Positions 1 through 64,000 of a stretch of 64,000 nucleotides of DNA are shown here, in pieces. The first letter of the stretch is position 1. The number at the start of each line of letters is the position of its first letter. The notes under the pieces were generated by a model, which was not told the DNA's origin, made no database searches, and was given only the letters and a program-made list of their open reading frames with translations. This stretch comes from an uncultured Oscillibacter sp. Lineage in GTDB: Bacteria; Bacillota; Clostridia; Oscillospirales; Oscillospiraceae. The stretch spans positions 1 to 64,000 of the forward strand of contig NZ_CANTJS010000012.1 in NCBI RefSeq assembly GCF_947654275.1, read 5' to 3'. Both the position numbers and the translations under genes were made by a program.

Positions 1-290
1 CTGTCTCCTGAATCCCTCGGATATTTGTACTATTCTTGAAAATTGATTTCCCTGTTCTTGCTGCCAGGGCGCCCCCGCTTACGCATTTTGTCAGACGGCG
101 GAGCCGGGGGCGGACTCCGGCCCGCCCCGTTTTTTCAAAAGCGCCGGGGAAAAGGGACGGAGCCCGGTTTTCGGGGGACAGGCCGGGGCAGAACTACATA
201 AAATCTCCGAACGGGACGCGCCCTTGCCGACGGAGCGCGGTCAAATGGCCGCGGACGGCGGGAACAGGCCCCGGCGGGAGGCCGGAGCAC

Positions 291-324
291 AAAAAAACCG
301 GCGGACAGGATCTCCTGCCGCCGG
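291..324 (-). terminator. Minus-strand intrinsic terminator
   Basis: CCGGCGG (298-304) pairs with CCGCCGG (318-324), with an inner AGGA/TCCT pair. On the minus strand the stem is followed by seven or more T (complement of the A run at 291-297). No gene that I recognise feeds it. Confidence 0.6.
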
Positions 325-771
325 CTGCAAAGAGGGAAAAGAAACAGAAAGAGAGGAAATCGTGTCTCCTCCTTGGAGGATGGTATTAGCATACCCCCTA
401 AATTTGAAATCAATCTTGCTTTTTTTTAAACAAACTGTGAACCTTTTCTGTTTTCAGGGGATTTTCAGGAGAAACGGATACATTGAGAACCTGTCTTCAC
501 AACCGCTGAACGCGGTCCGAAGGGCCTTTTCCCGTCATACCGCGTCGATTTCCCTTGCAATCCGTCAGGATGGCTGCGGAAAAGCTCTTTGTCTGACAGG
601 AAAAGTCCTTGCCCATCCAGCGTCCCCCGGCTGTGAATACAGGTTCTGAGACACAAAGAGGCTCCTGGTACCCGGCGGGCCCGTCGAAGGCAGAGCCCCC
701 CCGGCCCGCCGCATGGAAGGCCTCGGCCGCGTGGAAGGTCTCGGCCGCGGGAAGGCCTGGGCCCTGTAAAA

Positions 772-801
772 TTGACAAAGCCCGGCGTTCTGGGATATAA
801 T
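772..801 (+). promoter_or_regulatory. Sigma-A type promoter of the DUF4340 gene
   Basis: Perfect TTGACA (772-777), 18-bp spacer, perfect TATAAT (796-801), 74 bp before the start codon at 876. Confidence 0.8.
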
Positions 802-875
802 ACATCCAAACAGTCCCGACACATCACGATTTCCCGGCGGACCGCCGCCGGATTCAGAAAACAGGAGGACCTTTC

Positions 876-1946
876 ATGACCTGGAAAGAAAAACGGATCG
901 TTACCATATTGCTGTCTATCATCACCGTCCTGTTCGCCGCGCTGCTGATTGTCCTGGGCTTCCGCTACCGGGCGGCCCGGGAGGCGGCGGTGGGGGGAGC
1001 AACCATTGGCGCGGCGCCGTCTTCCTCCGGCAAGGACGCCGCCCCTCAGAGCTATACCGCCATCACCTATGACAACGGCTCCGCCACCCTCTCCTTCGCG
1101 CTGGACGAGCAGGGGGCGTGGATCTGGGCCGACGACCCGGACTTCCCCCTGGACGACCTCACCGTCGCCTCCATTGCCAGCGAGCTGTCCAGCCTCCACT
1201 TTCAGCAGACCCTGCCTGCCGGGGAGTCCATGGAGACCTATGGGTTTACTACCCCCTCCGCCACCCTCTCCGCCACCAGCAGCCGGGGAAGCACGCAGAC
1301 CCTGGTCTTCGGCAAAACCACCACCGACGGAGACAGCTATTATCTCCAGATGAACGGGGACGAAAGCACGGTTTACATCGTGGCGGATACCCTCTGCAAG
1401 TACATGTCCACCCCCATATACAACATGTGCGTTCTGCCCCGGCTGCCGGAGCTGTCTGAGGCGAGCCTTCTGGCCCTCAGCCTCCAGGGCCCCGTCCCCG
1501 CCGGAACCGGCGGCGAGGAGGGCGGAGAAGAGGGAGAGGAGCCGGCGGAGCCCCCCGAGCCGCTGATGACGGTCCTCAGCGCCCGGCGGGCCGAGGGAGA
1601 GGGCCAGTCCACCCTGTGGTTCCAGGAGAACAACAATGTCACCTCCAACCAGCTTCTCCAGGACCTGTTAAAGGACCTGTCTCACATGACCCTGCTCAGA
1701 TGCGTGGACTACCGGCCCAGCGAGGATGCGGAGGAAATCTGCGGCTTTGACGCGCCCAGCGCCGTTCTTACCGCCGGCTACAGCGCGGGCGGCTCGGAGC
1801 AGACCCTGACCCTCTCCGTCGGCGCCCAGCTGCCGGACGGCTCCGGCCGCTATGTCCAGCTGGGGGACAGCAGCACCATCTATTCCATGTCCACAGACGA
1901 CCTGGACCCCCTGATGTACATTGCCGCCAACGGCCTGAGCGGCTGA
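876..1946 (+). CDS. DUF4340 domain membrane-anchored protein
   Basis: A 356-residue protein with an N-terminal membrane anchor (about residues 8-29) and a long soluble part. Two similar lobes each give a 'YGFttPSATLSA' / 'CGFDAPSAVLTA' type motif followed by a strand-rich segment, as in the DUF4340 family. An acidic, glycine/glutamate-rich linker lies at about residues 210-228. The family often accompanies GldG-like ABC transporters, but none is present here and this gene has its own strong promoter. GGAGG before the ATG supports this start. Its substrate or partner cannot be told from sequence. Confidence 0.75.
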   Translation: MTWKEKRIVTILLSIITVLFAALLIVLGFRYRAAREAAVGGATIGAAPSSSGKDAAPQSYTAITYDNGSATLSFALDEQGAWIWADDPDFPLDDLTVASIASELSSLHFQQTLPAGESMETYGFTTPSATLSATSSRGSTQTLVFGKTTTDGDSYYLQMNGDESTVYIVADTLCKYMSTPIYNMCVLPRLPELSEASLLALSLQGPVPAGTGGEEGGEEGEEPAEPPEPLMTVLSARRAEGEGQSTLWFQENNNVTSNQLLQDLLKDLSHMTLLRCVDYRPSEDAEEICGFDAPSAVLTAGYSAGGSEQTLTLSVGAQLPDGSGRYVQLGDSSTIYSMSTDDLDPLMYIAANGLSG

Positions 1947-2026
1947 GACGGCCGTACCGGCGGCGCTGGCCCGGGATTTCCGCCCGGTTGCGGTTCATAC
2001 AGGCTTCATGGTGAAAGGAGGCCCCT

Positions 2027-2719
2027 ATGCGGGTGCTTGTAATAGAGGATGAGGTCCGTCTGGCGGCGACGCTTCAGGACCTTTTGGAGCTGAACGGTTA
2101 CACCGCCGACGTCCGCCACGACGGGGAATCCGGCCTGGACGAGGCGCTCACAGGCATATATGATGTGATTCTGCTGGATGTGATGCTGCCCAGGCTGGAC
2201 GGGTTCACCGTCCTGCGCCGCCTGCGGGAGGCGGGGAGCTCCGCGCCGGTGCTGATGCTCACCGCCCGGTCTGAGATATCCGACCGGGTGGAGGGACTGG
2301 ACCGGGGGGCGGACTACTACCTGACCAAGCCCTTTGACCCCAAGGAGCTGCTGGCCTGTATCCGGGCCCTGACCCGGCGGCAGCCGGAGCTGCGGAACCT
2401 GGACCTGCTGGAATTCGGAGATTTGCGGCTGGAGAAGAACAGCTTTGCCCTGAGCCGGGGGGAGCGCTCCGTCCGGCTGAGCCGGAAGGAGTTCGACATG
2501 ATGGAGCTTCTGATGCTGAACCGGAATCTGGTGCTCACCAAGGAATCCCTTCTCTTGAAGCTCTGGGGCTATGAGTCCGACGCGGAGGACAACAACGTGG
2601 AGGTTTACATCTCCTTCCTCCGGAAAAAGCTGACCCATCTCCATTCCTGTGTAAAAATCCGCACCATCCGCATGGTTGGTTACTGTCTGGAGACGGAGGA
2701 AGCAGACAAACAGGGGTGA
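2027..2719 (+). CDS. OmpR-family response regulator
   Basis: A 230-residue response regulator. The receiver domain (about 1-118) has the acidic pair E7/D8, the phospho-acceptor D51 in a LLDVMLP motif, T79 and K101. A winged-helix DNA-binding domain (about 130-225) ends in the usual 'IRTIRMVGYCLE' hairpin. It lies about 90 bp upstream of a sensor kinase in the same direction, so the two probably form one operon and one signalling pair. An AAAGGAGG site precedes the ATG. The input signal and target genes are unknown. Confidence 0.9.
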   Translation: MRVLVIEDEVRLAATLQDLLELNGYTADVRHDGESGLDEALTGIYDVILLDVMLPRLDGFTVLRRLREAGSSAPVLMLTARSEISDRVEGLDRGADYYLTKPFDPKELLACIRALTRRQPELRNLDLLEFGDLRLEKNSFALSRGERSVRLSRKEFDMMELLMLNRNLVLTKESLLLKLWGYESDAEDNNVEVYISFLRKKLTHLHSCVKIRTIRMVGYCLETEEADKQG

Positions 2720-2812
2720 CGATTTTCGTCGAACTGTGGGAACAACAGAATTTTTCCACCTTTTCCCCGAAATTTTCCACAAATTCAACAATGTTCAGAG
2801 GAGGAGCCAGCC

Positions 2813-4039
2813 ATGATCCGAAAGCTGCGGCTGAAATTCGTGGCGGTCTGCATGGCGATGGTCACCGCCGTGATGGCGGTGGTGCTGTTCGCCGTGTTCG
2901 CCTCGGTGGAGAGAAACATCGAGGAGCTGAGCCGGCAGGTGCTCCGCCGGGTTATTCAGGAGGAGCGGCCTGCCCGCGCCCCGGAGATCGGCGTGGAAAT
3001 CGGGGGCGGCAAGGTGCTGCTGCCCTACTTCACGGTTTCCCTCTGGCCCGGCGGCGGGGGCTACACCGCTTATGTCACCGGCGGCACCTATGCCGACCTG
3101 GAGGATACGGAGGAGCTGGAGGCGGTCCTTCGGGACTGCATGGACCAGCAGAGGCAGGAGGGGGTGGTGAGCCGGTACGGCCTCCGCTATCTCCGGCAGG
3201 ACAACGGCCTGTTCAGCCGCCTGGCCTTTGTGGACATGTCCATGGAACAGGCCATGCTCCGGGAGATGATGGGCTCCTACCTCCGCATTGCGGCGGCGGC
3301 CTTCACCCTGCTGCTGGGTGTGTCCATCCTGCTGGCCTGGTGGGCCACGCACCCGGTGGAACGGGCCTGGCGGCAGCAGCGGCAGTTCCTGTCCGACGCC
3401 TCCCACGAGCTGAAAACGCCCCTGACCGTCATTCTCTCCAACGCGGAGCTGCTGGAGGCCCTGCCTCTGGAGGCGCGCCCCGCCCGCTGGCGGGACAATA
3501 TCCTCTCCGAGGCCCGGCAGATGAAAACTCTGGTGGAAGAGATGCTGACCCTGGCCCGGGCGGACAACATGACCCAGGCGGCCGTTCTGACGGAGGTCTC
3601 CCTCTCCGACGCGGCGGAGGACTGCGCCCTCTCCTTTGAGCCGGTGGCCTTCGAGGCCGGGAAGGCCCTGGACTGTGAGGTTGCCGGGGACATCCTGGTC
3701 CTGGGGGACCGGGACAAGCTCCGGCGGCTCATCTCCATACTGCTGGACAACGCGGTGAAGTACAGCCGGGCGGGGGGGACCGTCGTCCTCACCCTCCGGC
3801 GGACGGAGCGCCAGGCCCGGCTGACCGTCTCCAACCCCGGCGAGCCCATCCCGCCGGAACAGCTGCCCCGGCTGTTCGAGCGGTTCTACCGGGCGGACGC
3901 CTCCCGGGGGGAACAGTCCGGCTTCGGCCTGGGGCTGAGCATCGCCGCCGCCATCGCGGCGGAGCACAGAGGGACGCTCCGGGCGGAGAGCGACGCGGAG
4001 AGCACCCGGTTCATTTTTGCCATGCCGCTGAAAAAATAG
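2813..4039 (+). CDS. Sensor histidine kinase, partner of the regulator at 2027
   Basis: A 408-residue membrane kinase: TM1 at about 8-30, an extracytoplasmic sensor loop, TM2 at about 160-182, then HisKA with phospho-accepting H198 in 'SDASHELKTPL', and HATPase_c with an N box 'LLDNAVKYS' and a G box 'GFGLGLSIA'. No clear HAMP domain is seen between TM2 and HisKA. GAGGAGG precedes the ATG. The 93-bp gap to the regulator contains several TTTTCC(A/G) runs but no obvious terminator, so co-transcription is likely. Confidence 0.9.
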   Translation: MIRKLRLKFVAVCMAMVTAVMAVVLFAVFASVERNIEELSRQVLRRVIQEERPARAPEIGVEIGGGKVLLPYFTVSLWPGGGGYTAYVTGGTYADLEDTEELEAVLRDCMDQQRQEGVVSRYGLRYLRQDNGLFSRLAFVDMSMEQAMLREMMGSYLRIAAAAFTLLLGVSILLAWWATHPVERAWRQQRQFLSDASHELKTPLTVILSNAELLEALPLEARPARWRDNILSEARQMKTLVEEMLTLARADNMTQAAVLTEVSLSDAAEDCALSFEPVAFEAGKALDCEVAGDILVLGDRDKLRRLISILLDNAVKYSRAGGTVVLTLRRTERQARLTVSNPGEPIPPEQLPRLFERFYRADASRGEQSGFGLGLSIAAAIAAEHRGTLRAESDAESTRFIFAMPLKK

Positions 4040-4083
4040 AGGGGCGTCCCATTGGGAGATGTTATGCAAGAGCCTGTCCCGTC

Positions 4084-4320
4084 TCCCGAAAGCATGGAGA
4101 GCCCGGAAGAACGGGAGGGGACAGAGCCCCTCCCCTACAGGGCATCCCCGCTGTAAAAATGGACACGCCCAGAAGCAGAGGCATGTCCAAGGCGAAGATT
4201 TTATGTAGGGGCCGGGCTCTGTCCCGGCCCGTTTCCCGAAAGCATGGAGAGCCCGGAAGAACGGGAGGGGACAGAGCCCCTCCCCTACACAGCATCCCCG
4301 CTATAAAAATGGACACGCCC
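4084..4320. repeat. Two 87-bp direct repeats
   Basis: Copies at 4084-4170 and 4234-4320 are offset by exactly 150 bp and differ at three positions. Each contains the complementary pair GGAGGGG / CCCCTCC and ends in AAAAATGGACACGCCC. An open frame crosses them but shows no coding character. They look like a dispersed palindromic intergenic repeat. Confidence 0.7.
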
Positions 4321-4360
4321 CCAAAGCAGGGGAGCGTCCGATTGGCAGGTTTTATTTTGT

Positions 4361-4466
4361 AGGGGCCGCCCCCATGGGCGGCCCGATGTGAGGCCCTTGC
4401 ACCGGCGGGCCGCCGAGGGCGGCGGCCCCTACATCCGAAAAGCGGGGGAATTCCCCGCTTTTTCCT
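4361..4466 (+). terminator. Stacked hairpins ending in an intrinsic terminator
   Basis: TGTAGGGGCCGCC (4361-4373) pairs with GGCGGCCCCTACA (4421-4433). Directly after it, AGCGGGG/CCCCGCT (4441-4459) folds into a near-perfect palindrome followed by TTTTCCTTT. This separates the first two-component operon from the second. Confidence 0.65.
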
Positions 4467-4472
4467 TTGCCT

Positions 4473-4509
4473 TCCGGAAAGTCCGGAAAGATTAAGAAAA
4501 CCTTAAGAA
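4473..4509 (+). promoter_or_regulatory. Direct repeats upstream of the second two-component operon
   Basis: TCCGGAAAG is repeated head to tail at 4473-4481 and 4482-4490. TTAAGAA occurs at 4492-4498 and 4503-4509, an 11-bp spacing. Direct repeats at about one helical turn are typical operators for OmpR-family regulators. They lie 65-100 bp before the start at 4574. I could not place a convincing -35/-10 pair. Autoregulation is inference. Confidence 0.45.
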
Positions 4510-4573
4510 TTTTGTCGACCCGTTTGTAAGAATTGGCTGATATGCTGTAAGCAGCTCAAGGGAGGAAGCAGAC

Positions 4574-5275
4574 ATGAACGAATGTATTCTGGTTGTAGAC
4601 GACGATCCGGAGATTGTCCGGGCCATTGCCATCACCCTGGAACGGGAGGGCTATCAGGTCCGCCGGGCCTACGACGGCATGGAGGCCCTGGACCAGGCGC
4701 TGGATCCGGCGGTGAAGCTGATTCTGATTGACGTGATGATGCCGAGGCTGGACGGCCTTTCCGCCCTGCTCCGCATCCGGGAAAAGCGGAACCTGCCCGT
4801 GATTGTCCTCTCCGCCAAAAGCGAGGACACCGACAAAATTCTGGGCCTCTCCATGGGCGCGGACGACTATGTCACCAAGCCCTACAACCCCCAGGAGCTG
4901 GCGGCCCGGGTGAAAAGCCAGCTCCGGCGCTATACTCTGCTGGGGGACGTCCACGCCGGGGAGAAGCAGGGTCTGCTGATCAACGGGCGGCTCAGCTACG
5001 ACCCGGCGGGCCGTGTTTTGCGGGCGGACGGGGACGAGGTGAAGCTCACGCCTACGGAGACGAAAATTTTCGAGCTCCTTATGAAGCACCCAGGTCAGAT
5101 TTTCCCCGCCGAGGAAATCTACCGGCGGATCTGGAACGAGGATGCCTATTCCTGTGAGAACACGGTGATGGTGCACATCCGCCGCATTCGTGAAAAGATC
5201 GAGCTGAATCCCAAAGAGCCAGACTATATCAAGGTGGTGTGGGGCATTGGATACAAAATGGAACAGCATGGATAA
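4574..5275 (+). CDS. OmpR-family response regulator (second system)
   Basis: A 233-residue regulator. The receiver has acidic D9/D10, phospho-acceptor D53 in 'LIDVMMPRLDG' and a 'YVTKPYNPQELAARV' signature. The C-terminal winged helix (about 130-230) includes 'LTPTETKIFELLMKHPGQIF' and ends 'VWGIGYKME', the conserved OmpR wing. AGGGAGGA precedes the ATG. The 3' end overlaps the start of the kinase gene, which points to translational coupling. The family layout resembles VanR/RegX-like regulators, but the target is unknown. Confidence 0.92.
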   Translation: MNECILVVDDDPEIVRAIAITLEREGYQVRRAYDGMEALDQALDPAVKLILIDVMMPRLDGLSALLRIREKRNLPVIVLSAKSEDTDKILGLSMGADDYVTKPYNPQELAARVKSQLRRYTLLGDVHAGEKQGLLINGRLSYDPAGRVLRADGDEVKLTPTETKIFELLMKHPGQIFPAEEIYRRIWNEDAYSCENTVMVHIRRIREKIELNPKEPDYIKVVWGIGYKMEQHG

Positions 5276-7724
5276 GGACCCCGGCGAAGCCCTGGAGCGG
5301 TTTGTGGCGGAGGAGGTCCGGGAGGCCGTGGAGGCGGGAAAGACCGTGAAGGTCCTCCGCCCCGGTGGGCGGGTCATGGCGTTTGCCGCTTTCCTGGCCT
5401 TCTTTCTGGGGGTGACGCTGACTCTCTCCAGCCTGGGAACCGCGGCGAACCGGGTCGCCTGGGAGCGGGACCCGGTCCCCCGCTTTGCGGAGGACTGGCA
5501 GGAGACGGAGCGGTTCCGCTCCGAGGTCTCCTCTTATCTCCGGGACTTCCTGACCATCGGGGCAGGAGGCAGGCCGGATTTCTACTGCTATGACTACTGG
5601 CTGGAGGCGGAGGAGGGCAGCGAGCTGGGCTGCGTCCTCCAGGAGGACACTGTTCACGCCGTGGAAGAGGCGGGGGACCGCTGGTGGACCTTCGAAACCA
5701 TTGACAAAGGCACCAGCGGAACCGCTTATGTGACGGGTCCCGAGGTGCGGGTGGACCTGGGCTCCGCTTCCTCGAGCTCCGCTTCCGTTGTGCCGGCGCC
5801 GGAGAAGGAGCGGGACCCGGACGAGGCGTTTCAAAACGACAAAAACGTCCTCTACTTCATCGAGACGGCGGACAGGAAAACCTATTCCAACGCGGAGGGA
5901 GGCCGGTCCTTCTTCCAGGAGGCGGAGCGGCTGAGCGGCGCCGGTACAGTCGATTTCAGCACGGGGGTCCAGGGGCAGAAGGACGGCTGCAACTTTTTCC
6001 TGACCTTTCAGAACGGCCGGGTTTCCATCGTCAAGGACGGGGTTTCCCTGGACGTGTATGGAAACGGGTTCTACGACAGGGACTCTCTGTGGTTCGTCCC
6101 CGGCTATGACAACTTCCCCGTCAGCGAGGACCTGGAGGGCGTGACGGTCCACATGGCCGTCCGGCAGGACCCCATCCGCTACTACGGCGTGGACTACCGG
6201 ACCGGGAACTCCTACAGCAGCGGCAGCATGTACAGCATTGCCCAGCAGGTGGAGGAGACCCGGAGCTTCTACCGCACCCAGGCGGCCCTGTTCGCCGCCG
6301 GGCTGGCATGCCTGTTCGTCTGGTTCTGCCTGCGGAAGCACCGGCTGATGGCGGACCGGAAAATTGCCGCCTGGACCTGCCGCGTGTGGACGGAGGCCCG
6401 TTTTCTGCTGGTGCTGGCCTGTCTGTGGTGGGCGTTCCTCCCGGGAATCGCCAATCTGGATTTCGTCTATGAGCTTCTCTATGGCTATGGCTACGGCTGG
6501 GACGGCGGCTATTCCTTCACCGCCTGGGGCATGGCGGTTCTGCGGCTGGTCCTGAGCAACGTCCCCGGCCTGCTGGCCCTGATCTGGCTGGTCTGGCTCA
6601 TCCGCAACGACCACCGGCACAACCCCAGGGAGGCCCGGAGGTCCCTCCTGCGGCCCTTTTTTCGGGCTCTTCGCGCCAGAGACCTGAAGCGGCCCGTTGA
6701 AAAGCGCCTCAGCCGCCGGGTGGCCCTGTTCGTCCTGCTGGCGGTTCTGCTGGCGGCTGAGATGCTGTCCATTCTGATCAACATGACCCTGATTGGTTAC
6801 CCCTCCTGGCTGCTCTGGACGGTCTATCTGCTGCCGGTGCTGCTGCTGGCGTGGGCGGCGGCGGCCCTGGCCCGCCGGGAGCTGGGCCTTGCCAAGGACC
6901 TGGGCCGTCTGGCGGACCAGGTGGAGGCCGTCCGGGCCGGGGATTTGTCAAAGCCCCTGATTCTCCCGGAGGACGCCGACCTGCGGCAGACGGCGGAGCG
7001 CCTCAACGACATCCAGGCGGGCATGAAGGCCGCCCTAGCGGAGCAGACCCGCAGCGAGCGGATGAAGGTGGAGCTGGTTTCCAACGTGTCCCACGACCTG
7101 AAAACCCCCCTGACCTCCATCCTCTCCTATGCGGAGCTGCTGCGGCAGGAGGAGAATTTGCCTCCGGCGGCGGCGGACTACGCCCGCATCATCGACGAGA
7201 AGGCCCAGCGGCTGAAAAGCATGGTTCAGGACGTGTTCGAGGTCAGCCGCGCGGCGGCGGACCAGCTCCCCGTCCAGCCGGAGCGGCTGGACCTGGGCAA
7301 GCTCCTGCGGCAGACCCTGGCGGACATGGACGGGCCCATTCAGCGCAGCGCCCTGGCCTTTAAAATCGACCTGCCGGAGGAGCCGGTGATGATTACCGCC
7401 GACGGGAAACGGCTGTACAGAGTGTTCCAGAATCTCATCGACAACGCCCTGCGCTATGCCCTGGAGGGCAGCCGAATCTACCTCGCCCTGAAAATCGGGG
7501 AGGGCCGGGCCGCCGCCAGCGTCCGGAACACCAGCCGGACGGAGCTGCCGGAGGGGGTGGACTTCACTGCCCGCTTCGTCCGGGGGGACGCCAGCCGCAC
7601 CGACGGCGGCAGCGGCCTGGGGCTGAGCATCGCCAAGTCCTTCACTGAGGCCTGCGGCGGTGATTTCCGGGTGGAGACCATGGCGGACCTGTTTACCGCC
7701 ACCGTGACCTTCCCGCTGTCCTGA
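5268..7724 (+). CDS. Large multi-span sensor histidine kinase
   Basis: An 818-residue kinase. A first membrane segment (about residues 36-58) is followed by a roughly 280-residue external region with no recognised domain. A group of four to five more spans (about 330-560) leads to a HAMP-like linker 'LADQVEAVRAGDLSKPL', HisKA with H609 in 'SNVSHDLKTPL', and HATPase_c with 'NLIDNALRYA' and 'GSGLGLSIAKSF'. The start is uncertain: ATG 5268 is used here, but an in-frame TTG at 5247 has a better placed GGTGTGGGG. Both overlap the regulator gene, so the pair is translationally coupled. The size and membrane load suggest an envelope-stress or ligand sensor. Confidence 0.9.
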   Translation: MDKDPGEALERFVAEEVREAVEAGKTVKVLRPGGRVMAFAAFLAFFLGVTLTLSSLGTAANRVAWERDPVPRFAEDWQETERFRSEVSSYLRDFLTIGAGGRPDFYCYDYWLEAEEGSELGCVLQEDTVHAVEEAGDRWWTFETIDKGTSGTAYVTGPEVRVDLGSASSSSASVVPAPEKERDPDEAFQNDKNVLYFIETADRKTYSNAEGGRSFFQEAERLSGAGTVDFSTGVQGQKDGCNFFLTFQNGRVSIVKDGVSLDVYGNGFYDRDSLWFVPGYDNFPVSEDLEGVTVHMAVRQDPIRYYGVDYRTGNSYSSGSMYSIAQQVEETRSFYRTQAALFAAGLACLFVWFCLRKHRLMADRKIAAWTCRVWTEARFLLVLACLWWAFLPGIANLDFVYELLYGYGYGWDGGYSFTAWGMAVLRLVLSNVPGLLALIWLVWLIRNDHRHNPREARRSLLRPFFRALRARDLKRPVEKRLSRRVALFVLLAVLLAAEMLSILINMTLIGYPSWLLWTVYLLPVLLLAWAAAALARRELGLAKDLGRLADQVEAVRAGDLSKPLILPEDADLRQTAERLNDIQAGMKAALAEQTRSERMKVELVSNVSHDLKTPLTSILSYAELLRQEENLPPAAADYARIIDEKAQRLKSMVQDVFEVSRAAADQLPVQPERLDLGKLLRQTLADMDGPIQRSALAFKIDLPEEPVMITADGKRLYRVFQNLIDNALRYALEGSRIYLALKIGEGRAAASVRNTSRTELPEGVDFTARFVRGDASRTDGGSGLGLSIAKSFTEACGGDFRVETMADLFTATVTFPLS

Positions 7725-7742
7725 GCCGGACGGCGGAACGGC

Positions 7743-7775
7743 AAAAAGCCGGAGGCAGCATGCCTCCGGCTTTTT
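7743..7775. terminator. Bidirectional intrinsic terminator
   Basis: A perfect 15-bp stem (7743-7757 with 7761-7775) and a GCA loop, with five A before and five T after. It serves the kinase operon on the plus strand and the converging thioesterase gene on the minus strand. Confidence 0.9.
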
Positions 7776-7855
7776 CAACCCTCCGCCTATGTGAAATTAG
7801 GAATCGGGAATTGCCTCGTTTCGATAAAATTCCTGACGCCTCATTGCTCTCCGCT

Positions 7856-8284
7856 CTACTCTTCGGCCCGCTCCTCCATCCGCTTTCGGTCCACGCAGAA
7901 ATAGGAGAATTCCCCTGTGGCCAGCAGAGTTCCTTCCTCGCCGGTGATGTCCACCACCGCCAGCACGGTGGACCCGCCTCGGTGGCGGACGGTCCCGGTG
8001 GCCCGGATGACGCCGTGGGCCCGGTTGTCCAGAAAATGGAGGGTCCCGCTCTGGGTCACATAGCTGCGTCCGTCGGTGTGGGCGGCGGTGCCGGCGGCGT
8101 CGTCCGCCAGGGTGTACAGGGCCCCGCCGTGAACCATGCCGTAGGGATTCCGGCTCTCCTCCCGGATGTCCAGACGGTACACCACCCGGTCGGTCTCTAC
8201 CGACTCCAGCTCAAAAAAGTTATGCTCTGTAAAGGCGTTTTTCCGCATACGCCGTTCCTGCAGGTACTGCTCCAGCTTGCTCAT
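7856..8284 (-). CDS. PaaI-like hotdog-fold thioesterase
   Basis: A 142-residue single-domain protein. It has the family signature 'NPYGMVHGGALYTLADDAAG' with the HGG turn and catalytic acidic residue, then 'SGTLHFLDNRAHGVIRATGTV', the central beta strands of the hotdog fold. These enzymes hydrolyse acyl-CoA or aryl-CoA thioesters in the cytoplasm. The gene stands alone, converging with the kinase operon. GGAGG lies upstream of the ATG on the minus strand. The physiological substrate cannot be inferred. Confidence 0.85.
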   Translation of the reverse strand: MSKLEQYLQERRMRKNAFTEHNFFELESVETDRVVYRLDIREESRNPYGMVHGGALYTLADDAAGTAAHTDGRSYVTQSGTLHFLDNRAHGVIRATGTVRHRGGSTVLAVVDITGEEGTLLATGEFSYFCVDRKRMEERAEE

Positions 8285-8420
8285 ATGGCCTCCTGTTGTC
8301 CGTTTTTTTCAGTCTATCATAGGACGACCTATTTTTCCACCCTTTTTATGGTCCTTTTTGGAGAATGGGACAGACTGCTCCGGAAACGCCCGGGCACATG
8401 AGCATTTTGAAAAAAGGGGG

Positions 8421-8480
8421 TTGACAAACCGGTCCGTCTGAGTATAATGAACATATGAACAGTCGTTCAAGTGTTCAAAT
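8421..8480 (+). promoter_or_regulatory. Promoter and overlapping ArsR-type operator of the metal operon
   Basis: TTGACA (8421-8426), 16-bp spacer, TATAAT (8443-8448). Just downstream, TGAAC (8456-8460) and GTTCA (8465-8469) form an inverted repeat, with a further GTTCA at 8473-8477. The AT-rich TGAAC-N-GTTCA arrangement over the transcription start is the classical SmtB/ArsR/CadC operator form. It predicts repression by the product of the next gene and release by metal. Confidence 0.8.
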
Positions 8481-8502
8481 AAAGCTCGAGGGAGGAACCG
8501 CC

Positions 8503-8865
8503 ATGGAAGACCGCTACAACGTGGACTGCTGCGATTTTATCCACGCCCACGAGGACGTCGTGGAAAAGGTCCGGCAGGAGATGCCGGGGGAGGACACCCT
8601 GTATGACCTGACGGAGCTGTTCCGCATCTTTGGGGACTCCACCCGGGTCCGCATCCTGTATGTCCTCTTTGAGGCGGAGATGTGCGTCTGCGATATTGCC
8701 CAGCTGCTGGGCATGACGCAATCCGCCATCTCCCACCAGCTCCGGGCTCTGAAAAACGTCCGGCTGGTGAAAGCCCGCCGGGAGGGAAAGACGGTGTTTT
8801 ACTCCCTGGCCGACGACCATGTGAAAACCATCATTGACCAGGGACTGGAGCACGTCAAAGAATAG
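8503..8865 (+). CDS. ArsR/CadC-family metal-responsive repressor
   Basis: A 120-residue winged-helix repressor. The N-terminal segment carries a Cys pair ('NVDCCDF'). The recognition core is 'GDSTRVRILYVLFEAEMCVCDIAQLLGMTQSAISHQLRALK', whose Cys-Val-Cys lies at the CadC/ArsR metal-site position. A C-terminal 'DDHVKTIIDQGLEHV' helix resembles the SmtB alpha5 site. Start 8503 is chosen over an in-frame ATG at 8455 because GGGAGG sits 8 bp before it and the upstream residues fall inside the operator. It heads an operon with an HMA protein and a P-type ATPase. A thiol-rich site suggests Cd/Pb/Zn sensing. Confidence 0.88.
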   Translation: MEDRYNVDCCDFIHAHEDVVEKVRQEMPGEDTLYDLTELFRIFGDSTRVRILYVLFEAEMCVCDIAQLLGMTQSAISHQLRALKNVRLVKARREGKTVFYSLADDHVKTIIDQGLEHVKE

Positions 8866-8910
8866 CATCCCCTATGCAAAAACATATCAACATATCAGGA
8901 GGAACTCATT

Positions 8911-9129
8911 ATGAAAAAGCGTTTCAAGCTCACCGATCTGGACTGCGCCAACTGCGCCGCCAAAATGGAAGAGGCCATCAAAAAAATTGACGGAGTCCAC
9001 GACGCCACCGTCAGCTTCATGGCCCAGAAAATGACCGTGGACGCCGACGACGCCCGGTTTGACGACATCATGAAGGAGATCGTGGCCGTGTGCAAAAAGG
9101 TAGAGCCGGACTGCGTCATCAACCTGTAA
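8911..9129 (+). CDS. Stand-alone heavy-metal-associated (HMA) domain protein
   Basis: A 72-residue single HMA domain with the metal-binding 'DLDCANCAAKMEEAI' motif (CxxC) near residue 11 and a ferredoxin-like beta-alpha-beta pattern. A strong AGGAGG precedes the ATG. P1B ATPases usually carry this domain at their own N terminus; the ATPase at 9908 lacks it, so this protein probably supplies it in trans. It is likely a cytoplasmic metal chaperone. Confidence 0.88.
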   Translation: MKKRFKLTDLDCANCAAKMEEAIKKIDGVHDATVSFMAQKMTVDADDARFDDIMKEIVAVCKKVEPDCVINL

Positions 9130-9130
9130 C

Positions 9131-9745
9131 ATGACGTTCTGGGACCGTTGGGCCAGGGCCTACGACTGGACCCAGCGAACCAACCGGCGGGTCAACGCCG
9201 CCGCCGCGGCCCGTGTCGCGGCCCTGGTCCCCCTTGGGTCCCTGGTGCTGGACTGCGCCGCGGGAACGGGCCTGTTCTCCCTGGCGGTATCCGGCCGGGC
9301 CGGGCAGGTTCTGTGCACAGACCTGTCCCTGCCCATGCTGGACCGGGCCCGGAAAAAGGCGGCCCGGCGGGGTCTCACCAACATCGTCTTTGCCCGGCGG
9401 GACCTGCTGGCTCTGCCGGAGGCGGACGGCTCTTTTGACGCGGTGATTGCCGCCAACGTGCTCCACCTGCTGGAAGCGCCGGAGCAGGCCGTCCGGGAAT
9501 TGTGGCGAGTTACGGCCCCCGGCGGAATCCTGCTTCTGCCCACGTATCTCCAGGGCAAGGCCGGAGCCGCTTACGGGACGGTCATCAAAATCTACCACGG
9601 AATGGGCTTTCACTACGAACGCGCTTTCACACCGGAGAGCTACCGGGCATTTTTGGAGGGTCTGAACCTGGCCCCGGTGGAGCTGGAAATCATCCCCGGT
9701 CCTCTGCCCCTGGGGCTGGCGGCGCTGCGAAAGCCCGCCCCTTAA
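9131..9745 (+). CDS. Class I SAM-dependent methyltransferase in the metal operon
   Basis: A 204-residue protein starting 2 bp after the HMA stop codon. Motif I is 'VLDCAAGTGLFSL' (about residues 42-54), followed by 'LCTDLSLPMLDRARKKA' (acidic loop after beta2) and 'FDAVIAANVLHLLEAPEQAV', the Methyltransf_11 layout. No cluster of conserved Cys of the ArsM kind is visible, so arsenite methylation is not supported. Placement inside the operon suggests a role linked to metal stress, but the substrate is unknown. Confidence 0.8.
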   Translation: MTFWDRWARAYDWTQRTNRRVNAAAAARVAALVPLGSLVLDCAAGTGLFSLAVSGRAGQVLCTDLSLPMLDRARKKAARRGLTNIVFARRDLLALPEADGSFDAVIAANVLHLLEAPEQAVRELWRVTAPGGILLLPTYLQGKAGAAYGTVIKIYHGMGFHYERAFTPESYRAFLEGLNLAPVELEIIPGPLPLGLAALRKPAP

Positions 9746-9770
9746 AAATCCATACAGCAAAACAGCAAAC

Positions 9771-9807
9771 AAGACGGCCGCCCCCGATCCAAGGTCACGG
9801 CCGTCTT
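9771..9807 (+). other. Hairpin between the methyltransferase and ATPase genes
   Basis: AAGACGGCCG (9771-9780) pairs perfectly with CGGCCGTCTT (9798-9807) around a 17-nt loop. There is no clean T run after it. It may be a partial terminator or RNA-processing site that sets ATPase expression relative to the first three genes. Confidence 0.5.
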
Positions 9808-9907
9808 ATACAGACAAACAGCAAGGACCTGCCGTTTGACTCCTTTCAGTATACCAGCCCGGCAGGCGGAACGCAAGAATAACAGACGCATTTAGGAGGC
9901 GATTTCT

Positions 9908-11821
9908 ATGAAAAACCTCACCCGCAAGCAGCGGAAAACCCTGTATCGAATTCTCATTGCGGCGGTGCTGCTGGTCGTTGTCAAGCTGATGCCGTCGGAC
10001 GGCCTACCGCTGTTATGGATGCTCTATCTGATTCCCTACGCCGTCATCGGCTGGGATGTGCTGTGGAAGGCCGTCCGCAACATCCTCAACGGCCAAGTCT
10101 TCGACGAGAACTTCCTCATGGCTCTGGCCACCGTGGGGGCCTTCGCCACCGGGGAGTACGCCGAGGCGGTCTTCGTCATGCTCTTCTACCAGACCGGCGA
10201 GCTGTTTCAGGACTACGCCGTGGGCAAGTCCCGGCAGTCCATCGCCGCCCTGATGGACATTCGGCCCGATACCGCCAATCTGGAAACGGAGGACGGTTCC
10301 CTGGAGGAGGTGGACCCGGAGGACGTGGAAGTCGGGTCCGTCGTGGTGGTGAAGCCCGGTGAGCGGGTGCCTTTGGATGGCACCGTCATCGAGGGCAGTT
10401 CCGCCCTGGACACCGCCGCCCTTACCGGGGAGTCCGTACCCCGGGACGTGGCTCCCGGAGACGCGGTGATCAGCGGCTGTGTGAACCAGTCCGGCCTTTT
10501 ACGGGTGAAGGTGACCAGGCCCTGTGAGGAGTCTACCGTCTCCAAAATCCTGGACCTGGTGGAGAACGCCGGGGAGAAGAAGGCCGCCAGCGAGAACTTC
10601 ATCACCCGCTTCGCCCGGTACTATACCCCCTGCGTGGTCATCGCCGCCACAGCCCTGTTTCTGCTGCCCACCATCGCCCTGGCGCTGATTCCCACCGGGT
10701 CTCAGCCCGGCTTTCTGGCGGGCACCCAGTGGACCGGCTGGCTCCACCGAGCACTGATCTTCCTGGTCATCTCCTGCCCCTGCGCCCTGGTGATCTCCGT
10801 GCCCCTGAGCTTTTTCGGCGGCATCGGCGGAGCCAGCAAGTGCGGCATTCTGGTAAAGGGCAGCAATTATCTGGAAACCCTGTCCAAAACAGAGACGGTG
10901 GTCTTCGACAAAACCGGAACCCTGACCCAGGGCAGCTTTTCCGTCACTGCCCTGCACCCGGCGGAGGGGTTCAGCCAGGACGCCCTGCTGGAATACGCCG
11001 CCCTGGCGGAGAGCTGGTCCGGACATCCCATCTCCGTTTCCCTGCGGAAGGCCTGGGGAAAGGAGATTGACCTGAACCGGGTGACGGACGTGGAGGAAAT
11101 CGCCGGTCACGGCGTCACCGCCAGGGTGGACGGCAAAGCTGTCTCCGCCGGCAACACCCGCCTGATGGAACGGGAGGGGGTCCGGTGGGAGCCCTGCGAG
11201 CTTCCCGGCACCATTGTCCACGTGACGGCGGAAGGCGCTTATGCCGGTCACATCATCATCTCCGATCTGCCCAAGCCCGAGGCCAGAACCCTGGTGGAGG
11301 GCCTGAAGGCGGCGGGGGTGAAAAAGACCGTCATGCTCACCGGCGACGCCGAGGCCGCCGCCAAGGCGGTGGCCCGGGACCTGGGGATTGACGAGTATCA
11401 CGCCCAGCTGCTGCCGGCGGACAAGGTGGAGCGGGTGGAAGCACTGCTGGCTCAGAAGAGCGCCGGCGCGGCTCTGGCCTTTGTAGGGGACGGCATCAAC
11501 GACGCGCCGGTGCTCACCCGGGCGGACATCGGCATTGCCATGGGGGCCCTGGGCTCCGACGCGGCCATTGAGGCGGCGGATATCGTGCTGATGGACGACA
11601 ACCCTGCCAAAATCGCCGCAGCCATGCGCATTTCCCGGAAGACCCTGCGAATTGTCAAGCAGAATATCTGGTTTGCCCTGGGCGTCAAGGGAGCGGTGCT
11701 GCTGCTGGGCGCCTTCGGCGCAGCCACCATGTGGGAGGCTGTTTTTGCCGACGTGGGCGTGGCCTTCATCGCCATTCTCAACGCCATGCGCTGCCTCCAT
11801 GTGGAGAAACTCCATTCATAA
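9908..11821 (+). CDS. cadA: Heavy-metal-translocating P1B-type ATPase (CadA/ZntA-like)
   Basis: A 637-residue efflux ATPase. It shows the actuator TGES ('LTGESVPRD'), the transmembrane metal site CPC (residues 290-292), the phosphorylated aspartate D334 in 'DKTGTLTQG', the P1B-specific 'SGHPIS' and the hinge 'GDGINDAPVL'. No CxxC HMA domain precedes the first membrane segment. The CPC site with a CadC-like repressor fits export of Cd/Zn/Pb better than Cu, but the sequence does not prove it. AGGAGG precedes the ATG. A hairpin and about 160 bp separate it from the rest of the operon. Confidence 0.92.
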   Translation: MKNLTRKQRKTLYRILIAAVLLVVVKLMPSDGLPLLWMLYLIPYAVIGWDVLWKAVRNILNGQVFDENFLMALATVGAFATGEYAEAVFVMLFYQTGELFQDYAVGKSRQSIAALMDIRPDTANLETEDGSLEEVDPEDVEVGSVVVVKPGERVPLDGTVIEGSSALDTAALTGESVPRDVAPGDAVISGCVNQSGLLRVKVTRPCEESTVSKILDLVENAGEKKAASENFITRFARYYTPCVVIAATALFLLPTIALALIPTGSQPGFLAGTQWTGWLHRALIFLVISCPCALVISVPLSFFGGIGGASKCGILVKGSNYLETLSKTETVVFDKTGTLTQGSFSVTALHPAEGFSQDALLEYAALAESWSGHPISVSLRKAWGKEIDLNRVTDVEEIAGHGVTARVDGKAVSAGNTRLMEREGVRWEPCELPGTIVHVTAEGAYAGHIIISDLPKPEARTLVEGLKAAGVKKTVMLTGDAEAAAKAVARDLGIDEYHAQLLPADKVERVEALLAQKSAGAALAFVGDGINDAPVLTRADIGIAMGALGSDAAIEAADIVLMDDNPAKIAAAMRISRKTLRIVKQNIWFALGVKGAVLLLGAFGAATMWEAVFADVGVAFIAILNAMRCLHVEKLHS

Positions 11822-11999
11822 CGGAAATTTTCTCCGGTTTTTTGTTTCGTTTCTTGAAAATCTTGAAAAAGTCCTCTTTGTTTGGTATCATAGAAGGAAG
11901 ACCGGCGGCGGAGCCCGGAGGAAGCCAGCGCTTTTCTTCGGACGCGCCGGATTCCTCGGGAAAGCGTTCTTCACGCTTGCCGGCGATATAGTCAGTAAA

Positions 12000-12154
12000 G
12001 TTGAAACATGGCGCCTTGCCATGTTTCAACAGGCAGGCCAAAGGCCCGCGCAGCGCATGTTTGCTGAACTATGAAGCCCAATAAACTGCCGCTTTCAGCG
12101 GCTCCGGCAACATTTGCCGGTGAAAAGCAGCTTTGATGCTTTTCAAGTTTATTG
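12000..12154 (+). other. Folded intergenic element with a multi-branch junction
   Basis: A 13-bp hairpin (12000-12012 with 12018-12030) is followed by a junction closed by CAATAAAC (12079-12086) and GTTTATTG (12147-12154). Inside it are three perfect hairpins: 12088-12102 (6 bp, 3-nt loop), 12104-12120 (7 bp, 3-nt loop) and 12122-12144 (8 bp, 7-nt loop). It ends 26 bp before the acetyltransferase start. I do not recognise a known RNA class; it could be a leader RNA or a small mobile palindromic element. Confidence 0.6.
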
Positions 12155-12180
12155 ACGATACCAGACAGGGGGGATTTTTT

Positions 12181-12801
12181 ATGCCTCAGCTCATAGACCT
12201 TCAAAGCTGGCCCCGCCGGGAGCTGTTCGAGTTCTTTTCCGGCATGTCCAACCCGTTTTACAGCGTCACCTTCAGGCTGGACGTCACCCGGCTGGTCCGG
12301 TTCGCCAGGGAGCAGAAGATTTCTTTTTACTATGCCCTGGTCTACCTTGCCGCCGAGGCCGTCAATTCCGTGGAAAGCTTCCGCTATGCGCTGGACGGAG
12401 GCAGGCCGGTGCTGCTGGACCGCCGCGCGCCCAGCTTCACGGACCTGCATCCCGGCGCGGAGGTCTTTCACATTGTCACCCTGCCCCTGGAGGAAACCAT
12501 TCAGTCCTTCTGCGCCGCCGCCAGGGCGAAGAGCGCGGCCCAGACCGCACTTCTGGACCACGAGGACAGTCAGGACCTGATTTTCTTCACCTGCCTGCCC
12601 TGGGTGGAGCTGACGGCCCTGACCAACGAACGGGACTTTGATCCCGACGACTCCGTTCCCCGCATCGCCTGGGGGAAGTATGCCGAAGAGCAGGGGCGGT
12701 ACAGCCTCCATATTTCCATGGAGCTGAATCACCGCTTCGTGGACGGCCTTCATGTGGGGCGCTTCTGCGAGGCCCTGACCCGTCTGATCGAATCCCTGTA
12801 A
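12181..12801 (+). CDS. Chloramphenicol-acetyltransferase-like (CatA fold) protein
   Basis: A 206-residue protein with the type A CAT layout: 'YSVTFRLDVTRLVRFA', 'FYYALVYLAAEAVNSVESFRYAL', a central 'DLIFFTCLPWVELTAL', and the C-terminal active-site region 'MELNHRFVDGLHVGRF'. CAT enzymes have HHxxxDG; here the first His is Asn, while the catalytic second His and the DG are kept. The start at 12181 has a GGGGGG purine tract before it; an in-frame ATG at 12133 lies inside the folded upstream element. Acetylation of some hydroxyl substrate is plausible; chloramphenicol resistance is not established. Confidence 0.75.
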   Translation: MPQLIDLQSWPRRELFEFFSGMSNPFYSVTFRLDVTRLVRFAREQKISFYYALVYLAAEAVNSVESFRYALDGGRPVLLDRRAPSFTDLHPGAEVFHIVTLPLEETIQSFCAAARAKSAAQTALLDHEDSQDLIFFTCLPWVELTALTNERDFDPDDSVPRIAWGKYAEEQGRYSLHISMELNHRFVDGLHVGRFCEALTRLIESL

Positions 12802-12890
12802 GAGCCGGAGGCGTCCGGGTTCCGGCTGTACGCCCCCCCGCAATTTTTCCCTCCCATTCATCAAAGGGCGGCGGTCCTGCCGGAACACTC

Positions 12891-12917
12891 TTTCCGGTCT
12901 TTCCGGTCTTTCCGGGG
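12891..12917. repeat. Three 9-bp tandem repeats
   Basis: TTTCCGGTC is repeated at 12891-12899 and 12900-12908, with a decayed third copy at 12909-12917, about 110 bp before the DUF342 gene. No function is evident. Confidence 0.5.
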
Positions 12918-13027
12918 CGGCCGCCGCGAGCCGGGGAATCATCTTCCGCCGGTTCGAAATATGATATAAGGAGTACCGTTCCATCCCGTTTCATCAAGCG
13001 TTTTGCCAGGAAAGTTGAGGTGTTGGC

Positions 13028-14794
13028 ATGTCAATCAAGAAAAAAATCGCTTCCTTCCTATCCAAACACAAGCCCCAGCCGGAGGAGCCTGAGAGCCAGG
13101 CGGCCCCGGAGCCCATCCCGGAGAGCGCCCCGGAGGCCCAGCCCGTTTTAGATCAGAACGAAGCGCTGCTGGAGCTGTCCGCGGACCATCCCATCAACAC
13201 GCTTTACAACCAGAGGCGGCAGGAAGCCGGCTACCTGCCCGCCCCCCGCGTCTGCCTGGACGAGGACGGGGAGCTTCCGCCGGAAATGGCGCGGCGGGAG
13301 GTGCGGCGGCTTCAGTCGGCCCTGAAAACCGTCTGCGCCTCCCGGGTGAAGGAGGCCAGCGGCAAGGCCAAACACAGCCCCAAGAAAAACCGGAAAAACG
13401 GAAAGCAGGAAGAGGAAGCCGCCCCTGCCGACGCCCCTGCCGCCCTTCCCGACCTGGACGCCCTGCCCTATATCTTCCTGTCCTCCGACAAGCTCTATGC
13501 CTGGATCATCATCTTCCCTCCCGTTCGGAAGGGAAAGGAGCTGTCCCGGGAGATGCTTCTCGAGACCCTGGGGAAGCAGGGAATTTCCTACGGCGTGAAC
13601 ACCCGCCTGCTGGACCGCCTGGCCCACGATGACAGCCGCTATTTCCATCTGTACCTCCTGGCCAAAGGAAAGCCGGCCTTCGACGGAAAAAACGGAAATA
13701 TTGTGGACAATTATCCCCGGGTGATTGAGAGAATTCTGGAGGTGAACGAATACAATCAGGTGGACTACACCTCTCTGAACCTCATCTACAATGTGGAGCA
13801 GGGGCAGGAAATCTGCCACCTGATCAAGCCCACCGAGGGCGAGCCGGGGCGCACCGTGGACAATCAGGAGCTTCCCGCCAAGAGCGGCCGGTCCGTCCCC
13901 CTTCCCAAGGGCCGGAACACGGAAATCAGCGAGGACGGAACCCAGCTGCTGGCCTCCATAGCGGGGCACGTGGAGTTCAGCGGGCGCAGCTTCCAGGTCA
14001 AGCCCGTGCTGGACATCAAGGGAGACGTGGACTTTTCCACAGGCAATCTCAACTTCCTGGGGGACATCAATATTCAGGGCGACGTGCTCAGCGGCTTCAC
14101 CGTCCGGGCCTCGGGCAATATCAATGTGGCCGGCGTCGTGGAGGCCGGAAGCACCGTGGAGGCCGGCGGGGATCTGGTGGTTGTCAAGGGCATCCTGGGC
14201 GACGGAATCACCACGGCCCAGTCTCAAAAGAGTGTGTTTGCCAAATTCATTGAAAACGCCACCGTCTGCGCCCGGGAGAATATACAGACGGACTGCATCG
14301 TCGGCAGCGGCGTCTACTGCGGCGGGGAGGTCGTGGTCCGGTCCGGACGGGGCGCCATTATGGGAGGCCGTATCTGGGCGGCCCATAAGATTTCCGCCAA
14401 AAGCGTCGGTTCCCCCTCGGAATGCAAGTCCTCCATCGTCCTGGGCGGAAGGCCCTGCATCATTTTTGAGCAGGAGGCCGCCCGGCGGGAGGTCAACGCC
14501 CTGGAAATGGAGCTGGAAAAGCTGGAGTGCCAGCCGGACAGCCCCACGAAGTCCAGCCTCATCGGAAAGGTGAAGATCAAGCTGGCCGCCGCAGGGCTGA
14601 AGCTCCAGCGGGCAAAGAAGACCCTGGACGAGCAGGCGGAGGCCCGGGAGGAGGTTGCGGACGACGGGCGTCTGGAGTGCGACGTCGCCTACCCCGGAAC
14701 GAAAATCACCTTTGGGGATCAGACCCTCCGCCTGCACCAGGCGTCCCGCTTCTGTGTCATCCGGCAGCTTGAGGGCGAGATTGTGATTATGTAG
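13028..14794 (+). CDS. FapA-family (DUF342) polymer-forming protein
   Basis: A 588-residue protein. A proline/glutamate-rich start (1-45) and a variable region containing a lysine-rich stretch (about 115-135) lead into the DUF342 core: the N-terminal FapA domain (about 200-330), then a right-handed beta-helix 'VKGDVdfStGNLnFlGDINIqGDV...GVVEAGSTVEAGGDLVV' (about 330-470). A coiled coil follows (about 478-545), then a small C-terminal strand domain. In Bacillus-type homologues such proteins affect motility or membrane-protein assembly; the role here is unknown. It stands alone, converging with the anti-sigma gene with an 11-bp gap and no evident terminator. Confidence 0.82.
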   Translation: MSIKKKIASFLSKHKPQPEEPESQAAPEPIPESAPEAQPVLDQNEALLELSADHPINTLYNQRRQEAGYLPAPRVCLDEDGELPPEMARREVRRLQSALKTVCASRVKEASGKAKHSPKKNRKNGKQEEEAAPADAPAALPDLDALPYIFLSSDKLYAWIIIFPPVRKGKELSREMLLETLGKQGISYGVNTRLLDRLAHDDSRYFHLYLLAKGKPAFDGKNGNIVDNYPRVIERILEVNEYNQVDYTSLNLIYNVEQGQEICHLIKPTEGEPGRTVDNQELPAKSGRSVPLPKGRNTEISEDGTQLLASIAGHVEFSGRSFQVKPVLDIKGDVDFSTGNLNFLGDINIQGDVLSGFTVRASGNINVAGVVEAGSTVEAGGDLVVVKGILGDGITTAQSQKSVFAKFIENATVCARENIQTDCIVGSGVYCGGEVVVRSGRGAIMGGRIWAAHKISAKSVGSPSECKSSIVLGGRPCIIFEQEAARREVNALEMELEKLECQPDSPTKSSLIGKVKIKLAAAGLKLQRAKKTLDEQAEAREEVADDGRLECDVAYPGTKITFGDQTLRLHQASRFCVIRQLEGEIVIM

Positions 14795-14805
14795 CGCTTC
14801 CCCCC

Positions 14806-16257
14806 TCAGCCCTGTGTGATGCCCCCGGCGGGCCGGATGCTCCACTGGTCCGTCTGGAGGGTGAAGATTCGGATGACCGCCTCCTCCGTCAGGCCAAACC
14901 ACACGGTTCCGCCGGCGGCGGAGGCCAGGCCGCTGCCGTCGGAGAAGATTTCCGGCGGCAGGGGCTCCGGGTCCCAGGTCATGTCCGCGATGAGGCCCTG
15001 GACGCCCTCCCCGATGGTCTCGTCATAGTGTTCCAGAAGCTCCTCAGGCGTGCCGGCGGCGTAAGCTCCGCCGGCCGTTTCAATTTGGACAGGGTATGCG
15101 AACAGCTCCGCCACCGCCTGCCGGTCTCCGTCCTTCAGCCGCTCTGCCAGCAGCAGAACGAAGTCCCGGGCCGTGCCGGTCTGGATGCCCGTCCGGGTGT
15201 AGAGGGGGTCCTTCGATTCCTCCGGCGTCACCTCCAGGGGCTGGCGCTCCAGCTCTTCCATATAACGGGTGTTGGCCGCAGCGATACCGTCGAAATCCGG
15301 AGCCCTTGCCGGGGTCAGGGCAGAGAAATTAAAGCTGTCCGCCAGCTCCTCCAGCTCCTCCCGGCCAATGGGGCCGCTGGAGAAGGTGTCGTCTCCCTCC
15401 CGTCCAGTCAGCACATTTATCAGAATAAAGCTGTCTCCCAGATCCGCCAGAATCAGGGAGCGGTTCCGGGGCCCCAGGCCCAACGTGACGGGGGTCCCGT
15501 CCGTTGTCTGACAGCCCCACTCCTCAAAGCCGCTGAGGTCACCGACGTTCAGCGCCACGTCGTCAAAGGTCCCCTTGACGGAGCGGCTGAACTGGTATTC
15601 GATGGTCCCGTAGCCCTTCAGCTCTCCGGCTCCCAGCTCCGCGCCGCCATCGAAGCGGAAGGTGCCGTTTTCGTAGATGTAGCCGGACCAGGGGGTAACG
15701 TTCTCCCGGAAAAAGTCCCCCACAGCCAGGGGCCAGGTCTCCGGCAGGACCACCTCCATCCGGGTGTGGAGCTTCAGATTGTATTTTGCGATGATCTCCT
15801 CCAGCCTGTCGGCCATCTCCTGGGTGTAGACCAGGTAGTTCCCGTATCTTTCCTCGAAGCCCGTAGGGGCGTTGCCAATCGCGCCGATGATGGCCCCGTC
15901 CCGGTCATAGCGCTCCTGAAACGCCTGCCACTCCGCCAGGGCCTGGCTCTCCGGAGTGTCCGACCAGCCGGAGAGGCTGACAAAATCCTTGTACTCGTAT
16001 TCGCCGGGGACCACGACGCCGTTCTCGTCCGTCACATTCACGCTGCCCTGCTCCGGCAGCAGCAGGTCCCCCAGGCCGAAGAAGTTGGCCGCCACCGCCA
16101 GTCCCGACAGCGCCGCCGCCAGAGCGGCCGCCGCCGCAATCACAGCCAGGCGCTTTCCCGCTGTTCTGCGTTTCATCATCTGATAATCCTCCCATCGAAT
16201 GTCTCCGGACCCATGGACCTGGGAGAAGGTTTCCTGATAAAAGCTCCGGTTACTCAT
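14806..16257 (-). CDS. Membrane-anchored presumed anti-sigma factor
   Basis: A 483-residue protein. A short cytoplasmic part (about 1-33) contains 'GDIRWEDYQMMKRR', followed by one membrane segment (about 35-60, alanine-rich) and a large extracytoplasmic region. The last part ('LLLAERLKDGDRQAVAELFAYPVQIETAGGAY') resembles an NTF2-like fold. The gene overlaps the ECF sigma gene by 8 bp, the usual arrangement for a sigma/anti-sigma pair. No DUF4179 or zinc anti-sigma motif is clear, so the assignment rests on context and topology. Confidence 0.65.
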   Translation of the reverse strand: MSNRSFYQETFSQVHGSGDIRWEDYQMMKRRTAGKRLAVIAAAAALAAALSGLAVAANFFGLGDLLLPEQGSVNVTDENGVVVPGEYEYKDFVSLSGWSDTPESQALAEWQAFQERYDRDGAIIGAIGNAPTGFEERYGNYLVYTQEMADRLEEIIAKYNLKLHTRMEVVLPETWPLAVGDFFRENVTPWSGYIYENGTFRFDGGAELGAGELKGYGTIEYQFSRSVKGTFDDVALNVGDLSGFEEWGCQTTDGTPVTLGLGPRNRSLILADLGDSFILINVLTGREGDDTFSSGPIGREELEELADSFNFSALTPARAPDFDGIAAANTRYMEELERQPLEVTPEESKDPLYTRTGIQTGTARDFVLLLAERLKDGDRQAVAELFAYPVQIETAGGAYAAGTPEELLEHYDETIGEGVQGLIADMTWDPEPLPPEIFSDGSGLASAAGGTVWFGLTEEAVIRIFTLQTDQWSIRPAGGITQG

Positions 16258-16732
16258 TCTGCCACGCCTCCCCCAACGTTTCTCTCAGCCGCTCTCTGGC
16301 CCGGGACAGCCGGGTGGTCACTGCGGACGGCTTCAGTCCCAGCAGCTCCCCGATCTCCCGGACCGTCAGCTCCTCGTAGTAGAACAGATACAGCACCGTC
16401 CGGTATTTCTCCGGCAGGGCCATGACCTCCCGGTATAAGCAGGCCTGTTCCGGACGGTCGAACACCGGTGTCTCCGGAACCTCATCCAGAGAAGCCCGGC
16501 GCTTCCGCCAGGGGCTTTTCAGCACATCCCGGCAGTAGTTCACCGTCACCCGCAGCAGCCAGCGCCGCAGGTGTTCCTGCCCCTCAAAGGTCTTCTTCTC
16601 CCGGAACAGGCGGAAAAAGACCTCCTGCACCGCGTCGTCCGCGTCCTGGGGATTCCCCAGGGCGTGGAGGGCAGTCCGGTAGACCATGCTTTGAAATTGT
16701 TCCACGGCGTTGTTAAACTGGGTCCTTTCCAT
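16250..16732 (-). CDS. ECF-type RNA polymerase sigma factor
   Basis: A 160-residue sigma-70 family protein with only regions 2 and 4. Region 2 is 'MVYRTALHALGNPQDADDAVQEVFFRLF'; region 4 is 'YRTVLYLFYYEELTVREIGELLGLKPSAVTTRLSRARERLRE', a clear helix-turn-helix for the -35 element. It is followed by an overlapping anti-sigma gene. Targets are unknown; it may drive its own promoter. Confidence 0.93.
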   Translation of the reverse strand: MERTQFNNAVEQFQSMVYRTALHALGNPQDADDAVQEVFFRLFREKKTFEGQEHLRRWLLRVTVNYCRDVLKSPWRKRRASLDEVPETPVFDRPEQACLYREVMALPEKYRTVLYLFYYEELTVREIGELLGLKPSAVTTRLSRARERLRETLGEAWQNE

Positions 16733-16764
16733 ATGTCATCCTCGATTCATGAGCGCTCTCACTT

Positions 16765-16794
16765 GATATACGAGGGAGGGCGGGGGTTTGTCAC
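16765..16794 (-). promoter_or_regulatory. Candidate promoter of the sigma/anti-sigma operon
   Basis: On the minus strand, GTGACA (16794-16789), an 18-bp spacer and TATATC (16770-16765). The same stretch can be read as an ECF-type site (TGACAAAC, then CGTATA), which would fit autoregulation. The two readings cannot be separated by eye. Confidence 0.35.
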
Positions 16795-17080
16795 AGATTC
16801 CGGAGACGAAATCCGGCGTCTGTTTCCAAACCGCCGGGACGCCGCCTGTGCGGGCCGCTAATGCCAGGCCCGTCTCCGGTTTCCATGTCTGACGCCAGAA
16901 GTGCCGCAGGGAAATTGTACCACAAAACTGCCGCGGCGGCTTTGCCGTTTGATGTGGTTCTTGCGGAAACAGGGGCCGCCGGGGACGGCGGCCCCTCTCT
17001 TCCGAAACCGGGGCGGAACCAAGCCCGCCCCCCCTCCTGATAAAACGCGCGAATGGACACGCCCCTTCGTAAAAAAGCAC

Positions 17081-17109
17081 TTGAATTTTCCGGAGACATC
17101 CTGTATAAT
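17081..17109 (+). promoter_or_regulatory. Promoter of tRNA-Leu
   Basis: TTGAAT (17081-17086), 17-bp spacer, TATAAT (17104-17109), 13 bp before the mature tRNA 5' end. Confidence 0.75.
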
Positions 17110-17122
17110 AGCAGAGGAATTT

Positions 17123-17209
17123 GCCGGTGTGATGGAATTGGTAGACGTAGCGGATTCAAAATCCGCCGCCAGCGATGGCGTGTGGGTTCGAGTCCCACCA
17201 CCGGCACCA
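17123..17209 (+). tRNA. tRNA-Leu (anticodon CAA)
   Basis: The acceptor stem GCCGGTG (17123-17129) pairs with CACCGGC (17199-17205), and CCA is encoded (17207-17209). The anticodon stem-loop reads CGGAT-TCAAA-ATCCG, giving CAA. A long class II variable arm (GCGATGGCGT) and the T-loop GGTTCGAGTCC are present. The length of 87 nt suits a leucine tRNA. Confidence 0.95.
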
Positions 17210-17228
17210 AGTTTCGTCGACAAACGAG

Positions 17229-17280
17229 ATGCAAGCAAAAATCCCGCACCGAAGTGCGGGATTTTTGCTTGCATATTTTT
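17229..17280 (+). terminator. Terminator of tRNA-Leu
   Basis: A perfect 21-bp stem (17229-17249 with 17254-17274) with a CGAA loop and a T run after it. The arms are long enough to act in both directions. Confidence 0.85.
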
Positions 17281-17293
17281 TGTCAATGCAACT

Positions 17294-17316
17294 TGGTGGA
17301 CGGTACAGGACTCGAA
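17294..17316 (-). repeat. Left core repeat (attL-like), tRNA 3'-end fragment
   Basis: A 23-bp segment equal, apart from one base, to 25096-25118. Its reverse complement reads as the T-loop, acceptor strand and CCA of a tRNA (TTCGAGTCCTGT...CGTCCACCA). The rest of the tRNA is absent on this side. Confidence 0.6.
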
Positions 17317-17627
17317 TTTTTAGCCCCTACTTGTCCAACCATGCGGGATTTTGCCGGAAATGCCCTGATTGCAACGGTTTGAGCCGGGTTGCCTTTACCA
17401 AACCGTACCACCTGATTTAACGTGTTTACCAACCTGTTAAGGGAAAAAATAAGGGTACAGCCGCCCACGCGGGGGAACTGCACGGGGCCACGGGAAGCCG
17501 TGGCTTCGCTTTTTGCCTGGATGAAACCAGTCCTCTTGAAGTGCACTTTTCAATGAGCCCGGGGAGAAAACAACCCAGATCATTAGAGCTGTTTCCTCTC
17601 TGTTTCCGACCAAACCTACATATATGA

Positions 17628-18803
17628 TTATGTGGGATATCGGGACCATGCAACATAATGTGCCCCATCGTCATTTTTGAATACTTCACAATCTCTCCAA
17701 GCTACTTTATTACTTACATTACCTTCACCAGTAGCAACCAAAGTATATTGATAAAATGTATACGGGCGACTACAGGCATATATATAGTGTGTGGATTCTC
17801 CGTTTTTATCCAATTGTACAATGACATCACCCGGGCGAATATTGGTGAGGTCAATTTGGTAAAAAGGAAGCGTATCATTGGGACCAAAAATACGATAGTC
17901 GCACATAGCTACAAATCCGCCGCAAGCGTAAACGCTACTAGTAGCAGTTATGTATTTATACATTAAGGGGTTAATCTGCGGACTGGTACCATAGTTATTA
18001 TACAAAGTTCCATTAACCGTGGGCTCGGCCCAAGAAGTACCACTTGGATATTCTTCTTTAATTTCCTCTAAAATTGCCAGAATGTTTTCCTCTGTAATAG
18101 GTTGGCCATTAGCAAGGGTTTGTATACTAGGCGCTTTCGGCTCTGTGCCAGCCGAAATCTCCATCACGCCAGCAGTCTCGCCGCCGTTGCTCTGAACATA
18201 GTCCCGCAAGCGTCCAATGACCACGGCGGCCTGTGCCCGGTTCATGGAGTTCTTAGGGCCAAAGCTCCCATCCCCCTGCCCGGTCAGTAGGCCCAGGGCA
18301 TAGCAGACAAGCACTCCTTTACGGCAATTGTATTCAATATCATTAAAATCACGGATAGAGGCCATTGCCGCGCTCTGTTCCTGTACGGAGGGAATCCCCG
18401 CCCCCTTATCCACCAACAGATTATACATACACAAGGCCATATCTTCCCTGGATATGGCTTGCCCACCAGAACTGACCGTACCTAACTGCCGCCCGGTATA
18501 TTTCAAAATACCGTGCTGGTTCATAACCGTTTCCCCCGCGCCAGAGCCGGAGTATGCCGCCAGCTCCCCAGGGTAAAAGGCACGGGCCAGCATCAGAGAA
18601 AATGCCGCATAAGATACCGGGCCGGAGGGCTTGAAGGTTCCATCCGCATACCCTCCCACAATGCCGTCCGCAACCGCCTGGTTAATCTGTTCATAGGCCC
18701 AATGGGATGCCGGAACATCCGAGAATCCCGCCGCGCTCACCGGGACCGCCAGCCCCAGGCAGAGCGCCAGGGCCAGCATCAGAGATATGAACTTTTTTCG
18801 CAT
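17628..18803 (-). CDS. Secreted SLH-domain protein with a cysteine-peptidase-like C terminus
   Basis: A 391-residue protein. A signal peptide 'MRKKFISLMLALALCLGLAVPVSAAGFSD' covers about 1-24. S-layer-homology repeats follow: 'FSDVPASHWAYEQINQAVADGIVGGYADGTFKP' and later 'DFNDIEYNCRKGVLVCYALGLLTGQGDGSFGPKN'. The C-terminal part has 'YACGGFVAMCDYR' and 'RPGDVIVQLDKNGESTHYIYA', which recall the Cys and His of NlpC/P60-type amidases, but this is weak. The start at 18803 is chosen for its signal peptide and GGAG site. As cargo of a mobile element, it may alter the host surface. Confidence 0.8.
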   Translation of the reverse strand: MRKKFISLMLALALCLGLAVPVSAAGFSDVPASHWAYEQINQAVADGIVGGYADGTFKPSGPVSYAAFSLMLARAFYPGELAAYSGSGAGETVMNQHGILKYTGRQLGTVSSGGQAISREDMALCMYNLLVDKGAGIPSVQEQSAAMASIRDFNDIEYNCRKGVLVCYALGLLTGQGDGSFGPKNSMNRAQAAVVIGRLRDYVQSNGGETAGVMEISAGTEPKAPSIQTLANGQPITEENILAILEEIKEEYPSGTSWAEPTVNGTLYNNYGTSPQINPLMYKYITATSSVYACGGFVAMCDYRIFGPNDTLPFYQIDLTNIRPGDVIVQLDKNGESTHYIYACSRPYTFYQYTLVATGEGNVSNKVAWRDCEVFKNDDGAHYVAWSRYPT

Positions 18804-19167
18804 GGTTTCTGATTCTCCTTTATCATGTAGTCCAGCAAGCTCCCCCAGAGGGGCGGGGAAAGCTCCCCGCCCTGGGAACCTGCCGGAAACATAAAGCGGT
18901 GCCGAGCTTATGAAACCCAACACCGCCAGAAAAGCGAACGCACGGCCCTTTCTCCGCTCTTGCAAATGAAACTCGAAACGGATATAATAAGCCTGTGGTG
19001 CAACATCGTTGCTGTGCTGAGTGGGCTAATCACTCGTACAGGGCCGGGGGGTGGTAACGACACCTTCCCGGCCTGCCGCAATATGTCTCCGTACTGACAT
19101 TGTAGCTCCAAACCGGAGGAAAAGCAAGGGCCGCGTGGCAAAAAAGTGAAAAACCGCAGGGACGTTT

Positions 19168-19226
19168 CTTGAAGTGCACTTTGCAATGATTGCCAACGGC
19201 GATCATTGCAAAGTGCTTTTTCTTTT
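19168..19226 (+). terminator. Strong hairpin terminator, half of it repeated at 17534
   Basis: A 15-bp perfect stem (19176-19190 with 19202-19216) and an 11-nt loop, followed by TTTTTCTTTTT. The left arm with its flank (19168-19190) recurs with one mismatch at 17534-17556, on the other side of the SLH gene. The T run faces the plus strand. Confidence 0.7.
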
Positions 19227-19232
19227 TACCCG

Positions 19233-19877
19233 TTAGACCTCCAACATAGGGAGTAAGCAGTCCCCGCAAAGAATATGCACCGTTTTCGTTGCCCGGACGC
19301 TCTGCCCGCATTTGGGACAAACCAGCTTGCGGGTGCTGGAAGTCCTGCCCGTAACAGGTGCCGGACCTCCCTTTGCGCCCGGTCCTCCCACGCCCCGCAT
19401 GGAAAAGCCGTCCCGGCGGTTCATCATAATGTCGTCCCAGCCCTGGGAGATAATGAACTCGATAAGCGCGTCCGTGGGTTCCGTGACACTCCACCCAATG
19501 CGTTTGTCATAGGAGATATGGAGGTCCCGCGCCTCCGCCGCATCCCGAAAGCGCTTGTTGTGGTAGGTTCCGCCCCGGCTGGTGTCCTGAATCCCCACCT
19601 GAAGGTTGAACAGGTGGACCATTTCATGAAGCACCGTAGCTGTCACGTTCTCGATGGGCCTGTCCAGGGTCCCGGCCCCGATGTTCAGTTCATGCCGCGC
19701 TCCCCCGTCCGCCCTCTGCCACGCCTTGGCAACGGTTACATGCCCGTAGGCCCTGGGAGTACTCTGGATAGTGATAACCGGCTCTTCAATCTGCCCCTCA
19801 AAATAGTGCTCATTCAAGGCCCGGAAAATCTTTTCCAGATACCCCGCCGTCCGGCTGGTCTTAATCGTCTGCTTCAT
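19233..19877 (-). CDS. SprT-like zinc metalloprotease-domain protein
   Basis: A 214-residue protein. The SprT core has the zinc signature 'VLHEMVHLFN' (HExxH) and a following 'GTYHNKRFRDAAE'. At the C terminus a zinc ribbon is given by 'CPKCG' and 'CGDC'. Family members bind DNA or act on DNA-protein crosslinks (Spartan/SprT), but many copies on mobile elements are uncharacterised. GGAGG precedes the ATG. A 10-bp palindromic hairpin (19913-19934) lies just upstream and may be its operator. Confidence 0.82.
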   Translation of the reverse strand: MKQTIKTSRTAGYLEKIFRALNEHYFEGQIEEPVITIQSTPRAYGHVTVAKAWQRADGGARHELNIGAGTLDRPIENVTATVLHEMVHLFNLQVGIQDTSRGGTYHNKRFRDAAEARDLHISYDKRIGWSVTEPTDALIEFIISQGWDDIMMNRRDGFSMRGVGGPGAKGGPAPVTGRTSSTRKLVCPKCGQSVRATKTVHILCGDCLLPMLEV

Positions 19878-20417
19878 AGTCCGTTCCTCCCATAGTAAGA
19901 AAGTGGTGTCAGCAAAGCTCGCTCGCGAGCTTTGTTGATACCCGTCCCCATGCGCCCGGAACAGGGTCAGGGGTGGAGCGGAGCGGAAAGCAAAAAAATT
20001 TCCCAGGCTCTTCGGAACCTGGGAAACTTTTTTGCGGCCCTTGACGCTGGGCCGGGTGCATGGTATCTCCCCCGGTCTGTATCGGGCCGCATGAGACCGT
20101 TCCGGTCCATGGGGGATTTTTCTTTTTGTCCAAATGAGAGCTTGTAACCAAACTGTAACAAAAAATTTTGCAAAAACCGCCTTTTTTCTGGAATCGTTTT
20201 TTGCCCGTTGGCATTAAACAAGGGGTACGAGATTTCCGGCAGAACTTTTTGACTGATTCATCCTGTCGCCCGTACATAGAACGGGATATTGGCAATGCCG
20301 CCAAATTGACAAATTGCCGTGTTGAAACGTGCATAGGATGAACCCATGAGATGCCAAATCTCGACTAACTTCGCCCCGCTCATGCGGGAGCCTAATTAAA
20401 AGGAGGGTATTCTTATT
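19878..20417. other. Divergent intergenic region of the mobile element
   Basis: It lies between the minus-strand SprT gene and the plus-strand replication module. It contains the palindrome 19913-19934, a terminator-like hairpin with a TTCG tetraloop (19999-20026, then CTTTTTTG) and AT-rich sequence near 20140-20180. No coding region is evident. Confidence 0.5.
19999..20032. terminator. Hairpin with TTCG loop between divergent modules
   Basis: TTTCCCAGG (19999-20007) pairs with CCTGGGAAA (20018-20026), with an inner TC/GA pair around a TTCG tetraloop. An A run comes before and a T run after, so it can end transcription in both directions. Confidence 0.7.
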
Positions 20418-20753
20418 ATGAATACGCTGAATTTTTTGAAACTGACCTTTGATGTCAGTTCCCTGGGCCAGGAGGCCCTGCTGACAGCTGTACGGCCCTA
20501 CTACGCCTATGTGGACGGCGCAAAGACCGACAAGGTAGAGGGCTACAAGTACACAACTGTCTACCCCGCGCACAGCTTCGGAAGCCTGGATATTAAGATT
20601 CCGGGCGAAAAGAGGCTGGATGTCCTCGCTTCCGAGTATATCCCGGTGAAATATGACGGCTTGGCCGTGAAATTGTACCGGGATAACAACGGAAAGTACC
20701 AGCTGACCGCCAAGGCGGAGAATATCCGCAAGGCCGAGGCCAAGCGCACTTGA
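20418..20753 (+). CDS. Small element protein of unknown function
   Basis: A 111-residue protein that I do not recognise. It is a mixed alpha/beta sequence ('YVDGAKTDKVEGYKYTTVYPAHSFGSLDIKIPG' then 'IPVKYDGLAVKLYRDNNGKYQLTAKAENI') with no signal peptide or membrane segment. It has an AGGAGGG site and sits directly before the presumed origin and rep. A DNA-binding or copy-control accessory role is possible by position only; it resembles in size the small DUF961-type proteins of Tn916-like elements. Confidence 0.7.
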   Translation: MNTLNFLKLTFDVSSLGQEALLTAVRPYYAYVDGAKTDKVEGYKYTTVYPAHSFGSLDIKIPGEKRLDVLASEYIPVKYDGLAVKLYRDNNGKYQLTAKAENIRKAEAKRT

Positions 20754-20758
20754 CAGAT

Positions 20759-20940
20759 GGCATCGGCGGCGATTGTCCCCCCTGGCGGGGAGGCCCAACC
20801 TCCACGCCAGACCAGGGGGACAAGCCCCACCGATGCCGGGTGTAACGGTGTAACCCTGCCGCAATCCCTCCGGCACCAGCGGCACCGCTTCTACCGCCCC
20901 CCACCGGGCGGCGTCTTGGGGGGCGGTGTAAAGGGTGTAA
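20759..20940 (+). other. Putative replication origin: two hairpins and four GGTGTAA iterons
   Basis: First hairpin: GGCATCGG (20759-20766) with CCGATGCC (20830-20837), TTGTCCCCC (20773-20781) with GGGGGACAA (20815-20823), and CTGGC (20782-20786) with GCCAG (20806-20810). Second hairpin: ACCGCCCCCC (20893-20902) with GGGGGGCGGT (20918-20927). GGTGTAA occurs in two pairs, at 20839-20845 and 20847-20853, and at 20925-20931 and 20934-20940. A hairpin with iterons directly before an HUH-type rep gene is the expected origin layout. The nick site is not identifiable by eye. Confidence 0.6.
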
Positions 20941-20969
20941 GAAGCCAAAAATAAAAGAAAGGAGTTCAT

Positions 20970-22151
20970 ATGGCCAAACATTTAGAAATCGTACTTTATG
21001 CTGAAGATGGCTGGAACGATGGAAAAATCGAATCAGTTGTCCAGAGCAAGCAGTCCGTCAAGCAATACGCCTATATCCTCCATGACAAGGACCTGGATGA
21101 CGACGGACAGCTCAAAAAGCCGCATTATCACCTGTATTTGAATTTTGGGCAGAACAATGTGCAGTTTGAGCACGTTGCCAAATGGTTTAACACATCGCCC
21201 AATAAGGTAGAGCGCATCAAGACCAGCAAGCTCTTTACCATCCAATACTACCTGCACAAGAACGAGCCGGGAAAGCATCAATATCCCCTGGAAGCTGTCC
21301 AGGCAAACTTTGATGTCGCCGCTTTCCTGGAAGGTGCCAGCAAGAAGGCTTCCTTCCAGAAAATCCTGGAACAGTGCGCCGATGGGACCATTACCCCGTA
21401 TAACTACGAGGACTACATTGACCCGGTTACTTATGCCAAGCACGGGAATCAAATTGCCCGCGCCTGGGACTATGCCGAACATAGTTGGGGCAAGAAAGCC
21501 GATGGCCGGAGAGACTGCAGGGTCATCTGGGCTTACGGGCAGTCCGGCGTAGGCAAAACCACTGTCTGCCGCCTGTATGCGGAAAAGCTGGGCCTGTCTG
21601 TGTATCTGACCGCCACCGGTGCGGACCCCCTGTCTCATTACTGCGGACAACCCGCCCTCATTCTGGACGATTTGCGCCCCAACCCCAAAATATTCACTTA
21701 TGAGGCGCTTCTGAAAACCCTGGACCCGCATCATAACGCGCCAGTCCATAGCCGCTACCGTGATAAGACCCTGCAATGTTCTCTTATTTTTATTACGACC
21801 ATTGAACATCCCCGGGATTTTGTCTCAGAGTACAAACTTCCCCTGAAAGACAGCGCGGTACAGCTTTACCGCCGCCTTGATGAAATTTGGGAGGTCACGG
21901 AGAACACCATCAGGGCTGAAAAATACGACCTCAAGCATAAAATCTTTTCGCCCTTCTTCACCACGGAAAACCCGTTAAAGGTCTATCTGCGCGAACTGGC
22001 TGCAGATCCTATGCGGGTCTGCAGTACGAACATCTTTCGGCAGATTGAAGCAGACAGCAAGAGCCAGCTTGAGATTGAGGGCGTTTTACAGCCCAGCGCG
22101 TGTACCAAAGAAACCACCACCAATGATGAAACTGAAAATCTACCGTTCTAA
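20970..22151 (+). CDS. Replication initiator with HUH nickase and SF3 helicase domains
   Basis: A 393-residue Rep. The N-terminal endonuclease has motif I 'YAYILHDKDLDDDG', the HUH pair H52-Y53-H54 in 'KKPHYHLYL' and catalytic Tyr in 'YYLHK' (Y94, K97). A helicase follows with Walker A 'GQSGVGKTT' (190-198), Walker B 'ILDDL' (231-235) and motif C 'SLIFITTIEHP' (about 271-281). HUH plus SF3 in one chain is the CRESS-DNA-virus and pCRESS plasmid architecture; the N-terminal half also recalls pMV158-type Rep. GAAAGGAG precedes the ATG. It probably starts rolling-circle replication of the excised circle. Confidence 0.85.
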   Translation: MAKHLEIVLYAEDGWNDGKIESVVQSKQSVKQYAYILHDKDLDDDGQLKKPHYHLYLNFGQNNVQFEHVAKWFNTSPNKVERIKTSKLFTIQYYLHKNEPGKHQYPLEAVQANFDVAAFLEGASKKASFQKILEQCADGTITPYNYEDYIDPVTYAKHGNQIARAWDYAEHSWGKKADGRRDCRVIWAYGQSGVGKTTVCRLYAEKLGLSVYLTATGADPLSHYCGQPALILDDLRPNPKIFTYEALLKTLDPHHNAPVHSRYRDKTLQCSLIFITTIEHPRDFVSEYKLPLKDSAVQLYRRLDEIWEVTENTIRAEKYDLKHKIFSPFFTTENPLKVYLRELAADPMRVCSTNIFRQIEADSKSQLEIEGVLQPSACTKETTTNDETENLPF

Positions 22152-22165
22152 AGGAGGTACAATTT

Positions 22166-23488
22166 ATGCAAAAAAATAATACCAACCGCTTTGACGAGCT
22201 GGCTATGGAGACCCAGCTCCGCACCGCCAAAGTCCGCCTCCGGGCCGGATTTTCCGCAATGCGGCGGCACCCTGCCCGTATCGCGGCAAGCATCCTGTAC
22301 TTTGCCCTGCTTCTGCTGTTTCTGCGGAAGTACCCCCTGCTTCTGGGCCTGGAACCCCTGATTGCCAGGCTCACCGCGCCGCTCATTTGGATTTGCGTCC
22401 CGCCCCTGGCCCTGGTCCTGTATCTTCAACTGGTAATGCTCAGCGCAATGCCCCGCCACGCAAAGGAGCTGTCCCACGATATGTACCGGGCCGGACTGGT
22501 CAACCGGGCAGGGGAGCCGCCTGTGGTGGTCTCTGAAGAGGGCAGTAAACTCCTGGTCCTCTCCGGGGGCATCCCCCTGGCAGACTTTTCCGACAATCAG
22601 GACAAGCTGGAAGCCGCTATCAACCGCCGCATCACCCGCATAGAGGAAGGACCAGACAAGCGGTTCATCCAGCTTCATACGGCCCCAGGCAATACCAAAC
22701 TCCCAACCAGGACGGACCTCCCCAAACTGCCGGAGGACAATTCCGTGATTGCCCTGGGCCAGACGTTGGACGGCCCTCTCACCGTGGACCTTGCCGTTAC
22801 GCCCCATATGCTCATTGGAGGCAGTACGGGAAGCGGCAAGACCTACTTGGTCAAGTCTGTCATTGCCCAGGCGTTAGCCAAAGATTACGAGGTCTACCTG
22901 ATAGACCTGAAGGGCGGCGTGGACTTTCCCCGCGAGTGGCAGGGGGACAGGTGCAGTTATGCCGATAACCGGGAAAACGTGTTGTCGCTGCTCTCTCACC
23001 TGACCCACACTTTGTACTCCCGGAAGAGCACTTTTCAGGACCGGGAACCCCCCTGCGCCTCTCTAAACGAGTTCAACAGCCTCCTTCCAAACAAGGCCAT
23101 GCCCCGTATCATAGTGGTCTGTGACGAGATTGCCGAGCTGACTGACACAACAGGCCTGGACAAACCCAACAAAGAACTGGTGACCGCCATTATTGGACAG
23201 TTGAGCACCCTGGCCCGTCTGGGCCGCGCCTTTGGGATTCATCTGGTATTAGCTACCCAGCGGCCTGATGCCAACGTCCTCCCTGGGCAAATCAAGAACA
23301 ACATTGACATTCAGATTTGCGGACGGGCAGATTTGGTCCTCTCTCAAATCATTCTGGACAACGGCGATGCCGCCGCTCTGCCAAAGGACATCCCCGGCCG
23401 CTTCCTCTGCAACCTGGACGGCGGCACCCTTTTCCAGGGCTACGCGATTGAAAATGCACTTTCACAAAAAGGGGGCGGCCTTCCATGA
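22166..23488 (+). CDS. FtsK/TcpA-like DNA translocase (coupling-type ATPase)
   Basis: A 440-residue protein. Two hydrophobic segments (about 32-54 and 70-92) anchor it in the membrane. The ATPase has Walker A 'GGSTGSGKTYLV' (about 217-228) and Walker B 'RIIVVCDEIAEL', plus 'LATQRPDANVLPGQIKNN', typical of the FtsK/SpoIIIE group. It follows rep by 14 bp with AAGGAGG. It probably pumps or delivers element DNA at the membrane during transfer or partition. The short length and lack of an FtsK gamma domain favour a mobile-element coupling protein. Confidence 0.85.
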   Translation: MQKNNTNRFDELAMETQLRTAKVRLRAGFSAMRRHPARIAASILYFALLLLFLRKYPLLLGLEPLIARLTAPLIWICVPPLALVLYLQLVMLSAMPRHAKELSHDMYRAGLVNRAGEPPVVVSEEGSKLLVLSGGIPLADFSDNQDKLEAAINRRITRIEEGPDKRFIQLHTAPGNTKLPTRTDLPKLPEDNSVIALGQTLDGPLTVDLAVTPHMLIGGSTGSGKTYLVKSVIAQALAKDYEVYLIDLKGGVDFPREWQGDRCSYADNRENVLSLLSHLTHTLYSRKSTFQDREPPCASLNEFNSLLPNKAMPRIIVVCDEIAELTDTTGLDKPNKELVTAIIGQLSTLARLGRAFGIHLVLATQRPDANVLPGQIKNNIDIQICGRADLVLSQIILDNGDAAALPKDIPGRFLCNLDGGTLFQGYAIENALSQKGGGLP

Positions 23489-23682
23489 GCTTCAAATCTT
23501 ATGATGAACTGCCTGTACTGCTGACCGTATCGGATTTAGCGGACGTTCTGCAAGTCAGCCGGAACAAAGCCTACAGCTTGGCCCGCTCAAGATCACTATG
23601 CGCGCTGCGTGTAGCTGGTCAAATCCGTATTGAGAAGCAGGCTTTCCTGGATTACATCCAGACCCTGAAAGAGACTGCTTGA
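23485..23682 (+). CDS. Excisionase-type helix-turn-helix protein
   Basis: A 65-residue MerR-like HTH of the excisionase (DNA-binding, helix_turn_helix_17) kind: 'LLTVSDLADVLQVSRNKAYSLARSRSLCALRVAGQIRIEKQAFLDYI'. It overlaps the translocase stop by four bases (ATGA), so translation is coupled. It lies directly before the integrase. A related protein occurs at 57361 in the second element. Confidence 0.85.
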   Translation: MSFKSYDELPVLLTVSDLADVLQVSRNKAYSLARSRSLCALRVAGQIRIEKQAFLDYIQTLKETA

Positions 23683-23688
23683 CATCAC

Positions 23689-23744
23689 TTGACGTTAGCC
23701 CACGCGGGGGATATACTTGTAAACGCAGTAATTCCCCCGCGTGG
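23689..23744 (+). promoter_or_regulatory. Integrase promoter inside an inverted repeat
   Basis: TTGACG (23689-23694), 17-bp spacer, TATACT (23712-23717). CCACGCGGGGG (23700-23710) fills the spacer and pairs with CCCCCGCGTGG (23734-23744) after the -10, an 11-bp perfect inverted repeat. The 12-mer CCCACGCGGGGG (23699-23710) recurs at 17464-17475 near the left end of the element. It is a likely operator, with binding by the excisionase or integrase as inference. Confidence 0.6.
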
Positions 23745-23768
23745 CATTTCAAAGGAGGTTTTAGATAC

Positions 23769-25010
23769 ATGCCACGCAAGAAATCCATGGGCCGTGCCGC
23801 TAATGGCAACGGCTCTATCCGTAAAAGAACCGTAACGAAAAACGGCAAGGAATACACTTTCTGGGAGGCCCGCGCAACCGTTGGCTACGACCCCGGAACC
23901 GGAAAGCAAATTCAGAAATCCATTACCGGAAAGACCCAAAAAGAGGTCCGGCAAAAGCTCTCCAAAATTATCACGGAACTGGACGAGGGCACCTACAAAG
24001 TCCCCAGTAAGATTACCGTGAAAGAGTGGTTGGAAAACTGGCTGACAGATTATCTGGGAGACGTGAAGCCCTCCACGGCGCTTCTCTACCGCCAGCAAGC
24101 GGAAATGTATATCATTCCCCGGCTGGGTTCCTTGAAGCTGGAAGCCCTGACCTCGGACCAAGTTCAAAAGTTTTACAATGAGCTTTTCCGGTCCAAGGAG
24201 GACGGCGGCAGGGGACTTTCCGCCAAGACGGTCAAGAACGTCCACGGCGTTTTTCACAAGGCGCTGGAACAGGCCAAGAAAAACCACGTTCTGAGGTTCA
24301 ATCCCTCGGACGCTTGCGAACTGCCCCGGATTTACAGACAGGAAACCAAGCCTCTGAACCGGGAACAGGCGGCGGCGTTCCTGCGGGAAATCCAAGGGCA
24401 TACCCATGAATACCTCTTTCAAATCGCGCTGTTCACGGGTATGCGCCAGGGTGAGCTTTTAGGTTTGAGCTGGGAAAATATCGACCTGGACCATGGGACC
24501 CTGACCGTCAAGCGCCAGCTCTGCCGGGAAAAGAAAAAGGGCGGAACCTATTACTTTTCCCCGCCCAAGAACAATAAGAGCCGTGTTCTGACCCTGGCTC
24601 CCTCGGTTGTCCGGCTGTTCCGCTGGCAGAAGCTGAAACAGAACGGGGACCGGCTGAAAGCTGGGGAGGCATGGGAGGAAAGCGGTCTTGTGTTCACCAA
24701 TCCTACCGGGGGCACTCTTTCCTATCGGACGGTGTACGACTGCTTTAAGCTCGTTATGAAAAAGCTGGGTATGTCCAGTGTCCGCTTCCACGATTTAAGG
24801 CATACCTATGCGGTATTTGCTCTTCAAAGCGGGGATGACATTAAGACGGTGCAGGAAAATCTGGGACATGCTACCGCCGCCTTTACCCTGGACATTTACG
24901 GTCATGTTCTGGACGAGATGAAGCACGCCAGCGCGTCCCGCATGGAAAAGCTGATTCAGGGCTTTGCCTCCGGGCAGACGGATTCCGGTTTAGCCATTTC
25001 CAACGCTTGA
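23769..25010 (+). CDS. int: Tyrosine recombinase (integrase)
   Basis: A 413-residue integrase. It has an AP2-like arm-binding N terminus ('GNGSIRKRTVTKNGKEYTFWEARATVGYDPGTGK'), a SAM-like core-binding domain (about 70-160) and a catalytic domain with Arg in 'FTGMRQGELLGLSW', HxxR in 'HDLRHTYAVF', His in 'LGHATAAFT' and nucleophile Tyr in 'LDIYGHV'. ATG 23769 is preferred over an upstream frame start because AAAGGAGG precedes it and family similarity begins there. It lies next to the right core repeat, as expected for site-specific insertion at a tRNA gene. Confidence 0.95.
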   Translation: MPRKKSMGRAANGNGSIRKRTVTKNGKEYTFWEARATVGYDPGTGKQIQKSITGKTQKEVRQKLSKIITELDEGTYKVPSKITVKEWLENWLTDYLGDVKPSTALLYRQQAEMYIIPRLGSLKLEALTSDQVQKFYNELFRSKEDGGRGLSAKTVKNVHGVFHKALEQAKKNHVLRFNPSDACELPRIYRQETKPLNREQAAAFLREIQGHTHEYLFQIALFTGMRQGELLGLSWENIDLDHGTLTVKRQLCREKKKGGTYYFSPPKNNKSRVLTLAPSVVRLFRWQKLKQNGDRLKAGEAWEESGLVFTNPTGGTLSYRTVYDCFKLVMKKLGMSSVRFHDLRHTYAVFALQSGDDIKTVQENLGHATAAFTLDIYGHVLDEMKHASASRMEKLIQGFASGQTDSGLAISNA

Positions 25011-25060
25011 ACCCAATAAGGGAAAAAACAAGGGAAACCGCCTCCAATCGGATATGAAAA

Positions 25061-25089
25061 AACCTTAGAGCCGTTGCGGCTCTAAGGTT
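25061..25089 (-). terminator. Terminator next to the right core repeat
   Basis: A 13-bp stem (25061-25073 with 25077-25089) and a TTG loop. The T run of six lies on the minus strand, so it ends transcription reading out of the tRNA fragment rather than the integrase gene. Confidence 0.7.
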
Positions 25090-25095
25090 TGAATC

Positions 25096-25140
25096 TGGTG
25101 GACGATACAGGACTCGAACCTGTGACCCCCTGCACGTCAA
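25096..25140 (-). pseudogene. 3' half of a tRNA-Val(GAC)-like gene at the right junction
   Basis: On the minus strand the segment reads anticodon loop TTGACGT, GCAGG, a variable loop, the T arm ACAGGTTCGAGTCCTGT, acceptor strand ATCGTCC, then A and CCA. The sequence 5' of it does not form the D arm or acceptor partner, so only the 3' half remains. It is the right core (attR) of the element. Confidence 0.65.
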
Positions 25141-25338
25141 CGCCAGAATGCAATTTTTTGCAATATTTTTTGGTTGTTTTTATTCATTTCCGCTCCGAAT
25201 CATTTGTTCTCTGACACTTTTTAGGCGTTGATTTTCCACTGTTTCCAGCGGCATCTGTGGCTGGTTGTGTGGTCAGATTCATAGTATGACCCAGCGGCCC
25301 TTCCGGCTGGAGCCCTCCCTCTTGATGGTTCCATTCTC

Positions 25339-26775
25339 TTACAGCTCTTTCAAAATTCGTAAAATCGTGTTTTTTGAAATGCCGAAATCCTCAACCAACG
25401 TACGCACTGTTACCTGTGGATTTTCCTGGATCGCAGAGAGGATCAACTGCACTCTCTCAGTACGGCGGTTCGGTGCAGCTTTTTTGGTCCCACTTTTGGT
25501 CCCATCTTTGGTCTCATTTGAGGGCAGAAACTGAGGGTGAATGAAGATCGTTGTGCAGAAAGACAGACGCTCAGGGTCCGTCTCAAAGATCGGCTCCGGG
25601 GACCCATTGCGCTCCAGTGCGTTGAGGATCATCCGGAACCCCATGTTCCGCCCCTCTGTCAGGTGCATTTCTTTCAAGAAATCCCCGATACGGCGGTTGC
25701 GGTATCTCCGGTTGAAGACCCGGTAGGTCCGCAGGCCCTCCTCGGAAATGGACCGATCTGCTCCCGGATGGCTGACGATCTCAATACGGTCAGGGAGGAT
25801 GCGAACTTCAATGGGCTCCCGCACGTCGTACCCCTTGTGATACACTGCGTTGCAAAGGCTCTCCTCGATTGCCGCATAGGGATAATTGAAGAATCGTTCC
25901 GCCTCTGCCCTGTCCGGAAATTTGATTACCCGCTCCTGAATCACGCTGTTCCGAATATATTGAAGTGCCTCCCGCAGCTGCTGGTGAAGCGGTCCCTTGA
26001 ACGTCTTTTCGATAATCTGATCTCCACCCAGGTCCTCCGGAAACTGGACCACATCAATTTGGGCATACGGAAAGAAATGATCAGGCTCCAGACTGAAGAA
26101 CATCAGCCCCACATTCTTCGGCTTGGTATACTCCGGCAGGGTGTTCACGATGTTCATGCTCCGGCACAGATCAAGGAAATCCATATGCCTGGATTCCTCG
26201 TACAGGGAACTCTCCACCTCTTTGAGATACGCCTGAATCAGCGTGAGGTTCAGATCCGCAATGTCCGCCTCGTGGTTGACACGGTCATCAAAGGGGACAT
26301 TGTTGGCAAGGTTATAGAGATCCCGTTTCTCCTCCTCGGAGGGTATGATGGTGCTGGACATTTTCCGGATGTAGCTGATACGTTCCTTCTCCCCTTTGGC
26401 CATCGACTTGGGGGAGGAATACGGACGCAAGTATCCGCCGGGAGCCCATACCACAATGAATTTCTTTTCCTGGTAGTCCACCACCTCAACGATGGGCAGA
26501 TATTCCGGCTGGATACGCTTGCACTTGTTGAGCATATCCTTCAGATAACCATCTACCTTGTCTACGGGGACGCCTTTTAGAGGATGAACCGGCCTGCCGT
26601 CCTTCTCCTCAACGCCGATGACGAGGTAACCGCCGCCCCAGTTGTCAATATCATTGGCAAAAGCGCAGATGGTTTTGAGTGATGCCTCGGCATCCCTGGT
26701 CTCCTTAAATTCGATTCTGGCCCACTCAACGGCATTTCCGGCGAGTAAGGTCTTAATGTTGGTCGGTACTGCCAA
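25339..26775 (-). CDS. AlbA_2 / Schlafen-AAA_4-type ATP-binding regulator
   Basis: A 478-residue protein. The N-terminal AlbA_2 domain shows 'ARIEFKETRDAEASLKTICAFANDIDNWGGGYLVIGVEEKDG'. A central region includes 'YPYAAIEESLCNAVYHKGYDVREPIEVRILPDRIEIVSHPG', a GHKL-like ATP-binding segment. It ends in a winged helix ('RVQLILSAIQENPQVTVRTLVEDFGISKNTILRIL'). TTG 26775 is used because GGAGGG sits 7 bp before it; an ATG at 26790 is the alternative. Members act as transcription regulators, and some lie in defence clusters. It is between two mobile elements and has no partner gene. Confidence 0.8.
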   Translation of the reverse strand: MAVPTNIKTLLAGNAVEWARIEFKETRDAEASLKTICAFANDIDNWGGGYLVIGVEEKDGRPVHPLKGVPVDKVDGYLKDMLNKCKRIQPEYLPIVEVVDYQEKKFIVVWAPGGYLRPYSSPKSMAKGEKERISYIRKMSSTIIPSEEEKRDLYNLANNVPFDDRVNHEADIADLNLTLIQAYLKEVESSLYEESRHMDFLDLCRSMNIVNTLPEYTKPKNVGLMFFSLEPDHFFPYAQIDVVQFPEDLGGDQIIEKTFKGPLHQQLREALQYIRNSVIQERVIKFPDRAEAERFFNYPYAAIEESLCNAVYHKGYDVREPIEVRILPDRIEIVSHPGADRSISEEGLRTYRVFNRRYRNRRIGDFLKEMHLTEGRNMGFRMILNALERNGSPEPIFETDPERLSFCTTIFIHPQFLPSNETKDGTKSGTKKAAPNRRTERVQLILSAIQENPQVTVRTLVEDFGISKNTILRILKEL

Positions 26776-26851
26776 GGCACATCCCTCCATTCTCAGCAGA
26801 TGTATTGGATATCCATTTTACCCTATTGCTGAATCTTATACAAGCACTTTC

Positions 26852-26886
26852 GGGCGTACCGGCAAAAGTTCTTTGCCGGTACGCCC
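26852..26886. other. 15-bp hairpin between regulator and IS copy
   Basis: GGGCGTACCGGCAAA (26852-26866) pairs perfectly with TTTGCCGGTACGCCC (26872-26886). There is no long T run. It may be a terminator remnant or part of the regulator gene's control region. Confidence 0.5.
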
Positions 26887-26958
26887 TTGTCGATTGCACC
26901 TGTGTATACAAAGAGAACCGCCACAGAGCGGATTGATCTTATAGCATCATCAAAAAAG

Positions 26959-27930
26959 GCACCAATATTTGACAGAGGTAGTATAACGGAAACAGGAGAT
27001 GATAGTATACTGCACAATGAAGCACGGAAGTTACTGGTAGAAGGGTATGAGGCAACCCATGATGCGGAAGGGATAGCAAAGGCATATTCCGTGAGCAAAT
27101 GGACGGTATACCGGCTGACGGAACAGAAGCGGAAAACAGGCAACGTCAAGCTGCGGACCAGCCAGCGTGACCGAAAACCGGTTCTGACAGCAGAGGACAA
27201 AGAAAATATCCGCGACTGTATCGATGCGGATCCAGACATCACAATAGAAGAGATACGGGAGAAGCTGAATCTTTCCAACAGCTATTCTACGGTGGAGCGG
27301 ACAATCAACGCAACGGGCTATACGTTGAAAAAGGAATCTCTCTACGCAAGTGAGCGTGACCGTGTTCGATGTGCAGGAAAAGCGCAGAGAGTGGAAAGAA
27401 ACCATAACGCCTGAGATGGTGGAACACTTGGTATTTTTGGACGAAAGCGGAGTCAACACGGATTTGACCCGCCTTTATGAGAGAGCGCCCTCCTCCCAAA
27501 GGGCGGTGGATCATACCCCTTTGAATACGCCGCGGACAACGACGGTTGTTTCTTCCATTCGTCCGGATGAGGAAAAAGCGTTTACAACATACCAGGACGA
27601 TACAACGGGAGAACACTTTGTCCAGTATTTGAAAGAGACGCTGTTCCCAACTCTTCGGCCAAGCGACATCATTGTGATGGACAATATGCGTTCCCACCAT
27701 GTCAAGGCCGTCCGGGAAATTCTGGAGGCAAAGGGCATGAAGGTACTGTACCTTCCACCCTACAGCCCTGATCTCAATCCCATTGAGAAAATGTGGTCCA
27801 AGATGAAAGCCATCCTTCGCAAATGGAAGATGCGCTGCTTGGACCAACTCTCTGACGCTATCCAGAGGCCCTCGCTTGTGTTTCTCAGCTCGACAGCTTA
27901 CACTGGTTCCTTGCCTCTGCTTATTGTTAA
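26959..27930 (+). pseudogene. IS630-family transposase, two frameshifts
   Basis: The N-terminal HTH part reads in one frame ('ARKLLVEGYEATHDAEGIAKAYSVSKWTVYRLTEQKRKTG...SERDR' to about 27351). The catalytic part continues one frame on ('DVQEKRREWKE', then 'FLDESG', 'VMDNMRSHH' and 'PDLNPIEKMW', the DDE residues). From about 27868 it returns to the first frame for the expected C terminus 'ALACVSQLDSLHWFLASAYC' and TAA at 27928-27930. A one-base insertion and a one-base deletion explain this. No good start codon follows the left inverted repeat. Confidence 0.8.
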
Positions 27931-28089
27931 GGAAGCACTGATTAAATCCCCATACGCATCTTCACGTCATAAATTTCCGCTGATCCGCGTCAGAAAACCT
28001 TGAAATCCGTCAGGATTCCAGCGGTTTCCTTCCTTGTCAGCAAAAATTTCTGACGTAAATCTGCGCACGTTGATTTAATCAGTGCTTCC
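27931..28089. mobile_element. 159-bp MITE with 18-bp inverted termini and TTAA duplication
   Basis: GGAAGCACTGATTAAATC (27931-27948) and its perfect complement (28072-28089) are flanked by TTAA on both sides (27927-27930 and 28090-28093). An inner pair CGTCAGAAA (27988-27996) / TTTCTGACG (28047-28055) extends the hairpin. No coding capacity. The termini and target duplication recall IS5-group elements; the family is inference. Confidence 0.85.
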
Positions 28090-28119
28090 TTAATATTTTT
28101 GACGATTGCTATAGAATAT

Positions 28120-28890
28120 TTACGCCAGCGCGTCCTTCATCCGCCTGACATAGCGCCCCACATGCTCCGGAGCGTCTTTTCCATACCGCTCCAACAGCTT
28201 GATGATTGCCGAGCCCACGATGGCTCCGTCGGACAGCGCCGCCATTTTCCCGGCCTGTTCAGGGGTAGAGATGCCGAAGCCGATGGCACAGGGGATGCAC
28301 GTGTTTTCCCGGACCACATGGATCATTGCGCCCAGATCGGTTGTGATCTCGCTTCGGGTCCCGGTGACACCCAGGCTGGAGACTACATAGAGGAACCCCT
28401 CCGCCTCCCGGGCGATTCTGGCGATCCGGTCCGCCGAGGTGGGTGCCACCAGGGAGATCAGATCCACGCCGTACTTCCGGCAGGCGGGCGCAAACTCGTC
28501 CTTTTCCTCAAAGGGCAGGTCGGGCAGGATCAGCCCGTCCACGCCGGTGTCCCGGCAGGCGGAGGCAAACCGCTCCGCGCCGTAGGAGAATACCACGTTG
28601 GCGTAGGTCATGAAGACCATGGGGACCGCCACATCCCGCCGCAGGTCCCGCACCAGGTCAAAGATTTTGTCCGTGGTCACGCCTCCGGCCAGGGCCCGCA
28701 TGTTGGCCCCCTGAATGACGGGTCCCTCGGCGGTGGGATCGGAGAAGGGAATGCCAAGCTCAATGAGATCGGCGCCGTTCTCCACAGCGGCCCGGACACA
28801 GGCGGCGGTGGTCCCCAGATCCGGGTCTCCGCAGGTGAAAAATGGGATGAACGCCTTGCCGCCGGCAAAGGCGGAAGCGATGTTACTCAT
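28120..28890 (-). CDS. trpA: Tryptophan synthase alpha subunit
   Basis: A 256-residue TIM barrel that splits indole-3-glycerol phosphate to indole and glyceraldehyde 3-phosphate. It carries '[11 protein letters not shown]', catalytic Glu in '[19 protein letters not shown]' and Asp in '[17 protein letters not shown]', and the phosphate loop 'CAIGFGIS'. ATG 28890 has GGGGAGG before it and matches the family N terminus 'MSNIASAF'. It overlaps trpB by 8 bp and is the last gene of the operon. Confidence 0.96.
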
Positions 28891-30067
28891 GAAGATCCTC
28901 CCCTCTGTATCGTGCGATGGCGGCAACATCCTTGTCCCCGCGGCCGGAGATGGTAACGGCGATTATCCGGTCCTTCCCCATTCCGGCGGCCAGCTTCATG
29001 GCATAGGCCAGGGCGTGGGCGGACTCGATGGCCGGAATAATCCCCTCCGTGCGGCTGAGATACTCGAAGGCGTTCACCGCCTCCTCGTCCGTAATGGGCA
29101 CATACTCGGCCCGGCCCGTGTCGTGGAGCCAGGCGTGCTCGGGGCCGATACCGGGATAGTCCAGCCCGGCGGAGATGGAGTACACCGGCGCGATCTGACC
29201 AAACTCGTCCTGGCAGAAGTAGCTCTTCATGCCGTGGAAGATGCCCTCCCGGCCGGTGGCGATGGTGGCGGCGGTCTCGAAGGTGTCCACACCGCGCCCC
29301 GCGGCCTCACAGCCGATCAGGCGCACGCTCTTGTCCTCGATAAAATGGTAAAAACTGCCCATGGCGTTGGACCCGCCGCCCACGCAGGCGACCACCGCGT
29401 CGGGAAGGCGGCCCTCTTTTTCCAGCATCTGCGCCTTGAGTTCCCGGGAGATCACCGCCTGGAAGTCCCGAACAATTGTTGGGAAGGGGTGGGGGCCCAT
29501 GACGGAGCCCAGGCAGTAGTGGGTGTCGTCAATGCGCCGGGTCCACTCCCGCATGGCCTCGCTGACCGCGTCCTTCAAGGTGGCGGTTCCGGTGGTGACG
29601 GGGACGACCTCCGCCCCCAGAAGGCGCATCCGGTAGACGTTCAGCGCCTGCCGCCGGGTGTCCTCCTCCCCCATGAACACCACGCACTCCATGCCCATGA
29701 GGGCGGCGGCGGTGGCGGCGGCCACGCCGTGCTGCCCCGCGCCGGTCTCGGCGATCATACGGGTCTTGCCCATCTTTTTCGCCAGCAGCGCCTGCCCGAG
29801 CACATTGTTGATCTTGTGGGAGCCGGTGTGGTTGAGGTCCTCCCGCTTGAGGTAAATCTTCGCGCCGCCCAAATCGCGGGTCATTTTCTCCGCATAGCAG
29901 AGGCGGGACGGGCGGCCCGCGTACTCATTCAGCAGGCCTGTCAGCTCCCGGTTGAACGCGGGGTCGGTTTTATAGAAATCATAGGCCCTTTCCAGCTCGA
30001 TCACGGCGTTCATCAGCGTCTCCGGGATATATTGCCCGCCGTGGATGCCGAAGCGTCCTTTTGACAT
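28883..30067 (-). CDS. trpB: Tryptophan synthase beta subunit
   Basis: A 394-residue PLP enzyme that joins indole and serine to tryptophan. The PLP lysine lies in '[40 protein letters not shown]', and the phosphate-binding loop is '[10 protein letters not shown]'. The C terminus has 'GRGDKD'. It follows trpF by 6 bp and overlaps trpA, fitting an equimolar alpha2beta2 complex. Confidence 0.97.
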
Positions 30068-30073
30068 GGAACA

Positions 30074-30679
30074 TCAGTCCTTTCGTGCGGCGGCGACCGC
30101 CGCGTGGATTTTCGTGAGATCTTTCTTCCTGTCCGTCTCCACTCCGCTGGAGATGTCCAGGCCGTAAGGGTGAAGCCGCGCGATGGCGTCCGGGATGTTT
30201 TCCGGCGTCAGCCCGCCCGCCAGCAGCCAGGGACGCGCCGCGCCGTCCGCCAGAGACCAGTCAAAGGTCTCCCCGGTCCCATACCCGTTGTCCAGAATCA
30301 CCAGATCCGCCGGGGAGGCGTTGGCGGACGCCAGGTCTCCGGGAGAACGGATTTTGAACGCCTTCCACACCGGATGTCCCGGCGCGGCGGCGCGGAGGGC
30401 GGCGATATACGCCGCGTCCTCGTGGCCGTGGAGCTGGGCAATCGAGAGCGTTCCATCGTTCAGCAGCGCGGCGGCGGCCTCCAGCGGCTGGTCCACGAAC
30501 ACCCCCACCGGAACGACCGCGGCATCCAGTTCCCGCCGCAGTTCCCGAACCCGGTCTGGGGAAAGGCTGCGGTGACTCTGGGAAAAATTGATGATAAAAC
30601 CGCACCAGTCCGGCTTCACCTGATTGACGTACCGGATGTCCTCGGGGCGGTACAGACCGCAAATCTTGATTCTGATCAC
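30074..30679 (-). CDS. trpF: Phosphoribosylanthranilate isomerase
   Basis: A 201-residue single-domain barrel with the catalytic Cys in 'IKICGLYRPEDI' near the N terminus, 'AQLHGHEDAAYI', the Asp motif 'LVILDNGYGTGETFDW' and the phosphate loop 'LAGGLTPENI'...'DISSGVE'. It makes CdRP for TrpC. It overlaps trpC by four bases. Confidence 0.95.
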   Translation of the reverse strand: MIRIKICGLYRPEDIRYVNQVKPDWCGFIINFSQSHRSLSPDRVRELRRELDAAVVPVGVFVDQPLEAAAALLNDGTLSIAQLHGHEDAAYIAALRAAAPGHPVWKAFKIRSPGDLASANASPADLVILDNGYGTGETFDWSLADGAARPWLLAGGLTPENIPDAIARLHPYGLDISSGVETDRKKDLTKIHAAVAAARKD

Positions 30680-31473
30680 CGCGCCGCCTCCCGCATTTCG
30701 CGCAGCAGGGCTTTTGGATTCCCGGCCCGCATGAGGACCTCACCCATGAGCGCCGCGTCCGCGCCGATGCGCCTCAGCGCCGCCACGTCCTCCGAAGAGG
30801 TCACGCCGCTCTCCGCCACATAGACCCGGCCGGAGGGGATCAGGTCCCGCAGGCGGGCGGCGTTGGAAAAGTCCACGGAGAAATCCTTCAGGTTTCGGTT
30901 GTTCACGCCGATGATCCGCGCCCCCGCGCTGACCGCCGAACGGACCTCCGTTTCATCGTGGGCCTCCACCAGAGCGGCAAGGCCCAGGCTTCTGGCCAGC
31001 TCCAGGTACTGGGCAAGGGTGTGTGTGTCCAGCAGCGCGCAGATGAGCAGCACCGCGTCCGCTCCCAGGAGCCTTGCCTGATAGATTTGGTATTCATCCA
31101 CCGTGAAGTCCTTGCGCAGCATGGGGATCGATATTTCCCGGCGGATGGACCGGAAGATATCGTCCGAGCCCAGAAACCATTTCGGCTCCGTCAGACAGGA
31201 GACCGCGTCCGCTCCCGCGGCCTCATAGGTCCGGGCGATGTCCAGATAGGGAAACTCCTCCGAGATGACGCCCTTTGACGGCGAGGCCTTTTTGACCTCA
31301 CAGAGGAAGCTCATCTCCGGCTTTCGCAGGCGGGAGAGGAACCCGTCCCCGTCCGGAGGCCGGCTGCCCCGCTCCCGGCACAGCTCTTTCAGCGCCTCCA
31401 GGGGCAGCGCTTCCCTGTCCGCCGCCACGCGCTCCCTGGCGTGGGCGGCAATGGTATCCAGGATTGTAGCCAT
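30676..31473 (-). CDS. trpC: Indole-3-glycerol-phosphate synthase
   Basis: A 265-residue barrel with the family motifs 'FLCEVKKASPSKGVI', 'LTEPKWFLGS', 'PMLRKDFTVDEYQIYQARLLGADAVLLI', 'LVEAHDETEV' and 'IGVNNRNLKDF'. It closes the indole ring from CdRP. Not fused to TrpF, unlike in enterobacteria. Confidence 0.96.
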   Translation of the reverse strand: MATILDTIAAHARERVAADREALPLEALKELCRERGSRPPDGDGFLSRLRKPEMSFLCEVKKASPSKGVISEEFPYLDIARTYEAAGADAVSCLTEPKWFLGSDDIFRSIRREISIPMLRKDFTVDEYQIYQARLLGADAVLLICALLDTHTLAQYLELARSLGLAALVEAHDETEVRSAVSAGARIIGVNNRNLKDFSVDFSNAARLRDLIPSGRVYVAESGVTSSEDVAALRRIGADAALMGEVLMRAGNPKALLREMREAAR

Positions 31474-31476
31474 GGC

Positions 31477-32502
31477 TCACTCCTTCCTGGAAGCGGCTCT
31501 GACCGCCTCCAGGATTTCCAGGGCCCTGCCGCTGTCAATGAGCCGGCCTGCGAGAGAAACACCTGCGGCGAGGCTCTCCGCTTTGCCGCCGGTCCACAGC
31601 GCCGCGCCGGCGTTCAGCAGGACAGCGCCGCGCTTATGGCCCTTCTCGCTGCCGTCCAGAATCGCCCGGGTGATGGCGGCGTTCTCCGCCGGAGTCCCGC
31701 CCGTAAGATCCGATTTCCGGCACCGTTCCAGACCGAGCTGCTCCGGCGTCACCTCATAGGTCCTATAGTTTCCGTCCGCAAGCTCGCAGACGGTGGTGGG
31801 CGCGCTGAGGGAGATTTCATCCAGCTTATCCTGTCCATATACGACCAGCCCCCGCTTCACGCCCAGCTTCATCAGCACCTGAGCCAGCGGCTCCAGCAGG
31901 GCGCCGTCATAGACGCCCATCAGGATTCTCCCGGGTCTGGCCGGATTGGTCAGGGGCCCCAGGATGTTGAACACCGTGCGGATGCCGAGCTCCTTCCGGA
32001 TGGCCCCCACATACTTCATAGAGGTGTGGTATTTCTGCGCGAAGAAGAAGCAGAACCCCACCTCATGGAGCATTCTCACGCACTGCTCCGGGCTCAGGTC
32101 GATGTTCACGCCCAGGGCCTCCAGGCAGTCGGCTGTGCCGCACTGAGAGGACGCGGCCCGGTTGCCGTGCTTGGCCACCTTCACGCCCCCCGCGCAGGCC
32201 ACGAAGGCGGCGGTGGTGGAGATGTTGAAGCTGTGGGCCCCGTCGCCGCCGGTGCCCACGATCTCCATGAGGTCCATGTCCCCCGCGCCTACCTTCAGGG
32301 CGTGTTCCCGCATAGCGGCGGCGCAGCCGGTGATCTCGTCGATGGTTTCCGCCGTGGCGCTTTTGGTAGAGAGCGCCGCCAGAAACGCGGCGTTCTGGGT
32401 GGCGGTGGTCTCGCCGCTCATGATCTCGTTCATGACCTGATAGGCTTCCTCATAGGTCAGGTCCTGTTTATCCACGATTTTCACAATGGCTTCCTTAATC
32501 AT
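31477..32502 (-). CDS. trpD: Anthranilate phosphoribosyltransferase
   Basis: A 341-residue enzyme with the PRPP motif '[19 protein letters not shown]', then '[26 protein letters not shown]' and '[13 protein letters not shown]'. It transfers phosphoribosyl from PRPP to anthranilate. It is not fused to TrpG. It overlaps trpG by four bases and is 3 bp from trpC. Confidence 0.96.
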
Positions 32503-33086
32503 AAGTCTGGTCCTCCCATGTCAAAATGAATGAAATTGGTAAGCATGATCCTCCCTTCCGGGGTCAGGATGGACTCCGGATGAAACTGCACGCCGAAGAC
32601 AGGGTACTTGCGGTGCTGCACCGCCATAATCTCCCCATCCGCTGTCCGGGCGGTGACGGCCAAGCAGCCAGGCAGTGTGTCCGGGACCGCCGCCAGGGAG
32701 TGGTAGCGGGCCACCGGGGCCCGCTCGGGCAGTCCCCGGAACAGCGGACAGCCGGAATCAAAGGCGGCCTCCGACTGCTTGCCGTGCATCAGCCTCTTTG
32801 CGTAGGTGACAGTACCTCCAAAGGCGGCGCAGATGGCCTGATGCCCCAGACATACGCCCAGGAGGGGAATTTTCGGCCCCAGCACTTTTACGGCCTCGAT
32901 CAGGATTCCCGCGTTCTCCGGCCTGCCGGGGCCGGGGGAGAGGATGATTTTCTCCGGAGCCAGGGCCTCGATCTCCGGAACGGTCATCTCGTCGTTGCGG
33001 ATGACCCTGATATCCGGCTGAATGGAGCCAACGAGCTGATAGAGGTTGTAGGAAAAGCTGTCGTAATTATCGATGAGCAGGATCAT
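32499..33086 (-). CDS. trpG: Anthranilate synthase glutamine amidotransferase subunit
   Basis: A 195-residue class I amidotransferase with the nucleophile Cys in '[11 protein letters not shown]', oxyanion '[11 protein letters not shown]' and the His/Glu dyad in '[12 protein letters not shown]'. It delivers ammonia from glutamine to TrpE. The starts and stops of trpE, trpG and trpD overlap by four bases each. Confidence 0.95.
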
Positions 33087-34561
33087 AAGTCCGCCTCCTT
33101 CTGTGCCCGCTCCAGGGCTTCCACCACGGCCCGCGCCTTGTTCACCCGCTCCTGATACTCCTTTTCCGGGTCGGAGTCGGCCACAATGCCTCCGCCGGAG
33201 CGGATGAACACCTTCCCGTTTTTCGTAAAGGCCAGCCGAATGGCGATACAGGTATCCAGGTTGCCGGTAAAGTCCAGATAACCGACGGCCCCGCCGTAGA
33301 TGCCCCGCTTGTCGTCCTCCAGCTCGTCGATGATCTCCATGGCCCGCAGCTTCGGGGCCCCGGAGAGGGTGCCAGCGGGGAGCACGGCGTCCAGCGCATC
33401 CAGGGCGTCCTTGTCCTCCCGGATCTCCCCCCGGACGGAGGAACCAAGGTGCATGATGTGAGAGAACCGAAGGACGGACAGATAGTCCTCCACTTCCACC
33501 ATGCCAAACTTACAGACCTTCCCCAGGTCGTTCCGGCCCAGATCCACCAGCATATTGTGTTCCGCCAGCTCCTTTTCGTCCGAGAGCAGCTCCTTCTCCA
33601 GGGCTTTGTCCTCCTCCGGCGTCTTTCCCCTGGGGCGGCTGCCCGCCAGGGAAAAGGTGTGCAGAACCCCGTCCTCCAGCTTCACCAGCGTCTCCGGGGA
33701 CGCCCCGGCCAGCTCCATGTTTTCGCTGGTGAAGTAGAACATGTAGGGGGAGGGATTGCTGGAGCGCAGCATCCGGTATGCGTCCAGCAGAGAGCCCTCG
33801 AAGCCCGCCTCCAGGCGGTTGGACAGCACCACCTGGAAGATGTCCCCCTCCCGGATGTACGCCTTGCCCTTTTCCACCATGGCCTTGTATGCGGGCAGGT
33901 CGAAGAGCGGCGTCAGGGGCGTGGTCAGCCGCCCGGGCCTGCGCTCCATCGGCTTTCCGTATTTGAGCAGGGCCGCCATCCGCTCCAGTTCGCCGCAGGC
34001 AGCCGGGTAGCTTTCATCCAGCCCGGCGGCGTCCGCGTTGGCGATCAAGATGATTTTCTGACGGTAGTTGTCAAAGCAGATGACTTTCTCAAAGAGCATC
34101 AGGTCCATATCCTGGAACTTCTCCCGGTCCTGGGCGTTCAGCTTCAGGGAGGGCTCGGCGTACTTGAGATAGTCATAGGCAAAATATCCCACCAGCCCGC
34201 CGGTGAACGGGGGCAGTCCCGGTATGTGGGGGCTCCTGTACTCCGCCAGGACCTTGCGGAGCACTGAGGCAGGATGCTGGATTTCCACCCGCGCCGTGTC
34301 CCGGTCCCGGAGGCGAAGAACACCGTCTTTGCAGGTGATCTCCAGGGTTGGATCAAAGCCCAGGAAGGTGTACCGGCCCCAGCCCGCGCTGTCGGCGGCG
34401 GATTCCAGCAGGAAGCAATGTCCGCTTTGCGCCCGGAGGGTCCGCAGGGCCTGAATGGGGGTGATGAAGTCGGAGAGAAGTTCCCGGCTGACGGGGATGC
34501 GGCGGTAAGCGCCGGATGCCGCCAGGATGCGGGCCTCCTCCAAGAGTGGATAGTACATCAT
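33083..34561 (-). CDS. trpE: Anthranilate synthase component I
   Basis: A 492-residue chorismate-using enzyme. The N-terminal tryptophan site has 'LLESA' (LLES-type), and the C-terminal chorismate domain has 'GDIFQVVLSNRLE', 'SPYMFYF', 'SPETLVKLEDG', 'AGTLSGAPKLRAMEIIDELE' and 'RSGGGIVADSDPEKEYQE'. It is probably feedback-inhibited by tryptophan. AAGGAGG precedes the ATG, and a T-box leader lies upstream. Confidence 0.96.
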   Translation of the reverse strand: MMYYPLLEEARILAASGAYRRIPVSRELLSDFITPIQALRTLRAQSGHCFLLESAADSAGWGRYTFLGFDPTLEITCKDGVLRLRDRDTARVEIQHPASVLRKVLAEYRSPHIPGLPPFTGGLVGYFAYDYLKYAEPSLKLNAQDREKFQDMDLMLFEKVICFDNYRQKIILIANADAAGLDESYPAACGELERMAALLKYGKPMERRPGRLTTPLTPLFDLPAYKAMVEKGKAYIREGDIFQVVLSNRLEAGFEGSLLDAYRMLRSSNPSPYMFYFTSENMELAGASPETLVKLEDGVLHTFSLAGSRPRGKTPEEDKALEKELLSDEKELAEHNMLVDLGRNDLGKVCKFGMVEVEDYLSVLRFSHIMHLGSSVRGEIREDKDALDALDAVLPAGTLSGAPKLRAMEIIDELEDDKRGIYGGAVGYLDFTGNLDTCIAIRLAFTKNGKVFIRSGGGIVADSDPEKEYQERVNKARAVVEALERAQKEADL

Positions 34562-34589
34562 GGTTCCTCCTTTCGGGGCGGGTAAAACA

Positions 34590-34866
34590 AAAATCGCCCG
34601 TCCCCGACTTACAAATCAGTCAAGGACGGGCGAAAAATCGCTCGCGGTGCCACCTTGCTTCACGGCCCAAAAGCCGCGCACTCAGCGGAGTACCAACATA
34701 CTCCCGGCAACTGACGTATGCCCACACGTCACGGGGTACTCAGCGCAATGCGCCTTTGCCCGCGCCCTCGGCGGTCCATTTGCCGGCTTGTTTCCCACCC
34801 GATTCTCAGCACCACGGGTTCTCTGTGGGGGCATGACTGGTTTGATCTCCGCTTCAACGGTTTAGA
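34590..34866 (-). ncRNA. T-box riboswitch of the trp operon
   Basis: On the minus strand the leader contains the T-box antiterminator core AAGGTGGCACCGCG (34656-34643) followed by a terminator (34633-34624 pairs with 34603-34594, then ATTTTTGTTTT). The upstream part folds into Stem I-type helices with a GGTGCTGAGAA motif. A TGG triplet at 34778-34776 is a candidate specifier codon for tRNA-Trp, which suits the downstream genes. The exact Stem I fold was not modelled. Confidence 0.85.
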
Positions 34867-34873
34867 TGAGAAA

Positions 34874-34902
34874 AGTTTACCGCAGAAATGTCTGGATGTA
34901 AA
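34874..34902 (-). promoter_or_regulatory. Promoter of the trp operon
   Basis: On the minus strand TTTACA (34902-34897), 17-bp spacer, TAAACT (34879-34874), placing the start just before the T-box leader. Confidence 0.55.
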
Positions 34903-34956
34903 GCGACGAATGCAACAAAACCAGCGGATATTCTCCCTCGAAAAATGTTTACTTGC

Positions 34957-35137
34957 ACAATGACCTGGCAATGAACATTGGATTGCAGAACTACAAATCC
35001 CTGATTCAAAAAGCGACTCTCCATATTTGCATAAGCTGAATATTCGGGATATTTCCGTTGTGACCAGCGGAAGTTACCAGCGGTATTTTACCGTAGACGG
35101 TATTCCCTATCATCATATCAATCACCCGGATTTACTA
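34957..35137 (+). pseudogene. Internal fragment of apbE (FAD:protein FMN transferase)
   Basis: The translated remnant 'HNDLAMNIGLQN' continues after a frame change as 'PDSKSDSPYLHKLNIRDISVVTSGSYQRYFTVDGIPYHHINHPDLL', which matches the ApbE core (SVVTSGxYxRYF...YHHI). The N- and C-terminal parts are missing. The similarity stops at the TA at 35136-35137, where the structured element begins. Confidence 0.7.
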
Positions 35138-35600
35138 GGCCTCGTTTGAAAAATGTCAAAACACCCAAACGGCGGAGCTTTTTCCGCCGCTCAGCGTTGA
35201 TTTTCCTTGCCATACACAAAGTATGGCGGCGTCAAATCGCCTTGATCGACGAAAAAATCTCTCGCCGTTGTGCATTTCGTCATTTATCAATCAAGGCCTA
35301 GCCCCGTGGAGAAGGAAGCGAGGACGGGGATTGCAGGCGGCGGACGCAGGCGGGCTGGCCCCATATCACCCATGGGGTCTGCCGAGGCCCGTTCCTCTGG
35401 GCCGAGGCTGGCGCCCGTCAAGGACGACTGCGCAGTCGTTGGCGGCTGGCTTCACATCACCCGTGAAGTCTGCCGAGCGCCGTTCCTTTGGCGCGAGGCT
35501 CTGCCGCCTTACGGATGCGGCGTCCCCCTTGCGGGGACAACGCAGCCATGCGATTCCCGAACCGCTGATCTTTTGCGGTATTTTTGTGGATTGCTATAGA
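35135..35600 (+). other. Highly structured element with duplicated covarying hairpins
   Basis: CTAGGCCT (35135-35142) and AGGCCTAG (35294-35301) close a first domain with inner stems 35171-35176/35183-35188, 35210-35215/35221-35226, 35239-35246/35290-35297 and 35248-35254/35275-35281. CCCCGT/ACGGGG (35302-35307/35324-35329) follows. Two modules 91 bp apart (35353-35413 and 35444-35506) each have two hairpins with the same loops but compensating stem changes. More hairpins lie at 35424-35439, 35503-35521 and 35522-35538. The right end GATTGCTATAGA matches the end of the IS630 copy at 28104-28115. No coding signal. Confidence 0.7.
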
Positions 35601-35602
35601 GT

Positions 35603-36229
35603 AAAGATCAGAGATATATCCTTTACGCAATGACACAGAAACATTTGGCCCCTGTTCGCTTCCCGCTGGGCGAATTGAACGAGGAGGAGGTTCGGGGCAT
35701 TGCAAAGGCCCGGAAGTTCCGCAATGCCGGGAAGCCGGACAGTCAGGACATCTGCTTTGTACCGGGTGGAGATTATGCTGTCTTTTTGGAGCGGTATACA
35801 GGCAAACTCTACCCAACCGACGATATCCTTGATCTGTTTTGGCAAGCGATTGGGCGGCACCAGGGCGCTGTTCGATATACCATAGGCCAGAGGAAAGGAC
35901 TTGGCCTTGCCATGAACAAGCCGGTCTATGTCTGCCGCAAGGATATGGCAGAGAATACCGTAACAGTTGGCCCGGAGCAGTCGCTGTACAACCGGGAATT
36001 ATGGGCAGATGATGTGAACTGGATCGCAATCGACCGTCTGTCTGCGCCAATGCGGGTCCGCGCAAAAATTCGGTATCGGCAAACTGAGTGGCCCGCTGCG
36101 GTATATCCTGATGAATGGGGGAAAATCCGGCTTTTGTTTGACAAGCCCCAACGGGCCATCACAGCAGGGCAGGCGGTTGTACTATATGTCGGTGACACAG
36201 TTGTGGGCGGAGGAACAATTTGCCTATGA
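35603..36229 (+). pseudogene. mnmA: 3' half of mnmA (tRNA-specific 2-thiouridylase)
   Basis: About 208 residues starting in the middle of the family: 'KDQRYILYAMTQ' (35603 on, normally KDQSYVLYxLxQ), then 'FPLGELNEEEVRGIA', 'PDSQDICFVPGGDYAVFLE' with the second catalytic Cys, 'YTIGQRKGLGLAMNKPVYV' and the C-terminal beta-barrel. The PP-loop ATP-binding half is missing, replaced by the structured element. MnmA makes s2U34 in tRNA, so a complete copy should exist elsewhere. An internal ATG (35630) could give a truncated product. Confidence 0.85.
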
Positions 36230-36326
36230 AGGGAAAGTTTGCTACTTTACGCCAATGAGGCAATCTGGCAGACCTCTGTATCCTGATAAAGCATACCGTC
36301 AATTGACATCAGCCGGAAAAGAAAAT

Positions 36327-37784
36327 TTACTCATGGGGTGGTGAACCCTGTTTTTCCCACACCTCTTGTTTTCGCTCCGTCAGTTTTCGCTCAAACCGGT
36401 CTTTTCGCAAATCAGAGGGAACCGTGGTGGGATAATGTCCGGTAAAACAGGCATCGCAGCAGAATGGACTTCCCGTCAGCTGTCTCAAAGCCAAGACGGG
36501 CAGGTATCCCAGCGTGTCGACGCCAATCACTCTGGCGATTTCCTCTGAGCTGTGACAGCAGGCGATCAGGTTTTCCTGGGAGTCAATATCTGTTCCATAG
36601 TAACAGGGATTCAAAAACGGCGGAGCAGAGACGCGCAGATGGATTTCCCTGGCGCCCGCCTCTCGGAGAAGGGAGGAGATTCGCCCACTGGTGGTCCCCC
36701 GGACGATGGAGTCATCCACCAGCACGACTCGCTTGCCTGCCACGGTTTCCTCCACGGCGCTGAGCTTCAGCCGCACCTGATCCAGCCGGTGTTCCTGTCC
36801 AGGGGCAATGAAGGTTCGGCCAATGTACTTGTTTTTAATCAGTCCAATGCCATAGGGGATGCCGGAGGCCCGGCTGTATCCCAATGCGGCGTCCAGGCCG
36901 GAGTCCGGAACACCCACCACCACATCCGCCTCCGCAGGGTGCTCCCGGGCCAGGAGTTCTCCCGCCCGCAGCCGGGCGGCATGGACGGATACACCGTCGA
37001 TGACGGAATCCGGGCGGGAAAAATAGATGTACTCAAAGATGCAGGGCGTAGGTCGGTATTTACCGCAGTGTTCCCGGCGGGAGGTGACTTCCCCATTTTG
37101 AAAAATTAGAATTTCCCCCGGCTCCAGGTCCCGAATGAACTCCGCTCCCACGGCGCGCAGGGCACAGCTCTCTGACGCGGCCACATAGCCGCCGTCCGGA
37201 AGCCGTCCATAGCACAGGGGCCGGAAGCCGCGGGGATCCCGGGCGCAGATCAGCTTCTGGGGGGACATGAGCACCAGAGAATAGGCCCCCTCCAGGCACT
37301 TCATAGCACGGCTGAGGGCCTCTTCGATAGAGGGGGCAGTCAGCCGCTCTCCGGTGACAATATAGGCAATGGTCTCTGTGTCGCTGGTGGTGTGGAAAAT
37401 CGCTCCGGACAGCTCCAGCTTGTCCCGGAGCTCGGCGGCGTTGCTGAGGTTTCCGTTGTGAGCCAGGGCCATATGCCCCTTTTGATGATTGACCTCGATG
37501 GGCTGGCAGTTCCGCCGACTGGCGGCTCCGGTGGTGCCGTAGCGGGTGTGGCCCACCGCCATCGTTCCCCGGGGCAGCCGATCCAGAATGTCACGGTTGA
37601 ACACCTCGCCCACCAGTCCCAGGTCCTTGTGGGAGGCAAAGACGCCGTCATCATTGACCACAATGCCGCAGCTCTCCTGCCCCCGGTGCTGGAGGGCATA
37701 GAGCCCATAGTAGACGATCCTCCCCACATCGGCGGGTTCCGGACAGACGACGCCAAACACGCCGCACGCTTCATGAATTGCCAT
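36327..37784 (-). CDS. purF: Amidophosphoribosyltransferase
   Basis: A 485-residue enzyme for the first step of purine synthesis. After a short propeptide the nucleophile Cys lies in 'CGVFGV'. The glutaminase domain has 'HRGQESCGI' and 'GHTRYGTTG'; the PRTase domain has the PRPP loop 'VVLVDDSIVRGTTSGRI'. Cysteines 'CHSSEEIA' and 'CDACFTGHYP' fit the Fe-S-containing Bacillus type. ATG 37784 is chosen over 37871 by family N terminus and GAGGGG. It has a promoter-proximal terminator shared in design with nitrogen genes; no other pur gene is adjacent. Confidence 0.95.
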   Translation of the reverse strand: MAIHEACGVFGVVCPEPADVGRIVYYGLYALQHRGQESCGIVVNDDGVFASHKDLGLVGEVFNRDILDRLPRGTMAVGHTRYGTTGAASRRNCQPIEVNHQKGHMALAHNGNLSNAAELRDKLELSGAIFHTTSDTETIAYIVTGERLTAPSIEEALSRAMKCLEGAYSLVLMSPQKLICARDPRGFRPLCYGRLPDGGYVAASESCALRAVGAEFIRDLEPGEILIFQNGEVTSRREHCGKYRPTPCIFEYIYFSRPDSVIDGVSVHAARLRAGELLAREHPAEADVVVGVPDSGLDAALGYSRASGIPYGIGLIKNKYIGRTFIAPGQEHRLDQVRLKLSAVEETVAGKRVVLVDDSIVRGTTSGRISSLLREAGAREIHLRVSAPPFLNPCYYGTDIDSQENLIACCHSSEEIARVIGVDTLGYLPVLALRQLTGSPFCCDACFTGHYPTTVPSDLRKDRFERKLTERKQEVWEKQGSPPHE

Positions 37785-37808
37785 AGCGATCCCCTCACAA
37801 TCAAAAAA

Positions 37809-37850
37809 GGGCAAAGACATCCCTTGGAAGAGACGTCTTTGCCTTTGCCC
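37809..37850 (-). promoter_or_regulatory. purF leader: hexaloop hairpin overlapping a terminator
   Basis: On the minus strand AGGC-AAAGAC-GTCT (37844-37831) forms a small hairpin with an A1/G4 hexaloop. The overlapping terminator pairs GGCAAAGACGTC (37843-37832) with GATGTCTTTGCC (37820-37809) and is followed by TTTTTTGA. Both cannot form at once. Confidence 0.65.
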
Positions 37851-37852
37851 GT

Positions 37853-37881
37853 ATTTTATAGCGTTTTGCAACGTCTGTCAA
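37853..37881 (-). promoter_or_regulatory. purF promoter
   Basis: On the minus strand TTGACA (37881-37876), 17-bp spacer, TAAAAT (37858-37853). It is divergent from the glnA promoter 34 bp away. Confidence 0.75.
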
Positions 37882-37914
37882 CTTTGGTTTTTCACAAAAA
37901 TCCGTCATCGCGCA

Positions 37915-37944
37915 TTGACACAGCGGCGGACTTTACGGTATAAT
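37915..37944 (+). promoter_or_regulatory. glnA promoter
   Basis: TTGACA (37915-37920), 18-bp spacer, TATAAT (37939-37944). The transcript should begin about 37951, at the base of the leader terminator. Confidence 0.85.
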
Positions 37945-37952
37945 CTCTTCCA

Positions 37953-37998
37953 GAGAGAGCAAAGGCGCCCCCTCAGGGGGTGTCTTTGCTCTTTTTAT
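37953..37998 (+). promoter_or_regulatory. glnA leader terminator with nested hexaloop hairpin
   Basis: A 17-bp terminator stem (37956-37972 with 37976-37992, two G-T pairs, TCA loop) runs into TTTTT. Its 5' arm contains GAGAGAGC-AAAGGC-GCCCCCTC, a hexaloop hairpin with two A-C mismatches. It has the same arrangement as the amtB, glnN, purF and asnB leaders. Confidence 0.65.
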
Positions 37999-38046
37999 GT
38001 CAGGTATTATCTCAATTAGCGGGCCTTGGGCCGAAAGGAGCACAGA

Positions 38047-39375
38047 ATGGAAGGATACACCAGAGAGGAGATCCTCCGCCTGATCCAGGAGGAGAACGTC
38101 CAGTTTATCCGGATGCAGTTTACCGATCTCTTTGGACAGCTGAAAAATGTGGCAATTACGGTATCGCAGATTGAGCGGGCACTGGACGGGGAGATCATGC
38201 TGGACGGCAGTTCTATCCAAGGCTCCGTCCGTGTGGAGGAGTCCGACCAGTATTTGAAGCCGGATTTGAATACGTTCGCCATCCTGCCCTGGCGTCCGCA
38301 GTATGGCAAGGTGGCCCGGATGATCTGCAATGTCCACAACCCGGACGGCTCTCCCTTTGCCGGAGATCCCCGGAACGTGCTGAAGCAGGCACTGCAGACG
38401 GTAGAGGATATGGGACTGGCCCTGAATGTGGGGCCGGAGCTGGAGTTTTTCCTCTTTCTCACTGATGAGGAGGGGAATCCCTCTACCAGGACCGCCGACA
38501 GAGCGGGATACTTTGACCTTGGTCCCCTGGATCACGGCGAGAGCACCCGCCGAGAGGTGGCTCTGGCGCTGGAGAAGATGGGAATCGGGGTGGAGGCCAG
38601 TCACCACGAGGTCGCTGCCGGACAGCACGAGATAGACCTGAAATACGCGGATGCCCTTACTGCCGCCGACAACATTATGACTCTCAAACTGGCTGTGAAG
38701 ACCCTGGCCCAGAAGAACGGACTCCACGCCACCTTCATGCCAAAGCCCCTGCGGGATGCGGCGGGCAACGGGATGCATATCAACCTCTCTCTGTTCCGTG
38801 AGGGACGGAATATGTTTTATGACGAAAGGGATCCACAGAGATTGTCCCTTCTGGCCCGGCAGTTTATCGCGGGCCTTCTGGAGCACGCCCGGGGATTCTG
38901 TGCGCTGGCCAATCCGCTGGTGAATTCCTACAAACGAATGGTGGCGGGCTACGAAGCTCCCTGCTGCCTGACCTGGTCCTCCGGCAACCGCTCTGCGCTC
39001 ATCCGAATTCCCGTTTCCAGAGGGCAGGGGACCCGCGTGGAGCTGCGGAGCCCCGACCCCACCTGTAATCCCTATCTGACGCTGGCGGCATGTCTCGCTG
39101 CAGGGCTGGACGGCATCCGGCGGGAGCTGGCGCCGCCGCCGGAGATTGCCGGAAACCTCTACCACATGTCGCCGGAAGAGCTGGCGTCGCGGGGAATCCG
39201 GAATCTGCCCTCGTCGCTGGAGGATGCCCTCCGGGCCATGGAGGCGGATCCGGTGGTAATAAAGGCGTTGGGGCCTTATGCTGCGCGGTATATTGAGGGC
39301 AAACGGCAGGAGTGGGAGGAATACCGAACACAGATATCCCAGTGGGAGCTGGACCGCTGCCTGATTACATGGTGA
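38047..39375 (+). CDS. glnA: Glutamine synthetase type I
   Basis: A 442-residue enzyme of the short (GSI-alpha) Bacillus/Clostridium type. Motifs: 'LDGSSIQGSVRVEESDQYLKPD' (latch/beta-grasp), 'GPELEFFLF', 'ASHHEVAAGQHEIDLKY', 'NGMHINLSL', 'NSYKRMVAGYEAPCCLTWSSGNRSALIRIPVSRG' and 'ELRSPDPTCNPYLTLA'. There is no adenylylation-site segment (NLYDLP type). It makes glutamine from glutamate, ammonia and ATP. ATG 38047 has AAAGGAG; the upstream in-frame ATG does not. Confidence 0.96.
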   Translation: MEGYTREEILRLIQEENVQFIRMQFTDLFGQLKNVAITVSQIERALDGEIMLDGSSIQGSVRVEESDQYLKPDLNTFAILPWRPQYGKVARMICNVHNPDGSPFAGDPRNVLKQALQTVEDMGLALNVGPELEFFLFLTDEEGNPSTRTADRAGYFDLGPLDHGESTRREVALALEKMGIGVEASHHEVAAGQHEIDLKYADALTAADNIMTLKLAVKTLAQKNGLHATFMPKPLRDAAGNGMHINLSLFREGRNMFYDERDPQRLSLLARQFIAGLLEHARGFCALANPLVNSYKRMVAGYEAPCCLTWSSGNRSALIRIPVSRGQGTRVELRSPDPTCNPYLTLAACLAAGLDGIRRELAPPPEIAGNLYHMSPEELASRGIRNLPSSLEDALRAMEADPVVIKALGPYAARYIEGKRQEWEEYRTQISQWELDRCLITW

Positions 39376-39382
39376 GCCGCAG

Positions 39383-39919
39383 ATGGAGCGAGCGATTGTC
39401 GCTTTTGCAGATGAGCGCATCCGGCAAAAGAGCCTGTGCCTGCTGAGCAGGGAGGGCTGGGAAACCATGGCCTGCGCTTCCGGTGCGGAGGTGATCCGCA
39501 TGGCCCGGCAGCTGGGCAGCGCCATGGTAATCTGTGGCTTTCACCTGCCGGATATGACGGCGGATACCCTGGCGGCAGAGCTGCGGGGAACAGCGGTGCT
39601 GCTGGTCATAGCCAGGGCTTCCTATTTGGACCTGTGCGGCGGAGAAAATCTCTACAAGCTGCCTCTGCCCGCCACACATGCTGAGTTCATGGCCTCGTTA
39701 AGGCTGCTTTTGGATTTTGAGAGCACACATCTCCGCCACCCTGTTTCCGGGAGAGGAGAAGAGGCCCAGCAGCTGATCCGGAAGGCCAAGGAGCTCCTCA
39801 TGGATGTAAACCGCATGAGCGAGGAGGAGGCCCACCGGTTTCTCCAGCGCCGGGCCATGGACAGCGGCATGAAGCTGGCGGAAGCCGCCCGTTGGGTTGT
39901 GGAGTCTTACAATGTATGA
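39383..39919 (+). CDS. ANTAR-domain antiterminator with pseudo-receiver (NitR-like)
   Basis: A 178-residue protein. Residues 1-115 resemble a receiver fold but the phospho-acceptor motif is poor ('AMVICGFHLPDM'), so it may sense another way. The C terminus (about 125-176) is an ANTAR domain: 'LIRKAKELLMDVNRMSEEEAHRFLQRRAMDSGMKLAEAARWVV', with the paired alanines and arginine expected. ANTAR proteins bind RNA hairpins with AxxGxx hexaloops and prevent termination. It starts 7 bp after glnA, in the middle of genes whose leaders carry such hairpins. Confidence 0.85.
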   Translation: MERAIVAFADERIRQKSLCLLSREGWETMACASGAEVIRMARQLGSAMVICGFHLPDMTADTLAAELRGTAVLLVIARASYLDLCGGENLYKLPLPATHAEFMASLRLLLDFESTHLRHPVSGRGEEAQQLIRKAKELLMDVNRMSEEEAHRFLQRRAMDSGMKLAEAARWVVESYNV

Positions 39920-39989
39920 CGTTGGGTGAATTGTATAATTTTGCAAAAGTTTTTTGTGTAGATACTCTAATATCTTGTATCCCCCTCTA

Positions 39990-40019
39990 TTGACGGAGCT
40001 GCCGGCGCCGTGGTAAAGT
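39990..40019 (+). promoter_or_regulatory. amtB promoter
   Basis: TTGACG (39990-39995), 18-bp spacer, TAAAGT (40014-40019). Confidence 0.65.
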
Positions 40020-40032
40020 GTACCCATCACAA

Positions 40033-40085
40033 GGGCAAAGGCGTCCTGAGAGCGTGACTCTCGGACGCCTTTGCCCGTTTCATTT
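40033..40085 (+). promoter_or_regulatory. amtB leader: hexaloop hairpin overlapping a terminator
   Basis: GGGC-AAAGGC-GTCC (40033-40046) is a hexaloop hairpin (one G-T pair). The alternative is a 14-bp stem of 40033-40046 with 40063-40076, topped by GAGAG/CTCTC. The T run after it is weak (GTTTCATTT). Confidence 0.65.
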
Positions 40086-40099
40086 AAGGAGGGAGTACT

Positions 40100-41818
<1,719 letters not shown>

Positions 41819-41949
41819 ATCGGTGCGTATGTGAATGGAGAACATTCGTCCGCAGCGCATAAATGCACAAAGAGTGCTGACACAAAAAGAAATCTTTTGG
41901 CGCAGTTACTGAAAACGGGAGAATAGCCCGATATTTTCAGGAAAAAGCG

Positions 41950-41979
41950 TTGACAGCTGCGTATTTTTGCACGTATAAT
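41950..41979 (+). promoter_or_regulatory. gltB promoter
   Basis: TTGACA (41950-41955), 18-bp spacer, TATAAT (41974-41979). Confidence 0.85.
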
Positions 41980-41988
41980 AAAAAATAT

Positions 41989-42034
41989 GAGAGAGCAACG
42001 GGGCCTCCCAAGGGGTCCCGTTGCTCTTTTTTTA
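41989..42034 (+). promoter_or_regulatory. gltB leader terminator
   Basis: AGAGCAACGGG (41992-42002) pairs with CCCGTTGCTCT (42017-42027), followed by seven T. The 5' arm holds an AACGGG hexaloop flanked by GC/GC, with a weaker outer stem than in the sister leaders. Confidence 0.6.
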
Positions 42035-42060
42035 TTTTGCCAGCGAACGGAGTGTTTTTT

Positions 42061-45000
42061 ATGTCATTTGTGTCTCCGCTGTACAGCTCCCGGTTTGAGC
42101 ACGACGCCTGCGGCATTGGCGCGGTTGTGGACATCCGGGGACGAAAATCCCATGGGACGGTGGACAGCGCTTTAAAAATCGTGGAAAAGCTGGAGCACCG
42201 CGCCGGAAAGGACGCCGCCGGAGAGACCGGCGACGGCGTGGGCCTGCTGCTCCAGGTGCCCCACAGGTTGATGGTAAAAGCCACCGGTAACCTCGGAATC
42301 GCTCTGGGGGGTGAACGGGATTATGGCGTGGGGGTGTTCTTCTTCCCCCAGGACAGGGTCAGGCGGGCCCAGGCCCAAAAGATGCTGGAGATCATTGTGG
42401 ACAAGGAGGGACTGGAGTTCCTGGGCTGGCGGGACGTGCCGGTCCATCCGGAGGTGCTGGGGGAGAAGGCGAGAAGCTGTATGCCCCATATCTGCCACTG
42501 CTTCGTGAAGCGCCCGGAGGACTGTGCCCGGGGTCTGGAGTTCGACCGGAGGCTGTATGTTGTCCGGCGGGTATTTGAACAGTCCAATGTCAATACCTAT
42601 ATCCCCTCTTTCTCCAGCCGGACGATTGTCTATAAGGGAATGTTTCTGGTGGAGCAGCTGCGGCAGTTCTATGCCGATTTGACGGACCCGGACTGTCAGA
42701 GCGCCATCGCCCTGGTCCACTCCCGTTTCTCCACCAATACCTCCCCCTCCTGGGAGAGGGCGCACCCCAACCGGTATATTCTCCACAACGGGGAGATCAA
42801 TACCATCCGGGGAAATGCGGACCGGATGCTGGCCCGGGAGGAGACCGTCTCCTCTCCCGTTATGGATGACGATATGGATAAGATTCTGCCTGTTGTGGAC
42901 CAGAACGGGTCAGACTCCGCTATGCTGGACAACACCCTGGAGTTCCTGATGATGAACGGTATGGAGCTGCCTCGGGCCGTCATGCTCTGCATCCCGGAGC
43001 CGTGGGCTAAGGATAAGCGGATGGACCGGGAGAAGCGGGATTTCTACCACTATTACGCCACCATGATGGAGCCCTGGGACGGGCCCGCCGCCATCGTCTT
43101 CTCTGACGGCGACACCGTGGGGGCGGTGCTGGACCGGAACGGACTTCGGCCCTGCCGGTGGTATCTCACAGACGATCAACAACTGATTCTCTCCTCCGAG
43201 GTGGGAGTGCTGGATGTGCCGCCGGAGTGCATTGTAAAAAAGTCCCGCCTTCAGCCGGGACGGATGCTGCTGGCGGACCTCCGGGAAGGCCGGCTGGTGG
43301 ACGACGCAGAGCTCAAATCCCGCTATGCCCGCCGCCAGCCCTACGGCGAGTGGCTGGACGCCAATCTGATTCACCTCCGGGACCTCCCCATTCCCAACAA
43401 GCGGGTGGAGACCCATCCTCAGGAGCTGCGGGACCGGCTGTATAAGGCCTTCGGCTACACCTATGAGGAGGTGAAGGATGCCATTCTCCCCATGGCCCGG
43501 GATGGGATGGAGCCCACCTCCGCCATGGGGGTGGACACGCCGCTGGCAGTACTCAGCGAGCGCCGCCAACCCCTGTTCAACTACTTCAAGCAGCTTTTCG
43601 CCCAAGTGACGAATCCCCCCATCGACGCCATCCGGGAAGAAATTGTCACCGACACCACCGTTTATGTGGGTCCCAGCGGCAACCTGCTGGAAGAGAAAGC
43701 GTCCAACTGTACGGTTCTTCAAATCCAAAACCCCATTTTGACCTCGGTGGACCTGATGAAAATTCGGCATATGGACCGCCCGGGCTTCCATGTGGAGACC
43801 GTTTCCCTGCTGTACTACAAGGGATCCCCTCTGGCCAACGCCTTGGACCGTCTGGTGGTGAATGTGGACCGGGCCTATAAGAAGGGCGCCAACATTATCA
43901 TTCTCTCGGATCGGGGCGTGGATGAAAATCACGTGGCGATTCCCTCTCTCCTGGCGGTGAGTACCCTGGAGCAGCACCTGGTTCGGACCAAAAAACGGAC
44001 AGCGGTCTCCATGGTTCTGGAGAGCGCGGAGCCCCGGGACGTCCACCATTTTGCAACGCTTCTGGGATACGGCGCCCAGGCGATCAATCCCTATCTGGCC
44101 CAGGAGTGCGTGGAGGAGCTGGTGGAGCGGGGACTGCTGGACAAGGAGTCCTCCGTGGCCGTCAGGGACTACAATGAGGCCATTCTCCACGGAATTGTGA
44201 AGATCGCCTCCAAAATGGGAATCTCCACCATCCAGTCCTACCAGTCCGCCCAGATTTTTGAGTGCGTGGGCATCAACAGGGCCACTGTGGACCGGTACTT
44301 CACCAACACGGTCAGCCGTGTGGAGGGCGTGGGGCTGGAGGAAATCGGAGAAGGCGTAGAGTGGAATCACAGTCAGGCTTTCGACCCTCTGGGTCTGGGT
44401 TTTGACTCCACGCTGGATTCCGCAGGGATTCACAAGCTCCGTTCCGGACCGGACAAAGAGGACCATATGTACAACCCGCGCACCATTCTCCTTTTGCAGA
44501 AGGCGGCGCGGGAAGGGAGCTATGAGATTTTTAAGGAGTACAGTGCCCTGGTGGATTTTGCCGACAAACCCCACACGCTGCGGGGCCTGTTGGATTTCCG
44601 TGTTTCGGAGGACGGGGGAATCCCCCTGGAAGAGGTGGAACCGGTGGAGAGCATTGTCCGGCGGTTCAAGACCGGGGCCATGAGCTATGGCTCCATCTCC
44701 CGGGAGGCCCACGAGTGCATGGCTATTGCGATGAACCGCATTGGCGGAAAATCCAACTCCGGCGAGGGCGGCGAGGCACGGGAGCGGCTGAGCAGTGACC
44801 GCCGCTCCGCCATCAAACAGGTGGCCTCAGGCCGCTTCGGCGTCACCAGTGAGTATCTGGTCAGCGCTGATGAGATTCAGATCAAGATGGCCCAGGGGGC
44901 CAAGCCCGGCGAGGGGGGGCACCTGCCGGGGAAAAAGGTATATCCCTGGATTGCCAGGACCCGGTGTTCTACCCCCGGCGTGACCCTGATCTCCCCGCCG

Positions 45001-46584
45001 CCCCACCATGACATCTACTCCATCGAGGACCTGGCCCAACTGATATATGATTTGAAAAACGCCAACCGGTTCGCCCGGATCAGTGTCAAACTGGTCAGCG
45101 AGGCGGGAGTAGGCACGATTGCCGCCGGCGTTGCCAAGGCCGGGGCGCAGGTGGTGCTGATCTCCGGCCACGACGGCGGTACCGGAGCGGCCCCCCGCAG
45201 CTCCATTCAGGGGGCGGGCCTGCCCTGGGAGCTGGGGGTGGCGGAGGCCCATCAGACCCTGATACAAAACGACCTCCGCCAGCAGGTGGTGATTGAAGCC
45301 GATGGCAAGCTGATGACAGGCCGGGACGTGGCAATTGCCTGTATGCTGGGGGCGGAGGAATTCGGTTTTGCCACTGCGCCCCTGGTGGCCATGGGCTGCT
45401 GCATGATGCGGGTGTGTAATCTGGACACCTGTCCCGCCGGTATTGCCACCCAGGACCCAGAGCTCCGGAAGCGGTTTTCCGGCAGGCCTGAGTACGTGGA
45501 GAACTTTATGTATTTTGTAGCGCGGGAGCTGCGGGAGTACATGGCCTCCCTGGGCGTACGGACCGTGGACGAGCTGGTGGGCCGGTGCGATTTGCTGCGG
45601 GTTCGGGAAAAACTGATAACTCGCCGGGCGGAGGCCCTGAATCTGGACGCACTGCTGCAAAATCCCTGTGGTGACCATGTGCCCCACTTCGACCCCGCCG
45701 CAGTCTACGACTTTCAGCTGGAGAGGACGGCGGATATGCGGGTGCTGATGGAAAAACTGGGAAAAAGTCTCAGGGACAGGAGGAGCGGGCGTCTGGATAT
45801 CCGGATTTCCTCCACGGACCGGGCTTTCGGCACCCTGTTCGGTTCAGAGATCACCCGAACCTGCGAAAACGGCCTGCCGGAGGACAGCTATGTCATCACC
45901 TGCCGCGGCGGCGGCGGGCAGTCCTTCGGGGCATTTATCCCCAGGGGGCTGACGCTGGACCTGGAGGGGGACTGCAACGACGGATTCGGCAAGGGCCTCT
46001 CCGGCGGCAAGCTGATTCTGCATCCGCCGACGGGGGGGACCGGGTTTAAGCCGGGGGAGAACATCATCGTGGGCAACGTGGCTCTCTATGGAGCCACCGG
46101 CGGCAAGGCCTTCATCAACGGTATGGCCGGAGAGCGCTTCTGCGTCCGCAACTCCGGTGCCTCCGCTGTGGTGGAGGGCGTGGGCGACCATGGCTGCGAG
46201 TACATGACCGGAGGCCGGGCAGTGATCCTGGGGCCCACCGGGAAGAACTTTGCGGCGGGCATGTCCGGAGGCGTGGCCTACGTGCTGGACGAACGGCATG
46301 ATTTGTATCTCCGCCTCAATAAGGAGCAGGTTCAGGCTGCGGAACTGACAGAGGCCCACGATATTGCGGAGCTTCGTGCCCTGATTGAGGAGCATGTAGC
46401 CGCCACCGGTTCCCCCAGAGGGAAGCAAATTCTGGCGGCGTTCCAGTCCTATATTCCCTGCTTCAAGAAGGTCATGCCCAGAGACTATGACCGGATGCTT
46501 CGGGCTATTGCCCAGCAGGAGGAAAAGGGAATGAGCCGGGAGCAGGCGGAGATCGAGGCGTTTTATGCCACCGCGAGAGGATAA
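42061..46584 (+). CDS. gltB: Glutamate synthase large subunit
   Basis: A 1507-residue protein. A short propeptide precedes the nucleophile in 'DACGIGAVVD'. The class II amidotransferase (about 1-400) has 'HSRFSTNTSPSWERAHP' and 'HNGEINTIRGN'. A central domain is followed by the FMN domain ('VSEAGVGTIAAGVAKAGAQVVLISGHDGGTGAAPRSSI') and the Fe-S cysteines 'CCMMRVCNLDTCPAGIATQ', then the C-terminal GXGXG beta-helix. It transfers glutamine amide nitrogen to 2-oxoglutarate. ATG 42061 follows a GGAG site. It is co-transcribed with gltD. Confidence 0.97.
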   Translation: MSFVSPLYSSRFEHDACGIGAVVDIRGRKSHGTVDSALKIVEKLEHRAGKDAAGETGDGVGLLLQVPHRLMVKATGNLGIALGGERDYGVGVFFFPQDRVRRAQAQKMLEIIVDKEGLEFLGWRDVPVHPEVLGEKARSCMPHICHCFVKRPEDCARGLEFDRRLYVVRRVFEQSNVNTYIPSFSSRTIVYKGMFLVEQLRQFYADLTDPDCQSAIALVHSRFSTNTSPSWERAHPNRYILHNGEINTIRGNADRMLAREETVSSPVMDDDMDKILPVVDQNGSDSAMLDNTLEFLMMNGMELPRAVMLCIPEPWAKDKRMDREKRDFYHYYATMMEPWDGPAAIVFSDGDTVGAVLDRNGLRPCRWYLTDDQQLILSSEVGVLDVPPECIVKKSRLQPGRMLLADLREGRLVDDAELKSRYARRQPYGEWLDANLIHLRDLPIPNKRVETHPQELRDRLYKAFGYTYEEVKDAILPMARDGMEPTSAMGVDTPLAVLSERRQPLFNYFKQLFAQVTNPPIDAIREEIVTDTTVYVGPSGNLLEEKASNCTVLQIQNPILTSVDLMKIRHMDRPGFHVETVSLLYYKGSPLANALDRLVVNVDRAYKKGANIIILSDRGVDENHVAIPSLLAVSTLEQHLVRTKKRTAVSMVLESAEPRDVHHFATLLGYGAQAINPYLAQECVEELVERGLLDKESSVAVRDYNEAILHGIVKIASKMGISTIQSYQSAQIFECVGINRATVDRYFTNTVSRVEGVGLEEIGEGVEWNHSQAFDPLGLGFDSTLDSAGIHKLRSGPDKEDHMYNPRTILLLQKAAREGSYEIFKEYSALVDFADKPHTLRGLLDFRVSEDGGIPLEEVEPVESIVRRFKTGAMSYGSISREAHECMAIAMNRIGGKSNSGEGGEARERLSSDRRSAIKQVASGRFGVTSEYLVSADEIQIKMAQGAKPGEGGHLPGKKVYPWIARTRCSTPGVTLISPPPHHDIYSIEDLAQLIYDLKNANRFARISVKLVSEAGVGTIAAGVAKAGAQVVLISGHDGGTGAAPRSSIQGAGLPWELGVAEAHQTLIQNDLRQQVVIEADGKLMTGRDVAIACMLGAEEFGFATAPLVAMGCCMMRVCNLDTCPAGIATQDPELRKRFSGRPEYVENFMYFVARELREYMASLGVRTVDELVGRCDLLRVREKLITRRAEALNLDALLQNPCGDHVPHFDPAAVYDFQLERTADMRVLMEKLGKSLRDRRSGRLDIRISSTDRAFGTLFGSEITRTCENGLPEDSYVITCRGGGGQSFGAFIPRGLTLDLEGDCNDGFGKGLSGGKLILHPPTGGTGFKPGENIIVGNVALYGATGGKAFINGMAGERFCVRNSGASAVVEGVGDHGCEYMTGGRAVILGPTGKNFAAGMSGGVAYVLDERHDLYLRLNKEQVQAAELTEAHDIAELRALIEEHVAATGSPRGKQILAAFQSYIPCFKKVMPRDYDRMLRAIAQQEEKGMSREQAEIEAFYATARG

Positions 46585-46598
46585 GGAGGGGTGACGAT

Positions 46599-47993
46599 AT
46601 GGGAAAGATCACTGGATTTTTGGAATATGACCGGCGGGAGCTGGCGGACCGCCCGCCGCTGGAGCGGGTCCGGGACTGGGAGCCCTTCCGCATCCCCCTG
46701 ACGGCGGAAGCCCGCCGGGAACAGGGAGGGCGGTGTATGAACTGCGGCGTCCCATTCTGCCAATCCGGCATCCGGTGGGAGGGGCGGGACTTTGGCTGTC
46801 CCCTGCATAATTTGATTCCCGAGTGGAACGACATGATCCATGCGGGGAACCCCTCTCATGCCCTGAGCCGCCTGCTGAAAACCAATAATTTCCCGGAGTT
46901 CACCGGGCGGGTCTGTCCCGCGCCCTGCGAGGGGGCGTGCATCTGTGGAATGTACGGCGATGCCGTGACCATCCGGGACAACGAACTGAGCGTCATAGAG
47001 GAGGCCTTTGCCGCCGGGGCGGTGCGGCGCCGCCGTCCGCCTCAGTGGTCGGGAAAGAAGGTGGCGGTGGTGGGTTCCGGCCCGGCGGGCCTGGCGGCGG
47101 CGGACCAGCTGAATCACCGGGGCCACTCTGTCACCGTTGTGGAGCGGGAGGAGCGGCCCGGAGGGCTTTTGACCTACGGCATTCCCAATATGAAGCTGCC
47201 CAAGGACATCGTAAAGCGCAGAATTGACCTGATGACGGACGAGGGGGTCAGCTTTGTCACCGGTGTGGATGCGGCGGACCCCCAGGTGGCCCAGAGGCTG
47301 CTGCGGGACTATGATGCGGTAATCCTCTGCTGCGGCGCGGAGCGGCCCCGCCCCCTTGGATTGGAGACAGAGGGAATCTCTGGCATCTGCTACGGCACGG
47401 AGTTTTTGAAGGCCGCTGTGGAACAGCGGCAGTTTGGTAAAACGCCCGCCGTTCCCACAGCGGAAGGGCGGGACGTGATCATCATCGGTACCGGCGACAC
47501 CGCCTCCGACTGCGTGGCCACGGCCCTGCGGCAGGGATGCCGGTCCATTGCACAGCTGGTGCGCCGTCCGGAGGCAGACTACCTGCAAAACGGTGTTCTG
47601 CCCCGGGACTGTGCCCATGAGGAGGCTGCTGCCCTGTTTGGAGAGGATCCCAGGCGGTTTGGCGTGCAAATTAAGGAGATCCGTGTGGAGAACGGCGCAC
47701 TGACCGCCGTGACCACCACGGAGGGAGACGCTCTGCCCTGCGGGCTCCTGATCGCCGCCACCGGCTTTGCCGGATGCGCGGGCGAAGTGTGCAAGGCCTT
47801 CGGCGTGGCCTGGGAAGAGACGGTCCGGACTTCGGAGGGCGGCTTTGCCACCACCGTGGAGAAGGTCTTTGCCGCCGGGGATATGCGCCGGGGCCAGTCT
47901 CTTGTGGTATGGGCCATCGCGGAGGGGCGGAGTGCCGCCGCGGAGGTGGATGCGTACCTCAATGGCTGCACCAATCTTGTACGGGTGGTATAG
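46599..47993 (+). CDS. gltD: Glutamate synthase small subunit
   Basis: A 464-residue FAD/NAD(P)H oxidoreductase. The N-terminal Fe-S cysteines lie in '[13 protein letters not shown]...[13 protein letters not shown]' and '[15 protein letters not shown]'. The FAD fold is '[28 protein letters not shown]' and the nucleotide fold '[22 protein letters not shown]'. It passes electrons to GltB. It starts 15 bp after gltB with AAGGAGGGG. Confidence 0.96.
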
Positions 47994-48099
47994 GTTCTGG
48001 AAAGAGAAATGCCCATCGTGGAAAGTTCATGAAAAATTTTTCGCGGCAGCGGAATTTTCCGGTGTTTCGGCCAAGATTTCTGAAACCCCTGAAAAATGA

Positions 48100-48128
48100 T
48101 TGACAGGGTCCCGGCGAGGGCGTATAAT
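48100..48128 (+). promoter_or_regulatory. glnN promoter
   Basis: TTGACA (48100-48105), 17-bp spacer, TATAAT (48123-48128). Confidence 0.85.
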
Positions 48129-48136
48129 GCCCCCAT

Positions 48137-48189
48137 AAAGGCAAAGGCGTCTTTAGGGAGTATTCCCGGAAGGCGCCTTTGCCCTTTTT
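48137..48189 (+). promoter_or_regulatory. glnN leader: hexaloop hairpin overlapping a terminator
   Basis: AAAGGC (48137-48142), loop AAAGGC (48143-48148), GTCTTT (48149-48154) make a six-pair hexaloop hairpin at the transcript's 5' end. The competing terminator pairs GGCAAAGGCG (48140-48149) with CGCCTTTGCC (48174-48183), with an inner GGGA/TTCCC stem, then CTTTTT. Confidence 0.7.
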
Positions 48190-48219
48190 ATGCGATGATC
48201 GCGGAAAGGGTGAACGAAC

Positions 48220-50316
48220 ATGGCAGCACTGCCAGAGTATTTCGGAAGTTTGGTATTTGATGATCGGGTGATGAAAGCGAATCTGTCCGCCGAAGTGTAC
48301 CAGTCTCTTCGCAGGACCATTGATGAGGACGCGAGGCTGGATATTGGCGTGGCCAACGCGGTGGCCTCCGCTATGCGGGATTGGGCGGTGGCCCATGGGG
48401 CAACCCACTTTACCCACTGGTTTCAGCCCCTTACCGGTGTTACCGCCGAGAAGCACGACAGTTTTATCTCACCCGCTCCGGACGGCGGCGTCATCATGGA
48501 GTTCTCCGGCAAAGAGTTGATCCGAGGAGAGCCGGATGCCTCCTCTTTCCCATCCGGCGGACTGCGGGCCACCTTTGAGGCACGGGGCTACACCGCGTGG
48601 GACCCCACCTCCTACGCGTTTATCAAGGACCGGACATTGTGCATTCCCACCGCCTTCTGCGGCTACAATGGTGAGGCGCTGGACAAGAAGACGCCTCTGC
48701 TGCGCTCCATGGAGGCGCTGAACCGACAGGCGCTGCGCATTCTGCGCCTGTTTGGAAACACGGAGGTAAAGCGGGTAAGCACCGCTGCGGGCCCGGAACA
48801 GGAGTATTTCCTGGTGGATGCCAAGCTGTGGGAGCAGCGCCGGGACCTGCGCTTCACCGGACGCACGCTTTTCGGCGCCCGGCCTCCCAAGGGACAGGAG
48901 ATGGATGATCACTACTTTGGCACGATCAAGCCCCGGGTGGCCGCCTACATGGAGGATCTGAATCAGGAGCTTTGGAAGCTGGGCATCCTGGCCAAGACCC
49001 AGCACAACGAGGTGGCTCCGGCTCAGCATGAACTGGCCCTCATCTACTCCACCACGAATGTTTCCACAGACCACAACCAGCTGACTATGGAGATCATGCA
49101 GAAAGTAGCCGCCCGCCACGGCCTGGTCTGTCTGCTCCACGAGAAACCCTTTGAGGGCGTGAACGGCTCCGGCAAGCACAACAACTGGTCGTTGTCCACT
49201 GACGCCGGCGTCAATCTCCTCTCTCCCGGAGAGACGCCCTATGAAAACGCCCAGTTCCTGCTGTTTTTGTGCGCCGTTATCCAGGCGGTGGATGACTTTC
49301 AGGACCTTCTGCGCATCTCAGTGGCTACCGCCGGAAATGACCACAGACTGGGAGCCAACGAGGCTCCGCCCGCCGTGGTGTCCATGTTCCTGGGCGAGGA
49401 GCTGACGGCCATTCTGGACGCAATCGAGCATGACGCGCCCTACACCGGCGTGAAGGCGGGGAAGGTGAAGCTGGGAGCGGACGTTCTGCCCCGGTTCCGC
49501 CGGGATACCACTGACCGCAACCGAACCTCGCCCTTTGCCTTTACGGGAAATAAGTTTGAATTCCGCATGGTGGGTTCCTCGGACTCCATCGCCTGTGCCA
49601 ACATTATGCTCAATGCCGCCATGGCCGAGAGCCTGAAGCGCTTTGCCGATCAGCTGGAGGGAACAGGGGACTTTGAATCCGCCCTGCAGGGCCTGATCCG
49701 TGATACCATTCGTGACCACAAGCGGATTATCTTCAACGGCAACGGCTACGATGCCGCCTGGATCGAGACGGCTGTCGGTCAGAGGGGGCTGATGAACTAC
49801 CCCAGTACGCCGGACTGCGTTCCCCATCTGCTGGACCAGAAGAACGTGGATATGCTCACCTCCCACGGCGTGTATACCAAGGCGGAACTGGTTTCCCGCT
49901 GCGAGGTCACGCTGGACAACTACTGTAAGACCATTTTCATTGAGGCCAGGACCATGGCGGACATGGCCCGTACCGAGATCCTTCCCGCCATACAGGCATT
50001 TGCTGCCGACACCGCAAGGGCAGCGGCCGGCAAAAAGGCGCTGAGTCCCAGCTGTGCCTGTGCGTATGAGATGGCGTTGGTAGAGAAGCTGTCCGGTCTC
50101 ACAGATCAGATTGACACCGGGACAGCGGAGCTGGAGCGGCTGGTGGAGGAACTGGCAGGAGCCGGCGATATAAGGACGGAGTCCGAGCGCATCCGGGACC
50201 GGGTGCTGCCGCAGATGGAACGGCTGCGCCGGGCTTGCGATGAGGCAGAGACCGTCACCGCAAAGAAGTACTGGCCATTTCCCAACTATGGCGACCTGCT
50301 GTTTAGTGTGAGATAA
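48220..50316 (+). CDS. glnN: Glutamine synthetase type III
   Basis: A 698-residue GSIII with '[22 protein letters not shown]', '[10 protein letters not shown]', '[29 protein letters not shown]', '[11 protein letters not shown]', '[14 protein letters not shown]' and the long C-terminal extension of this class. Start 48220 has GAAAGGG upstream and matches the family N terminus. Having both GSI and GSIII under similar leaders suggests use under different nitrogen conditions. Confidence 0.96.
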
Positions 50317-50417
50317 CAGGGGGAACGGGACCGGGCGGCAATATCCTCTGAAGAGCAGGAAGCTGTTTGGGAAATGGGGAACAGCAGTTTCCAAATAACT
50401 AAAAAAACTGCAAAAAG

Positions 50418-50455
50418 CCGCGGAGTTCTGTCGACTGACAGGACTCCGCGGTTTT
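50418..50455 (+). terminator. Terminator of glnN
   Basis: CCGCGGAGT (50418-50426) pairs with ACTCCGCGG (50443-50451), with an inner CTGTC/GACAG (50428-50432/50437-50441) and TTTTA after it. Confidence 0.8.
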
Positions 50456-50597
50456 ACATGGAACACAAAGATGACGGCCGTCATTTTTCTGGACACGTGG
50501 CCAATGATGTTCATATAGCGCAGTCCCTCCGCCGATTTCTTTTCGTAATGGGAGGTACCGCAATGTCATCAGAGGAAAAGGCCTTCAGGTAGAAGGA

Positions 50598-51509
50598 CTA
50601 CCAAAATCGTTTCTTCTTCATAATCCACAAGCAGAGGAACACGATCAGCGCACTGCCAATGATGACCGCTGGATATCCATATTTCCATGTCAGCTCCGGC
50701 ATTCCGGTAAAATTCATCCCGTACCACCCGGCTACCAGGGACAGGGGAAGGAAAATCGTAGTCACGATGGTAAGAACCTTCATAATCCGGTTCTGGCGGA
50801 TGTCTATTTCCGCCTGGAACAGCTCCCGCAGCTGCAGGCCGTATTCCCGGAGCAGCTGTGCCTCGCTGTTCAGACGCCCGATCCGCTTCTCCGCCATGTG
50901 GAACATACGAAGTTCTCTTTCGCCGAAGTACCCGTTTTCATTTTCCTGAAACTCACAGACCATATCGTCCAGCTGGGTGTAGTACCGCATCCAGCCGGCA
51001 ATCTCCTTGCGCAGCGCCGTCATCCTGGGGTTAAACCCCTCCATCCCGCCGGACAGGACCTGATCCTCCAGCTGCTCCAGACGGTCTCCAATGCCTTGGA
51101 GGTGGTGCAAATCCTTGGCGATCAGCAATTCTATAAATTCATAAAAAAATCCGCCGATACCGTTTTCCAGGTGTGCGTTCTCTTTCCGGAGGCGCTGCAC
51201 GGCGGAGCGGGCCGTCCCGGTATCGTCGCACAGTACCACCCATCCGGGAGTCAGAAGATAGCCGAACGCGATGGGAACGCCGTCCCGTGTGCGCCTGGGG
51301 GTCACAATCGTTCCGCACAGGCAGTTGTGCCGGGCTTCCGCTTTGCATACACGGGCATCCCGCGCAGAGGGCGTGTGGCAAAGGACACGCTCCAGGCCGG
51401 GGATGGAGACGCCCCGCTCCAGTTCCTCCGACGTCAGCAGAACAAGGACATCCCCGTCCATTTTCTTCTCCAGCGGAGCCAAAGCCGCGCTGATATTGTA
51501 CCGATACAT
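50598..51509 (-). CDS. corA: CorA-family divalent cation transporter
   Basis: A 303-residue protein with a long soluble N-terminal domain, a coiled-coil stalk (about 150-235) and two C-terminal membrane spans. The signature after the first span is 'YGMNFTGMPELTWKYGYP', the GMN motif of the CorA/MIT family that imports Mg2+ (or Co2+/Ni2+). ATG 51509 is chosen over 51599 because GGGAGG precedes it. It is a single gene between glnN and asnB on the opposite strand to glnN. Confidence 0.9.
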   Translation of the reverse strand: MYRYNISAALAPLEKKMDGDVLVLLTSEELERGVSIPGLERVLCHTPSARDARVCKAEARHNCLCGTIVTPRRTRDGVPIAFGYLLTPGWVVLCDDTGTARSAVQRLRKENAHLENGIGGFFYEFIELLIAKDLHHLQGIGDRLEQLEDQVLSGGMEGFNPRMTALRKEIAGWMRYYTQLDDMVCEFQENENGYFGERELRMFHMAEKRIGRLNSEAQLLREYGLQLRELFQAEIDIRQNRIMKVLTIVTTIFLPLSLVAGWYGMNFTGMPELTWKYGYPAVIIGSALIVFLCLWIMKKKRFW

Positions 51510-51727
51510 AAGATTGCCTCCCGCATCATGATACTGCCATTGTATCGCGTCCATCTGAAATGGTACACTAAAATATAAAATCGCATATTGTGTGAACAAA
51601 TATTTGGTATTTTGTAAACGTCAGCACTCTTCTATTGGCAGTACTAATTTGACAGAGTACAACAAAGCTGTTCAAAAGAGGAACGCCAAAAAGGCCTCCT
51701 CAACAGGGCATTTTCATGAGATGTAAG

Positions 51728-51770
51728 AAAGGCGCCCCGGAATCCCCCGATTCCGGGGCGCCTTTTTGTC
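51728..51770. terminator. Terminator behind asnB
   Basis: A 17-bp perfect stem (51728-51744 with 51749-51765), loop CCCC, and T run on the plus strand. The minus strand also ends in TTTCTT. Confidence 0.8.
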
Positions 51771-51801
51771 AACGTGACCGGTTCCGAGTTTGGATTCCCG
51801 C

Positions 51802-53631
51802 TTACAGCAGCTGGACCTGATAGGCTCGCAGCCAGTGATCCATCTGCAAAAAGTAAGCGATCGTCTGAGGCCGGCTCATCAGCTGGCCATACCAGGGCCA
51901 GGGACTCTCGTAAGTCAAAAGATTCTCCAGCGCCTCCCGGCGGACCACGGCGAAAAGAGGCGAATTTCCGTCATCCAGCAGCCGGTGCAGCCTCTGGGCG
52001 ACTGTCTCCAGATAGATGGGGTGAACGGTCTTGGGATAGGGACTTTTTTTCCGATGGAGCACGGATTTTGGCAGCCAGTCCGCCGCCGCGGACCGGAGCA
52101 GACCCTTCTCCTGTCCCCCAAGCTCCCGAAGCGCGGGCGGCACATTGTACAAATACTCCACAATCTGCCAGTCGCAAAACGGCACACGGACTTCCAGCGC
52201 GCTCCACATGCTCATGCGGTCTTTCCGGTCCAGAAGCGTTTGCATAAACCAGTCCATATTCAGCCGTGTGAGCCGACGGACCCGCTTCTGCTCCGGCGTA
52301 TCGTCGTCCAGGCAGTCCGTCTCCGCCAGCGTCTTCTGCCAGCGCTGTCGGACAAACTCATCGGCGTCCAATCCCTGGGCGTACTCCGGCGTCAGGAAAG
52401 ACGCCCGCCAAGCCGTGGACTGCGCCCAGGGGAATCCGTTCTCCGCCCGGACCGCCGGGTCCCGGAACCAGGGATAGCCTCCGAAAATCTCGTCGGCGCA
52501 CTCTCCGGAGAGGGCCACCGTCACATCCCCGCGCACCTCCCGGCAGAACAGCAGCAGCGACGAATCCACGTCCGCCATTCCCGGAAGGTCCCGGGCCTCC
52601 GCGGCGTCATCCAAGGCCGCGGCCACCTGGACGGGATCTAACACCACATTGGTATGCAGAGTATCCAAACAGTCCGCCATCGCTTCGATATAGGGCCCGT
52701 CGGCGGAGGGCTGAAATTTTCCGGCGGTGAAATAGCGGTCATTCTCCCGGTAATCCACCGAGAAGGTCCTCAGCCGTTCCCCATGCTCTCCCAGGGCCTC
52801 CGCCGCCACGGCGGAAATGACACTGGAATCCAATCCGCCGGAGAGGAAGGTCCCAATAGGCACATCACTGACCAACTGCCTCCGGATGGCGTCCTGGACC
52901 AGGTCCCGAACATGGGCCACGGTGTCCGCCTCGTTTTCCAGATGGGGCCGGGCGGTGAGGCTCCAGTATTTCCACGGCCGCAGGCCCTCCCGGTCAAAGA
53001 CGCCGCACTGTCCCGGCAGCAGTTCCCGTACATTCCGGAAAACCCCCTGCCCCGGCGTCCGGCCCGGGCCGATCAGAAGCAGCTCCGCCGCGCCCTCCGC
53101 ATCCACCTCCGGCGGAATATCCGGGTGCCGCAGAATTGCTTTGATCTCCGAGGCGAATACCAAGGTTCCATCCGCCGTCACCGAGTAAAAAAGAGGCTTT
53201 ACCCCCATCCGATCCCGGGCCAGAAACAGCGTTTCCCCATCCCAGACCGCAAAGGCGAAAATGCCGTTCAGGCGGTCTACACACGCGGGCCCCCACTCCA
53301 TGCAGGCTTTCAGCAGCATCTCCGTATCCGAGTGACCGTCAAACTCCCAGCCCGCTTCCGTCAACTCCCGGCGCAGCTCCGGCGTGTTGTACAGCTCTCC
53401 GTTGTAAACCAGGGTGCAGGTCTGGCCGTTTCGGCGGGCGGTCATGGGCTGACGGCCATTTTCCGGGTCCACCACGCACAGTCGGACATGGGCCAGGGCC
53501 GCCCGCGGGCTCAGGTAGATCCCGTCTTCATCCGGCCCCCGCCTGCGTAAGACGGACTGCATTTCCAGCAGCGTTTTCTCCCGCTCCCGCAGGTCCTGCT
53601 CAAAGTCAATCATTCCGGCGATTCCGCACAT
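51802..53631 (-). CDS. asnB: Asparagine synthetase (glutamine-hydrolysing)
   Basis: A 609-residue enzyme. Cys2 ('MCGIAGMIDF') is the glutaminase nucleophile; 'RRRGPDEDGIY' and 'LVYNGELYN' follow. The synthetase domain has the PP-loop 'FLSGGLDSSVISA' and 'ALSGECADEIFGGYPWF'. It makes asparagine from aspartate, glutamine and ATP. AGGAGGG precedes the ATG. Its leader carries the clearest hexaloop/terminator pair of the window, which ties it to the nitrogen regulon although it reads in the opposite direction. Confidence 0.96.
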   Translation of the reverse strand: MCGIAGMIDFEQDLREREKTLLEMQSVLRRRGPDEDGIYLSPRAALAHVRLCVVDPENGRQPMTARRNGQTCTLVYNGELYNTPELRRELTEAGWEFDGHSDTEMLLKACMEWGPACVDRLNGIFAFAVWDGETLFLARDRMGVKPLFYSVTADGTLVFASEIKAILRHPDIPPEVDAEGAAELLLIGPGRTPGQGVFRNVRELLPGQCGVFDREGLRPWKYWSLTARPHLENEADTVAHVRDLVQDAIRRQLVSDVPIGTFLSGGLDSSVISAVAAEALGEHGERLRTFSVDYRENDRYFTAGKFQPSADGPYIEAMADCLDTLHTNVVLDPVQVAAALDDAAEARDLPGMADVDSSLLLFCREVRGDVTVALSGECADEIFGGYPWFRDPAVRAENGFPWAQSTAWRASFLTPEYAQGLDADEFVRQRWQKTLAETDCLDDDTPEQKRVRRLTRLNMDWFMQTLLDRKDRMSMWSALEVRVPFCDWQIVEYLYNVPPALRELGGQEKGLLRSAAADWLPKSVLHRKKSPYPKTVHPIYLETVAQRLHRLLDDGNSPLFAVVRREALENLLTYESPWPWYGQLMSRPQTIAYFLQMDHWLRAYQVQLL

Positions 53632-53644
53632 ATGTTGTCCCTCC

Positions 53645-53687
53645 TAAAAAACGGGAGCTCGCGAACCATCGCGAGCCCCCTTGCTCG
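53645..53687 (-). promoter_or_regulatory. asnB leader: hexaloop hairpin overlapping a terminator
   Basis: On the minus strand CGAGC-AAGGGG-GCTCG (53687-53672) is a perfect five-pair hairpin with an A1/G4 hexaloop. The competing terminator pairs GCTCGCGA (53676-53669) plus GGG with TCGCGAGC (53664-53657) plus CCC and runs into TTTTTT (53651-53645). The two share GGGGGCTCG and exclude each other. Confidence 0.75.
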
Positions 53688-53811
53688 GTACAATCTATGC
53701 GCAGAGGCGGCAAAACGTTCCTGACGCCGCTGCGTGGTCCTGTACATGTTGAAAACCTTTGCAATGGGAACTTCGGCACGATACCGCATATGTGAATCAT
53801 GATTAAGGAAG

Positions 53812-53862
53812 CAGAGATAGAGTTAAGAGGCCATGTCTTCAAACTCTATCTCTGTTTTATTA
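53812..53862 (+). terminator. 13-bp hairpin between asnB and the AmmeMemoRadiSam cluster
   Basis: CAGAGATAGAGTT pairs with AACTCTATCTCTG across a 15-19-nt loop, with TTTTATT after it on the plus strand. It may insulate asnB from the cluster upstream. Confidence 0.55.
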
Positions 53863-53902
53863 CATCATATTTTTGAATAGATGGGGTACAATCCTGATTT
53901 CA

Positions 53903-54724
53903 TCAGCAATTCCCCGTATAGACAAAAGGCAGGTACTCCCTCGCCACATCGGCCAGCCCGCACACCCGCTCCACCGGTGTGGGCGGCTTGTCCGCCATCC
54001 GGTACCGTGGAAAGAACCGGGATAGATGCAGAGGAATATTACAATCCACCGACGCCAGCCACTGGGCCAGGTTCCTGATTTCCTTCTCGCTGTCGTTTTT
54101 GCCGGGAATCAGGAGGGTGGTCACCTCCACATGGCACTGCTCCGCAGCCAGGACGATGGAGCGCTTCACCGTCTCCAGATCACCACCCAGCTTCCGGTAC
54201 CACTCGGGAGTAAAGCCTTTCAGGTCGATGTTCGCGGCGTCGATCAGCGGGAGCAGTTCCCGCCAGGGGGCCTCCTCAAGGGTGCAGTTGGTCACCAGCA
54301 CGTTAATCATACCCTGCTCATGGATCAGGGCGGAGCAGTCCCGGATGTACTTATAGCCGATCAACGGCTCATTGTAGGTGTAGGCCACCCCGATATTGCC
54401 GTAGGGCCGCAGCTCCAGCGCCTTGTCGGCCAGCGCCTCCAGGGACAGCTCCACTATCCCAAGTTCTCCGTCCCCACACATAGAAATCTCATGGTTCTGG
54501 CAGAAGGGGCAGCGCAGGTTGCACTCGAAGCTGCCCACGGACAAGATCAGAGCGCCGGGATGGAACCGCCGTAGGGGTTTCTTCTCAATGTGGTCCAGGG
54601 CCAGGCTGGTCAGCTTTCCGTAGTTCAGAGGGACAATAGCCCCATCCCGACAGGCCCCGGCCCGGCAGAAGCCGGTCTGTCCCTTGGACAGGCCACAGTG
54701 ATGGAAACACAGTTCACAAATCAT
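53903..54724 (-). CDS. amrS: AmmeMemoRadiSam system radical SAM enzyme
   Basis: A 273-residue protein. An N-terminal Cys cluster ('CELCFHHCGLSKGQTGFCRAGAC') precedes the radical-SAM CxxxCxxC in 'FECNLRCPFCQNHEIS' (about residues 69-76). Then come 'GVAYTYNEPLIGYKYI', 'VTNCTLEEAPWRELLPLIDAANIDLKGFTPEWY' and 'SRFFPRYRM'. The three AmmeMemoRadiSam families travel together across bacteria and archaea with no settled function. The ATG overlaps the AMMECR1 stop by four bases. A second copy lies at 63223. Confidence 0.93.
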   Translation of the reverse strand: MICELCFHHCGLSKGQTGFCRAGACRDGAIVPLNYGKLTSLALDHIEKKPLRRFHPGALILSVGSFECNLRCPFCQNHEISMCGDGELGIVELSLEALADKALELRPYGNIGVAYTYNEPLIGYKYIRDCSALIHEQGMINVLVTNCTLEEAPWRELLPLIDAANIDLKGFTPEWYRKLGGDLETVKRSIVLAAEQCHVEVTTLLIPGKNDSEKEIRNLAQWLASVDCNIPLHLSRFFPRYRMADKPPTPVERVCGLADVAREYLPFVYTGNC

Positions 54725-55410
54725 GTGTGACGCACCACCTCGAACCGTTCCAGGATGACCTTCTTCCGAGAGCTGATGCCACCCTTCTGCCGGGCGATAT
54801 CAATCTGCTGCTCAACTGAATCCACGCCTTCCAGGTCAGACAATAGCAGTCCCCGGCGGCTGCCGCAGGAAACAATCACGCCGTACTTTTTCACGTCCAG
54901 CTGGTCTGGGGAGGCAATCGGTTCCGGCTGGCCCAGCACGTCTACGCTGTACTCCAGGCCGTTCAGCTCCGGCACGGTCACCGGCAGGAAGCGGGGGTCC
55001 CAGGAGCAGGCGGAGACGGCGTTCTGCACGATCTCCCAGGCAACGTTTTCCGTGGTCGGTCCGGTGGTGCCAATGCAGCCCCGGAGCTGGCCGTGGGCGT
55101 GGAAGGAGACAAAATCCCCGGCGACCTGCTCTGTCATCTCAGGGAGCAGATCCTCCGGCAGACGCTCCAGACGCCTTCCTGTTTTCACAAAGGTCTCCAG
55201 AGACATCCGGGCCAGCTTGACCCAGGGGTCCTGGTTGGCCTTTTTCTCTGCCAGCCGAGCCCGCTCCATGACCTCACACTGTTTTCCAAATCGGCGGTCC
55301 TCGTCCGGGCCGATGACAGTGAACGTGGCCACCCCGTAACCCACGCCGGTGACGCCCTCGTAGCTGAGGAGTTTTGATTCCACAGCCTGACCGTCCAACG
55401 CGCCAGCCAT
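54721..55410 (-). CDS. amrA: AMMECR1-domain protein (AmmeMemoRadiSam protein A)
   Basis: Up to 229 residues. The AMMECR1 domain has 'GDFVSFHAHGQLRGCIGTTGPTTENVAWEIVQNAVSACSWDPRF' (LRGCIGT signature) and 'VSCGSRRGLLLSDLEGVDSVEQQIDIARQKGG'. The first ~50 residues ('LLSYEGVTGVGYGVATF') belong to the end of the MEMO domain. The reading frame runs without shift into the MEMO frame upstream, separated only by TAG at 55437-55435. ATG 55410 is a possible restart. So this is probably the C-terminal part of one MEMO-AMMECR1 protein. Confidence 0.85.
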   Translation of the reverse strand: MAGALDGQAVESKLLSYEGVTGVGYGVATFTVIGPDEDRRFGKQCEVMERARLAEKKANQDPWVKLARMSLETFVKTGRRLERLPEDLLPEMTEQVAGDFVSFHAHGQLRGCIGTTGPTTENVAWEIVQNAVSACSWDPRFLPVTVPELNGLEYSVDVLGQPEPIASPDQLDVKKYGVIVSCGSRRGLLLSDLEGVDSVEQQIDIARQKGGISSRKKVILERFEVVRHT

Positions 55411-55434
55411 GATCTGGAAGGAACGTAGGCCGCA

Positions 55435-55437
55435 CTA
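55435..55437 (-). other. In-frame TAG splitting a MEMO-AMMECR1 frame
   Basis: The minus-strand codons read GCG GCG TAG TGC GGC. The reading frame on both sides is the same and coding similarity is continuous. A single base change from GAG (Glu) would explain it. Confidence 0.8.
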
Positions 55438-56109
55438 CGCCGCCTGCTCGCAGAGGGCCGGGTCCATGGTCAAAAAGCGCAGGAAGTCCCCGGCGGCCAT
55501 GGCCTCGGTGATCTGGCGGTCAAACTCCGGGCCCTCCGGGGCGAAGCCATAGGGGCCGTCATCTCTCAGCTTGTGGGAAAGGTTTCCGCTGGCGACGAAC
55601 ACCGCCCTGCGGCCCAGGGCATTTACAGCCTGGGCGATGCACTGTCCCAGCCGGTAGTGGTCCAGCGGGGAGAATCCGGACAGGCCGATGCGGAGAATGG
55701 GACAGTCCACTCCGGCCTCCCGCAAAAAGTATAGGGGCCCAAATGTGCCATGGTCCAGGTATGGGTCTCGCTGTCCCAGTGTCCCGGCTTGGATGCCGAC
55801 AGCTTCCCCGCAGCGGATGATCTCGCGGCGCAGCGGGGCGTCATACTCTACACGCAGTTTGGTCTGGGCCGCGCCAAAGGCGGACATACCGCCCGATGCG
55901 CTCTTGCCTGGGGAGATGTGAAAGTAGTCGGCGTACATGATCTGGTGGGGAGAGGTGATGATCAACACCTCCGGTTTCCAGGCCGCCACTTGTTTCGCGG
56001 CAGTCCGGTAGACGTCGATGGTGGCCTGGACCTCCCGCTCCCGCCCGCGTCCCACCGTGGGAATAATGAGCGGCGGGTGAGGGACGATGATTGCGCCAAG
56101 AATAGACAT
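55435..56109 (-). CDS. amrB: MEMO-like protein (AmmeMemoRadiSam protein B)
   Basis: A 224-residue MEMO-family protein (class III extradiol dioxygenase-like fold): 'IVPHPPLIIPTVGRG', 'VLIITSPHQIMYADYFHI', 'DHGTFGPLYFLREAGVDCPILRIGLSG' and 'FVASGNLSHKL' keep the His residues of the dioxygenase-type site. ATG 56109 (GAGGAA upstream) fits the family start better than 56172. Translation ends '...PALCEQAA' at a TAG; the codons beyond give 'CGLRSFQIMAGAL', the normal continuation into AMMECR1. Confidence 0.87.
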   Translation of the reverse strand: MSILGAIIVPHPPLIIPTVGRGREREVQATIDVYRTAAKQVAAWKPEVLIITSPHQIMYADYFHISPGKSASGGMSAFGAAQTKLRVEYDAPLRREIIRCGEAVGIQAGTLGQRDPYLDHGTFGPLYFLREAGVDCPILRIGLSGFSPLDHYRLGQCIAQAVNALGRRAVFVASGNLSHKLRDDGPYGFAPEGPEFDRQITEAMAAGDFLRFLTMDPALCEQAA

Positions 56110-56168
56110 ATCAGTTCCTCCCTGTCTAAATGTTTGCTGCACCAGTGTCTCCAAAGATAGAGCAGTAC

Positions 56169-56923
56169 TCACTGACGGTTCAATTCCTCTTTCAGCCGCT
56201 CAATGACTTGCGCTTTCAGATTCTCGTCCAAGGCCGCTTTCACTTGCTCAATTGCCGCGTCCCGATCCCTCGCAGCCTGCGCCGCCCAGGTCTTGAAAAC
56301 CTCCTCGCTCATATTTCCTTTCATGTACCTGGCATAGTACTTTTTATACGCTCGCTTGTAGAGCTTCCAGGTGTCCTCGTCCTGAATTTTTTCTCAAAAA
56401 CCGCCCGCGCCCCGATCTCCCGGCAGGTCTGCTCCGTCTCACCGGGAGCGATGCGCTCACAGTACATCGCCCGGTCTCCCTGCTCATGGAGAAACCAGCG
56501 CCCGCACAGCCGGCACTGCCGGGGCGCGCTGCCGCGGAGGATCGCCTTGCCCAACTCCACGAAGAGGAAGTCGTGTAGAGAGGAAAAGCTGTACCGCTCT
56601 GTCATAATTCCAATGCGGCCATCCGTTGGATGAAATGCAAAACAAACCGAACAGCCAGCCGCTTGCTCCTCCGGACAGAGAAACGCCACCGCGTCTATTT
56701 CCCGCTCTCTCACGTAGGGCTTGAGATGACTGCCGAACGTCTGAAGCTGCTGCTCCAGCTCCCGCATCAGGGGGATGCCGTCGTTGGAAACCTCCCCGAT
56801 TTCCTCTCCAATAAAAAACTCCATCACCGCGGCAGCGTATTTGAAAGGTCCCTGTTCTCCGATCCAATATTCCGTATCACCAAAGTCCACAGTCAATGGG
56901 AAAGTAAGTCTTGGAAAATTCAT
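56169..56923 (-). pseudogene. DUF6076-like protein, frameshifted in a poly-A run
   Basis: The frame from ATG 56923 ('MNFPRLTFPLTVDFGDTEYWIGEQ') contains a zinc-finger-like 'CRLCGRWFLHEQGDRAMYCERIAPGETEQTCREIG'. At 'VFEKK' (about 56390) the frame changes; a shifted frame then gives 'IQDEDTWKLYKRAYKKYYARYMKGNMSEEVFKTWAAQA...' to the stop at 56169. Six A are present where seven would keep the frame. It may be a real mutation or a sequencing error. The family name is from memory of the layout. Confidence 0.7.
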
Positions 56924-57360
56924 CAGAAGTTCTCCTCTCGCAGAATAGACGATTATTTTATTATTATACATTGGCAATACCATTTTGTTGTGTTACGATA
57001 GCCCTGCAGATAGATTGACTATATCACACAGGAAATAAATCATCAATTATTATCTGCACCTGGACAACTGAATACCCATCACCAAAGACGATACTCACCA
57101 GGGAAGCGAGGCCAAGATGCTGGAAACAGCCGAGCGCGCCAAGGTCAAAGAAAACGCCGTGGGGGTCAAACAAGACCACAGGGCAGGAACGGGTATGGTG
57201 CATGGCCAAGCGAAATCACAGGACAATCGGTGCAAAAAGGCCGCCGAACTGCTGCAACAGCTCAGCGGCCCGCCGCGTTTCGGAAAACACAACTTGATCT
57301 GATAACAGTCTAACAGAGCGGCCTCCGAAACGCAAGAAAATTTTTGAAGGAGGTACTGCA
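56924..57360. other. Intergenic start of the second mobile element
   Basis: No clear gene. An open frame at 57117-57302 (61 codons, ending 'CKKAAELLQQLSGPPRFGKHNLI') has only a weak GCGAGG before its ATG and resembles nothing I know. Confidence 0.4.
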
Positions 57361-57576
57361 ATGAAAATGTCAAATTGCAAGAGTTACGATGACCTGCCCC
57401 TGTTCCTTAATGCAAGTATGGTATCGCAGGTGCTGGGTGTTTCGCCGTCCAGCGGTTACGAGCTAATGCATACGTCCGGCTTCCCAGTGCTGAGAGTCGG
57501 CAGCCGCATGGTGGTTCCCAAGGAGAAGTTCATCCAGTGGGTGGAGCAGAACACAGCTGGAGGGACGCAGCAATGA
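57361..57576 (+). CDS. Excisionase-type helix-turn-helix protein (second element)
   Basis: A 71-residue protein: 'LFLNASMVSQVLGVSPSSGYELMHTSGFPVLRVGSRMVVPKEKFIQWV', the same MerR-like excisionase fold as the protein at 23485, with the same 'KSYDDLP' start. AAGGAGG precedes the ATG. Here it lies far from the integrase and next to a replication/HTH gene, so it may act as a transcription regulator of the element. Confidence 0.8.
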   Translation: MKMSNCKSYDDLPLFLNASMVSQVLGVSPSSGYELMHTSGFPVLRVGSRMVVPKEKFIQWVEQNTAGGTQQ

Positions 57577-58319
57577 GGCGGCGTGCAATGCCTATCAGCT
57601 GGCCCCGCCGTGACCCGCGGCACTACCGATTCGCTATGCCCAATTTGGTGTGGGAATACAAACTCAAGCCAATTGAGTTCCTGATTTTTTCCTACCTCTG
57701 CTATTGCAACTCCACCAGTACGCTCACTCCGGAGACAATCGCAACAGGCGTATACATGACAGCGATCACAGTGAAAAAGTATCTGAACAGCCTGGTCGCT
57801 AAAAAACTCGTCAGCGAAGATGGTATTCCTGTGTTCAAGTGCGAGAACGCGAATTTTTTCACTCTGCCCAACGAGGTCTTCCTGCTACGGCTTCCACCCT
57901 CTGCGTTTATGGTCTACGCCTACCTGCTGCTAATCGAGGACCGGCGGACGCACACCTGTCACCCCAGTTACAACACCATCGCCGCCGCAACAGATCTGAC
58001 AAAGAACACTGCGATGAAAAGTGTCAACACGCTGTTGGAAACGGGACTCATCACTGTGGAGTCCAGCAGCTATTTTGACAAGCACGGGATGAAGTGGAAA
58101 GGCAACAACCTCTACACAATCCTTCCGGTGAGGCTGGCGGCAGATGCGTTTCACCAACGGCAGCTTCATCGGCTGGAGCTGGAGGCAGAGTGCAGACGCG
58201 TTCTCCAATGGCAAAAGGAATACGACCGCCGTCGCTCCAGAGATGCCTTGTGTGCCCCGATCCCCGCTCTAGCAGCAACTGACCCGTCCCAACAGTGCAA
58301 ACCGTTGTGCGCCTGTTGA
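57573..58319 (+). CDS. Helix-turn-helix replication-initiator-like protein
   Basis: A 248-residue protein overlapping the previous stop (ATGA). A winged-helix pair is suggested by 'LKPIEFLIFSYLCYCNSTSTLTPETIATGVYMTAITVKKYLNSLVAKKLV' and 'HPSYNTIAAATDLTKNTAMKSVNTLLETGLITVE'. This resembles the N-terminal domain of RepA/DnaD-like initiators and the helix_turn_helix_36 group on clostridial elements. The C terminus is basic and Arg-rich. It probably binds the element's origin or operator. Confidence 0.7.
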   Translation: MRRRAMPISWPRRDPRHYRFAMPNLVWEYKLKPIEFLIFSYLCYCNSTSTLTPETIATGVYMTAITVKKYLNSLVAKKLVSEDGIPVFKCENANFFTLPNEVFLLRLPPSAFMVYAYLLLIEDRRTHTCHPSYNTIAAATDLTKNTAMKSVNTLLETGLITVESSSYFDKHGMKWKGNNLYTILPVRLAADAFHQRQLHRLELEAECRRVLQWQKEYDRRRSRDALCAPIPALAATDPSQQCKPLCAC

Positions 58320-58463
58320 GAGGCGCAAGGCAAGGGACGGAGGAGAGCAGGATAAAAGCGTGCCGCCTTGTTGGCGCCCCGCTGGCCACTTCTGCCCGCA
58401 GTGCGGGCGGTTTACGGGGAACGGGGGTGGGGTCACAACCAGAGGAGAAAATGATTATTGAGG

Positions 58464-58519
58464 TCGCCCAAAGACGTGATCCGCCTGCGGTAAGGTTTTC
58501 GGATGATGTCTTTGGGCGA
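58464..58519 (+). other. 12-bp inverted repeat before the mobilisation genes (oriT-like)
   Basis: TCGCCCAAAGAC (58464-58475) pairs perfectly with GTCTTTGGGCGA (58508-58519), with an inner ATCCG/CGGAT. It is 17 bp before the RHH accessory gene, the usual place of an oriT or of an operator bound by the RHH protein. A terminator is also possible (AAAAAGG follows, no T run). Confidence 0.5.
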
Positions 58520-58535
58520 AAAAGGAGCGCTTTTA

Positions 58536-58967
58536 ATGGATAGCAAGAATGAGAACCGATTTCCGCTGCGGCTGGACGATGTGACCCGTTGGAAAATTGA
58601 GAGCTGGTACAAGAAGGATGACTGTCAGAGCCGGAACGAGTTCGTGGTTAAAGCGGTGAACTTTTATGCGGACTATCTGGCGGGACAGGTGAATGGCGTT
58701 CTCCCCGTGGCCATCCAGTCCACTATCGACGGAAGGTTGGGGATGTTTGAGGATCGGCTGGCTCAACTCCTCTACAAGCTGGCGGTGGAGACGGACATGG
58801 GGATCAGCGCTGTTCTGGACTGCATCCAGTTGAACGCTGATTACCTGCGGAAGCTACGTGCAAATAGCGTGAAGAATGTGAAAGCCACCAATGGTCTGTT
58901 GACCTTCGAGCAGAAGGTGAGAGATCTGGACAATGGCGCAGAAGGTGATGACCGGTGGCAAGACTAA
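58536..58967 (+). CDS. Ribbon-helix-helix mobilisation accessory protein (MobC-like)
   Basis: A 143-residue protein. The N-terminal part 'NRFPLRLDDVTRWKIESWYKKDDCQSRNEFVVKAVNFYADYL' fits a ribbon-helix-helix. The rest is helical ('RLAQLLYKLAVETDMGISAVLDCIQLNADYLRKLR'). It overlaps the relaxase start by 13 bp, so the two are coupled. Such proteins bind oriT and help the relaxase. ATG 58536 has AAAGGAG. Confidence 0.75.
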   Translation: MDSKNENRFPLRLDDVTRWKIESWYKKDDCQSRNEFVVKAVNFYADYLAGQVNGVLPVAIQSTIDGRLGMFEDRLAQLLYKLAVETDMGISAVLDCIQLNADYLRKLRANSVKNVKATNGLLTFEQKVRDLDNGAEGDDRWQD

Positions 58968-60703
58968 TCGTCAAGAGTCCCTATGTCACGGGCGGCGCTG
59001 GTGGTAGCGGCGGGCCGGCAGGTTACCTGAAGTACATCGGAACCCGGGAAGGCGTTGAACTGTTGCCCTCCGGCTACATGGAGTACATGGCAGAGCGCCC
59101 ACGGTCCCATGGACTGTTCGGCGATGAGGATGCTGTGGATATGGGCGAGGCTATGAAAGAGTTGAATGAGTATCACGGCAACATCTGGACACACGTCATC
59201 TCCCTCAAACGGGAGGATGCTGAGCGGTTGGGATACGATCACGCTCCGCAATGGCGAAACCTGATCCGTGCTCACCGCAACGATATCGCCGCGGCTATGA
59301 ATATCCCGCCCGGTGACTTTCGCTGGTACGCCGCTTTCCATGACGAGGGCGACCATCCCCATATCCACATGATGGCGTGGTCGGCGAAGCCGGGACAGAC
59401 GTATCTCTCCAAAGATGGCATCCGCAAAATTAAGTCTACATTGACAAACGACATTTTCAAACAGGAACTGCTCCACACCTACGAGCAGAAGTCCTCCTCC
59501 AGGGATGAGTTGGTGCGCAGGGCCAGAGAGGAAATGAAAACTCTGGCACAGGAGATGCAGACCAGCCTTGGCAGCCATCCGGAGGTGGAGTCTCTGATGA
59601 TGACGCTGGCCTCCCAGTTAGAGATGGTCAAAGGTAAAAAAAACTACGGCTACCTTCCCAAAGCAGTGAAGAAAACGGTGGATGAGATTGTTGAGCGGAT
59701 GGAACAACTGCCCATCATCAGTGAGTGCTATCAGACGTGGTGGGAGTTCCAGTGCCAGATAGAAGATTTTTATTCCGAAAAGAAGCGTCAGCGTCCGCCG
59801 TTGTCTCAGCAGAAGGAGTTTCGCCCCATCAAGAATGCGGTCGTCCAGGAAGCGGAGAGCATCCGCATGTGCAAAGTCACTTTTGAAGATGAGAGGATGG
59901 AGGAAGGCATAGAGCTCTCCAATCTGTCATACGACTGCTGGGAGCTGTGGATAGTCACGCAAGACGACACCGCTACGATGGCGGACAGAGATGAGGCGAC
60001 GGCACAGCTTATCGGTATAGCTGAAAGTGGTAACCCTGACGCGCAGTACCTCACCGGCAGACTTTACCAGGACGGTCCGGTGCTGATCCCGGACAGCGTG
60101 GAAGCCCAATACTGGTTCGATCAGTCAGCCCAACAGGGTCATGTACCAGCGCAGTATGCTCTTGGGCAGCTGTACCTCACGGATGATCCAGAAGTGCATG
60201 ACACCAATTTGGGAATCCAGTGGCTGGAGTATGCCGCCCACAACGGGAGCGATCGCGCGGCCTACCGATTGGGCAAAGAGTATCTCAAAGGCAAAATCGT
60301 CGGACAGAACACCGACAAAGCGGTGGAGCACCTCACCCAGTCCGCTGAGGCCGGAAACCAGTATGCCCAATACGCTCTCGGCAAACTGTATCTGGATAGA
60401 CAGGATCGTGAGCAGGCCCACTATTGGTTTACCCAGTCCGCCGCCCAGGGCAACGAGTACGCTCAGTTCTTCCTGGATCGCTGGGACAACCTGAAACCTC
60501 CCACAGTGATGCTGTCCGTCACGCGGCTGCTGCACCACATGAGCCGCATTTTTCAAGATCAAGCTCCAGCCCCGTCTGTTCCTGGCGGTGTCCGCATTGA
60601 CCGCAAACGTCTACAGCAGCTCCGAGAAAAGAAAATCGCTATGGGCCACAAGCCGGACGATCACGAGGAGCAATCCCAGGGACAGTCAATGACGATGGGA
60701 TAA
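58955..60703 (+). CDS. MobP-type relaxase with C-terminal Sel1 repeats
   Basis: A 582-residue protein with GTG start. The relaxase part (about 1-300) has 'YLKYIGTREGVELLPSGYMEYMAERPRSHGLFG', 'IWTHVISLKREDAERLGYD' and the metal-binding HUH-type 'FHDEGDHPHIHMMAW' (about residues 129-143). From about 350 to 510 come four to five Sel1/TPR-like repeats ('AQYLTGRLYQDGP...AQYWFDQSAQQGHVPAQYALGQLYL...'). The end is basic and Gln-rich. The relaxase nicks and pilots DNA; the repeats could bind a host partner. Confidence 0.85.
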   Translation: MARLIVKSPYVTGGAGGSGGPAGYLKYIGTREGVELLPSGYMEYMAERPRSHGLFGDEDAVDMGEAMKELNEYHGNIWTHVISLKREDAERLGYDHAPQWRNLIRAHRNDIAAAMNIPPGDFRWYAAFHDEGDHPHIHMMAWSAKPGQTYLSKDGIRKIKSTLTNDIFKQELLHTYEQKSSSRDELVRRAREEMKTLAQEMQTSLGSHPEVESLMMTLASQLEMVKGKKNYGYLPKAVKKTVDEIVERMEQLPIISECYQTWWEFQCQIEDFYSEKKRQRPPLSQQKEFRPIKNAVVQEAESIRMCKVTFEDERMEEGIELSNLSYDCWELWIVTQDDTATMADRDEATAQLIGIAESGNPDAQYLTGRLYQDGPVLIPDSVEAQYWFDQSAQQGHVPAQYALGQLYLTDDPEVHDTNLGIQWLEYAAHNGSDRAAYRLGKEYLKGKIVGQNTDKAVEHLTQSAEAGNQYAQYALGKLYLDRQDREQAHYWFTQSAAQGNEYAQFFLDRWDNLKPPTVMLSVTRLLHHMSRIFQDQAPAPSVPGGVRIDRKRLQQLREKKIAMGHKPDDHEEQSQGQSMTMG

Positions 60704-60859
60704 TCAGATGCGGTTGCCGATTGCGACACTGTCTGCAAAGAAAACGAACCGGCACGATTTGAAGGCTAAATGATAACAGTTTGATAACTCTGCCTCCGGC
60801 CACTGGCTATTGACCAGCGCCGCTGGTATTATGTGTGGCTTGAAAGGAGGGCGGAGAAA

Positions 60860-61153
60860 ATGCGAAAGATTTTGGAAGATCTGTACTTCGGCAATATCGT
60901 GCCCTATGAAAAGCGAATCGCCGCCGGTTCAGAGCTGCGGCATCTGGTGAAACGTGCCGCCGACTGTGAGGCCCGGCTTGCGGAACAGCTCAACGATAGG
61001 GGGAAGCAGACACTCGATACCCTCATCGGCACACAACACGAAATCGACAGCACCATGGCAAGGGAATATTTCATCCTGGGCTTCCGTCTGGGCGTCAGGT
61101 TGATGGCAGAGTGCATGGACGAGGATGACGGAGAACTGACCGACAGGGGGTGA
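60860..61153 (+). CDS. Small element protein (DUF6809-like)
   Basis: A 97-residue helical protein: 'MRKILEDLYFGNIVPYEKRIAAGSELRHLVKRAADCEARLAEQLNDRGKQTLDTLI...REYFILGFRLGVRLMAECM'. The start motif 'ILEDLYFGNIxP' is common to small proteins of clostridial elements (DUF6809). Function unknown. GGAGG and GCGGAG precede the ATG. It lies just before the integrase. Confidence 0.75.
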   Translation: MRKILEDLYFGNIVPYEKRIAAGSELRHLVKRAADCEARLAEQLNDRGKQTLDTLIGTQHEIDSTMAREYFILGFRLGVRLMAECMDEDDGELTDRG

Positions 61154-61157
61154 GACA

Positions 61158-61598
61158 ATGGCAAAGCGCAGACCGTCCGGAGACGGCATGGTACGCAAAC
61201 GTGACGATGGCCGCTGGGAGGGCCGCATCGTGGTAGAGCATAAGAAAAATGGAGATTCCATTTTCCGCTATCTCTACGCCGACACACAAAAAGAACTGAC
61301 CGCAAAGCTCCGCCAGAGCATCGACGCTTACCAGGGCGTGGAGCTGACGGAGCAGAGCAGGATGAGCCTTTCCGGGTGGCTGGATCAATGGCTGGACCGG
61401 CGCATGGCCGGGACCGTCCGTAGCGATACGTTGGATGGGTACCGGCGGGATTTGGACAACCATGTCAAGCCCCACCTGGGGCAGAAGCAGCTGACGAAAA
61501 TCACGCCTGCTGATTTGAAAGATCTGTACGCCCATCTCCTGGAGCATGGCCGCATCTCCAGGGGCCGGGGCGATGGCGGCGGTGACAGGCCCGTATAA
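61158..61598 (+). pseudogene. Tyrosine integrase truncated before the catalytic domain
   Basis: The first ~130 residues are a normal integrase: arm-binding 'GMVRKRDDGRWEGRIVVEHKKNGDSIFRYLYADTQKELTAKL' and core-binding 'SGWLDQWLDRRMAGTVRSDTLDGYRRDLDNHVKPHLGQKQLTKITPADLKDLYAHLLEHG'. Then similarity stops and the frame ends after 'RISRGRGDGGGDRPV'. The R-HxxR-Y catalytic half is missing; the CRISPR array begins 17 bp later. The remaining protein could still bind DNA but not recombine. Confidence 0.88.
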
Positions 61599-61615
61599 TT
61601 CGAGCAATTTTCAAC

Positions 61616-63089
61616 GTCGCTCCCCTCGCGGGGAGCGTGGATTGAAATACTCTCTCAGAGTCCCACTCTCCCCAGCAAAAAGGTCGCTCCCCTCGCGGGG
61701 AGCGTGGATTGAAATCACGCTGGATGTGGCGGTGGTCAGGCTGCCCACAGTCGCTCCCCTCGCGGGGAGCGTGGATTGAAATTGCTTATCCGTCAGCCTT
61801 GCTGCCATACCACCACGTCGCTCCCCTCGCGGGGAGCGTGGATTGAAATTTCCTGAGCTTCTTCACGGCAGGCGGGCGGCAGGTCGCTCCCCTCGCGGGG
61901 AGCGTGGATTGAAATAAAATGGTCGCACTGTCCAGTTCCGCAGCGGCCGTCGCTCCCCTCGCGGGGAGCGTGGATTGAAATGTCTACATCAAGAGGAACA
62001 CGGGACAGGAGGCGCGTCGCTCCCCTCGCGGGGAGCGTGGATTGAAATCATGGAGAATGGTCTCGATTGCCTGAGCAACATGTCGCTCCCCTCGCGGGGA
62101 GCGTGGATTGAAATATATATCATCAATTTAATAATATATAACTCTTAGTCGCTCCCCTCGCGGGGAGCGTGGATTGAAATCGAGAATGACCCGGGAGGAG
62201 CGGGAAGAACGACGGTCGCTCCCCTCGCGGGGAGCGTGGATTGAAATGCGGAGGACATCCCCCTGGAGATTGCCGCCAACGAGTCGCTCCCCTCGCGGGG
62301 AGCGTGGATTGAAATACGGCCCGGACGCCCGCCGCCCGGGCCCATCTGGTCGCTCTCCTCACGGGGAGCGTGGATTGAAATTGGAATGTGGCGATATTGA
62401 GCAAAAAATAGAGGAGTCGCTCCCCCTCGCGGGGAGCGTGGATTGAAATTGAACAAGCCGGATGTAGCCCTGAAAAGCGACCTGTCGCTCCCCTCACGGG
62501 GAGCGTGGATTGAAAAAGCTCAACAGTACGAGCTTTACGGATCTTCTCGGTCGCTCTCCTCACAGGGAGCGTGGATTGAAATCCCGGAGTGGAGGTCGTA
62601 AACACCAACGCCAAGGTCGCTCCCCTCACGGGGAGCGTGGATTGAAATTCGGCACGGCGGAGATTGACGTGGAGGGCATCGGTCGCTCCCCTCACGGGGA
62701 GCGTGGATTGAAATCCGCAACGGGCCACCTGTTTGCTCTTGCCATATGTCGCTCCCCTCACGGGGAGCGTGGATTGAAATAGCAACTTCTTTCCTCTGGA
62801 AAACTCAATCAACAGGTCGCTCCCCTCACGGGGAGCGTGGATTGAAATCGGGACGGACGCTGCGTGACAGAGCACGGCCTGGTCGCTCCCCTCACGGGGA
62901 GCGTGGATTGAAACAGGCTCGAAAGGCGGCAATGGCGGCAACGGCGGGTCGCTCCCCTCACGGGGAGCGTGGATTGAAATTGCTGGGCGCGGACCTGCTC
63001 CGTCCGCTCCATGGTCGCTCCCCCCCGCGGGGAGCGTGGATTGAAATATTGTCCATGTGTTATTTGTTTGATGGAGCGCAGATTGAAAT
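61616..63089 (+). CRISPR. Orphan CRISPR array, I-C-like repeats, 22 repeats plus one partial
   Basis: The 33-bp repeat runs GTCGCTCCCCTCGCGGG to AGCGTGGATTGAAAT, palindromic in CTCCCC/GGGGAG, as in subtype I-C. Repeats start at 61616, 61683, 61750, 61817, 61883, 61949, 62016, 62082, 62148, 62215, 62283, 62349, 62416, 62484, 62550, 62616, 62682, 62748, 62816, 62882, 62948 and 63014; a 5'-truncated one lies at 63073-63089. Spacers are 33-35 bp. Repeats from 62484 on (except the last) carry CTCAC instead of CTCGC, and end variants lie on the right, so the trailer is right and the leader end left. No cas genes are in the window. Confidence 0.98.
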
Positions 63090-63222
63090 TTGAACGATAC
63101 ATTCAGGGTAAGACTCGGAAAATGCTTGCGAAATAGATCCAAGTCTTTATATCACTTGGCTTTATCGCTGCTTTTGCAATGCATTTCCAAACGGACAGAA
63201 TGTAGTAAGTGGGTTGCTGACA

Positions 63223-64000
63223 CTATTGGCAATTCCCCGTATAGACAAGCGCCAGATACTCCCTCGCGACCTCGGCCAGCCGATGCACCCGCTCCACCGG
63301 CGTGGGCGGCTTGTCCGTCAACCGATACCGTGGGAAGAACCGGGACAGGTGCAGAGGGATCTCTGGATCAATAGCCGCCGACCACTGGGCCAGGCTCTGG
63401 ATCTCCTCCTCGCTGTCGTTCTCTCCGGGGATCAGGAGTGTGGTCACCTCCACATGGCACCGCTCCGCCGCCAGAGCGATAGAGCGTTTCACCATCTCCA
63501 AATCGCCGCCCAGTTTCCGGTACCACTCCGAGGTAAAACCCTTCAGGTCGATGTTGGCGGCGTCGATGATCGGTAGCAGCGCCCGCCAGGAGGGTTCTTC
63601 AATCGTCCCGTTGGTCACCAGCGCATTGACCATCCCCTGCTCACGGACCTGAGCGGCGCAGTCCCGGATGTACTCATAACCCACCAGCGGCTCGTTGTAG
63701 GTATAGGCTATTCCGATATTGCCGTATGGCCGCAGCTCCAGCGCCTTGTCGGCCAGCGCCTCCGGGGACAGCTCCACTATCCCAAGTTCTCCGTCCCCAC
63801 ACATGGAAATCTCATGGTTCTGGCAAAATGGGCAGCGCAAGTTACATCCGAAGCTGCCCACGGACAATATCCGACTACCGGGGTGGAACCGCCGCAGGGG
63901 CTTCTTCTCAATGGGGTCCAGTGCCAGACTGGTCAGCTTTCCGTAGTTCAGCGGAACGATTTTACCGTCCCAGCAGGCCCTGGCCCGGCAGAAACTGGTC
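63223..64000 (-). CDS. amrS: Second AmmeMemoRadiSam radical SAM gene (5' end outside window)
   Basis: Frame open to the window edge; 259 residues visible. It has 'TSFCRARACWDGKIVPLNYGKLTSLALDPIEKKPLRRFHPG', the radical-SAM cysteines 'FGCNLRCPFCQNHEIS', 'GIAYTYNEPLVGYEYI', 'NIDLKGFTSEWY' and 'SRFFPRYRL', closely parallel to the copy at 53903. It differs at scattered positions, so the copies are paralogues or an old duplication. The first ~15-20 codons lie beyond 64000. Confidence 0.93.
   Translation of the reverse strand, partial: TSFCRARACWDGKIVPLNYGKLTSLALDPIEKKPLRRFHPGSRILSVGSFGCNLRCPFCQNHEISMCGDGELGIVELSPEALADKALELRPYGNIGIAYTYNEPLVGYEYIRDCAAQVREQGMVNALVTNGTIEEPSWRALLPIIDAANIDLKGFTSEWYRKLGGDLEMVKRSIALAAERCHVEVTTLLIPGENDSEEEIQSLAQWSAAIDPEIPLHLSRFFPRYRLTDKPPTPVERVHRLAEVAREYLALVYTGNCQ

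Follow-up and report, generated by a model that had tools for sequence, protein, structure and literature searches.

Single-hexaloop leaders as candidate ANTAR antiterminators in a nitrogen gene cluster of an uncultured Oscillibacter

Control of nitrogen genes by ANTAR proteins is already known from the work of Ramesh et al. (2012) and from NitR. The dual-hexaloop targets (eut, nasF, amiE), as presented by Ramesh et al. (PMC3369931), have AnnGnn hexaloops on short stems that overlap a terminator and include nitrogen genes such as glutamine and glutamate synthases, ammonium transporters and P-II. Walshe et al. (2022, PMC8934654), in describing the EutV-hexaloop structure and a model of successive binding, find that EutV can bind an isolated single hexaloop and that antitermination requires both hexaloops; one alone is therefore not known to be enough. 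NitR of Clostridium saccharobutylicum and the C. thermocellum glnA-gltBD ANTAR cluster, compared here by description (PMC6316151, PMC4676874), place an ANTAR protein with GS/GOGAT genes, where it is thought to antiterminate.

The leaders described here share the hexaloop, short stem, terminator overlap and type of target gene with the dual-hexaloop systems, and the single hexaloop as predicted binding unit with EutV. They differ from the targets in PMC3369931 in having one hexaloop, near the predicted 5' end of the RNA, which is C-G-closed with a RANGGC consensus and has G1 in 20 of 72 sites. With NitR and the C. thermocellum cluster they have in common an ANTAR protein tied to GS/GOGAT genes; the descriptions of those two mention neither the hexaloop architecture nor asnB, gdhA or purF as targets. 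It is the single-hexaloop form that is new; no paper on such an antiterminator upstream of glnA turned up in searches confined to open PubMed Central papers.

The window is a stretch of 64,000 nucleotides from an uncultured Oscillibacter sp. (contig NZ_CANTJS010000012.1) and contains the following genes.

36327..37784, minus strand: purF, amidophosphoribosyltransferase (TIGR01134, 6.3e-152)
38047..39375, plus strand: glnA, type I glutamine synthetase (TIGR00653, 4.3e-155)
39383..39919, plus strand: ANTAR protein gene, the proposed antiterminator (PF03861, 2.1e-14)
40100..41818, plus strand: amtB with a fused C-terminal P-II domain (PF00909 and PF00543)
42061..46584, plus strand: gltB, large glutamate synthase subunit (identified by ORF translation and tblastn to relatives)
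46599-47993, after gltB: gltD
48220..50316, plus strand: glnN, type III glutamine synthetase (PF12437, 6.5e-78)
51802..53631, minus strand: asnB, glutamine-hydrolysing asparagine synthase (TIGR01536, 1.8e-146)

The first-pass annotation, made from the DNA letters, had reported hexaloops overlapping intrinsic terminators in the leaders of purF, glnA, amtB, gltB, glnN and asnB, and an ANTAR gene 7 bp downstream of glnA. The ANTAR gene is confirmed, and each hexaloop is found at the position given, with the terminator overlap seen in every leader. The elements are listed below.

37803..37881, minus strand: purF leader, -35 at 37881, -10 ending 37853
37844-37831, minus strand: purF hexaloop hairpin AGGC-AAAGAC-GTCT, loop A1 at 37840
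37843-37810, minus strand: purF terminator, U-tract to 37803
37915..37996, plus strand: glnA leader, TTGACA at 37915, TATAAT to 37944
37961-37966, plus strand: glnA hexaloop AAAGGC on an interrupted stem, loop A1 at 37961
about 37952-37992, plus strand: glnA terminator, U-tract to 37996
39990..40085, plus strand: amtB leader with promoter
40032-40047, plus strand: amtB hexaloop hairpin AGGGC-AAAGGC-GTCCT, loop A1 at 40037
40033-40076, plus strand: amtB terminator, weak U-tract
41950..42033, plus strand: gltB leader with promoter
41997-42002, plus strand: gltB hexaloop AACGGG on an interrupted stem, loop A1 at 41997
41989-42030, plus strand: gltB terminator and U-tract
48100..48189, plus strand: glnN leader with promoter
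48136-48155, plus strand: glnN hexaloop hairpin TAAAGGC-AAAGGC-GTCTTTA, loop A1 at 48143
48140-48183, plus strand: glnN terminator, U-tract to 48189
53646..53687, minus strand: asnB leader, no clear promoter
53687-53672, minus strand: asnB hexaloop hairpin CGAGC-AAGGGG-GCTCG, loop A1 at 53682
53680-53653, minus strand: asnB terminator, U-tract to 53646

All six leaders have a C-G-closed hexaloop with A1 and G4 and an overlapping strong intrinsic terminator, and the two structures use nucleotides in common. The U-tract of the amtB terminator is poor (GTTTCATTT). Agreement with TTGACA/TATAAT is 12/12 for glnA, gltB and glnN, 11 for purF, 9 for amtB and 6 for asnB, and in the five leaders with a recognisable promoter the distance from the -10 box to the hexaloop is 12-17 nt. 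The fold energy of the entire leaders ranges from -23.8 to -37.4 kcal/mol. Folded by itself, the 5' stretch adopts the hexaloop in purF (-2.4 kcal/mol), glnA (-4.9), amtB (-6.1), gltB (-5.5) and glnN (-5.6), while in asnB, for which a start was assumed since the true one is not clear, the hexaloop is not the minimum-energy fold. The glnA and gltB stems had been called weaker; they are interrupted and fail a strict filter demanding an uninterrupted stem, but their energies lie within the range of the others (-2.4 to -6.1), so they are interrupted yet not energetically weaker. The AGAGAGC-AARGGC-GC hairpin of the glnA leader recurs in four related loci (L037-L040), and the copy of the purF leader in L035 has a 9-bp stem.

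Sequence comparison suggests that the six leaders are quite probably single-hexaloop ANTAR antiterminators run by the glnA-linked ANTAR protein. The RNA would start a few nucleotides upstream of a small C-G-closed hairpin with a RANGGC-like hexaloop. If the hairpin is unheld, the much more stable terminator would capture its nucleotides and RNA polymerase would stop. Binding of the nascent hexaloop by the ANTAR protein would block the terminator and allow read-through of glnA-ANTAR, amtB, gltBD, glnN, asnB and probably purF, presumably at nitrogen shortage. The ANTAR gene would thus sit behind one of its own switches. The ANTAR interpretation of the first-pass annotation is supported, with protein binding and antitermination as its predicted steps. 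In support, loop and stem are conserved, the hairpin overlaps the terminator and lies near the -10 box, no second hexaloop is clear, leaders and ANTAR genes co-occur, and the window protein, like most of its relatives, has lost the phospho-acceptor.

Conservation of the loop was examined in 71 loci gathered via the ANTAR gene, which contain 110 C-G-closed loops with a promoter and a U-run. The combination A1/G4 occurs in 52 of the 110 and G1/G4 in 20, with every other combination seen 0-6 times; control loops closed by G-C, A-T or T-A have no excess of either. The 72 A/G1-G4 loops are strongly biased at the remaining positions (A at position 2 in 64, G or A at position 5 in 67, C at position 6 in 52), so the loop is constrained rather than freely varying. 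A second set comprised 118 non-redundant upstream regions (of 129) from the gene families of the window, leaving out six near-duplicate loci, asnB matches below 35% identity and matches starting past residue 25. It has 59 C-G-closed hexaloops of any sequence (stem of at least 4 bp) that overlap a terminator, and 44 of these are A1/G4, one being the purF leader read on the wrong strand. Twenty dinucleotide shuffles of the same regions give a mean of 1.55 matches and zero A1/G4.

The stem is also conserved as a paired structure. When sites are chosen blind to pairing (CAANGGCG with a -10 box and a U-run, n=31), stem positions 2-4 are paired at frequencies of 0.97, 0.81 and 1.00, compared to 0.45-0.50 for all 551 octamers. 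Stem covariation is 0.749 against 0.289 for shuffled and at most 0.219 for slid alignments, in seeds that had been chosen by pairing. Between the end of the -10 box and the stem lie a median of 10 nt (range 2-22). Among 46 close glnA homologues, a script with strict criteria detects an A/G1-G4 hexaloop-terminator upstream of 27 and nothing upstream of 18, which include the glnA of the window with its interrupted stem. Single-hexaloop terminators of this kind recur in nature beside an evident partner protein and are short enough for in vitro transcription.

The ANTAR domain of the window protein scores 53.4 bits with PF03861 (cut-off 27.3), and its gene is the only ANTAR gene detected in its own genome (93%-complete). 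Oscillibacter sp. 1-3 (L035) has an ANTAR protein with 99% identity to it. Of 73 related ANTAR ORFs, 57 are within 400 bp of glnA. The N-terminus is receiver-like but without the phospho-acceptor Asp, as seen in alignment to Rv1626 and EutV and in a family alignment; in the latter the window protein has Gly there and 7 of 73 relatives have Asp. Compared to EutV as described in PMC8934654, the equivalents of Glu160 (73/73) and Met172 (68/73) are mostly conserved, while the position of Tyr164, which stacks on G4, is His in the window protein and 67 of 73 relatives; Arg142 has no conserved counterpart among the 73. The leaders also differ from that system in being without the recruitment hairpin (P1). 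Since there is no phosphorylation site and glnA adjoins the gene, it may be, more speculatively, that glutamine synthetase or P-II passes on the signal by direct contact and no kinase is involved.

Among 20 genomes of the class with the leader, 19 of the ANTARs looked at carry His where EutV has Tyr164 and lack the phospho-acceptor Asp; in 20 without the leader, 11 ANTARs combine Tyr with the Asp and are not linked to glnA. A rule equating the His-type ANTAR with the single hexaloop is too simple and was rejected, as Tyr/Phe-type glnA-linked ANTARs also occur with a single hexaloop. Nine glnA-linked ANTARs from R2-negative genomes comprise seven of the Tyr/Phe type and two of the His type. The script finds a single hexaloop upstream of glnA in Tyr/Phe-type loci L267, L268, L271, L274 and L276, and one is seen by eye upstream of glnA in L277 and of amtB in L279; in the His-type locus L269 the script finds none upstream of glnA. 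The Asp is kept in the ANTARs of L267, L268 and L274. Asp-keeping glnA-linked ANTARs of the Phe type, three in number, likewise come with a single hexaloop; phosphorylation therefore need not be lost. This makes slightly less likely a wider reading, doubtful if possible, that throughout the class a single hexaloop at the very 5' end suffices and that glnA-linked ANTARs, mostly phosphorylation-free, sense nitrogen by contact with the neighbouring glutamine synthetase (or P-II). If this were true, a ready-made ANTAR dimer would do without a recruitment hairpin such as the two-hairpin model has.

Genomes without an ANTAR gene mostly lack the leader. In the family it is found in 80 of 101 ANTAR-positive (56 of 77 after removal of the 24 genomes supplying model seeds) and 8 of 49 ANTAR-negative genomes, and in the class in 100 of 156 and 18 of 137. 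Within 18 genera that mix both kinds the link is weaker (18/23 versus 6/19, p 0.004) and one genus is reversed. No R2 match at 1e-3 is found in 21 of the 101 ANTAR-positive family genomes. Among the eight ANTAR-negative family exceptions, a contig of G027 stops inside the ANTAR gene and four leaders are on contigs of 3.3-5.4 kb, which leaves G105, G035 and G117 (the last a weak match) unexplained. The ANTAR-negative class genome G185 has five leader matches.

It is improbable that these are dual-hexaloop ANTAR leaders whose second hexaloop was overlooked, for instance because it is non-canonical or because a promoter further upstream makes a longer RNA that contains it. Two hexaloops are required in EutV-type antitermination, a possible second one is present in L044 and L077, and a true dual motif occurs upstream of glnA in L264 and L283, from another genus. 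A second hexaloop is found in 12 of 104 cases, about twice the mean of 6.2 for mononucleotide shuffles of the downstream part, but inside their range (maximum 13). A strict dual scan of 87 loci and 1.43 Mb (the window, 65 family or named loci and 21 class loci) returns one match, an overlapping one, and none in seven further glnA-linked loci; the short distance from the -10 box to the stem also argues against this reading. Five EutV-like loci (L049, L052, L075, L079 and L093) have no dual hexaloop nearby. These results agree with the first-pass annotation, which saw no clear second hexaloop. Slightly less probable still is an ANTAR protein that binds the hexaloop to the opposite effect, favouring termination or shutting off expression at nitrogen excess. 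Sequence cannot tell the sign of the effect, but the hairpin and terminator use the same nucleotides, known ANTAR systems antiterminate, and NitR is reviewed as an inducer of GS/GOGAT at nitrogen limitation (PMC6316151).

The hairpin could instead be a start-site DNA operator for a repressor or activator, with the RNA structure incidental. The element is an inverted repeat close behind the -10 box, and a palindromic operator would likewise yield covariation of the arms. This reading is very unlikely: conservation falls on the C-G-closed loop, which is not palindromic, while the arms differ in length and sequence between sites; the arms are also shared with the terminator, and matches follow the presence of a gene whose RNA-binding domain binds such loops. 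Least probable of all is a protein-free attenuator or riboswitch sensing glutamine or another metabolite. It would fit short structured leaders upstream of glutamine-related genes and the purC leader with a similar loop in G035, a 99%-complete genome in which no ANTAR was found, but no Rfam family comes near its gathering score, so small a hairpin, with its 6-nt loop, gives little room for a pocket, and the leaders co-occur with ANTAR genes.

The regulon was sought beyond the window in its own genome. Model R1 gives no convincing leader there (150 of 1323 first-look candidates scored, match contexts called coding by eye only, asnB missed). The pattern GCAANGRSG...TTTTT also gives none (five loci inspected closely, others as printed); it has 46 matches versus 29 for a reversed control and recovers five of the six window leaders, amtB being missed by design. 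Therefore, the own-genome regulon looks confined to the window cluster within the limits of these scans. A weak R2 match at 8408-8473 was rejected as a promoter without such a hairpin. At gathering score, Rfam returns one tRNA alone in the window; two matches are far below their cut-offs, among them Pseudomonas P11 at 39930-40069 (28.1 versus 70 bits), which was rejected.

The first-pass annotation had included purF and asnB in the regulon, which is supported for asnB and, for purF, in its own species group only. Leaders of purF are present in the window and L035, and six other regions taken as purF, some of them doubtful homologues, have no hexaloop leader; purF is the weakest regulon member. 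In other genera, asnB leaders occur in L226 and L230, and L254 is an R2 match. The reading offers a nitrogen control circuit for many Clostridia, and the simple model predicts asnB, gdhA, split glutamate synthase and perhaps purF as targets. Of 29 class loci returned, none from the window's own family, 27 involve glnN, split gltB, gdhA, amtB or asnB.

The window genes considered here, in their order along the contig, are:
purF, minus strand
glnA, followed by the ANTAR gene
amtB with a fused P-II domain, 40100-41818 (PF00543, C-terminal)
gltB and gltD, assigned by translation and relatives
glnN
CorA-like gene, minus strand, named by translation only
asnB, minus strand

Among named genomes, Oscillibacter sp. 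1-3 is the nearest; its ANTAR protein is 99% identical. The hexaloops of all six leaders, with their coordinates and overlapping terminators, agree with the first-pass annotation. Since amtB has its own C-terminal P-II domain, an ammonium transporter and a nitrogen sensor are combined in one protein under one leader. A sigma-70-type promoter is recognisable in five of the six leaders, matching at 12/12 positions for glnA, gltB and glnN, 11/12 for purF and 9/12 for amtB; the asnB leader has no recognisable promoter match (6/12). The hexaloop is the minimum in 5/6 leaders when the 5' part is folded alone, and the whole-leader fold is the terminator in 6/6. The glnA and gltB hexaloop stems, which had been noted as weaker, are interrupted but are not the weaker ones in energy: their computed values (-4.9 and -5.5) are near those of amtB (-6.1) and glnN (-5.6) and better than that of purF (-2.4).

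Related loci were gathered through the ANTAR gene and not through the leader, 16 loci from named genomes and 60 from other genomes of the same family, the latter being the best-scoring part of the ANTAR matches. The regions upstream of glnA, glnN, gltB, amtB, purF and asnB, 118 after removal of redundancy, contain 59 terminator-overlapping hexaloops that are C-G-closed, whatever their sequence, and have a stem of 4 bp or more. Of these, 44 have A1/G4 and 10 have G1/G4, versus an average of 1.55 hexaloops and zero A1/G4 in shuffled controls. A wider scan covered 71 loci in all, the window among them (1.33 Mb, near copies L032-L034, L036, L088 and L089 excluded) for a C-G-closed loop with a promoter of at least 9/12 just upstream and a U-run downstream. 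It returned 110 sites: 52 A1/G4, 20 G1/G4 and 38 others, which are spread over the 14 remaining position 1/4 combinations at 0-6 each. At least one A/G1-G4 site was found in 48/71 loci. Controls with G-C, A-T and T-A closure gave 42, 32 and 32 sites, of which 1, 3 and 1 were A1/G4. The hexaloop consensus is C[RANGGC]G.

Under a stricter scan, the region before close glnA homologues contains an A/G1-G4 hexaloop with terminator in 27/46 cases, another loop in 1/46 and none in 18/46, the window's own interrupted glnA leader being counted among the 18. Distant glnA homologues, whose genes are usually operon-internal, have one in 7/40. The glnA leader loop starts with G in L055, L059, L061, L067, L070, L095 and L100; these leaders are mostly GAAC|GAAGGC|GTTC, even though ANTAR hexaloops are considered to conserve A1.

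In 42 aligned sites, whose seeds had been selected with stems already, 92.4% of cells are paired and the covariation score is 0.749 versus 0.289 shuffled and at most 0.219 slid. A stem-blind check picked sites solely by CAANGGCG, a -10 box and a U-run. Positions 2, 3 and 4 are paired in 97, 81 and 100% of these 31 sites; stem pairing across all 551 occurrences of the octamer CAANGGCG is 45-50%. Five control octamers with position 1 or 4 wrong gave 1-4 qualifying sites each, and related loops (GACG endings, GG[AGT]G endings and G1) gave 7, 14 and 9 sites, which were paired equally well or less well. Since both hexaloop arms lie in or near the 5' arm of the terminator, the terminator by itself does not account for the arm-to-arm match.

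A promoter-plus-hexaloop model (R2) was built on 30 leaders, all from loci fetched through their ANTAR gene. Genomes without an ANTAR gene mostly do not keep the leader, a check that had been proposed in the first-pass annotation: at E <=1e-3, R2 matched 80/101 ANTAR-positive and 8/49 ANTAR-negative family genomes (Fisher p 2e-13), and 100/156 versus 18/137 among 293 genomes of the class. The family counts are 56/77 versus 8/49 (p 5e-10) once the 24 sampled seed-donor genomes are set aside. Without three genomes of the own family, the class count is 97/153 ANTAR-positive; at 1e-5 the class counts are 54/156 versus 1/137. Relatedness weakens this association. In 18 genera seen to mix both kinds, the leader occurs in 18/23 ANTAR-positive and 6/19 ANTAR-negative genomes (p 0.004), being present in ANTAR-positive members only in 10 genera, in both kinds in five, in ANTAR-negative members only in one (g36) and in neither in two.

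Among the eight family exceptions, the G027 contig terminates within an ANTAR gene, and the contigs that hold the leaders of G110, G113, G077 and G026 are 3.3-5.4 kb long. G105, which has glnA then asnB, and G035 (99% complete), where the leader precedes purC-purA-purB, yielded no ANTAR gene. G117 gave a weak R2 match, at which no hairpin of this kind is seen. In the class, G185 has five R2 matches and no ANTAR gene was found.

The window ANTAR protein has 178 aa. It can be aligned with Rv1626 along most of the chain, and with EutV within the ANTAR domain. Among 73 distinct relatives, which include near copies, the phospho-acceptor column has Gly in 35, Asn in 24 and Asp in 7. EutV Tyr164 stacks on G4 (excerpts of PMC8934654); this position is His in 67/73 relatives. 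The Met172 equivalent is Met in 68/73 and the Glu160 equivalent is Glu in 73/73, and Arg142 shows no conservation. The ANTAR ORF has glnA within 400 bp upstream in 57/73. For 20 class genomes with the leader, 19 of the examined ANTARs are His-type and lack the phospho-Asp. For 20 without an R2 leader, 11 ANTARs have Tyr and Asp and are not glnA-linked, and nine of several types are glnA-linked. Seven of these nine belong to the Tyr/Phe type, and they too have a single hexaloop (five found before glnA by script; by eye, one before glnA and one before amtB); therefore, R2 has false negatives. The phospho-Asp is retained in 3/7, so what the single hexaloop goes with is glnA linkage; loss of the phospho-acceptor usually accompanies it, though not in every case.

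The stem begins a median of 10 nt (range 2-22) after the -10 box, and the A of a conserved CAT is approximately at the expected transcription start, start sites being inferred. This leaves little or no upstream room for a second hexaloop. Downstream, a second A1/G4 hairpin of at least 3 bp occurs in 12/104 leaders, partly from loci fetched by the leader model; this is about twice the mean of 200 mononucleotide shuffles but within their range (mean 6.2, maximum 13). A strict dual-hexaloop scan found one overlapping case in 87 loci and none in seven more glnA-linked loci missed by R2. The reported absence of a clear second hexaloop thus holds. A clean dual motif (6-bp stems, 21-nt linker) was found before glnA at L264:7667 and L283:1791 (minus strand). 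These two genomes belong to the same genus, and their ANTAR carries both Tyr and the phospho-Asp. Tandem hexaloop-terminator units about 77-112 nt apart precede glnN in L062, L076, L086 and L087, and glnA in L102. The whole units before glnN, each with its own terminator, are consistent with a self-contained unit, and two in tandem could sharpen the response.

ANTAR control of nitrogen genes is already known. The dual-hairpin set of Ramesh 2012 includes P-II, ammonium transporters and glutamate and glutamine synthases (excerpts of PMC3369931), and a review describes NitR as antiterminating the GS/GOGAT genes (excerpts of PMC6316151). Searches of open-access papers returned no single-hexaloop, 5'-terminal antiterminator class. 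The computed stability of the nascent hairpin is 2-6 kcal/mol versus 24-37 kcal/mol for the terminator; a protein holding the hexaloop would win only kinetically, over the stretch of about 24-36 nt from loop to U-tract. EutV binds isolated hexaloops, antitermination requires both, and the first is proposed as a recruitment site (excerpts of PMC8934654). A recruitment site of that kind is absent from the leaders here, so the window ANTAR should act without one; a phosphorylation-independent dimer may be one way to do so. The glnA adjacency suggests that glutamine synthetase may itself be contacted for nitrogen sensing, on the model of the GlnR system (excerpts of PMC9249791).

All 30 family loci returned, which include the window and at least 12 others that gave R2 seeds, have glnN, glnA, amtB or asnB. 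In the class loci, which are independent of the own family, 27/29 have glnN, a split glutamate synthase operon, gdhA, amtB or asnB, counted by gene presence at the locus; L245 and L258 do not. Individual targets, named by translation, are:
gdhA, L223 and L228
asnB, L226 and L230
PEP-synthase-like gene, L224:6211, leader GAGAC|AACGAC|GTCTC
purC (purC-purA-purB), L216:4530, loop AAAGAC

The leaders in L226 and L230 support asnB as a target in other genera; purF, proposed together with it, is supported solely in this species group. The L216 purC loop is identical to that of the window purF, in a genome that is 99% complete and in which no ANTAR gene was found. The L224 target is outside of obvious nitrogen metabolism. 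In L217, L211, L213 and similar loci of several family genomes, glnN and an archaeal-type split glutamate synthase operon diverge from an intergenic region that holds the leaders; the L217 operon ends with a short glnA and the start of the ANTAR gene.
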